Below, piece by piece: positions 1-36,463 of a DNA stretch of 36,463 nt. The stretch's first letter is position 1. Every line of letters begins with the position of its first letter. Origin of the DNA: Opitutia bacterium. Lineage in GTDB: Bacteria; Verrucomicrobiota; Verrucomicrobiia; Opitutales; Seribacteraceae. Location of the stretch: assembly GCA_002726435.1 (NCBI GenBank), contig PBSV01000038.1, positions 1-36,463 on the forward strand, read 5' to 3'. The translations under genes were made by a program, and so were the position numbers. The notes beneath the pieces were generated by a model. It did no database searches. It was not told the DNA's origin and saw only the letters and a list, made by a program, of their open reading frames with translations.

Positions 1-2
1 CC

Positions 3-251
3 AACCCGTTGGGCTTTTTTGATATGCATGGAAATGTTTGGGAATGGACCGCGGACTGGTATCAGGCGGCTTATCCCACCGGCAACCCGGTGGTGGATCC
101 CACCGGACCGGCTTCGGACTCGTTTCGGGTCAAACGGGGTGGTTCCTGGGGCACCGGTCCGGCGAACCTGCGTTCAGCTCGGCGCCTCGGCAGCGCCCCG
201 AGCTACCGTTACTACGATATCGGCTTACGTGTTGGTTTCCAACAGCAGTAG
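3..251 (+). CDS. C-terminal fragment of an FGE-sulfatase / SUMF1-like (C-type-lectin fold) protein, truncated by left window edge
   Basis: Reading frame open to the left edge; motifs GFFDMHGNVWEWTADWY and RVKRGGSWGTGPANLRSARR...GLRVGF typical of FGE/SUMF1 family C-termini; stop TAG 249-251. Confidence 0.9.
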   Translation, partial: NPLGFFDMHGNVWEWTADWYQAAYPTGNPVVDPTGPASDSFRVKRGGSWGTGPANLRSARRLGSAPSYRYYDIGLRVGFQQQ

Positions 252-449
252 CAAGGGAGTATGTACGGAAGGATGACGGACATGGCGGAAGGGGGAAGGC
301 GGAGCGCGGCGGGCTTGGACCAAAGGGGCGACATCCCAAAAGGGCCATGCTAGGCACGCGGAGCCCCGGCGAAAATTCGCATCCTAATTAAAAAAAATTA
401 TTTCGATTGAGAAGTGGGAAAAGTATCCTTCAAATATAATTTTTTCCAA

Positions 450-475
450 ATCCCCGCCTGCGGGGATACTTTTTT
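450..475 (+). terminator. Rho-independent-like hairpin ATCCCCGC-CT-GCGGGGAT followed by ACTTTTTT
   Basis: Perfect 8-bp stem with 2-nt loop and T-tract, between convergent genes. Confidence 0.6.
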
Positions 476-593
476 AGAGGAGGAATTAAATTCATTTTTA
501 GAGAGCAAGGCAGTGGTTGATATTCGGCAGGAGTTCGCCTAAAGATAAGTGCGGGGCAGTTCCTTCTTGAAAAAGAAAAAGGAGAGCTCTGCG

Positions 594-1841
594 TTACCAG
601 TTGTAACAGCTGATGGCCTCGAGCTCGCGGACAAACATTTGCTTGCCCGACAAGGCGGGGTAGGACCAGGTGGGGGACTGGGAAATCTTCCGTTCTTCTA
701 AAATAATCAATTTTTCCGGGTTTGCATCGATCCGGTAGAGGGTGCCGTCTTCATCGAGGGCAAGAATTTCCTCCCCGTTGGAAACCATGGACATGTACTT
801 TCCGAAGGATTCACTACTGATCCACTTAGTCTCCCCGGTCCGCATGTCGAGGCAGGTCATGCGCTGCTTTCTCAGGTGCAGGTAGCAGTAGTCCCCGATC
901 ACGACCGGGCTGGACATGTAGGCCTCCTGTTTATTTTGCCATTGATCGGACACCAAGAATCCACCGGAATTTTTTCCGAGTCCGACGAGCATGCTTTTTC
1001 CACCGTAACAACTGGTGAACACGGAATTTTCCAGAATTGTGGGGGTGAGAATATTCATTCCGCGGTATGCTTTTACCGGTTTTTTCCAGAGGACTTTTCC
1101 ATCCGGTGGGTTGACCCCGACCAAATCGGTACGGGTCTGCACCACGAGTTGTTCAATTCCTCCCAGAGTCGCAACCGTGGGGGAGGAAAATGCGCAGTTG
1201 TATTTTTCCCCCTTCACGGTGAGGATGCGCCAGATGGATTCTCCGGTCCGCTTGTTCATTTTTACCAGTCCGGTTGCGGCCTGTACATAGAGGTGGTCCC
1301 CGAGGACCATGGGGGAGCAGACAAATCCAAAGGTGGGAAGTGGGGAACCGTACCTTTTCACAAAGTCGACGCTCCATTTTTCTTTGCCGCTCTCCGCATC
1401 CAGACAGACCAGATAATCCCGCATGCCGCAGACATAGAGATTTTCTCCGTCAAAGAGGGGAGTCGAGCGTATCCAACTGCCGTTTTTCCAGGCAAAAAAT
1501 GGAACACTCATTGAACCGGGCCATTGAGTTTCCCATTTTTGGCGTCCGGATGAGCGGTCAAAGGCACGGGCGATTTCATATTCCCCCTTGGTCTCGACTG
1601 TAAACACAAGATTTTTGGAAACCACGGGCCCGGAATATCCCTTGGCAATTTCCCTTGTCCAGGCGAGGTCCAGTTTCTCCCCGGAGATTCCGGATGGCCA
1701 GGGGGAACCATTTCTTACCCAGCCGTCGCGGGTGGGTCCGCGCCACTGAGACCAGTCGAGTTCAGAACCGTAAAGAGAATACCGGCCGGGGAAGCATCCC
1801 AGGAAAATGAGCAGGGCGGGCAGAAGAAATTTTACATTCAT
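594..1841 (-). CDS. PQQ-like beta-propeller repeat protein, exported (signal peptide)
   Basis: WSQWRGPTRDGW start of propeller, repeated DxxSGxxxW blades; likely start ATG at 1841 (MNVKFLLPALLIFLGC) overlapping the upstream stop as ATGA; ORF track start 1874 is probably too long. Confidence 0.85.
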   Translation of the reverse strand: MNVKFLLPALLIFLGCFPGRYSLYGSELDWSQWRGPTRDGWVRNGSPWPSGISGEKLDLAWTREIAKGYSGPVVSKNLVFTVETKGEYEIARAFDRSSGRQKWETQWPGSMSVPFFAWKNGSWIRSTPLFDGENLYVCGMRDYLVCLDAESGKEKWSVDFVKRYGSPLPTFGFVCSPMVLGDHLYVQAATGLVKMNKRTGESIWRILTVKGEKYNCAFSSPTVATLGGIEQLVVQTRTDLVGVNPPDGKVLWKKPVKAYRGMNILTPTILENSVFTSCYGGKSMLVGLGKNSGGFLVSDQWQNKQEAYMSSPVVIGDYCYLHLRKQRMTCLDMRTGETKWISSESFGKYMSMVSNGEEILALDEDGTLYRIDANPEKLIILEERKISQSPTWSYPALSGKQMFVRELEAISCYNW

Positions 1842-2878
1842 GGCTTTTGAAACAGGTAGTGACTGACCCACCACTCCTGGCCCCCGGCAAATCCAAAGGT
1901 CTCGGCGCAGGCGAGAAAAAACATGCGCCAGCGGTGGTAGGTGCGATGGGCCTCGGCGAGGGAGAGGTCTTTTTGAAAGAGGCGAAGAATGGATTCCTTT
2001 TCCCGGTCGATGTTTTCGAGCCAGTGCTCGGAAGTACGGGCGTAGTGCTTGCCGGACCAGCGCCAGCGCTTTTCCAGTTCCAAACTTCCACAGATTCGCA
2101 AAAAGAGTTCGTCCGCGGGCATCGTTCCCCCGCTGAAGAAGTGGGTGGACATCCAGTCGTCCTCCCCGTCGACCTCAAAGGGATAGGAGGTGGAACGGTG
2201 GCAAAAAACATGGGTGAATAATTTTCCGCCCGGGTTGAGCCAGGAATGAATCCGGCGGAAGAGTTCGCGGTGGTTGCGGACATGTTCGAACATTTCCACC
2301 GAGACCAGCCGGTCGTAGGTGGAATCAGTCTCGAAGGCATTGACGTCCTCGGTCAGTACGCTGAGGTTGTCGAGTCCGCGCTTGCGGGCCTCGCCGAGAA
2401 TGTATTCGCGCTGGGAATGGGAATTTGAAACCGAGGTGATGGAGGACCCGGGGAAGTGCTTCGCCATCCATAGGGAGAGGGAGCCCCATCCGCACCCGAG
2501 TTCCAAAATCTTCTGTCCGTCCGCGAGTTGGGCATGTTCGCAGGTCAATTCGAGGGCCCGGTCCTCCGCCTGGTCGAGGGAAATGCCCGGGGAATCATAG
2601 TGACAGCTGCTGTATTTCAGGTTTTTGCCAAGGGCATGGCGGTAGAATTCGGCGGGGACTTCGTAGTGTTGCTCGTTGGCTTTTTCAGTGAGGACCGCCA
2701 TTGGGGAGGCATCGGAATCGAGGAGGTATTTTTCCGCCAGTTCGGCGTTGGCCTCGCAGTCTGCGGTGAGGCACTGGCGGAGTCGTTTTTGACAGAGGTT
2801 GCGAATTCCGGCACGGATTAAAAAGTCCGGGGCCAGTCCGCGCTCGCACATTTCAATTGCAAAGGAAGTCAGGCTCAT
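1838..2878 (-). CDS. SAM-dependent methyltransferase (cyclopropane-fatty-acid-synthase / coclaurine N-methyltransferase-like)
   Basis: ILELGCGWGSLSLWMAK SAM motif, EHYEVPAEFY-like region (NEQHYEVPAEFY), VSVEMFEHVRNH; ATGA overlap with upstream DUF1295 gene. Confidence 0.85.
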   Translation of the reverse strand: MSLTSFAIEMCERGLAPDFLIRAGIRNLCQKRLRQCLTADCEANAELAEKYLLDSDASPMAVLTEKANEQHYEVPAEFYRHALGKNLKYSSCHYDSPGISLDQAEDRALELTCEHAQLADGQKILELGCGWGSLSLWMAKHFPGSSITSVSNSHSQREYILGEARKRGLDNLSVLTEDVNAFETDSTYDRLVSVEMFEHVRNHRELFRRIHSWLNPGGKLFTHVFCHRSTSYPFEVDGEDDWMSTHFFSGGTMPADELFLRICGSLELEKRWRWSGKHYARTSEHWLENIDREKESILRLFQKDLSLAEAHRTYHRWRMFFLACAETFGFAGGQEWWVSHYLFQKP

Positions 2879-3675
2879 GAGGTGGAATCCGGGGATTTGG
2901 GGAACCAGGGAAAAAAGGCGGAGGTCCGCTCAAGGTAGGAGCGGTAGGCATCCCCGGAAGCATCGAGCTTGCGGGCTTCCACGAAGGGAATACCGGTGAT
3001 TTTAGTGAGGAATATATAAAGGAGCACCGGGAGCAGGAGCAACCAAATCCCACCGGCGGAGTTCCACCCAAGTAGAAGGTATCCCATCCAAAGCACCCAC
3101 TCGAAAAAATAATTCGGGTGACGGGAATATTTCCAGAGGCCGGACTCGCACACTTCCCCGCGGGTCCGTCCGGGGGCTTGCTTGAATTGACTGAGTTGCT
3201 TGTCCGCCAGTGTAAGCCCGACAAATCCGGTGATCCATACAATCACGCCGAGATGGTCGAGCAATCCGAGCTCGGATTGATTCCTCGCAAGAATTAAAAA
3301 GGGGGAGGCGAACAGAACGACCCAAAATGCCTGGACTTGAAAAAACAGCAGAAATCCAAGGTTTGCCCGTTCGCCCATATACTCGCGCAAGTATGCATAG
3401 CGGGCATCTTCCGGCTTGCCCCAGCATCTGCGCAGCAGGTGCGTGCCCAACCGGATCGACCAGACCGCAAGCAGTCCCTGAAGCAGGGCAAGACGGCGGG
3501 GGTCGCACTGATCGGACAGGGAGACGAGATAGAACAGACCCAGTATGCCCACCCCGTAGGACCAGAGAACATCAACATAGGAGGTGTTGTTTATCCGCAG
3601 GGCGACCAGCCATCCAATGAGCATCATGACGGAGGCAGCGGCCTGTCCGTATAATAAAAGTTCAATCGTATTCAT
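2875..3675 (-). CDS. DUF1295 family integral membrane protein (steroid 5-alpha-reductase C-terminal-like)
   Basis: Multiple TM segments; YSRHPNYFFEWVLW and GIPFVEARKLD(A)SGDAYRSYLERTSAFFPWFPK motifs characteristic of DUF1295. Confidence 0.9.
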   Translation of the reverse strand: MNTIELLLYGQAAASVMMLIGWLVALRINNTSYVDVLWSYGVGILGLFYLVSLSDQCDPRRLALLQGLLAVWSIRLGTHLLRRCWGKPEDARYAYLREYMGERANLGFLLFFQVQAFWVVLFASPFLILARNQSELGLLDHLGVIVWITGFVGLTLADKQLSQFKQAPGRTRGEVCESGLWKYSRHPNYFFEWVLWMGYLLLGWNSAGGIWLLLLPVLLYIFLTKITGIPFVEARKLDASGDAYRSYLERTSAFFPWFPKSPDSTS

Positions 3676-4201
3676 AGTACTCCGGAGTGGTGCAGAATTG
3701 AAGGTGTAAATAACGGAAGATTATTCCTGCAATTCCCCATTCCACGGCCACCGCGAGTGCGGAGGTCCAGTCCTGGGTGAAGGAGAGAACTTCCAGTTTA
3801 TCCCCTGAATAATATGCGAGGGCTCCCCCCACTGAAAATCCAATGAGGCAGCGCCAGCGGTGATCGAGGAACCACTCGAATACAGGACGGAGCATGAGGC
3901 CGAAATTCAACCACAAAATCAACATCCAGAGAGGAACTCCGAACAGTCCGGGGTAGTCACCAAATGTGATGAATCCAAATTTTACGAGGCAGGCATCCCC
4001 GACCAGACCAATGAACAAGGAGCTTACAATAAAAGGAAACAGAATAAATAAACCCTGGGTATAAATCGAACGCACCGCCACTATCGCCAGTCCAAGAAAT
4101 GGAAGAACCAGGGGGAGGGGACTGAGGGAGGAGAGCACGCAGGCAAACCAGGCGACCTGAAAAATCACAATGTCGAAGAGCATGGACTTGTTGAATTTCA
4201 T
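3662..4201 (-). CDS. DUF2878 family membrane protein
   Basis: FGVPLWMLILWLNFGLMLRPVFEWF...GFSVGGALAYYSGDKL pattern; position in the conserved cluster; ATG at 4201 overlaps upstream stop. Confidence 0.8.
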   Translation of the reverse strand: MKFNKSMLFDIVIFQVAWFACVLSSLSPLPLVLPFLGLAIVAVRSIYTQGLFILFPFIVSSLFIGLVGDACLVKFGFITFGDYPGLFGVPLWMLILWLNFGLMLRPVFEWFLDHRWRCLIGFSVGGALAYYSGDKLEVLSFTQDWTSALAVAVEWGIAGIIFRYLHLQFCTTPEYYEYD

Positions 4202-5466
4202 CCGGGAAAGCCACGGGCGAGCCGGCACTCGGGCTTGGCCAGTAAAAGATGAACATCCCCGGTGTATCCCTCTTCAAATCCGGCCTCGCAGTAACAAAGA
4301 TAATATTCCCACGCCTTGCGGAAGCGCCGGTCATAGCCAAGGGAATCAATTTTTTCCTCGTTCTCCAAAAACCGAACTTTCCACTCCCGCAGGGTACGGG
4401 CGTAGTGGTAACCAAAATCATACAGGCTGGCCGGGCGGAGGTCGGACTTTTCGACCGCGGCGGAGATCATCGCGGAAGCGGAGGGCACACAACTACCGGG
4501 AAAAACCCGGGTGCGGATATAGTCGACTTCTTTGAGGTATCGCTTGTAGCGGTGATCGGGCATGGTAATTCCCTGAATCATTGCCGCCCCGTCGGGGAGA
4601 AGAAGGTCGGAAATTTTGGAGAAATAAACCGGAAGGAATTCATGGCCCACCGCCTCGATCATTTCAATGGATACAATCCGGTCAAATTTTCCCGAGAGTG
4701 CACGGTAATCTTCTTTTACAATTGAAACCTGTCCGGTCCATCCGTTCTTTTCGATCCGTTGGGAAGCATATTCGAACTGGCGGTCGGAAATAGTGGTGGC
4801 GGTAAGGGAGGCACCGGTCCGTTCGGCCAGCCGCTGGGCAAATCCGCCCCATCCACAACCAATTTCGAGTACGCTGTGGTGGGATTTAATTTCAAGTTGA
4901 TCAATGATACGGTCGTACTTTGCAAGGGAAGCCTGTTCCAGGGTATGATTCTCAGATTCAAAAATACCACAGGAATAAGTCATGGTTGGATCGAGCATTA
5001 ATTCGTAGAAGTCGTTTCCGAGGTCGTAGTGCAGGGCGATATTTTTACGGCTCCCCTGCAGGGTGTTTCGTTGAGTCAGGAAATAAGCCGCCAGGGCGGC
5101 TTTATTGAGCAGGGTGGCCCATCCTCCCTCGAGTCCATCCATTACTTTTTGATTGCGAAGAAAGAGGCGGAAAAAACTGACCAAGTCCGGGGTGGACCAG
5201 TCCCCGTCGGCAAAACTATCGGCCACTCCGAGCGAACCCCCGAGGCAGGCCTTGCGAAAAAATGCGGGGTTGGAAATTCGAATTTCTGCGTTGGGTTGTT
5301 CGGTGGAGGGAACTCCCATGGTGATGGTTTGAGCAGGACTTTTCAGGAGTAGGGAGCCGCGGTCAATTTTGCCAAGGTTGGAAACCAGTAGACGCTCGAA
5401 AAATCCGGACTTTCCGGTGGTATCCACCGGGATGGTGGAAACTGGTTCGGAAGCTTGCTTATTCAT
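4198..5466 (-). CDS. Cyclopropane-fatty-acyl-phospholipid synthase family methyltransferase
   Basis: NIALHYDLGNDFYELMLDPTMTYSCGIF, VLEIGCGWGGFAQRLAERTGA, FDRIVSIEMIEAVGHEFLPVYF motifs; likely start ATG 5466 (MNKQASEP). Confidence 0.95.
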   Translation of the reverse strand: MNKQASEPVSTIPVDTTGKSGFFERLLVSNLGKIDRGSLLLKSPAQTITMGVPSTEQPNAEIRISNPAFFRKACLGGSLGVADSFADGDWSTPDLVSFFRLFLRNQKVMDGLEGGWATLLNKAALAAYFLTQRNTLQGSRKNIALHYDLGNDFYELMLDPTMTYSCGIFESENHTLEQASLAKYDRIIDQLEIKSHHSVLEIGCGWGGFAQRLAERTGASLTATTISDRQFEYASQRIEKNGWTGQVSIVKEDYRALSGKFDRIVSIEMIEAVGHEFLPVYFSKISDLLLPDGAAMIQGITMPDHRYKRYLKEVDYIRTRVFPGSCVPSASAMISAAVEKSDLRPASLYDFGYHYARTLREWKVRFLENEEKIDSLGYDRRFRKAWEYYLCYCEAGFEEGYTGDVHLLLAKPECRLARGFPG

Positions 5467-6235
5467 GGCTGGTGGAGGAAGAGGCATGTTTGGGGTGCGG
5501 ATAAAATGGACATCCCTTTAAACGAAGAATCAGGGCGTGCCAGTAGATACCAAATGTGATTCGAAAAGTGAGGAATGGAAAGCGCAGCAGTGACCATCCG
5601 AGATTGAATGAATTGATTGGTTTTTTGCGCAGGTTCAAGTGGGCGGAAAAAAAGATTTCGTTGGCCCGTTTCAGGATCATATCAACCCGGAGTTTTTCGC
5701 CTGGTTTTTTAAAGCGCCAGTCATATTCCACGCCCATGTCGATGAAGGGAGAAACATGAAATTCTTTTTTGAATTCCTGCTTGGTCTGGTTGGAATCACT
5801 GGGATCGGAATCCGACCAGGAAAATGCCTTGGCGTATTTTTCATGCCAGGGTGTATTGGTAATCTCAGCCATCAAGGCAGTGGGTTGGTCACGGCTTTCA
5901 TTCCAGGCATAGTAAAAGGTTACCGGATTGAAGCAGTATCCAAAGGTTCGAAGATGGGTCAAAATGGAAATGGGTCCGGTTACGGGTCTGCCAATTTGTT
6001 TGCTCATTGTCGAGCGAACCGCGTCTTCCAAAGAAGAGACCTCCGGCTTGTGGTAATCGGACCGACGGAAGCAGGAGAGGTTGGATCCAGCAGTTGACCA
6101 TAACCAATGCCCCTGAAAGACCTCGTTTAATTCATCCAGAAATAAATGAGGCATATATAGCCGGTAGCGTAAATGATGAGACTTGGGAGATTTTCGATGA
6201 TGACTGACTTCACCAAAATAGAGCGAACTATTCAT
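5459..6235 (-). CDS. DUF1365 family protein
   Basis: LYFGEVSHHRKSPKSHHLRYRLYMPHLFLDEL; GPISILTHLRTFGYCFNPVTFYYAW; HVSPFIDMGVEYDWRF; start ATG 6235 overlaps upstream stop as ATGA. Confidence 0.95.
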   Translation of the reverse strand: MNSSLYFGEVSHHRKSPKSHHLRYRLYMPHLFLDELNEVFQGHWLWSTAGSNLSCFRRSDYHKPEVSSLEDAVRSTMSKQIGRPVTGPISILTHLRTFGYCFNPVTFYYAWNESRDQPTALMAEITNTPWHEKYAKAFSWSDSDPSDSNQTKQEFKKEFHVSPFIDMGVEYDWRFKKPGEKLRVDMILKRANEIFFSAHLNLRKKPINSFNLGWSLLRFPFLTFRITFGIYWHALILRLKGCPFYPHPKHASSSTSHE

Positions 6236-7470
6236 CCTAATTTTGCCCCGAATGCATCGCATACCCGGAGTCCGCTGGTCAATCCATCCTCATGAAATCC
6301 ATAACCCCAGTATGCCCCGCAGAAAGAGATACCCTGGTTGCGGATAAACCGGCGGTGTCCCTCCTGGGCTTTCCGCCGCCCGAGGTGATAAGTGGGGTGG
6401 GAAAAATGATAGTCAGCATGGTGAAGTTTTGGATCAATGCGTTCCTTTTGATTCAGGCTGACACAGAAGGGTTCCGAGGTGGGCAGGCTCTGTAGAATGT
6501 TCATGTCATAGGTAACCAGGGCCTGGGCACTTTCCTCACGGGGTAAATATGCATTCCAACTTGCCCGGGCGGACCGGCGCCTGGGAAGATGAGAATCGTC
6601 ACGGTGTAAGGAAACCATGTTTTTTTCGTAGGGAAAGGCTTCGAGAAGGGCAACTTCTTCCGCACTTGGGGAATGAAGAAGTTGAAGGGATTGATCGGCA
6701 TGGCAGGCGAGAATGACTTCATCAAAAACTGGTTTTGTCCCGTCCGGAAGAGTAAGTTCGACACCCTGTTCAATTCTTTCGACCTTTTTGACCGGGGTAT
6801 TTAAACACAGTCGATTGCCGAGGATTGGAAGGATTTTTTCGACATAGGTCTTGGATCCACCTTTTACCACCCGCCAAACTGGGCGGTTGTTGGCCTGGAG
6901 CATTTGATGATTGGAAAGAAAATCTGTGACAAATTCCATCGGAAAACTCTGAAATCGACTGGTGGAACAGGACCAAAGGGCGGAACCAAGAGGGAGCAGG
7001 AAATTTTCCTGGAAGCGGGAACCGAATTTCATTCGTTCCACGAATTGCCCAACGGTTTCAGTAGATCTACTGGCCTGGTCCGCGGCTTCATGAAATCGAA
7101 GAATGTCACGGACCATGCCCCAGTGCTTAAAATCTACCAGGTTTTTAAGATGTCCAAATAATCCGACCAAATTTTCGCCATTGTATTCCAAGCCGAGTCG
7201 TTCGGACCGTACGGAAAATCCCATGCGGGTGGGCTGGGAATCGACTCCTAATTGATCAAGTAGAGTGAGAAAGTTGGGGTAGTTTTCACGGTTGAAAACA
7301 ATGAATCCAGTATCGACTTGAAAACTCCCACTATCTCCCTTCGCGGTTACTGTATTTACATGACCACCCGCTTTGCTGCCTGCTTCGAACAGAGTAATTT
7401 CATGGTTTTTACCCAATAAGTAAGCACATACCAAGCCGGATATCCCCGACCCAACAATTGCAATTCTCAC
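6232..7470 (-). CDS. NAD(P)/FAD-dependent oxidoreductase (amine-oxidase-like, COG2907 type)
   Basis: N-terminal dinucleotide fold IAIVGSGISGLVCAYLLGKNHEITLFEAGSKAGGHVNTV; C-terminal GISFCGAYWGYGFHEDGLTSGL. Confidence 0.92.
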   Translation of the reverse strand: MRIAIVGSGISGLVCAYLLGKNHEITLFEAGSKAGGHVNTVTAKGDSGSFQVDTGFIVFNRENYPNFLTLLDQLGVDSQPTRMGFSVRSERLGLEYNGENLVGLFGHLKNLVDFKHWGMVRDILRFHEAADQASRSTETVGQFVERMKFGSRFQENFLLPLGSALWSCSTSRFQSFPMEFVTDFLSNHQMLQANNRPVWRVVKGGSKTYVEKILPILGNRLCLNTPVKKVERIEQGVELTLPDGTKPVFDEVILACHADQSLQLLHSPSAEEVALLEAFPYEKNMVSLHRDDSHLPRRRSARASWNAYLPREESAQALVTYDMNILQSLPTSEPFCVSLNQKERIDPKLHHADYHFSHPTYHLGRRKAQEGHRRFIRNQGISFCGAYWGYGFHEDGLTSGLRVCDAFGAKLG

Positions 7471-7488
7471 GGGGGGGCAGGAACCAAA

Positions 7489-8406
7489 TTAGCTCGGAGG
7501 CTGGGCTTTTTCAATCACCCAAGCGGGAACCGGACGCAAATCACGAACTAATCCAAATACACTCATCAGACGGAGAATGAAATAAGTCAGGTCAAATTCA
7601 CCCTTAAAAAATCCCTGTCGGGCGGAGCCGGGGAAGAAATGATGGTTGTTGTGCCAACCTTCCCCGAATGCAAAGATTGAAACAATCCAATTGTTCCTGC
7701 TTTCATCCTTGGTGTTAAATCTTCTTTTGCCAAACATGTGAGTGAAAGAATTAACCGCAAATGTGGCATGGTAGAGGAAAATCGTGGGCACGAGAAATCC
7801 CCAAATCAACATTTGCATATTCGATAACCCCGTGAGGGAATAAAACCAGGAAATTTCAGGGGCAAAATAACACGCGAGTGCAAGCAACAGAACAGGTATC
7901 CAATCAAAACGGTTGAGAAAGCGTAATTCCTTGATTTTTAACCAGTCGGGAATTTCCTTCAGGAAAGTGGGCACCGCATAATCGGTCATGAACCAAAGGG
8001 TATGACTCCAGAAAAAGCTTTTCGAGTGAGGAGAGTGCACATCCTCCTCGGTGTCAGAGTGTCTGTGATGTCGTCGATGATGGGCGGCCCACCAGAGGGG
8101 TCCTCGTTGTCCGGAACTGCATGCGATAAAAGCACCGATAAACTGAACAATCCGGGAAGTTTTAAAGGACCGGTGAGAAAAATAGCGGTGATAAAATGCG
8201 GTGATCGAAAACATTCGAATGCTGTAGGAAATCAACGCAACAGCCAGACACCACAATGTAAATGGGTAAAAAAAGGCTAGTAATGTGAACAAATGGATCA
8301 ATACATAGGGCAAACACCTAAACCACTCAACACGACCTTCAGAACCCTTGGGACTTTCGAAGGTTTCGGGAGGTGGTAGTACCCATTTAGAGATAGAAAA
8401 AGACAT
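7489..8406 (-). CDS. Acyl-lipid/acyl-CoA delta-9-type fatty acid desaturase
   Basis: Three histidine boxes HRYFSH, HHRRHH, HNNHH; likely start ATG at 8406 (MSFSISKW), the ORF track extends to a TTG at 8448. Confidence 0.92.
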   Translation of the reverse strand: MSFSISKWVLPPPETFESPKGSEGRVEWFRCLPYVLIHLFTLLAFFYPFTLWCLAVALISYSIRMFSITAFYHRYFSHRSFKTSRIVQFIGAFIACSSGQRGPLWWAAHHRRHHRHSDTEEDVHSPHSKSFFWSHTLWFMTDYAVPTFLKEIPDWLKIKELRFLNRFDWIPVLLLALACYFAPEISWFYSLTGLSNMQMLIWGFLVPTIFLYHATFAVNSFTHMFGKRRFNTKDESRNNWIVSIFAFGEGWHNNHHFFPGSARQGFFKGEFDLTYFILRLMSVFGLVRDLRPVPAWVIEKAQPPS

Positions 8407-8504
8407 ATCGACAGAATGTTTTTCTAAGATGAATGTCTTAGAATACAATTATTGCTACCACATAAAGCTGATTTTTCAAGCAAACCAGCTAATTTGGCTC
8501 AAAA

Positions 8505-9449
8505 TTATTCCTCCGGGTCGAGAGCAAGGGACAACTCGAGCGGGCTCATTTTAGTTTTTCCGCGAAGATCAGTACCGACAAGCTTGTCGAGTTTCCGAAA
8601 ATCAATTTTTCCATTTTGCATGAGAACTGCACGAAGTTTTCGTAAACCAAGAGATTCTAGTTGTCTGACCCGTTCGCCGGACACATTAAGTACATCTGCA
8701 ATGTCGTCCAGTTTCATCGAGTCGTCCGCTCCAATACCAAAACGCATTGCTAAAACTTTTCTTTCCCGGTTATCGAGAAAGCTGAGTGCGACTGACACAT
8801 CATCGCCAAGCGATCCATCTTCACGGTAGGACTGATTAAGTTCTTCCTCTTCAGTCATCACATCCCCGAGAGTTTGGTTAGAATCTTCACCGAGCGGTTC
8901 ATCAATCGAGAGCGAGTTGGTGGGGGCGAATTTTACCCGGTTGGATAAATTACGGTCATTACCAAGAGCTTTATTAACTTCTTCCTCGGTTGGTATGCGT
9001 CCAAGTTCGACTTGAAGTTGTGAACGGACCAAATTTTCTTTTCTTTTGCCCTGTGATACATCATGGGGAACGGCGACTGCACCCGACATTTTGCCAATCA
9101 GTCTTTGTATTCTTTGACGAATCCACCATGCGGCGTAAGTGCTAAGTTTAATCCCTCTGGTGTGGTCAAATTTATCAAGCGCAACCACAAGGCCCTGTAT
9201 ACCCTCAGCCATTACATCTTCCATGGACACACTGGTTTGGCGAAACTTGAGAGCAATGGAAGCAACCAGACGAATGTGTCTTTCAATGAGTTCTTTTCTT
9301 GCTTCGTCGGAACCTTCTGCCATTTTCTGGAAAAGAATGTCACACTCCTCTTTGGTGGGGGGTGGCATGCGTGAACGATCAGAGATAAACCGGCCAATTG
9401 GGTCTAAAGAATTCTTATCAGGCGTAAAGTTTGATTTGTTTGATACCAT
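8505..9449 (-). CDS. RNA polymerase sigma-70 family factor (RpoD/group 2-3-like)
   Basis: Region 2 ELIERHIRLVASIALKF...GIKLSTYAAWWIRQRIQRLI; region 4 ERKVLAMRFGIG...LNVSGERVRQLESLGLRKLR. Confidence 0.93.
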   Translation of the reverse strand: MVSNKSNFTPDKNSLDPIGRFISDRSRMPPPTKEECDILFQKMAEGSDEARKELIERHIRLVASIALKFRQTSVSMEDVMAEGIQGLVVALDKFDHTRGIKLSTYAAWWIRQRIQRLIGKMSGAVAVPHDVSQGKRKENLVRSQLQVELGRIPTEEEVNKALGNDRNLSNRVKFAPTNSLSIDEPLGEDSNQTLGDVMTEEEELNQSYREDGSLGDDVSVALSFLDNRERKVLAMRFGIGADDSMKLDDIADVLNVSGERVRQLESLGLRKLRAVLMQNGKIDFRKLDKLVGTDLRGKTKMSPLELSLALDPEE

Positions 9450-9459
9450 AGTACTTAAT

Positions 9460-9494
9460 AAAACGATTCCATCTCAAAAAAAGATCATCGTTTT
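9460..9494. repeat. Inverted repeat AAAACGAT...ATCGTTTT (8-bp arms, nested ATCT/AGAT) in the leader of the sigma factor gene
   Basis: Read directly; arms 9460-9467 and 9487-9494, ending 11 nt before the sigma start codon. Confidence 0.6.
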
Positions 9495-9628
9495 TTTACT
9501 ACTCAATTATTCTAATAGGCCTCATAGGCTGTGCTTTTACCCCTAATGATTTGCAAATTTGCTGGATCTTATTCCAAGGGGACTGTTTCTAGTTTGAGCT
9601 AACCGGCGGATAGCGATTCGATGTAGTA

Positions 9629-10621
9629 ATGGAAGTATTGGAAAATCGAATGGAAGGATTGTATTGTCCGGCAGGTGATTTTTTCATTGATCCGCGGGGT
9701 CAGGTTAAAAATGCTTTGATCACACATGCTCACAGCGACCATGCCCGTGCCGGGCACAACCAATACCTTTGTTCGGAAAACTGCACTTCTTTGCTTCAGG
9801 TACGAATTGGAAAAGATGCGAAAATTGAAGGTTTAAAGTACGGGGAAAAAAGAAAAATTGGAGATGCCTTGGTTTCTTTTCACCCGGCAGGTCATATTTT
9901 GGGCTCGGCCCAGATTCGAATTGAAGTGAAAGGATGTGTTTGGGTGGTAAGTGGGGACTATAAACCACAGGCTGACTCTACCTGTGAATCTTTTGAATTA
10001 GTTCCCTGTGATGGATTTATTTCCGAATGCACTTTCGGGCTACCGGTTTATCACTGGGCTGATGAATCCGAGATACACCGGGAAATGAATCAATGGTGGC
10101 GAGAAAATAAAAAGGCAGATGAAATTTCCCTCTTGTTTGCCTACTCGTTGGGAAAAGCCCAGCGCGTACTGGCCGGATTGGATGCAGAAATCGGTAAGAT
10201 ATATGTTCACGGGGCAGTGGATTCTTTTCTCGAGCATTATGCCCGGGCGGGGGTTGTATTGCCAGCGGTCGAAGTCGTAAACCGCAACAAGGACCAGCCT
10301 TACGGGGGATCTTTGGTCGTTGCTCCGCCAGCGGTGGAGGATTCTGCATGGACCAGGGGATTCCGGGGGGCGAAACGTGGTTTTGCCTCCGGATGGATGG
10401 CAATACGAGGAGCCCGCAGAAGAAGAAATCTGGACCGTGGATTTGTTCTTTCTGACCATGCGGATTGGAATGGATTAATCGAAGTTATTGAAGGAACTGG
10501 AGCGGAGACGGTAAAAGTCACCCATGGAAATGGAGACGCCCTCAGTGCTTTTCTTCGTGAAAGAGGACTGGACGCAGAAGTCTTGAAGGGTGCGGTGATT
10601 CGCGGAGAAGAGGAGGAATGA
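9629..10621 (+). CDS. Ligase-associated DNA exonuclease (metallo-beta-lactamase/beta-CASP, mRNA 3'-end-processing-factor-like)
   Basis: THAHSDHARAGHNQYLCS, HPAGHILGSAQIRIE, VSGDYKPQADSTCESFE, LSDHADWNGL; overlaps downstream ligase start (ATGA). Confidence 0.92.
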   Translation: MEVLENRMEGLYCPAGDFFIDPRGQVKNALITHAHSDHARAGHNQYLCSENCTSLLQVRIGKDAKIEGLKYGEKRKIGDALVSFHPAGHILGSAQIRIEVKGCVWVVSGDYKPQADSTCESFELVPCDGFISECTFGLPVYHWADESEIHREMNQWWRENKKADEISLLFAYSLGKAQRVLAGLDAEIGKIYVHGAVDSFLEHYARAGVVLPAVEVVNRNKDQPYGGSLVVAPPAVEDSAWTRGFRGAKRGFASGWMAIRGARRRRNLDRGFVLSDHADWNGLIEVIEGTGAETVKVTHGNGDALSAFLRERGLDAEVLKGAVIRGEEEE

Positions 10622-12270
10622 ATCTTTTTGCCAAACTCTTCCACGACTTGGATGAAATGACCAAGACCAATGCCAAACTGGACCGCTTGGTGGAGTATTT
10701 TAAGGAGGCCCCACCGGAGGATGCAATCTGGGTGGTTTGGTTTCTTTCTGGAAACCGAATCAAGGGAACAATCAAAACCGGAGAAATCAGAAATTTTGTG
10801 GCGGAACGGGCGGACTTGCCCCTGTGGTTGGTGGAAGAATGTCACCACCAGGTGGGGGACTTGGCAGAAACCGCCGCTCTTTTGGTGCGGGGAGAGAGCG
10901 ACCGGATGCCTCAGGGATTGAATTTTACTGTGCAGACTTTCATTCATGCCATGCGGGGCATGGATTCCACGGGACGCCGGGAATCAATGAACCGGGCATG
11001 GGACTCGATGCGCTCGGTTGACCTGCTCCCTTTCCACAAACTACTCACCGGCGGATTTCGGATGGGGGTTTCCAAAGGCAACCTGTACAAGGCCCTGGCA
11101 CGGGTGGGGAAGGTGGAACCGGCAGTCATCTCCCAGCGACTGGCTGGTGAGTGGACGCCCAGTTCACTTGGTCTGAGCGAAATTTTAAATCCGGAATCGG
11201 AGGATTCGGGGTGGTGCCGGCCGTTTCCCTTTTGTTTGGCTCCTCCATTACAGGAAAAAGTAGAGAGCTTGGGAAACTGCTCCGACTGGCAGGTCGAATG
11301 GAAATGGGATGGTATCCGGGCCCAACTGATCAAGGCAAGTGGAAGGGGAATTCTCTGGTCCCGGGGAGATGAATCGGTGGGGGATGCATTTCCCGAAATT
11401 CTGGACTGTATAAAATTATTACCCGATGACATTTGTCTGGATGGGGAAATTCTCGCTTGGGGATCCGAGGGCTTGCGATCTTTTTCCCGTTTGCAGAAAA
11501 GATTGGGAAGAAAAGATCCAGGTCCATCGATCCTGAAGCGCGACCCGGTTCGTTTTTTGGCGTACGATCTTCTACGATGCAACGGAAAGGATTGTAGAGA
11601 CATGAGTCTGGAGTATAGAAGGGAGAAATTAGAAGCGGTGGTTAATTCCCTGCCTGATGGATTCCCCCTTGATATTTCTCCCCTGGTAAATGGTGGAAAC
11701 TGGAAGGAACTTGAATCTCTCCGTGAGGAATCCCGAGCTCGTGGAGTGGAGGGATTTATGCTGAAGCGGAAAGATTCAGCTTACCGGGGCGGGCGGGTGA
11801 AAGGTTCATGGTTTAAGTGGAAGGTGGATCCTTTTCTCGCCGACATGGTGGTGGTGAGTGCTCAACTTGGACATGGAAAAAGATCAAATTTATTCACTGA
11901 TTATTCGCTTGCAGTTTGGAATGAAAGTGGAGAACTCGTGACCGTGGCGAAGGCCTATTCCGGGCTGACTGATAAAGAAATTGAAAAAGTGGACCGGTTT
12001 GTCAGAAAAAATGTCACCGGTAAATTCGGACCTGTCCGAGGTGTGCGTCCGGAACTGGTCTTTGAAATTGCATTCGAGGGAGTCCAGGCATCCGGCCGGC
12101 ATAAATCGGGAGTGGCCTTACGCTTTCCCCGCATTCATCGATGGAGGAGTGATAAAAAACCGAAAGACGCGGACACCCTGGAAATGATCCGTGGATTTGC
12201 CGGAATCGGGGAAGTAAGGGAGAAAAACGGCACCAAAATGGATCAGGATGGGAATCTTCTGCTTTTCTAA
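10618..12270 (+). CDS. ATP-dependent DNA ligase
   Basis: Nucleotidyltransferase motif EWKWDGIRAQL (KxDG), ICLDGEILAW, GVEGFMLKRKDSAYRGGR, SWFKWKVDPFLADMVVV. Confidence 0.95.
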   Translation: MNLFAKLFHDLDEMTKTNAKLDRLVEYFKEAPPEDAIWVVWFLSGNRIKGTIKTGEIRNFVAERADLPLWLVEECHHQVGDLAETAALLVRGESDRMPQGLNFTVQTFIHAMRGMDSTGRRESMNRAWDSMRSVDLLPFHKLLTGGFRMGVSKGNLYKALARVGKVEPAVISQRLAGEWTPSSLGLSEILNPESEDSGWCRPFPFCLAPPLQEKVESLGNCSDWQVEWKWDGIRAQLIKASGRGILWSRGDESVGDAFPEILDCIKLLPDDICLDGEILAWGSEGLRSFSRLQKRLGRKDPGPSILKRDPVRFLAYDLLRCNGKDCRDMSLEYRREKLEAVVNSLPDGFPLDISPLVNGGNWKELESLREESRARGVEGFMLKRKDSAYRGGRVKGSWFKWKVDPFLADMVVVSAQLGHGKRSNLFTDYSLAVWNESGELVTVAKAYSGLTDKEIEKVDRFVRKNVTGKFGPVRGVRPELVFEIAFEGVQASGRHKSGVALRFPRIHRWRSDKKPKDADTLEMIRGFAGIGEVREKNGTKMDQDGNLLLF

Positions 12271-12282
12271 TTTGAACTGCAA

Positions 12283-13842
12283 TTAAGCGGCCAGGCTTTT
12301 TTTGAAATTACCCAAATTTTCCCTGGCACTTTCCTTGCGGTCCACAATTGGACGGGGGTAGTCTTTTCCAATCAGGCAGTTTGAGGAAATTTGAACGGAT
12401 TCGGGGGCCAGGTGGGGTTCGAAAATGTACTTGGGGGGAAAGTCTTTTAACTCGGGGATCCAAAATTTGATGAAGGAGGCGGATTTGGTTTCAGCATTGA
12501 GGCTTGATTTTGCGTCTGGACAGGGATTGTAGAGCCTGAAGTAGGGCATTGAAAAGGGAGCCACTCCGGAGAGCCACAACCAGTTGGCATTGTTGAGTGC
12601 CCAATCGCTGTCGAGAAGTTTGGCCTCAAAAACATCGCGCCCATGTTTCCAGTGCTGCCAAAGTTGTCCACGGGTAAGGAAACAGGAAACTGCATGCCTG
12701 CCGAGGTGATGCATCCAACCGGTTGCTTCGAGTTGCCTCATCATTGCGTCGATGTATGGAAATCCGGTCATTCCTTTTTCCCAGGCAGAAAGCTTGTTTT
12801 CATCTAATTCTCCCCAGTCAATCTTTTTGCACATGGAGTTGCCGTTCACCTGGTCCCAGTTTTCCACGGACCTTGACAAGACATAAAACATTTCACGAAA
12901 CAGGAGCTGTCCGTGGAGGGATTCCGGCGGCTTGGTGAAGTCATCTTTTCGGTGGCATTTTTCACATTCCTTCCAAAGTTGGCGAACTGACAGACACCCG
13001 GTGCTAAGGTAGGGGGATAATCCTGTGGTGCTTGGTTCTTGAGGGTCCTGGCTTTGATTGGTCGAGCAAGTTTTCGGTTTCCTGAACTGATTGACAAATT
13101 CTGGACGGGAGGAAACTTTTTCTTTAAGCCGGCGTAGAGCTACGGTCTCACCACCAATGAAATAGCACTCATGTTCCGGGGTAGGGAATGGAATTCGTGT
13201 CCTGATCTCAGGAATTGAAATGGTCGGAAAGGGCAGGGGATGGGAGGAAAATTCTTTCGGAAAAGAAGGAATTGCGGAGGGCACCGGCAAAGGATCGGGC
13301 ACCCGATAAAATCCGTGTTCGTCGAGGCCAAAATATTCCGTGAATAACTTGACAGCATCCTTCATGGATTTCGGCTGTTTGAAGTTCGGGGCGGAAATTA
13401 CGGATTCAAGATCGGTCAGGGTATGCACCGCCGGAAAAAATTCAACCGGGGTGGGAGAGGATGAATCTGTGCCGGAAAACAAAGCTTGGATTGACTGGGT
13501 GACCTGCAAACCATGGGGTTCCGAGCAGTAATCCGAAAAAAGACCGATCGGATATTCGCTGTACTTTTTAATCTCCTTGAAGATCTCCGAGGGATTTCCG
13601 AAGGCAATTAATAGTCCATGGTTTTGCAGGGCTTGCAATTGAGAGTCGAGGTCAGAAAGACACTCAATTAAAAACCTCATCCGATTCGGGGAAATCTTGT
13701 CGAGTTCGGATCCCACAACCGCAGGGTCGAGAATGAACAAGGGTAAAACGGATTGGGAATCCTTATCCTTGCAAGCTTCCAACAAGGCAGGGTTGTCGTG
13801 TAAACGAAGACACTTTCGAAACCAAACAACTGATGTTTTCAC
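12283..13842 (-). CDS. Animal-type (6-4) photolyase / cryptochrome family protein
   Basis: SVVWFRKCLRLHDNPALL; GGETVALRRLKEK; TGFPYIDAMMRQLEATGWMHHLGRHAVSCFLTRGQLWQHW...VFEAKLLDSDWALNNANWLWLSG; PPKYIFEPHLAPE...IGKDYPRPIV. These resemble the animal cryptochrome/(6-4) photolyase consensus more than bacterial class I CPD photolyase. Confidence 0.88.
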   Translation of the reverse strand: MKTSVVWFRKCLRLHDNPALLEACKDKDSQSVLPLFILDPAVVGSELDKISPNRMRFLIECLSDLDSQLQALQNHGLLIAFGNPSEIFKEIKKYSEYPIGLFSDYCSEPHGLQVTQSIQALFSGTDSSSPTPVEFFPAVHTLTDLESVISAPNFKQPKSMKDAVKLFTEYFGLDEHGFYRVPDPLPVPSAIPSFPKEFSSHPLPFPTISIPEIRTRIPFPTPEHECYFIGGETVALRRLKEKVSSRPEFVNQFRKPKTCSTNQSQDPQEPSTTGLSPYLSTGCLSVRQLWKECEKCHRKDDFTKPPESLHGQLLFREMFYVLSRSVENWDQVNGNSMCKKIDWGELDENKLSAWEKGMTGFPYIDAMMRQLEATGWMHHLGRHAVSCFLTRGQLWQHWKHGRDVFEAKLLDSDWALNNANWLWLSGVAPFSMPYFRLYNPCPDAKSSLNAETKSASFIKFWIPELKDFPPKYIFEPHLAPESVQISSNCLIGKDYPRPIVDRKESARENLGNFKKSLAA

Positions 13843-13849
13843 GGGTGGA

Positions 13850-15301
13850 TTATGCCTGTGGTCTTAAGGTGGCGAGCGCGGCAAGTGCCCGGTTTCGGGC
13901 ATCGGAATGATCCACGCAGGGCCCTGGGTAATTACCGCCAAGGTCAACCCCGCTGGATTCAAGCAGATCCGCCGGTGCCTCCCAGGGACGGAATGTCCAT
14001 TTAGGGGGGAGGTTTTGAAGGGAGGGTATCCATTGGCGGGCATAAATTCCGCGGGTATCGAATTTCTCCCCCTGGGTGATCGGGTTGAAAATTCGGAAAT
14101 AAGGGGCAGCATCAGCCCCACAACCGGCGGCCCACTGCCAGCCCTGGGTATTGCTGGCGAGGTCGGCATCCACCAAAGTGTCCCAAAACCAGCGGGCACC
14201 CTCCTGCCAGGGAAGGAGAAGATGTTTGACCAAAAAAGAGGCAACAACCATGCGAACCCGGTTATGCATCCAACCAGTCTCATAGAGTTGCCGCATCCCC
14301 GCATCGACCATCGGATATCCGGTGTTGCCAGATTGCCAAAGTTTTAAATTTTCCGGGTCGTCCAACCATGGAAAATCGGCATATTTTGGGCGGAGTGGTT
14401 GATCGGGGATGGAAGGAAAGTGATAAAGAAGATGATAAGAAAATTCTCGCCAGCCGATTTCGACGAGAAACTTGTTTTCTCCCCGGTGACTTCCTTCCTT
14501 GTCGGCCTGCAAAACTGCCTGGCAAATTTGGCGGGGGCTGACCAGTCCCCATGCAAGGTAAGGAGAAAGACGGGAAGTGCCATCCACCGAGGGTATGTTT
14601 CTTCGGGTGGCATAGGAGTGAGTCACTTCATCCACCGTCCGTTCAATCATTTGATGAGCCGCTTCTTCCGAGACCACCCAATGCTCGGCAAATTTTTCAT
14701 GCCAGTTTTGAGTATTGAGAAGGGAGAGGTCATCCAAGCTCGATTCCGCAGTGGAAGTTTTGAAAAAGGGCAACTTGGAAGTGTTGTAAACGAGAGGCTC
14801 GCGGTAGATGATTGGGCGGGACTTTCTCCAGTATGGAGTGAATACCTGGAAGGGTTTCCCAGACCCGTTTTTCATTTCCCAGGGTTCTTGAAGGAGGGAA
14901 GAATTAAAGGACTGGGTTTCAATCCCCGCCTGATCGAGTGATTCCTCTACTTTCTCCTGGGTGGAGATGCCGGACGGGTCATAGGTTCTGCCATAATACA
15001 CTTCATCTGCACGGTACTTTTTGGCAAGCCGGGGTAAAATTTCAGCGGCACTGCCCTTGCAAAATAATAGTCGTCCGCCTAATTTTTCAATTGATCCTGC
15101 AAGACTGGAGAGTGAGTGATGGAGCCACCAGCGGGAAGCGGATCCGGGAGCCCAGCTTCCCCCTTCCTGCTCGTCCCAGATAAAAACCGGGATAATTTCT
15201 TTGTTCCGCTCAAAGGCATAGCCAAGTGCGGGATGATCGAGAAGTCTGAGGTCTTTGCGAAACCAAACAATTGATTTGTTTGATGAGGCTTCAGCAATCA
15301 T
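13850..15301 (-). CDS. phr: Deoxyribodipyrimidine (CPD class I) photolyase
   Basis: SIVWFRKDLRLLDHPAL; IGWREFSYHLLYHFP; TGYPMVDAGMRQLYETGWMHNRVRMVVASFLVKHLLLPWQEG; NTQGWQWAAGCGADAAPYFRIFNP. Confidence 0.96.
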   Translation of the reverse strand: MIAEASSNKSIVWFRKDLRLLDHPALGYAFERNKEIIPVFIWDEQEGGSWAPGSASRWWLHHSLSSLAGSIEKLGGRLLFCKGSAAEILPRLAKKYRADEVYYGRTYDPSGISTQEKVEESLDQAGIETQSFNSSLLQEPWEMKNGSGKPFQVFTPYWRKSRPIIYREPLVYNTSKLPFFKTSTAESSLDDLSLLNTQNWHEKFAEHWVVSEEAAHQMIERTVDEVTHSYATRRNIPSVDGTSRLSPYLAWGLVSPRQICQAVLQADKEGSHRGENKFLVEIGWREFSYHLLYHFPSIPDQPLRPKYADFPWLDDPENLKLWQSGNTGYPMVDAGMRQLYETGWMHNRVRMVVASFLVKHLLLPWQEGARWFWDTLVDADLASNTQGWQWAAGCGADAAPYFRIFNPITQGEKFDTRGIYARQWIPSLQNLPPKWTFRPWEAPADLLESSGVDLGGNYPGPCVDHSDARNRALAALATLRPQA

Positions 15302-16005
15302 TGATTGAGTCGAAGCTGGGAAAGGCCGGCGTCCACCTTCAAAACTTGTCCGGTGATTGAACTGGCTCCCTCGGAATGAAGGAAAGATATGGTGGAGGAA
15401 ATTTCATTGACCGCGGGAATCTTTTTCAAGGGATGACGGCTCTCGATCATCGGAATCATTTTATCTCCACCAACCATTGCCAATCCCATTTCCGTTGGAG
15501 TGAGGGTGGGAGCAACCACATTGACCCTGACTTTGGGAGCGAGGTCAGCAGCGAGGGCAATGGCAAACCCTTCCAGGGCAGATTTCGCGGATGAAATGGC
15601 ACAGTGATTGGGCAGACCAGTTCGTGCCGCCACGGAGGATAGAAGGACTATTGAACCATCCAGTCTTGGGAGTAAGGACTGAATTAAGGTAAATGCATCA
15701 AGAACACTGGTTTGAAATGCTTCGATCATTTGTTCAGGCTTCAAACGCTTGATTGGGCCGAGAATTACTTTTCCGGGGCAAAAAGTAAAAGCGTTGATAG
15801 AATCAGGGAGTTGATCGGCGAACGATTCAGGGGATTTGATATCACCACTAATCCAGGTGCAGCCGGGGACGGGTTCAGCGGGTGCGGTTCGCGACAGAGC
15901 AAACACATTCTGGTTATCCTGGATTGATAAATCAACCAAACTGCGGCCGATTCCACGGGACGCCCCGACGATTAAATGAGATTTGTTTTGAGTAGTGTTT
16001 TCCAC
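15298..16005 (-). CDS. Short-chain dehydrogenase/reductase (SDR)
   Basis: LIVGASRGIGRSLV; NAFTFCPGK; IVLLSSVAARTGLPNHCAISSAKSALEGFA; VNVVAPTLTPTEM; start GTG, 4-nt overlap with downstream phr. Confidence 0.9.
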   Translation of the reverse strand: MENTTQNKSHLIVGASRGIGRSLVDLSIQDNQNVFALSRTAPAEPVPGCTWISGDIKSPESFADQLPDSINAFTFCPGKVILGPIKRLKPEQMIEAFQTSVLDAFTLIQSLLPRLDGSIVLLSSVAARTGLPNHCAISSAKSALEGFAIALAADLAPKVRVNVVAPTLTPTEMGLAMVGGDKMIPMIESRHPLKKIPAVNEISSTISFLHSEGASSITGQVLKVDAGLSQLRLNQ

Positions 16006-16043
16006 AGGTAAAGATATCGATTGTTGGAGGGGATTAGATCATT

Positions 16044-16059
16044 TTTCAAAAATTTGAAA
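16044..16059. promoter_or_regulatory. Palindrome TTTCAAA-AA-TTTGAAA, candidate operator in divergent intergenic region
   Basis: Perfect 7-bp arms with 2-nt centre, close to the SDR-phr operon start. Confidence 0.35.
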
Positions 16060-16163
16060 CCTTGGACCGAACCATACTTTTGGTTTAAGTTTTGATTATA
16101 TTTTAATTGAAGAAATCATACATGGGATCATAAATACGATTGCTTTTGAATGGCAATGCATCA

Positions 16164-16182
16164 GAACAATTATGTTTTGTTC
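16164..16182. promoter_or_regulatory. Inverted repeat GAACAA-N7-TTGTTC, candidate operator of the sugar operon
   Basis: 6-bp perfect arms 36 nt before the dehydrogenase start codon. Confidence 0.35.
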
Positions 16183-16217
16183 AAGCTTATTAATTTTACC
16201 CCGTTTATTTCTAGTTC

Positions 16218-17237
16218 ATGAAGGCCTTATCCTTAAACAACCCATTGGAGTGGGAATCAGTAGTAATTCCGGATCCTGAGCCACCCGAATCCGGAGAAGC
16301 TCAAGTACGGGTTCATCGGGTGGGAATTTGCGGGACCGACCTCAGTGGATATTTGGGTAAAATGCCCTTTTTTAGTTATCCCCGGATCCCCGGACACGAG
16401 CTGGGAGTTGAAGTAATCAGCGTCGGGGCCGGCGTCAATCATCTGAAGCAGGGAGACCGATGCAGTGTGGAACCATACATCAATGACCCGACCAGTTATG
16501 CGAGCCGCATCGGACTGCCTAACTGCTGCGACCGGTTGCAAGTCCTTGGAGTTCATACCGACGGCGGGCTTCGGGAATGCTTTAATCTTCCCGCCCGAAA
16601 ATTACATACCAGTTCTTCTCTCAGTTACGAACAACTGGCCCTGGTCGAAACCCTGGCCATTGGTTGTCATGCGGTAGACCGGGCAAATCCAGCTCCTGAC
16701 GACAATGTTCTGGTAATTGGGGCCGGCCCGATTGGACTCGCTACAATGGTCTTTCTTAGACTGATCGGATGTAGAGTAGTGGTCGCTGATTTTAATCAAG
16801 GAAGGTTACAGTTTTGCACCGAAAATATGAACGTTGATTCCACCGTGGTTGCAGGCGATGGAATTCACGACCGCATACGGGTGGCGTGTGGGGGCAACTT
16901 GGCGGATGTTGTGATTGATGCCACCGGACACAATGGTTCAATGTCTGACGCTTGTGAAATGCTTGCCCCAGGGGGACGGCTTTGTTTCGTGGGGATTACC
17001 ACAAAAGAAGTATCTTTTACTCATCCCCCCTTGCATAAAGTGGAGGGCACAATCTTGTGCTCCCGTAATGCCCATCCCCGGGACTTCGAAAAAATTATCC
17101 GGTTGATGGAGCGTGGATGTATTGACACTTCTCCGTGGATTACACATCGGATCGGATTGGATGAGGTTGCGGAAAAATTCGAATCTTTCACCCGTCCGGA
17201 AACCGGGGCGATAAAAGCAATGATTGAATTAACATGA
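16218..17237 (+). CDS. Zinc-dependent medium-chain alcohol dehydrogenase; candidate L-galactonate 5-dehydrogenase-type enzyme
   Basis: [55 protein letters not shown] Rossmann motif. Specific substrate is inferred from context only. Confidence 0.85.
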
Positions 17238-18061
17238 ATCTTTCATCGATCAAGTCGGCAGTCACGATCTCTCTGGTCCCGGAAGCAAAGGGCGGACCTT
17301 TTGTACTATGGGACGGCCTGGAAGAGGGGATGAAGACAGCTGCCACTCTCGGGTATGACGCGGTGGAAATATTTGCACCCGGCCCGGATGCGGTTGGCGT
17401 GGAAGAAGTGATGGAATTAATCGAGCGTTACGGAGTGGAAATTTCAACCCTCGGGACTGGAGCAGGGTGGGTACTTCATGGATGGTCGCTGACCGCGGCT
17501 GAAGAAGCAAGCCGTCGCCATGCGATTGATTTCGTCAAAACCATCATCGAGCGGGCAGCCGCCTTTGGAGCATCGGCAATTATTGGTTCGATGCAGGGGC
17601 GTTCAGGGAATGGGGTATCCCGGGACCAGGCCCTTGACTTTCTCGCAATTGCCTTGGAGGAACTTGGGGAATTTGCCCAACAACACAAGCAGGCACTGAT
17701 TTACGAACCATTAAACCGCTACGAGACCGATTTGATTAATTCTGTGCGGGACGGGGTTGCCCTGCTGAATCGAATGGAAAACAAGAACCTTGTTTTACTG
17801 GCCGACCTTTTTCACATGAATATTGAAGAAGCCAATGTAGGCGATGCCCTCCGGGAGGGAGGCAAGCACATTGGCCATGTTCATTTTGTCGATTCAAACC
17901 GCAACCCCGCGGGGTGCGGACACCTGGACTATGGCCCGGTGGTTGAGGCATTGTCCGACATTGAGTTTAATGGATACGCCGCCGCCGAGGCAAGGCCATG
18001 GCCGACCCCGCAAGCCGCTGCGGCCTCTACGATCGATTCATTCAAACGTCTTTTCCGTTAG
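17234..18061 (+). CDS. Sugar phosphate isomerase/epimerase-like TIM-barrel protein (AP endonuclease family 2)
   Basis: [74 protein letters not shown]; 4-nt overlap with upstream gene. Confidence 0.88.
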
Positions 18062-18088
18062 CCCAATAAAAAAGGATCAAACTTGATT

Positions 18089-19366
18089 ATGACAACGACT
18101 CCTCAACCTGCCTTACTCGGATTACAAGCAAGCTTTGGCTTTGGTGACCGACTTGGAAACGCCACCCCCGGTCATGTTGCATCCATGCAACGATGCGGGG
18201 CCGGTATTGCTCCGATCTACCCTCAACAATCGATTCGGGAAATGGCCCGGACCAACCGTCAACCAGGCGAAGTAATGACCGCTGCCTGTGAAGGAGCCCG
18301 TGCGTCGGGGTGGACCTTGCCTTTTGGAGCGGATGCGGATCACTTAAAGACTCATGAAGATGTCGACCGCACCGGAGAGGCCGGTTTTACTTTTTTTACG
18401 ATTGATCCCTCCGGGGCAGTTGATCAAAAAGCGGACGACTACGACACCGATCTGGTCAATGCGAAATTTTCGGAAATTGCCGATTCGATTAATTGGCTTG
18501 GCAAATACCTTGGCCAAACCGTTGAACTTTCAACCGGCAGCCTCATTGAATTCTCCGAAATTGTCTGCCGCCGGGCAGCGGTGAAATATGGACGGGCGAT
18601 TGAGCATGCAATCGAACTTGGGAATTACATCGCACAAGTCCAGTCCGTAAATGACCGTGAATTTGAAATTGAACTGAGTGTCGACGAGACTGATCAGCCC
18701 ACCACCCTGGCCGAGCATTATATCATTGCTTCCGAGTGTTTGAATGCGGGAATGAAACTGGTTTCACTTGCTCCGCGATTCATTGGAGATTTTGAAAAAG
18801 GAATCGATTTCAAGGGGGATTTGCCAGCCTTGGAAGCCTCCTTGGCCGACCATTCAGCAGTGGCTGAAAAACTTGGTCCCTACAAATTAAGCCTGCACTC
18901 AGGATCGGATAAATTATCGATGTATTCTGCATTTGCCCGTGCCACCAACGGCCGATTTCATGTCAAGACCGCGGGGACGAGTTATTTGGAAGTCATTCGG
19001 GTAGTGGCTCTGCACGAGGAAGCATTGTTCCGTGAAATTATTGAATTTTCACGCAGTCGTTATGATATTGACCGGGCCACTTATCATGTATCGGCCCGGC
19101 TCCCTGACGCTCCGGAAGTGCAGGGCGCCAAGACCGAGGAACTGGTCGATCAATACCTCGAGCGATGGAGTGATGTTCCAGAAGGCAAAGGATTTACCCG
19201 GCCGGGCCGGCAAATCCTGCACTGTACTTTCGGGTCGGTTCTGACCCACGATAAATTTGGCCCGGCAATCAATACGATTCTCCGGGAGCACGCGGATACC
19301 TATGCCGAAGTATTGGACGAACATTTTGGCCGCCACCTCGACGCTCTCAGGGCAGGCATGAACTGA
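18089..19366 (+). CDS. uxaE: Tagaturonate epimerase (UxaE) family protein
   Basis: ASFGFGDRLGNATPGHV, QQSIREMARTNR, PFGADADHLKT, FFTIDPSG, ELSVDETDQPT, KLSLHSGSDKLSMYSAFARATNGRFHVKTAGTSYLEVIRVV family signatures; RBS AAGGA before ATG 18089. Confidence 0.85.
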   Translation: MTTTPQPALLGLQASFGFGDRLGNATPGHVASMQRCGAGIAPIYPQQSIREMARTNRQPGEVMTAACEGARASGWTLPFGADADHLKTHEDVDRTGEAGFTFFTIDPSGAVDQKADDYDTDLVNAKFSEIADSINWLGKYLGQTVELSTGSLIEFSEIVCRRAAVKYGRAIEHAIELGNYIAQVQSVNDREFEIELSVDETDQPTTLAEHYIIASECLNAGMKLVSLAPRFIGDFEKGIDFKGDLPALEASLADHSAVAEKLGPYKLSLHSGSDKLSMYSAFARATNGRFHVKTAGTSYLEVIRVVALHEEALFREIIEFSRSRYDIDRATYHVSARLPDAPEVQGAKTEELVDQYLERWSDVPEGKGFTRPGRQILHCTFGSVLTHDKFGPAINTILREHADTYAEVLDEHFGRHLDALRAGMN

Positions 19367-19387
19367 ACCCTTTACCCTCCTCCGACC

Positions 19388-19834
19388 ATGCTTAATCATC
19401 CCTTGATTCATCCAGAGATCGCTCGAATTCTTTCCGCATCCGGCCACCACAGTCGGGTTTTAATCGCGGATGGAAACTACCCGGTTCTTAATAAACGCGG
19501 TCCAAGGGCAGAAGTTGTTCATTTGAACCTGGCTCCCGGTATGGTCCGGACCACCCATGTACTGGAGACCTTGCTGGAGGCGGCACCAATTGATGACATC
19601 TACGTCATGGATTATGAGCGTGAAGGACAGTATGCTTTGGAAAATGATCCTCCCATTTGGCAGGAATACCGCAGTGTAATTACTGCCGGCGGGAGTGAAT
19701 TGGAGTTGAAACTGATTGAGAAATGGAAATTTTATGAGGCGGTAATGACTCCCGATCATGTGCTTACAATTCAGACCGGAGAAACAGCGGGATTCGCCAA
19801 TTTAATTCTCGATCTCGGATGCCGCGTGGTCTGA
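19388..19834 (+). CDS. RbsD/FucU family sugar mutarotase
   Basis: HPEIARILSASGHHSRVLIADGNYPVLNKRGPRAEVVHLNLAPG...TGETAGFANLIL pattern. Confidence 0.9.
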   Translation: MLNHPLIHPEIARILSASGHHSRVLIADGNYPVLNKRGPRAEVVHLNLAPGMVRTTHVLETLLEAAPIDDIYVMDYEREGQYALENDPPIWQEYRSVITAGGSELELKLIEKWKFYEAVMTPDHVLTIQTGETAGFANLILDLGCRVV

Positions 19835-19861
19835 GCAGAACGGAGAAGGTAGGAATTTTCA

Positions 19862-20791
19862 ATGGAATCGCGAAAACTCGGCAAAACCGGACTCGAACTC
19901 CCAATCCTCAGTTTTGGTGCCTCTTCAATGGGGGCGGAGTTTCGTTCGATTGACATCAATGAGGCAATTACCTGCGTATCCACCGCGATCGAATGCGGAA
20001 TGAACTTTATCGACACTTCCCCCTACTACGGACGGGGGATGTCCGAAGTATTGCTTGGGGTCGCCTTACAGGATGTTCCCCGGGACGATTATATTCTGGG
20101 AACCAAATTAGGTCGCTACGACGCCAGTCACTTTGATTTTTCTGCGAAAAGAGTCGAGGAAAGCGTTGATGTCAGTCTGCACCGCATGCGCACCGATTAC
20201 CTCGACATTGTCTTGTGCCATGACATTGAATATGTCGGATTAAGACAAATCGTGGAGGAGACAATTCCTGCGTTGCGGAAAATTCAGCAAGCCGGAAAAG
20301 TCAGGCATGTGGGTATAAGCGGGTACCCGATGAAAATCTTCAATTATGTTTTAGACAACACCGAGATTGATCTGATGTTGTCCTACAATAATTACCATCT
20401 GCAGAATCGAAAGATGGAAAGCATTATTCCACGATTAAAAGAGAGAGGGGTGGGGATTATGAACGCCGCTCCCTTTTGTGCCCGTCTACTGACCAATGCT
20501 CCACTTCCATCCTGGCACAAATCCAACCAGAAAACACGGGAGGCCGCAAGGGCAGCCGCCGCAGTCTGCGAGGAATACGGAGTCGATATCGCCCAACTCG
20601 CGGTCCAATTCGCAATTCTTAACCCTGACATTACCACCTGTGTCACCGGGTCGGCCAATCCGGGCCGGGTGCGCCAATGGGCGGAATGGGCAAATGTTCC
20701 GATCAACCATGAATTATTAGCCAAGGTGGAAGCCCTTTTTGCTCCCGTTATGGGCGAGGTTCATATCGAGGGCCGGCCGGAGAACAACTGA
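19862..20791 (+). CDS. Aldo/keto reductase, plant L-galactose dehydrogenase-like
   Basis: KLGKTGLELPILSFGASSMG; FIDTSPYYGRGMSEVLLG; LDIVLCHDIEYVGLRQIVEETIPALRKIQQAGKVRHVGISGYPMKIFNYVLD closely parallels plant L-galactose dehydrogenase as known from the literature. Confidence 0.9.
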   Translation: MESRKLGKTGLELPILSFGASSMGAEFRSIDINEAITCVSTAIECGMNFIDTSPYYGRGMSEVLLGVALQDVPRDDYILGTKLGRYDASHFDFSAKRVEESVDVSLHRMRTDYLDIVLCHDIEYVGLRQIVEETIPALRKIQQAGKVRHVGISGYPMKIFNYVLDNTEIDLMLSYNNYHLQNRKMESIIPRLKERGVGIMNAAPFCARLLTNAPLPSWHKSNQKTREAARAAAAVCEEYGVDIAQLAVQFAILNPDITTCVTGSANPGRVRQWAEWANVPINHELLAKVEALFAPVMGEVHIEGRPENN

Positions 20792-21636
20792 TGAAAAAGA
20801 TTGATTCGCACCAACACTTCTGGGACCCGGCGGGGAAAAGATCACCCTGGAGTTACGGCTGGTTGGACGAACCCCAGCATGCTCCGATCAACCGCTCCTT
20901 TCTTCCCTCTGACCTTGCTCCCTTGTTGGATGCGAATGAGATCGAGGGATCAGTCTTCGTGCAAGCCCAACACCACCTCGAGGAAACACGGTGGGCCCTG
21001 CAAATGGCGGAAGAAAATAACTTTTTACGGGGAGTGGTGGGATACGTTGATCTGCAGGCCCCGGAGCTGGAGGATCAACTGGACGAATTTACCGGGTCGC
21101 AGTGGTTCAAGGGTATTCGTCACATCGTTCAGGATGAGCCCGACGATGAATTTTTATTACAACCCTCGGTGTTGAACGGTCTTAAGGCCCTGTCCCGTCG
21201 AAGCCTTCCATTTGACTTGCTCCTGCAACCGCGACACCTCGAAATGCTCCCGCGTTTGGCTGCCGAGCTTCCTGATTTACAAATGGTGATTAATCATTGC
21301 GCCAAACCCGATTTAAGCAACCATGACACCGATTCCTGGCACCTGAAATTCGCTAAACTTTCAGAATTTGAAAACCTTAACTGCAAGATTTCCGGCCTCG
21401 TGACGGAGGCAGATTGGACGGGCTGGACGATTGACGAACTCCGTCCGATCTTTGACACTGCCCTTCAGACCTTTGGTCCCAACCGCCTGCTTTATGGCTC
21501 CGACTGGCCGGTTTGTACACTTGCCGCGACCTACGACGAAGTTTTCCAATCCGCCATCACCCTGACCGCAGGTCTTTCCTCCAGCGAACAAGCTGATATT
21601 TTCGGTCACAACGCGATCCGATTTTACGGTCTTTAA
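20791..21636 (+). CDS. Amidohydrolase (COG3618, L-fuconolactonase-like)
   Basis: KKIDSHQHFWDP; FVQAQHHLEETRWALQMA; FKGIRHIVQ; MVINHCAKPDL; NCKISGLVTEADW; LLYGSDWPVC. Confidence 0.9.
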   Translation: MKKIDSHQHFWDPAGKRSPWSYGWLDEPQHAPINRSFLPSDLAPLLDANEIEGSVFVQAQHHLEETRWALQMAEENNFLRGVVGYVDLQAPELEDQLDEFTGSQWFKGIRHIVQDEPDDEFLLQPSVLNGLKALSRRSLPFDLLLQPRHLEMLPRLAAELPDLQMVINHCAKPDLSNHDTDSWHLKFAKLSEFENLNCKISGLVTEADWTGWTIDELRPIFDTALQTFGPNRLLYGSDWPVCTLAATYDEVFQSAITLTAGLSSSEQADIFGHNAIRFYGL

Positions 21637-21682
21637 TTTGGCCTTTGGATTGGATCGTTTCTTGACTTTCCCAATTCCGTCG

Positions 21683-21707
21683 TTTGAATATTGTAACGAT
21701 ATTCAAA
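21683..21707. promoter_or_regulatory. Inverted repeat TTTGAATAT-N7-ATATTCAAA immediately upstream of umuD; candidate operator
   Basis: Perfect 9-bp arms, 1 nt before the umuD ATG; preceded by TTGACT (21662-21667), a possible -35. Confidence 0.65.
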
Positions 21708-21708
21708 A

Positions 21709-22227
21709 ATGAACACTCGCGGAGGAAAACGACAGGGGGCCGGCCGGCCTAAAGGAACCAACCAGTACGGGGAATCGACCCGTCCGGTACGTATTCCGGT
21801 AAGCCAAGTCGAACGCGTCCTTCGATTTGTCCAAGAGCGCGAGCATGCCTTGCCCCTCTATGCGAGTGGAGTGTCCGCGGGCTTTCCTTCTCCCGCCGAT
21901 GATTATTTAGAGGGAGTACTTGATTTAAATGCCCACCTCGTGCGTGAACCAAGTGCCACTTTTTTCGTCCGTGCCCGGGGTGACTCGATGATTGGTGCGG
22001 GGATTCATGACGGTGATTTACTGGTGGTTGACCGAAGTGCCAATGCGTCCGACGGCAAGGTGGTGATCGTGTCCGTAAACGGCGAGCTCACGGTTAAGCG
22101 TTTGCAACGAAAAAAAGGAAAATCCTGGCTTTTGCCGGAAAATCCGGACTACCCCCCAATTGCCTTGAATGAAGAAGATGAAAATCATCTCTGGGGAGTG
22201 GTCACAAATGTGATCCATTCCCTGTGA
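21709..22227 (+). CDS. umuD: UmuD-like translesion polymerase V autoproteolytic subunit (LexA/S24 peptidase)
   Basis: Ala-Gly cleavage site VSAGFPSPADDYLE; catalytic Ser in RGDSMIGAGIHDGDLLVVDR; catalytic Lys in ELTVKRL; followed by umuC. Confidence 0.93.
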   Translation: MNTRGGKRQGAGRPKGTNQYGESTRPVRIPVSQVERVLRFVQEREHALPLYASGVSAGFPSPADDYLEGVLDLNAHLVREPSATFFVRARGDSMIGAGIHDGDLLVVDRSANASDGKVVIVSVNGELTVKRLQRKKGKSWLLPENPDYPPIALNEEDENHLWGVVTNVIHSL

Positions 22228-23474
22228 TTGCCCTGGCCGACTGCAACAATTTTTACGTCTCCTGTGAACGTGTCTTCCGTCCATCGCTCGAGAAAAAGCC
22301 GGTGATCGTTCTTTCCAACAACGACGGATGCGCCGTGGCCCGTTCCAATGAGGCCAAGGCAATTGGTATTCGAATGGGAGCTCCTTATCATCAGATTAAA
22401 AAAACCTGTGAATGGAATGGAGTGAGGGTTTTTTCTTCCAACTACGAATTATACGGTGACATGTCCCGCCGGGTAGTTTCCGTATTGTCGCGCTTCGCTC
22501 CTGAAATCGAGGTTTATTCGATCGACGAGTCCTTTCTCGACCTCAGCGGATCGGATCAGCCCCTGAACCTGAGCAAGCGGATGCGGGCAACGGTTCTGCG
22601 CTGGACCGGGATTCCAATTTCGGTGGGCCTGGCCCCGACCAAGACTCTTGCCAAACTGGCCAATCGCTTGGCTAAAAAAACCGGTTCCGGTTGCATGCAG
22701 GTTGATCCGGATGACCAAACCGCCCTCAAGTCCGTAGCGATTGACGAGGTCTGGGGAGTGGGTCGGCGACTGAGTGCCCGGCTTCATCGAGTCGGGGTGA
22801 GGAATGCGTTTGAATTTGCCCGGGCTCCTTCTTCCCTGGTGCGCACGATCGGTGGTGTGACTCTCGAGCGTACTCAGCGAGAACTTGCTGGAATCCCCTG
22901 TCTGGAGATGGAGGAAATTCCTCAACCCCGAAAAAACACCTGCTCTTCCCGTTCCTTTGGTAAGCCGGTGATGGAATTGGAGGAATTGGAAGAAGCCGTG
23001 GCGAATTATACGGTCAAGGCGATCCGCAAAGTACGTTCCGAGCATTCGTTGGCTTCCGGATTGCAGGTTTTCATCATGACCAACCGCTTTCGCGAGGACC
23101 AGGCCCAATATTCAAATTCCCGCACCCTTGTTTTTGATGAACCCACGGACGACCCAATCCGAGTGGTGAAGAATGCGAAGCGCTTACTTCGTTCGATTTT
23201 CCGGTCCGGGTATGCCTACAAGAAAGCGGGAGTGCTTTTACTCGACCTGGTCTCTTCCAGCTCCCGTCAAGGTTTACTCTTTGAGGAGCATGGAGATACG
23301 CGCCGGGTTGAATTTGTTGATGCGGTGGAGGAGGTGGCTGCCCGCTATGGTGGAAATCATGCATTTTGGGGAGGGCAGGGGATTAATAAAAATTGGAGTA
23401 TGCGCCGGGAAATGCGCACCCCCCGCTACACTACGAGCTGGGAAGATTTGGTCAGCGTCGGAGGAAAAACTTAA
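22224..23474 (+). CDS. umuC: Y-family DNA polymerase UmuC
   Basis: IALADCNNFYVSCERVFRPSLEKKPVIVLSNNDGCAVARS; VYSIDESFLDLSG; GIPISVGLAPTKTLAKLAN; GTG start overlapping umuD stop. Confidence 0.96.
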   Translation: MIALADCNNFYVSCERVFRPSLEKKPVIVLSNNDGCAVARSNEAKAIGIRMGAPYHQIKKTCEWNGVRVFSSNYELYGDMSRRVVSVLSRFAPEIEVYSIDESFLDLSGSDQPLNLSKRMRATVLRWTGIPISVGLAPTKTLAKLANRLAKKTGSGCMQVDPDDQTALKSVAIDEVWGVGRRLSARLHRVGVRNAFEFARAPSSLVRTIGGVTLERTQRELAGIPCLEMEEIPQPRKNTCSSRSFGKPVMELEELEEAVANYTVKAIRKVRSEHSLASGLQVFIMTNRFREDQAQYSNSRTLVFDEPTDDPIRVVKNAKRLLRSIFRSGYAYKKAGVLLLDLVSSSSRQGLLFEEHGDTRRVEFVDAVEEVAARYGGNHAFWGGQGINKNWSMRREMRTPRYTTSWEDLVSVGGKT

Positions 23475-24787
23475 TTGGCGGCCCAGTCGAAGCAGGCAAT
23501 TTCCTGGCCGTTTTTTGCGACTAAGTAGCCACCGGCGAGGGCGGGTCCATTCCAGCAACGGACATCACTGAGTAATTGTCCGGAATAGACTTCAGTGAAC
23601 TGGGCGGGTTCCGCCCGGACCACGCTCAGAACTCCGGTATTTCCAAGAATGAGCAAGTGCTTATCCGCCAGAAAAATTTTTCCATACCCGTATTTTTCCC
23701 CGCGCCACTGCAACTCTCCATTCTTGGCATTCAAACAGGTCAGGGAATTTTCATTGAAACCATAGAGGAAACCATCTTTGAGGACGGGGCTGGAAAATTT
23801 GGTTTTAAAATTCTTTGATTTCCACGCGGATGAAATTGTATAGCCGGACTTCGATTTTTCTATTTTCAGACATTCGGCGCCCTTGCCATAACCCGCGGAC
23901 AAGAGCAGTCGGTCATTGTCCAACTGGGTAGGTTGGGCAATCAATGCATTATTTAGAAAGATTTTCCACGGATGCTCCCAGCGGGTTTTTCCATTTTTCG
24001 GATTGAGGGAACCGACTTTGCCCGCCACCGCAACAAGTAGATGTTTTTCTCCAAAGAATTCGGCAAGGACTGGAGATGGATAAACTCCTGAACCGCGAAA
24101 ATCCGACCTCCAGACCAATTTTCCGGAGTGAAGATCATGAGCCCGGGCAGCACTTTTTTCACCCCCATGGTTGAGAATTATCAAATCATTCCAAACCAAG
24201 GGAGAGCCGGAAATTCCCCATTCGGGAAATTCATATTCTTCTTCAATTGCTTGTACGCGCCATTCAAGCAAACCGGTTTTTGCATCGATTCTCGCCAGAG
24301 TGCCATTGGAAAAAATCACATAGAGTTTTCCCTGGTGCAGGGTGGGGGTGGACCTCGGCCCGGTCCCGCTCATCAAGTCATTCCACTTGGTGGAAAGACT
24401 AAACCGCCAAATTTCCTCACCATCGTTTAAGTCTCTCGCAAATAATGTTTCCTCTTCGCCTTGTTGTTCGATTGTGAAAACCCGGCTTGAATCGAGGATA
24501 ATTGAGGAGTGACTCAATCCACAGGGAATCATCCACCGGAGTACCGGCTTTTTCTTCCAGGCAACCTTTACTGTTTGAAGGGGGATTTTCCCGTCCCGGT
24601 TGGGCCCGCGAAATTGAGGCCATATGTGCTTTACGGAGCGCAGTGGTACTTGGGAATCAACGAAGACCTTTTTTTCACTTTCCGGTTTCCCGGAAAGTAA
24701 AACCTGCGGAACCATGCCACCACGCATTTCCATATTGATGCATCCGCACAGAGACAGACATCCAATGGACAATAAAAAAGCCTTCAT
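23471..24787 (-). CDS. PQQ-like beta-propeller lipoprotein
   Basis: Lipobox LSLCGC; WPQFRGPNRDGK; repeated GxxxW blades; ends CFDW. Confidence 0.87.
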   Translation of the reverse strand: MKAFLLSIGCLSLCGCINMEMRGGMVPQVLLSGKPESEKKVFVDSQVPLRSVKHIWPQFRGPNRDGKIPLQTVKVAWKKKPVLRWMIPCGLSHSSIILDSSRVFTIEQQGEEETLFARDLNDGEEIWRFSLSTKWNDLMSGTGPRSTPTLHQGKLYVIFSNGTLARIDAKTGLLEWRVQAIEEEYEFPEWGISGSPLVWNDLIILNHGGEKSAARAHDLHSGKLVWRSDFRGSGVYPSPVLAEFFGEKHLLVAVAGKVGSLNPKNGKTRWEHPWKIFLNNALIAQPTQLDNDRLLLSAGYGKGAECLKIEKSKSGYTISSAWKSKNFKTKFSSPVLKDGFLYGFNENSLTCLNAKNGELQWRGEKYGYGKIFLADKHLLILGNTGVLSVVRAEPAQFTEVYSGQLLSDVRCWNGPALAGGYLVAKNGQEIACFDWAAN

Positions 24788-24800
24788 TTAAAAAGCCGGA

Positions 24801-25346
24801 TTATCCGGCTAAGGCTTCTTCAATTACTTTAATCAGTTTTTTTGAAGAGGGGGAGGTCAAACTGCCGAATCGATCAATTGGAGATCCGTCTTTTCCCAGC
24901 AGGATTTTACCAAAATTCCACTTTATGCTTCCCTTGAGCGGTCCATTGTCCCCGATGATTGCTTCGTAGAGCGGGTGTCGATTGGGGCCGTTAACATTAA
25001 CTTTTGCATACATCGGAAAACTGACGCCGAATTTAGTGGAACAGAATTCTTTTATCTCATCCAACGATCCTGGTTCCTGTCCACCGAACTGGTTGCAGGG
25101 AAATCCACACACCACGAGTCCCTGGTCTTTGTATTTTTGGTACAATTCTTCCAACCCCTTGTATTGCCTGGTGAATCCGCACCTCGAGGCAACATTGACC
25201 ATCAAAATTACTTTCCCCTTGTGTTCGGAAAGAGTCGTTGCTTTTCCATCGATGGTGGTCAATTCATGATCATAGAGAGATTTTCCGGAGGCGGTCGAAG
25301 CAAGGGAGCACATAATTAAACAGGTTATAAGGTTGAGGTGTTTCAT
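24801..25346 (-). CDS. Glutathione peroxidase family protein, probably exported
   Basis: Signal-like N-terminus; MVNVASRCGFTRQYKGLEELYQKY; VVCGFPCNQFGGQEPGS; IKWNFGKILLGKDGSPIDRF. Confidence 0.93.
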   Translation of the reverse strand: MKHLNLITCLIMCSLASTASGKSLYDHELTTIDGKATTLSEHKGKVILMVNVASRCGFTRQYKGLEELYQKYKDQGLVVCGFPCNQFGGQEPGSLDEIKEFCSTKFGVSFPMYAKVNVNGPNRHPLYEAIIGDNGPLKGSIKWNFGKILLGKDGSPIDRFGSLTSPSSKKLIKVIEEALAG

Positions 25347-25912
25347 TATTTTTTGGTTGTGGGTGGATCAGATTTTTTATTTTTCAATTGAATGGGCAAG
25401 TGTACTTCGGATCGTTTGAATGGACCGGGAATGAACGGACCATTCCAGTAAACTCCATAAGCATTCCCATTTTTTTCATAATGGTCATTTTCACGAATCC
25501 AATTTTCTAATTGATCGAGGTGCTTGAAAAATCGTTCACTGGAATATCCCCCCCGTATTCCAATTGCCACGACGAGGCGTGGTTTCATTTTTTTTACCTC
25601 CACCTCCTTGTTGGACTGAAAATCCTTATTCCTGTCACTTTGGCCAACGAAGAACCTCATTTTACCAGGGTTGATATCTCCTTCCACGGGAGTGGTCATT
25701 GAAAGGTCATTGGCACTGATGAAACGAAAAAGTTTGCGGAACAATCCATTGTTATCCTCAAAATAAGACCCATCAAAGGATGATTGCAGGGCAATACGCT
25801 CAGGTAATTCAAGAACCTTAATTTCACCAACTGGGGTTTTTTCGTGCATCGAATCGTAGGCTTGGCAAAAGGTGTGGGTGAATAAGAGTATCAGCGTAAG
25901 GATATATTTCAT
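25346..25912 (-). CDS. SOUL heme-binding family protein, exported
   Basis: Signal peptide; LFRFISANDLSMTTPV; YWNGPFIPGPFKRSEVHLPI; 1-nt overlap with gpx (TAATG). Confidence 0.9.
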   Translation of the reverse strand: MKYILTLILLFTHTFCQAYDSMHEKTPVGEIKVLELPERIALQSSFDGSYFEDNNGLFRKLFRFISANDLSMTTPVEGDINPGKMRFFVGQSDRNKDFQSNKEVEVKKMKPRLVVAIGIRGGYSSERFFKHLDQLENWIRENDHYEKNGNAYGVYWNGPFIPGPFKRSEVHLPIQLKNKKSDPPTTKK

Positions 25913-26021
25913 AAAGCGTAACTATTTAAAGAGCGAAAGTGTTCGAGTTTTGGATCATAGAAACAAAAACTTTGGGAACAACAGAAACACTCTGCAATAT
26001 GAAAGGGAGGTAAATGAATCG

Positions 26022-26633
26022 TCAACGAATGATTCGAAAAGTTAAATTTATTCTTGATCCAATCGTCTTTGCAGTTCGGGGAATTTCATGCATCCAATGG
26101 TGCTGAGTGGGCCCAGTCATCAGTAAAAGACTCCCGTTCTCGAGCATGATTTCATGGTTCAGTCCATTTTCCTTATGTTTTCTGTGACGAAGTTTAAATC
26201 TTCTTCTTTCCCCCAGACTGATGGATCCGATGACGGGATTTTGACCCAGTTCTTTTTCATCGTCACTATGCCATGCCACACGGTCTTTCCCATCTCGATA
26301 AAAATTAATTAACACGGAATTGAATTTTATTTTCACAAGAGACTCGATACGTTGCTTGATACTTTGCAATTCAGGCGTCCATGGCTTGGGGTTCATTTGA
26401 ATTCCGGAATAAGAATAGGACTTCCCCGGATCGCCGTACCATGCCTCCAGTCGCGGAACAAGGCTTTCTTTTCCGTAAAAGCGAATCTTGTTTTGTACCC
26501 AATCAATTTTATCAATTAATTCGTTGAGAAGATGCGTGGATTCTGAGGGTGAAAAAAAAGTGGGAAAATATTCCAGGGATGCATCCTGTAATTCGATCTT
26601 CCGACTCGCTGGGGATTCAATTGAAGGGGACAT
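26022..26633 (-). CDS. alkB: AlkB-like alpha-ketoglutarate-dependent dioxygenase (ABH2/3-like)
   Basis: FNSVLINFYRDGKDRVAWHSDDEKELGQNPVIGSISLGERRRFKLRHR; SLLLMTGPTQHHWMHEIP; RINLTFR. Confidence 0.94.
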   Translation of the reverse strand: MSPSIESPASRKIELQDASLEYFPTFFSPSESTHLLNELIDKIDWVQNKIRFYGKESLVPRLEAWYGDPGKSYSYSGIQMNPKPWTPELQSIKQRIESLVKIKFNSVLINFYRDGKDRVAWHSDDEKELGQNPVIGSISLGERRRFKLRHRKHKENGLNHEIMLENGSLLLMTGPTQHHWMHEIPRTAKTIGSRINLTFRIIR

Positions 26634-26634
26634 A

Positions 26635-27345
26635 TTAATCGGGTAATTGGAAGACGAAAAAATCCGCTGTTTTTGATGCTCTCACATGCAAAGGTTCTGA
26701 TCGATTTTCGATGGCTAGTCCATCCGCCTTTTTCAGGTCCGTTGATTCGACTAATAAATTCCCATCAATTACTTGAATCCAGCAATTGGGAAATTGTGGG
26801 CTTGGATCAATACATATTTGTGAATTTATATCCAGTTGTCCGAAGTGAAATTCTGCATCCTGACGAATTTTTACTGATTCCTGCCGGCCATCGCCCGAGA
26901 AAAGAAGTTGCAGTTTGTTTTTCACGGAATTTGGGCCCAGATTTTTTTCCGCATACCTTGGCGTTCCACCATTTTCCTTCGGAGTCATCCAAATTTGATA
27001 AAGTTCGGTGGAATTTTCAGAGGAAGGATTGAACTCGCTGTGACTGACTCCATGGCCGGCACTGAGGTATTGTAAATTACCCGGAGATATAACTGAACCA
27101 TTGCCCATGCTGTCCTTGTGCTCGAGTTCACCGGAAATGACATAGGTGAAAATTTCAGCATTTTGATGGGGATGCGTTCCAAATCCACCCCCCGGTTCAA
27201 TCACATCGTTATTCATCACTTTTAACGAATGAAACCCGCAATGTTTCGGATCGAAATAATTGGCGAAAGAAAACGAGAACCTTGCATGGAGCCAGCCGTG
27301 TTCTGCAACTCCTCTTTCTGATGCAGGTCTTTTGTATAATTTCAC
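26635..27345 (-). CDS. Pirin family protein
   Basis: GWLHARFSFSFANYFDP; GGGFGTHPHQNAEIFTYVISGELEHKDSMGN; LQYLSAGHGVSHSEFNPS. Confidence 0.95.
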   Translation of the reverse strand: MKLYKRPASERGVAEHGWLHARFSFSFANYFDPKHCGFHSLKVMNNDVIEPGGGFGTHPHQNAEIFTYVISGELEHKDSMGNGSVISPGNLQYLSAGHGVSHSEFNPSSENSTELYQIWMTPKENGGTPRYAEKNLGPNSVKNKLQLLFSGDGRQESVKIRQDAEFHFGQLDINSQICIDPSPQFPNCWIQVIDGNLLVESTDLKKADGLAIENRSEPLHVRASKTADFFVFQLPD

Positions 27346-27427
27346 AGGTATAGAGTATTCGCGTTCTTGCCGAGTTCCAAGTCGGGCAGGAAAAGTCGTT
27401 CTTTTAATCCATCGGGTTCTCCCTATT

Positions 27428-28402
27428 ATGAGACTGATGAAAATTGTTGTAATTGGTGGAGGGATTTCCGGTTGTATCTGTGCCTCTCAATTGGCCAAGG
27501 CTGGGCACGAGGTCAGATTGCTCGAAAAAGGCAGAGGGGTTGGAGGAAGAATGTCGACTCGCAGATGGGGAGATGCCCGGATTGATCACGGGGCTCAATT
27601 CTTCACTGCCCGCTCGCCCCGTATGCTCAAATATGTCGAGGAGTGGAGAGCTTCCAAGGTGATCATTCCCTGGTACGATCAAATTCCCGGACGGGCAGAC
27701 ATTCCGGTTGGAATCCGTTACCGGGGAGAAAATGGAATGACATCCCCGGCAAAATACCTTGCTCAATTCTTTTCCAGTGAACTCAGTTTTTTTGTGGAAC
27801 AAATCGAGCGACTGGAAAACAGATGGATCATTCGTGAAAGGGATGGAATGAACCGGGTACTAGAAGCTGATCACTTAGTCATTACCATACCCTCGGTACA
27901 AATGCTGGAACTTTTTGCCCGTAGTTCGATCTCTCTGGACGGGGACACGATGAATCGACTTCGGAACATCAATCATACCCGATGCCTCGCCTTACTTGGT
28001 CTGCTGGAAGGTCCTTCGGTCTTAAATTCTCCCGGAACAAGGACGCATCCGGTAGAGGAAGTCGACTGGATCTCGGACAATCAAGTCAAAGGAATTTCAC
28101 CGGCCGCCTCCTTCACCCTTCATGCTTCAGACGATTACTCTCAAAAATATTGGGATTCACCGGATGAGGACAGAATTCCCTACCTTCTGGAAGTGGCCGA
28201 AGATTGTTTAAAGAGTAAAGTATTGGAGTGGAAATCCCATCGATGGGGCTTTGCCAAGCCAACCACTACCTTTGGGGCTACTCACTGGCATTCCCGGGAG
28301 TGGAATCTATCGATGGCGGGGGATGGATTTGGCGGGGAACGAATTGAGAATGCCGCCCTGTCCGGATTGGACGCGGCTAGCGCGATTCAAGCACAGGCCT
28401 AA
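27428..28402 (+). CDS. FAD-dependent oxidoreductase (renalase-like)
   Basis: KIVVIGGGISGCICASQLAKAGHEVRLLEKGRGVGGRMSTRRWGDARIDHGAQFFTAR; HRWGFAKPTT; AGDGFGGERIENAALSGLDAA; likely start ATG 27428 or 27437. Confidence 0.92.
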   Translation: MRLMKIVVIGGGISGCICASQLAKAGHEVRLLEKGRGVGGRMSTRRWGDARIDHGAQFFTARSPRMLKYVEEWRASKVIIPWYDQIPGRADIPVGIRYRGENGMTSPAKYLAQFFSSELSFFVEQIERLENRWIIRERDGMNRVLEADHLVITIPSVQMLELFARSSISLDGDTMNRLRNINHTRCLALLGLLEGPSVLNSPGTRTHPVEEVDWISDNQVKGISPAASFTLHASDDYSQKYWDSPDEDRIPYLLEVAEDCLKSKVLEWKSHRWGFAKPTTTFGATHWHSREWNLSMAGDGFGGERIENAALSGLDAASAIQAQA

Positions 28403-29268
28403 AAACGATAGAGATATCCGAATTCAAAACTAGCTGTGCTCTTGACCTCGCGGTCCATAATCTTGGTTTCATCAGACAATTCAATTTCCACCTCCCTTCC
28501 AAGATCAATTCCGACGGAACCAAAAAGGGCTTGGTTTTCAAGAATCTCCCATTCCATCGTTGCAGACAACCGATACGCCCGGAAGCGGAAATTTCTTTCT
28601 TCCAATGTTCCCCCGTACATAGATTCTGTATTCCATCGGTTGCCGGAAAATTGTCCTCCCAGCACGAGGTCGAGGTTATCGGAAAAATTGTAGCGGTAGC
28701 GAATGATCGGACCCGCAAATACAAGGCTTGAATTTTCTGAGGGCTCCCAAATGAATCCGAGTGCCGGAACGAACAAGTCATCTCCGATACCGGTGGTGTA
28801 GACAGCACCGAAAATCCATTCGAAGGTATCACTGGTTTTCCACTTTGCGGCTGCAATCGTCATGTAATTAAACGCATCCCCACCGGTATTTTCAAAGTCT
28901 CCGGCCATGGTGGGTGTGAATAAAAAGAGCCAGTCTAAAGTTTCTGATTGTTTCTTACTGAGAAACAAGGCGAGGTCCAAGGAATGCAAACGATCTTCAT
29001 CGAGCAGGGTGCTGTCGGAAATTTCAAAATTCGTGGACTGGTAGCGAATACCAGCGGCAAATGTCCAGTCCTTGGAGGCTTGGTAGAAAATCGGGGTTCT
29101 CACTTCCCATTGGTCGTAACCAATTTCCGTTGAAAGACCATCAATCTTTTGGTCTGAAACAGCACCGTAAGACAGTCGGACGGCCCCTGCTTCAGACATC
29201 GGACCTTGCGCATGAACGAAGGCGAACAGCAAAAAAAAGGAGAGGCAGGGTAAAAGGAAGAATTTCAT
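28399..29268 (-). CDS. DUF6268-like outer-membrane beta-barrel protein
   Basis: Signal peptide, alternating hydrophobic pattern, terminal aromatic FEFGYLYRF typical of outer membrane proteins. Confidence 0.75.
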   Translation of the reverse strand: MKFFLLPCLSFFLLFAFVHAQGPMSEAGAVRLSYGAVSDQKIDGLSTEIGYDQWEVRTPIFYQASKDWTFAAGIRYQSTNFEISDSTLLDEDRLHSLDLALFLSKKQSETLDWLFLFTPTMAGDFENTGGDAFNYMTIAAAKWKTSDTFEWIFGAVYTTGIGDDLFVPALGFIWEPSENSSLVFAGPIIRYRYNFSDNLDLVLGGQFSGNRWNTESMYGGTLEERNFRFRAYRLSATMEWEILENQALFGSVGIDLGREVEIELSDETKIMDREVKSTASFEFGYLYRF

Positions 29269-29345
29269 TCCACTTTAATACTTTCGTAGAATGCATCCGT
29301 CAAGGGGAGGTTGCCAAGCTTGTTTTGATCAGTAAGTTACCCCCT

Positions 29346-29801
29346 GTGCACAAACTCATTCAAACCCAAATTCTAAAGGTCGACCGCACTGAGCTTTGGC
29401 AGTTTATTTCTGTTCCTCAAAACCTTGATCGGATTACTCCTCCCGACATGGCGTTTCAAATAATTGGTGAACTTCCCAAAAAAGCATACCCCGGATTAAT
29501 GTTGGAATATCGGGTGAAAATTCCCGTCCTGGGCTGGACCACCTGGCTGACTGAAATCAAGTATGTGGTGGATGGTTTTTCATTTGTCGACGAACAACGG
29601 GTCGGTCCCTACAAACTTTGGTTGCACACACATAGTTTGGAAGACATTGGGGAAGGCACAAAAATGACTGATGAAGTGCGGTATCAAATGCCTTTTGGTC
29701 CCCTTGGCTGGCTGGCTCATTTTCTTTTCGTTCGTCGTACCTTAAACCGGGTATTTGAATACCGGAGGGAAAAACTGAATGAAATTTTTTCAGTGAATTA
29801 A
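29346..29801 (+). CDS. SRPBCC-family ligand-binding protein
   Basis: QTQILKVDRTELWQFISVPQNLDRITPPDM...GLMLEYRVKIPVLGWTTWLTEIKYV...EVRYQMPFGPLGWLAH; GTG start inferred because the longer ORF runs antisense to the DUF6268 gene. Confidence 0.85.
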   Translation: MHKLIQTQILKVDRTELWQFISVPQNLDRITPPDMAFQIIGELPKKAYPGLMLEYRVKIPVLGWTTWLTEIKYVVDGFSFVDEQRVGPYKLWLHTHSLEDIGEGTKMTDEVRYQMPFGPLGWLAHFLFVRRTLNRVFEYRREKLNEIFSVN

Positions 29802-29807
29802 TCCGCA

Positions 29808-30554
29808 ATGCTCTCCCGGTGGTTGAATTCCTTTATGTCCCAGAACTGGGAAGACTTACTCTTGTTGCACTGGCCAATACCGGCTGAGTCTCTCGCACCC
29901 ACGATCCCCGCAGATTTGGAAATTGATCTGCATGAGGGACAGGCATGGGCAAGCGTGGTCGGATTCAAACTTACAAACCTGCGAATTTCTCCACTCACTT
30001 GGATTCCCTGGAGTGATTTTTGGGAGGTGAATTTAAGAACTTATGTTAAGGATCGGAATGGTCGAAAGGGAGTGTGGTTTCATTCCCTTGATTCATCCGA
30101 TCCTCTGGCAATGGTCGGGGCCCGCTTACTTTATGGACTGTCGTATCATTTTGCCCGCATTCATCAGAGCAGGACCGAAAACCATTTAAGCTATCAATCC
30201 AACCGGTATGGGATTGGTAAATCCGTACCCGCATATTTCCAGGCTGAAATTCCCCCGGAGTCTGAAAATGCAAAGAAAGCTGACTCATCACTTGATCGTT
30301 TTTTACTGGAACGCTATCGTTTTTGGGCGGATCGAGCGTTCGAATCAAGTTCTTCCTCCGCCCGGGTGATGCACCCGCCCTATGACGCAGTCAAACTCGT
30401 AGGTTGCAGTTACGAAGGCGAATTGTTCCGATCACAGGGAATGGAGGAGCCTGGTGGCAGTCCATTTCTGGCCCACTATTGTCGGGGATTTCCAGTTCAG
30501 GCATCCGCCCCGTCCTGGGCATTTGGAATCGCCGGCCAAGCAAACCAAAGATAG
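29808..30554 (+). CDS. DUF2071 (YqjF-like) family protein
   Basis: NWEDLLLLHWPIPAESLAPTIPADLEIDLHEGQAWASVVGFKLTNLRI; GVWFHSLDSSDPLAMVGARLLYGLSYHFARI. Confidence 0.92.
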   Translation: MLSRWLNSFMSQNWEDLLLLHWPIPAESLAPTIPADLEIDLHEGQAWASVVGFKLTNLRISPLTWIPWSDFWEVNLRTYVKDRNGRKGVWFHSLDSSDPLAMVGARLLYGLSYHFARIHQSRTENHLSYQSNRYGIGKSVPAYFQAEIPPESENAKKADSSLDRFLLERYRFWADRAFESSSSSARVMHPPYDAVKLVGCSYEGELFRSQGMEEPGGSPFLAHYCRGFPVQASAPSWAFGIAGQANQR

Positions 30555-31720
30555 GTGTATCCATTCAGCCTGCGACATCCATAGGCTTGTTGTTCCCTTA
30601 AATCTGACAACCGGTCGCATTGGTGGCCACGGATCATGGAATCTTCGATCAAAGTCCAAAGGTACTGGTCATGGATCATATCCGCGGATGGTTTTCGAAT
30701 ACCATGAATGATCGATTCCAAAGAAGCATGTTTTCGGTCGTCCATTTTTGCGGTTGCCACTGCAAGGGTACATCCGGGGACTGCATCTTTCATTAATTCC
30801 ATGTGAAATTCCCCGTCCTGAGAACGAGATGCGAGTAGGTTGGCCAAGCAGTACATGTTGGCATCGTACTCTGCAAATTCCACGCAGCGCTCGGTCACGG
30901 GACCTTCGAAGAAATGACCACATCTTACTTTGCCGGTGGATGAAAAGAATGCATGTTCCGAACCCCACCACTTTGTTTGAAGCAACCCGGCACCATGCAA
31001 ACGAAGTTTTTCGTCTTCGATTAAACGTTGAGGGTCCAGGTCGCGGAAGGACGCCCGCATAATTTTCAACTGGTCACGGCATAAATAAAACAACCTTCTG
31101 GTATCTCCAAGGCTGGGGTCTTGCTGACGGATGCGGTCGGAGAAAAAAGACAGGGAGGGCAGGGTGGCAAGAGCGGATCGTAAAACCGAACGGGTGGCCG
31201 GGTCCTCCTCGTTGAGCTCGAAACCGAGAGTCTTGTCGATACCGTCGGAAAAAGAACCAAAAGATCGTAATTCCTGCTGCAACTTTGAAAAATCCCCCGA
31301 AGCTGCCCGCGAGTCACCGGAAACCAATGGCATAATTTTGAGCAAATTCTCGTAACTCACCGAAACTTCATCTTTGAGAGCAGTCAATGAAATGTCACTC
31401 AGGTCGACGGCACCGCCTCCACCGCTGTATCTGTTTTCGAACGCGGAAAAGTTTTCACGCAGACGCTTCATTTCAATGGTTCCCAGAAAAGGGTCCATGT
31501 CCATGGGGGGGTGAGTTTGCTCGATTATCCGGGACCTTACCTCCTCGCCTAACCTGGAGGGTGGAGCAGTCAAAGAAAGCCTGGCACAATCTTCCTGGGC
31601 TTCGACGAGACTTTTGTGTGCATCCTCGTCCTGTTCGAGAAGCGCCTCAAATAAAATTGACTCCTCTTTGGGGAGGACCCCAAGAGTGTAGTCAAGAGCT
31701 TGTTGTTTTAGAGTTTCCAA
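30497..31720 (-). CDS. Candidate cytoplasmic anti-sigma factor with a large uncharacterised Cys/His-rich C-terminal region
   Basis: Directly downstream of an ECF sigma gene; N-terminus LDYTLGVLPKEESILFEALLEQDEDAHKSL resembles RskA-like anti-sigma domains; no evident TM segment. Confidence 0.65.
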   Translation of the reverse strand: METLKQQALDYTLGVLPKEESILFEALLEQDEDAHKSLVEAQEDCARLSLTAPPSRLGEEVRSRIIEQTHPPMDMDPFLGTIEMKRLRENFSAFENRYSGGGGAVDLSDISLTALKDEVSVSYENLLKIMPLVSGDSRAASGDFSKLQQELRSFGSFSDGIDKTLGFELNEEDPATRSVLRSALATLPSLSFFSDRIRQQDPSLGDTRRLFYLCRDQLKIMRASFRDLDPQRLIEDEKLRLHGAGLLQTKWWGSEHAFFSSTGKVRCGHFFEGPVTERCVEFAEYDANMYCLANLLASRSQDGEFHMELMKDAVPGCTLAVATAKMDDRKHASLESIIHGIRKPSADMIHDQYLWTLIEDSMIRGHQCDRLSDLREQQAYGCRRLNGYTYLWFAWPAIPNAQDGADA

Positions 31721-31824
31721 AGTGAATTATTTAATGAGAATTGTAGAAGATCTCAAACCGGGCGGGTAAGAATTTAAGAAGAGGGGTGTGGTGGGCTGTA
31801 CCATTATAAGTTCATTTAGAATGA

Positions 31825-32382
31825 TTATTTGCGCAGGGTAGAGAGAGAAAGACGGAGTTTTTCGATTCCAAGACGAATGCGTGATTTCACCGTGCCGAGG
31901 GAAAGATTCAGTGCTTCAGAAATTTCAATGTGATTCATTCCTTTGAAATAGGAAAGTTCCAAAACCTGTCTTTGCTCGGTCGGTAAAATTGTAAAGGCGG
32001 TTCTTAAGTGACTCCGTTCATCGCTCAACGTTGCTTGCTGGGCTCCATCAGTTTGAGAGGTGTCTTCCCTTGCCTGAAGAGTGTCGTCAGATTCACCACG
32101 GTCGAGCCGTCGTTTTCTAGACCGGTAACGGTCAATACTTCGATTTCTAGTCAGTACGAGCAACCAACTACTGAACTTTCCCTTGCCGGTGGCAAATGCA
32201 TCCGGTTTTCTCCAAAGGTAGGCAAAAACATCCTGTATTACTTCCTCTGCTTCCCACCGGTCTCCGAGGATTTCCAGTGATAAGGAAAACATTGCCCCGG
32301 CGAATCCATCATACAACTCAGCGAGGGCGGTGGAATCCCCGTCCTTAATTCTATACCATAGGTCTGTATTTATAGTAGCCAT
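31825..32382 (-). CDS. ECF-family RNA polymerase sigma factor
   Basis: AEEVIQDVFAYLWRKPDAF; SWLLVLTRNRSIDRYRSRKRR; LPTEQRQVLELSYFKGMNHIEISEALNLSLGTVKSRIRLGIEKLR. Confidence 0.95.
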   Translation of the reverse strand: MATINTDLWYRIKDGDSTALAELYDGFAGAMFSLSLEILGDRWEAEEVIQDVFAYLWRKPDAFATGKGKFSSWLLVLTRNRSIDRYRSRKRRLDRGESDDTLQAREDTSQTDGAQQATLSDERSHLRTAFTILPTEQRQVLELSYFKGMNHIEISEALNLSLGTVKSRIRLGIEKLRLSLSTLRK

Positions 32383-32478
32383 GATTTATCCACCCAAAGT
32401 CGCCAGTGATTACTGCATAGAATAAGCGTTCCCCGCAAATTATTTCTTTATATCGGGGTGGAAAAAGTTAAAAAAAAA

Positions 32479-32868
32479 TCATTCGCCCGACCAAGCGTGG
32501 GATTTCAAGTCTTCCAAGTCTATAATTGCAAGGGCCGATTGTTCACAGGCGGCGAGATTGACTTGTGGAGCAATTCCGGCCTCGAATGCTTCCTGCCAAC
32601 GGGCAGCACACAAACACCAGCAGTCTCCCTCCTTCAATCCGGGAAATTTATACTCGGGCATTGGAGTCGACAAGTCATTGCCCATTGCCTGACTGAATGC
32701 AAGAAACTCATCGGTCATCCGGGCACACACAACATGCCTGCCCCCATCATTGGCATCCGTTTCGCAACTCCCGTTTCGAAACCAGCCGGTATTGAGCGCA
32801 ACGCAACAGGGTTGCAGGGTTTCGCCTAACACATTTTTCGGACCTTTATTTTCAACGGGCGCTATCAT
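32479..32868 (-). CDS. DUF2237 family protein
   Basis: NVLGETLQPCCVALNTGWFRNGSCETDANDGGRHVVCARMTDEFLAFSQAMGNDLSTPMPEYKFPGLKEGDCWCLCAARWQEA; start within the ORF 32479-32907 is uncertain. Confidence 0.93.
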   Translation of the reverse strand: MIAPVENKGPKNVLGETLQPCCVALNTGWFRNGSCETDANDGGRHVVCARMTDEFLAFSQAMGNDLSTPMPEYKFPGLKEGDCWCLCAARWQEAFEAGIAPQVNLAACEQSALAIIDLEDLKSHAWSGE

Positions 32869-32959
32869 AAGGTTAATTGAACCTCTGTTTGCCTTCTCCT
32901 CAAGCAAGAAAAAGATTTCTTGCGTGACCGATGCAAAAAAAATGACAGGCTAAGGAGTT

Positions 32960-34315
32960 ATGGCTGATGCACTTTCCAGTTTTTCCGGATGGCTCTGGGG
33001 CAACCTTCTTTACCTGCTATTGGGAGGGGGTGCTTTTTTTGCCGTTTTTTCCCGGTTTTTTCCTTTCCGTTATCTGGGTCACGGCCTGTCTTTGCTTTTC
33101 GGGAAGCACCAGGAAAAAAATGCCCCCGGCGAGGTCAGTCATTTTCGTGCACTCTGCAGTGCCTTATCAGGAACCGTGGGGATGGGCAATGTGGCGGGGG
33201 TAGCAGTTGCAATTACTCAGGGCGGACCGGGTGCCCTTTTTTGGATGTGGGTCTGCGCGCTTCTTGGTATGGCGACCAAGTTTTACACCTGTTCCCTCGC
33301 AGTCATGTATCGGGGGAAGGACGAAAACGGGGTGGAGCAGGGCGGGCCAATGTATTTCATCCGCGAAGGCCTGGGAGAAAAGTGGAAACCACTGGCAGTC
33401 TTTTTTGCCGCCTGTGGAATGTTTGGATGCTTGCCCCTTTTGCAGTCCAATCAACTCACCCAGATTGTACGGTCGATGTTTTTTGAGCCACAGGGCTGGT
33501 TTGTGGGTTCGGAAAGTACTGAACAAACTGGAAATGCATTGTTTGGACTTTTGCTTGCGATTCTCGTTGGTGTTGTGGTGGTCGGCGGAATTCGTAGAAT
33601 TGGATCAGTTGCGGCCCGACTGGTTCCGGGAATGATTGTTCTTTATGCCGGTGTCTCTCTCTGGATTCTTTTGCTAAACGCCGAACGAATTCTTCCCGCT
33701 TTTGCGGTAATTCTTTCCGATGCCTTCAGCGGTCGAGCGATGGCCGGCGGAGCATTGGGAATGGTGATTGTCACGGGAGTCCGCCGGGCAGCGTTTTCCA
33801 ACGAGGCCGGAATGGGCACGGAAGCAATGGCTCACGGGGCAGCCAAGACCAAGGAACCAATCCGGGAAGGACTGGTGGCAATGTGGGGACCGGTCATCGA
33901 TACATTGTTGATGTGCACGCTTACCGGGTTGGTTTTACTGGTGACTGATTCCTGGCAATCGGGACAAAAGGACGGAGTTTTATTAACAACCTCTGCTTTT
34001 GAAACCGCATTGCCTGGCACCGGTCCCTATCTATTGCTCATTGCCGTGCTCTTTTTAAGTTTCTCCTCGATGATTGGATTTTCCTACTATGTGGTGAAAT
34101 GCGGGTGTTTTCTCTTCGGACAAAAAGCCCGTCTGCCGGTGCTCGGCTTTTATTTGCTCACCATTATAATTTCTTCCATGGTCAAAATGGGCGATGTGAT
34201 CAATTTCCTGGACATTGCATTCGGCCTGATGGCGATTCCGACGATTTTATCCAGCATTCTCCTAGCTTCAAGGGTCAACCGGGCGGCTCAGGAATACTTT
34301 GCCCGTTTGCGGTAA
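32960..34315 (+). CDS. AGCS family sodium:alanine/amino-acid symporter
   Basis: ALSGTVGMGNVAGVAVAITQGGPGALFWMWVCALLGMATKF; EQGGPMYFIREGLG; FSNEAGMGTEAMAHGAAKTKEPIREGLVAMWGPVIDT. Confidence 0.95.
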   Translation: MADALSSFSGWLWGNLLYLLLGGGAFFAVFSRFFPFRYLGHGLSLLFGKHQEKNAPGEVSHFRALCSALSGTVGMGNVAGVAVAITQGGPGALFWMWVCALLGMATKFYTCSLAVMYRGKDENGVEQGGPMYFIREGLGEKWKPLAVFFAACGMFGCLPLLQSNQLTQIVRSMFFEPQGWFVGSESTEQTGNALFGLLLAILVGVVVVGGIRRIGSVAARLVPGMIVLYAGVSLWILLLNAERILPAFAVILSDAFSGRAMAGGALGMVIVTGVRRAAFSNEAGMGTEAMAHGAAKTKEPIREGLVAMWGPVIDTLLMCTLTGLVLLVTDSWQSGQKDGVLLTTSAFETALPGTGPYLLLIAVLFLSFSSMIGFSYYVVKCGCFLFGQKARLPVLGFYLLTIIISSMVKMGDVINFLDIAFGLMAIPTILSSILLASRVNRAAQEYFARLR

Positions 34316-34478
34316 AGGGTGGAACCGGAGTTCTTCATTCCAGAATTTCGACCAATTTCTCTTCTATTTTCGATTCTCACACTTCCTTCTAATTGCGTTC
34401 GAAATCGCCACCAGGCCGATTGCCACACTAAAATAGGAATGATCTATTTGCGGGGAATGAAATTCCCCTCCTGTTTTG

Positions 34479-36463
34479 TCATTGCGAAGGCGGGGGGACT
34501 TCTTCGATCTGAGCACCGGCGTCGGGATCAATCACGAGGAGGGCAAAGCGATCGACCTGGTCGAGGTCGTTGGTGTTGAGGGAAGCATATTCAAATTTGC
34601 CCCGCAGGTCGGTATAACCGTCTTTGTAAAAGCGGACCTCTCCGTTTTTCATCCGGGCATATGTTTTGACATAGACCTGGGGAAGGGGTTTCCCGGTGAC
34701 TGTATGAAGTATTCTTATCCGGCCGTAGTCCGGGATGATTTCGGTGTTCAATCGATTCGCATAGTAAGCTTTAGCTTTTCGTTTCCCACCGCTTTCGATT
34801 TCAATCATCACATTTCGACGGCGGTATTTCTCGGGCAATGAATAAGTGGTTTGACGGACTGCATCCTCAAGCATGATCGAATCTTCACCGTCGGGGGACA
34901 CAAAGGTGAAATGATCGGCGTCATTCCTGGCAAAAGGTTGCCGGGAGAAGAGTAGCTCAACTTCCATCGGATAAAAACGGATTTTAGCATTTTTGATATA
35001 CCTATGGTCGATCCGGATCTTTTCGTTGATAAATTCAAAGGAGAAAGTGGGCTCTGTGTCAGCGAGTTGATCCATTTTCTGGTCGCGATCCTCCTCGTCA
35101 ACAACCTCGGGATCGAGGCCCTCCCGTGCCTCGGACAAGTGGGAAAGTGCTTCCCCGAATAATTTTTTCCAGCGCTCGATGGAAAAATTTTCATACCCGC
35201 GGGCGATCTTTTCAGCCTGGTCGAGTTGGAGGCGGTAAAAGGCGGCATGGACCGAAAAGTAGTCATATTGTATTTTACCCCTTATCTTTTTCCGGTCGAC
35301 CTGATCAAAATAGCTCAGTCCTTCCTCGATCCGGTCCTGAGCAAAAAGATAGTAAGTGAGCATAAGGTGGTCTTCCTGATCGAGGACTGGTTTGTACTTG
35401 AATACTTCCAGAAGATTGAGGTACTGCGAACGAAGTCGGTCGTTGAGGATACGTCTTTCCTTGCCCAGTCGATGGGCCCGGGCATGGACAAGCGGGGAGT
35501 ATTCCAATTGCTCGTACCTTCCACGGGCGGCGGGATCGAGCCGGAGCAGGGGACTGTCAATCCACTGGCCGCACTGGTTGGCAAAAGCGGACTTGGCGAG
35601 GAATTTTTGGAACCGGTCGATGTCGTCATGATAAAATGAATAGGACCAGACAGTGGAGTGATAATGGAAACGGGTTTCGAGTTGTTTGAGTAGCCGCTGA
35701 TAAAACAATTTCCCGGATCCGCCCTCGTTTTTTCCCCGTAAACGGAAGGCAAGCAGGGCAAGGTCGGTGCGGAAAAGGTTGTTGTTTTTGAGGTAGTTGA
35801 GTACATCCTGGTCAGTGCCGTTTTGGGATACCCAGGACCAGGAGGATTTGTCTTTCTTACTCAATTCTTCAACCACCTTAAAGGAGAAGAGGGGGGCAGA
35901 TGCGATCGATCTGTCATCCGAAGATGCCCGGGCGGGGTACAATTCAAACTCTCCAGTCATGGGAAAGTAAAAGGAACTCTCAAAAGTCTGGGTGGAATAT
36001 GCCTCCAGGGTAACCGGAATACTGCGTACGGTTGGATTTTGGTTCAGGGGCATTGAACCATTGGGAAGATGTAGGAGGAGGCGGAGTTTAGATGGAGAGG
36101 AGGTCGGGTTGGTCAGCACGACAATTGAACCGTAGGGAACACCGGGAAGAAATTCCCGGTCGACAAAATTGTCAATTCGTTCCCCATTTTCGAAGCGGTA
36201 GCGTGAATCGAGCCGGTAAAATCTTTGGCTTATTAAAAACCCGCTCTTTTGTGCCGTTGCGGAAGGAAGCAGTTGCTCATGAAAGAAAATCAGTCCCTGT
36301 TTGGGTTTCAGGGTGACGGAGCGATCCTTGACCTCAATTTTTGTTTCGGTGGACTTGAAGGGAAGATCAAGCACGCTGAGGGCGAGAAGCATTTCGGTCG
36401 GGTTCCGGGTCGCATAAATAAAGTTTCCCGAAAGGAAGGGTCCGTCTCCCGTGGCGAGGTGTC
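34479..36463 (-). CDS. C-terminal part of a large uncharacterised protein with MG2-like terminal region; N-terminus lies beyond right window edge
   Basis: Frame stays open upstream of the ORF-track Met at 36392 to the window edge (HLATGDGPFLSGNFIYATRNPTEM...). Confidence 0.7.
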   Translation of the reverse strand, partial: HLATGDGPFLSGNFIYATRNPTEMLLALSVLDLPFKSTETKIEVKDRSVTLKPKQGLIFFHEQLLPSATAQKSGFLISQRFYRLDSRYRFENGERIDNFVDREFLPGVPYGSIVVLTNPTSSPSKLRLLLHLPNGSMPLNQNPTVRSIPVTLEAYSTQTFESSFYFPMTGEFELYPARASSDDRSIASAPLFSFKVVEELSKKDKSSWSWVSQNGTDQDVLNYLKNNNLFRTDLALLAFRLRGKNEGGSGKLFYQRLLKQLETRFHYHSTVWSYSFYHDDIDRFQKFLAKSAFANQCGQWIDSPLLRLDPAARGRYEQLEYSPLVHARAHRLGKERRILNDRLRSQYLNLLEVFKYKPVLDQEDHLMLTYYLFAQDRIEEGLSYFDQVDRKKIRGKIQYDYFSVHAAFYRLQLDQAEKIARGYENFSIERWKKLFGEALSHLSEAREGLDPEVVDEEDRDQKMDQLADTEPTFSFEFINEKIRIDHRYIKNAKIRFYPMEVELLFSRQPFARNDADHFTFVSPDGEDSIMLEDAVRQTTYSLPEKYRRRNVMIEIESGGKRKAKAYYANRLNTEIIPDYGRIRILHTVTGKPLPQVYVKTYARMKNGEVRFYKDGYTDLRGKFEYASLNTNDLDQVDRFALLVIDPDAGAQIEEVPPPSQ

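Follow-up and report, generated by a model that had tools for sequence, protein, structure and literature searches.

The 36,463 nucleotides of DNA analysed here (the window), from a marine member of the Opitutia (Verrucomicrobiota), quite probably contain a furan fatty acid operon that is induced by photo-oxidative stress. Furan fatty acids are membrane antioxidants that scavenge singlet oxygen, and in the literature surveyed the bacterial ones are known experimentally from two alphaproteobacteria. There, UfaD is an FAD protein and UfaO, a DUF1365 protein, brings oxygen into the furan ring (PMC7380195), while UfaM is a SAM methylase and FufM is a second methylase giving the dimethyl form (Lemke 2020, PMC7380195). 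By its families and gene order the operon is of this known Ufa kind, which bears out the initial annotation of a furan fatty acid or photo-oxidative stress type of lipid operon in a non-proteobacterium. It looks like one operon with a seemingly complete gene set for dimethylated furan fatty acids. The enzymes appear to be of a known kind whose distribution is wider than has been described. What is new, judging from the sequence, is the wiring, in which a sigma-70-family gene comes first, behind a TGATC-N17-CG promoter, and ChrR is missing.

Organization of the operon

Eight minus-strand open reading frames at 594-8406 make up the lipid-modification operon; frames, ATG starts and Pfam agree with the order and overlaps first described, and HMM searches support all eight family names. 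The operon had been called complete, and its eight genes are present, but the leading sigma-70 gene had been left out. From first to last gene, the operon reads:

8505..9449, minus strand: sigma-70-family factor, first gene of the operon (Sigma70_r2/r3/r4, Pfam)
7489..8406, minus strand: membrane fatty-acid desaturase of the stearoyl-CoA desaturase type (FA_desaturase PF00487; SCD1 4ymk/4zyo; histidine boxes)
6232..7470, minus strand: FAD oxidoreductase, UfaD-like (Amino_oxidase/NAD_binding_8, PF01593/PF13450; position as UfaD RSP1091/RPA2571)
5459..6235, minus strand: DUF1365 protein, UfaO-like (PF07103, 227 bits, cut-off 25)
4198..5466, minus strand: CMAS-family methyltransferase, probably UfaM-type (PF02353, 257 bits; A240/Q266; separate clade)
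3662..4201, minus strand: small DUF2878 protein (PF11086, 84 bits)
2875..3675, minus strand: DUF1295 protein, steroid-5-alpha-reductase-like (PF06966, 220 bits; PF02544, 41 bits)
1838..2878, minus strand: second methyltransferase (MT2) of the CMAS family, FufM/LIME1/coclaurine-N-methyltransferase-like (6gkv, 240 bits)
594..1841, minus strand: PQQ-type beta-propeller with a lipobox-like signal, LLIFLGC, last gene (PQQ_2 PF13360, 130 bits)

With ATG starts at 6235, 5466, 4201, 3675, 2878 and 1841, the overlaps are 6235/6232, 5466/5459, 4201/4198, 3675/3662, 2878/2875 and 1841/1838; several of the genes also have longer in-frame start alternatives. The FAD gene starts at GTG 7470, 18 nt past the desaturase stop, and adjoins the DUF1365 gene with a 4-nt overlap. 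Since relatives of the same family keep this order as far as their contigs extend, at protein identities of 44-86% (33% for one DUF2878), the arrangement is not due to chance. In the window 98 nt separate the sigma-70 gene from the desaturase; 19 relatives have -1 to 3 nt there and two have 17 nt, and because of this close spacing in 21 relatives the sigma-70 gene is taken as a member of the operon. As the source genome bin is 62% complete, absences are judged mainly from the relatives.

UfaM-, UfaD- and UfaO-type enzymes

Is the CMAS protein an ordinary Cfa forming cyclopropane rings, with the FAD and DUF1365 proteins as accessories? Its best solved match is the E. coli CFA synthase 6bqc, and databases label such genes CFA synthase. 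However, the protein carries A240/Q266 (E. coli Cfa numbering) in place of H/H. Both histidines are replaced in 95 of 95 UfaM-class genes and present in 8 of 8 reference CFA-family enzymes. In the phylogeny the protein groups with ufa-type genes in a clade separate from canonical CFA (SH-aLRT 99), and the class is nearly always linked to furan-specific families. Because of the missing histidines and the separate clade we assign the protein, from its sequence, to the UfaM type rather than to the cyclopropane synthases, and a cyclopropane fatty acid operon is very unlikely. Canonical cyclopropane synthesis was rejected on the active-site residues and the tree. No canonical Cfa was found in 13 genomes searched, where CMAS and MT2 are the sole strong PF02353 proteins.

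The FAD protein shares 36-42% identity with homologues encoded on plasmids within proteobacterial ufa clusters; the putative orthology with the Ufa proteins is judged from family membership, the order of the genes and the linked homologues of Proteobacteria. The FAD protein also resembles phytoene desaturases and HpnE, and DUF1295 matches Steroid_dh. Together with the methyltransferases, the FAD desaturase and the SRD5A-like DUF1295 might on these grounds modify a terpenoid, sterol or carotenoid instead of phospholipid acyl chains. Yet UfaD too resembles phytoene desaturases (PMC7380195), DUF1365, the UfaM-type CMAS and the fatty-acid desaturase are acyl-chain enzymes, and terpenoid genes are absent among the window genes checked, which makes such a substrate most improbable.

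The role of DUF1365 had been described as poorly defined, a view that no longer holds given that UfaO itself belongs to this family (PMC7380195). The AF2 model of the UfaO-like protein has a pLDDT of 94.4. A fold search with it gave no match at E <= 0.001, the weak resemblances being to barrels of the fatty-acid-binding and nitrobindin-like kinds, and for want of a significant match we propose no cofactor.

The second methyltransferase, its partners and the desaturase

The best CFA match of MT2 among solved structures scores 93 bits, against 240 for the coclaurine N-methyltransferase 6gkv. The reported plant relative of FufM is LIME1/AT4G33110, a member of the coclaurine-methyltransferase-like group. 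By way of LIME1 and the solved structures MT2 would thus fall in the FufM clade, and this placement makes a dimethylated furan fatty acid the likely product of the operon. Alternatively, the pathway may yield a monomethyl furan acid only, or stop at a methyl-branched monoene or diene, with MT2 acting on another lipid or an amine. The closest solved relatives of MT2 are N-methyltransferases, plant coclaurine N-methyltransferases act on amines, and no role in furan synthesis is known for DUF1295. We consider this unlikely, as MT2 is 46-50% identical to alpha-, beta- and gammaproteobacterial homologues, 59 of 80 loci link it to ufaD/O/M, and LIME1, the reported relative of FufM, is itself of the coclaurine-methyltransferase-like group.

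DUF1295, whose RHPNYF motif is invariant in 105 sequences, is the constant partner of MT2 (71 of 80 MT2 loci). Clusters of Aeromonas, Plesiomonas and Legionella have DUF2878 at the same place. Desaturase and propeller had been read as additions extending the pathway. The desaturase is a recurrent member, found in the cluster at 43 of 80 loci, but the propeller at the operon end is lineage-specific, found only in relatives of the window.

The only solved matches of the desaturase are SCD1 4ymk and 4zyo, and its histidine boxes are conserved in 70 homologues. Because no FabA above cut-off is present in the window's family, this stearoyl-CoA-type enzyme probably makes the monounsaturated acyl substrate. 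If it is a delta-9 desaturase, the ring would lie at C8-C11 (7M7/7D7 from 18:1, 7M5/7D5 from 16:1), not as in the known 9M5/9D5.

Promoter boxes, sigma factors and neighbouring genes

Promoter boxes and further genes that bear on the proposed regulon are:

9461..9487, minus strand: ECF11/RpoE-type promoter box, TGATC-N17-CGTTTTAT, 38 nt before the sigma gene start
16014..16041, minus strand: promoter box TGATC-N17-CGATAT before the SDR-photolyase operon, in 10/10 relatives including the window
12283..16005, minus strand: operon of SDR (15298-16005), photolyase (13850-15301) and a second photolyase/cryptochrome-family gene (12283-13842) (Pfam)
25934..25957, minus strand: candidate promoter box TGATC-N17-CG, 45 nt upstream of the SOUL gene
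23471..25912, minus strand: SOUL haem-binding protein (25346-25912), exported glutathione peroxidase (24801-25346) and paralogous PQQ propeller (23471-24787) (Pfam)
31825..32382, minus strand: ECF sigma factor, candidate regulator, the genome's best R. sphaeroides RpoE-like ECF (2q1z, 78 bits)
30497..31720, minus strand: presumed anti-sigma factor, 407 aa (weak NCBIfam anti-sigma match, residues 8-72)

Ahead of the sigma gene, a TGATCY-N16-CG box stands at 35-38 nt in 21 of 21 relatives including the window. The photolyase box has one match in the window against 0.03 expected, and the two conserved sets (21/21 and 10/10) compare with 62 sites in 969 kb overall. Shuffled sequences contain the loose box TGATC-N15-19-CGT at least as often as the window does, so a box is meaningful by position and conservation alone. 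The SOUL box is without a match in the two relatives checked (1/3), and in other phyla a scan around the operon's first gene only gave a box in 2 of 61 loci. The operon promoter looks like the light-stress type of the RpoE-ChrR singlet-oxygen regulon. It matches that of Shewanella RpoE2, TGATCC-N16-CGTATT, whose regulon includes photolyase, SDR, cfa and a periplasmic peroxidase.

The SDR-photolyase operon is proposed as a second unit of the same regulon. SDR and PHR genes lie upstream of the ufa cluster in relatives, and at two loci (L032 and L046) the SOUL-peroxidase-propeller genes are directly upstream of the SDR-photolyase-sigma-ufa genes. With the promoter box, the ECF factor and the photolyase and peroxidase neighbours, the photo-oxidative setting has stronger support than the first account gave it.

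The sigma-70 protein contains regions 2, 3 and 4 and is RpoD/RpoS/cyanobacterial-group-2-like; its best NCBIfam models (cyanoRpoD, RpoD, RpoS) score about 170 bits, all under cut-off. In each of 12 genomes the best RpoE-like ECF is the homologue of the window's, followed by the same anti-sigma gene, and where relatives were checked the pair sits in the vicinity of the operon. This ECF is 30-35% identical to ChrR-type ECFs, and SigK ranks slightly above RpoE among its solved structures. In 11 further genomes the ECF gene is followed by a homologue of the 407-aa protein (39-66% identical); the AlphaFold model of the 407-aa protein from its single sequence is unusable (pLDDT 36). ChrR, a zinc-binding anti-sigma factor with a cupin domain, was rejected as the regulator (PF12973 occurs in one of the group's 19 genomes and is missing from the other 18), as was the 407-aa protein as a ChrR (hhalign probability 0.3%). 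Autoregulation of the ECF gene by a TGATC box was likewise rejected, with no match in 12 upstream regions of the ECF/anti-sigma genes.

Might the furan chemistry be right and the control be general, of a stationary-phase or housekeeping kind, with another factor binding the TGATC boxes? ChrR and box-based autoregulation are missing, a sigma-70-like factor lies inside the operon, and a box conserved in related sequences is non-independent evidence. Against this, all relatives show the same box with the same spacing and position before both the sigma gene and the photolyase operon, and the neighbours are of the ECF11-regulon type. We give general control a small likelihood.

Proposed function

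Under photo-oxidative control, singlet oxygen or a related stress would dissociate the partner protein from the ECF factor (31825-32382). From TGATC-N17-CG promoters it would then transcribe the sigma-desaturase-ufaD-ufaO-ufaM-DUF2878-DUF1295-fufM-propeller operon and, likewise, the SDR-photolyase operon, and the operon's sigma-70 factor may afterwards broaden or amplify the response. In the membrane the desaturase would form a monounsaturated acyl chain, to which the UfaM-type enzyme would add a methyl group while shifting the double bond. The UfaD-type enzyme would produce a methylated conjugated diene, the UfaO-type enzyme would close the furan ring with one O from O2, and the FufM-type enzyme would attach the second methyl. 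The present analysis supplies the genes with their order and families, the active-site type, the clade and the conserved promoter box; the reaction order comes from experiments in R. sphaeroides and R. palustris. We infer the substrate, the product and the signal, the sigma cascade, and what DUF2878, DUF1295 and the propeller do. More tentatively, the 407-aa protein could be a singlet-oxygen-responsive anti-sigma factor of a new type, taking the place of ChrR in marine Opitutia, within a two-step cascade whose second sigma lies inside the furan operon, and the delta-9 substrate could lead to a 7M7/7D7 ring position undescribed for bacteria in the literature surveyed; we hold this combination less likely than not.

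If the furan reading is correct, the pathway occurs widely in its dimethyl form, in Verrucomicrobiota, Planctomycetota, many Gammaproteobacteria (among them Xanthomonas) and on Acinetobacter plasmids, and bacteria of the sunlit ocean may supply furan fatty acids. The residue test, A240/Q266 versus H/H, separates UfaM-type enzymes from the cyclopropane synthases whose annotation they carry. Two families of unknown function become tied to the pathway, DUF1295 with the FufM-type methylase and DUF2878 with the core, and the operon points to an ECF11-like response without ChrR.

Distribution and comparison with known systems

The cluster had been placed outside its usual proteobacterial setting. 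The host is indeed no proteobacterium, but the case is not exceptional: DUF1365 occurs in 48 of 194 sampled genomes of Verrucomicrobiota, and the core genes are found elsewhere too. The same six core genes are present in 39 of 80 named loci, mostly of Proteobacteria, and stand together in many Gammaproteobacteria, Methylophilaceae and Acinetobacter plasmids. The gene order is not special. Clusters of Xanthomonas, Stenotrophomonas, Kangiella, Aquimonas and the Acinetobacter plasmid pYH12138-1 read desaturase-FAD-DUF1365-CMAS-(DUF2878)-DUF1295-MT2 as in the window, but without the leading sigma-70 and trailing propeller, and their proteins are clearly diverged (31-50% identity for the Acinetobacter plasmid genes). 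Vibrio, Aeromonas, Plesiomonas and Legionella clusters share the order FAD-DUF1365-CFA-DUF2878, in a light/photolyase-type regulon (PhrR in Vibrio) (PMC12971978, PMC10012899). In Legionella DUF1295 comes next, after DUF2878; unlike the window, the Plesiomonas and Legionella loci examined are without desaturase and second methyltransferase.

A parallel exists in a green alga, where DUF1365, DUF1295 and methylases are co-induced under singlet oxygen: the SAK1-dependent genes of Chlamydomonas include CFA1, CFA2, DUF1365, DUF1295, SOUL1/2 and GPX5, CFA2 being listed elsewhere in the same paper as the coclaurine N-methyltransferase CPLD27 (PMC4067076). Unlike those of the window, these are dispersed eukaryotic genes under another regulator.

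The same four enzyme families, with the window's second methylase assigned by its probable clade, make up R. palustris RPA2571-2570-2569 (ufaD-ufaO-ufaM, in an order identical to the window's) with RPA0924 (fufM), and R. sphaeroides RSP1091-1090 with RSP2144; the R. sphaeroides genes are controlled by ECF11 sigmaE (PMC7380195). In both species the gene for the second methylase sits at a separate genomic location, whereas in the window it is inside the operon, which further differs by the desaturase in front, DUF2878 and DUF1295 inside, sigma-70 at the head and the lack of ChrR. With the RpoE(2)-ChrR (ECF11) regulons of R. sphaeroides, Shewanella and V. cholerae the window shares the TGATC-N17-CG promoter type and photolyase, SDR, peroxidase and ufa/cfa targets (PMC6852236, PMC4336711, PMC5241685). 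Those regulons, too, have a further sigma factor downstream, rpoHII in Rhodobacter, but the one embedded in the window's operon is RpoD/RpoS-like, not RpoH; anti-sigma factor, operon location and phylum differ as well.

Operon content and host

The initial annotation placed eight genes on the minus strand, and their families and overlaps were borne out by checks of the open reading frames and families. A ninth gene, encoding a sigma-70-family factor, belongs at the head of the operon. The main features are:

594-8406, minus strand: desaturase, FAD protein (UfaD), DUF1365 (UfaO), first methyltransferase (CMAS), DUF2878, DUF1295, second methyltransferase (MT2) and PQQ propeller
8505-9449: sigma-70-family factor
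12283-16005, minus strand: SDR-photolyase operon
23471-25912, minus strand: SOUL operon
30497-31720, minus strand: 407-aa protein, a presumed anti-sigma
31825-32382, minus strand: ECF factor

The sigma-70 stop and the desaturase start are separated by -1 to 3 nt in 19 relatives, by 17 nt in two, and by 98 nt in the window. The top NCBIfam matches of the factor are cyanobacterial RpoD-like, RpoD and RpoS (~170 bits, under the cut-offs); RpoH scores 110 bits. The source assembly is a 1.6 Mb bin, 62% complete, with the window as its contig 38. Top matches to MT2 in a scan of the genome collection include the Opitutia bacteria IN48, SP85 and SP241, all from the genus or family of the window. The host is therefore an Opitutia (Verrucomicrobiota), presumably marine, judging from the names of ocean-bin records. 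The window has two exported propellers of the PQQ type (594-1841 and 23471-24787), both with a lipoprotein-like signal, and each is the final gene of a putative light-stress operon.

A probable furan fatty acid pathway

Judged from sequence, the core of the operon probably encodes a furan-fatty-acid pathway. In the characterised pathway, UfaM methylates cis-vaccenate within the phospholipid, the FAD protein UfaD produces the methylated diene, O2-derived oxygen is placed into the ring at the UfaO step, and FufM adds a second methyl (Lemke et al., PMC7380195). The initial annotation was right in substance about the type of operon, as indicated by the families, the ufaD-ufaO-ufaM order, and the CMAS residues and tree. 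It held the role of DUF1365 to be poorly defined, which is not so: UfaO is DUF1365 (PMC7380195). The order of the three ufa genes is that of RPA2571-2570-2569 in R. palustris.

Could CMAS be a cyclopropane synthase? At positions 240 and 266, histidine is found in E. coli Cfa and in seven further reference proteins of the CFA family. Aligned in E. coli Cfa numbering, all 95 CMAS-class genes, which come from relatives, named genomes and plasmids, carry glutamine at 266 and alanine at 240, with a single serine at the latter. In a quick tree the class forms one side of a branch against the reference proteins (SH-aLRT 99). With both histidines replaced in 95/95 and a clade apart, the cyclopropane synthase was rejected, and CMAS is read as UfaM-type. 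Strong PF02353 proteins number just two per genome in 13 genomes of the group, both within the ufa operon, which leaves no separate Cfa in them.

The predicted model of UfaO is confident (pLDDT 94.4) and had no significant match when compared with solved folds. Residues of UfaO conserved without exception include H12, R14, N127-T128-P129, K157 and S162-P163. In several Verrucomicrobiota genomes (G110, G171, G101, G092, G173, G176, G228, G226 and G168), DUF1365 is part of a much longer open frame, 654-1179 residues in length. These long frames, which can be compared with the plant UfaM-UfaD fusion AT3G23510, suggest gene fusions of pathway steps.

The second METHYLTRANSFERASE (MT2) has coclaurine N-methyltransferase as its top solved relative, at 240 bits versus 93 bits for the best CFA synthase; CMAS shows the opposite preference. 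The protein LIME1/AT4G33110 we take to be a member of the same coclaurine-methyltransferase-like group. It is the plant relative reported for FufM (PMC10940516). MT2 is 46-50% identical to its alpha-, beta- and gamma-proteobacterial homologues. Of the 80 named loci, 71 pair it with DUF1295 and 59 with the full ufaD/O/M set. Its coclaurine type, the link between FufM and LIME1, and this linkage make a dimethyl furan product likely.

The desaturase (7489-8406, minus strand) matches mammalian stearoyl-CoA desaturases and keeps the histidine boxes. Since FabA passed its cut-off in just one of the 12 genomes searched, and that one outside the window's family, desaturases are the presumed source of unsaturated chains; the bin encodes two. 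Were this one a delta-9 enzyme, the reaction series would lead to 7M7/7D7 or 7M5/7D5 rings.

DUF1295 has an invariant RHPNYF motif and a Steroid_dh match. Our guess is that it reduces the reactive ene-dione arising when the furan acid scavenges singlet oxygen. Deletion of V. cholerae VC1123, given under DUF2878, changes porin expression (PMC12971978).

Distribution and descent

The six core genes (desaturase, FAD, DUF1365, CMAS, DUF1295 and MT2) occur together in 39 of the 80 named loci, and DUF1365 is present in 48 of 194 Verrucomicrobiota genomes. The setting is outside the Proteobacteria, as the initial annotation stated, but the cluster is less unusual than was claimed: the biosynthetic part is of an already known type, and a commoner one than that annotation supposed. 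The window's core-gene order recurs in Xanthomonas, Stenotrophomonas, Kangiella, Aquimonas and one Acinetobacter plasmid. Methylophilaceae have the six genes in permuted order, and rhizobial plasmids retain a DUF1295-MT2 unit near ufa genes and ChrR. An NTF2-SDR-FAD-DUF1365-CFA-DUF2878 cluster sits in CP125156.1 (locus L064), a 5.37-Mb entry described as a plasmid of Klebsiella pneumoniae but probably a mislabelled chromosome.

The window's group forms a single clade in both the CMAS and the MT2 tree, and others of its order, such as Pelagicoccus, fall outside it. Proteobacterial bins are nearest to it in the CMAS tree (support 83). These trees suggest that the cluster as a whole may have been transferred laterally.

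Promoters and regulators

The box TGATC[CT]-N16-CG lies 35-38 nt before the sigma gene in 21/21 cases including the window, which are all those whose upstream region could be read, the relatives being non-independent. It also lies 34-36 nt before the SDR-photolyase operon in 10/10. As background, the motif occurs 62 times in 969 kb, a total that includes the conserved sites. At 9461-9487 and 16014-16041 (both minus strand) only ~8 nt separate the end of a -10-like element from the start codon, which would make transcripts from these promoters leaderless or nearly so.

The best match to R. sphaeroides RpoE is the homologue of the ECF factor in 12/12 genomes; in eight it is on the ufa-operon contig, about 12-26 kb off. 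The homologue of the 407-aa protein always follows the ECF gene (12 genomes). This protein belongs to no known family and has invariant C214, C279, H242 and H256. A DUF2237 gene (32479-32907, minus strand) is immediately upstream of the ECF factor, and no TGATC box was found in 12 regions upstream of the ECF gene. The system has the promoter feature of an ECF11 regulon but not its ChrR, because the boxes are conserved, 18 of 19 genomes of the group lack the ChrR cupin domain, and the 407-aa protein bears no resemblance to ChrR. What is new is the predicted wiring: a sigma-70 gene in the operon and ECF11-type promoters, with no ChrR, in Verrucomicrobiota.

Putative light-stress neighbourhood and known systems

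SOUL, glutathione peroxidase, propeller, SDR, photolyase, sigma and ufa genes are contiguous in two relatives, and in the window the SOUL-to-ufa set lies within 26 kb. Divergent from the ufa operon are a metallo-beta-lactamase-fold exonuclease-like gene and an ATP-dependent DNA ligase (9629-12270, plus strand), a pair kept there in most relatives. Also nearby, assigned by sequence alone, are:

16218-21636, plus strand: zinc alcohol dehydrogenase, sugar isomerases, RbsD/FucU-like mutarotase, aldo-keto reductase and amidohydrolase, resembling deoxysugar (fucose/rhamnose) catabolism
21709-23474, plus strand: overlapping UmuD-like and UmuC-like pair (translesion polymerase), amid the light-stress genes

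An AlkB-like 2OG-Fe(II) oxygenase (PF13532; 26022-26633, minus strand) adds to the repair-type genes around the photolyases.

The Shewanella RpoE2 promoters, two of which have mapped start sites, serve a regulon with photolyase, SDR, cfa and periplasmic glutathione peroxidase (PMC4336711). They match the conserved boxes in having a 17-nt spacer from TGATC to CG, in position and in target genes. The V. cholerae consensus TGATC-N18-CGTAT (PMC5241685) resembles the box as well. Support from another kingdom comes from Chlamydomonas, whose singlet-oxygen genes under SAK1 control include CFA1, CFA2 (also entered as coclaurine N-methyltransferase CPLD27), DUF1365, DUF1295, DUF2177, SOUL1/2 and GPX5 (PMC4067076). 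Most of these families are adjacent to one another in the window or on rhizobial plasmids.
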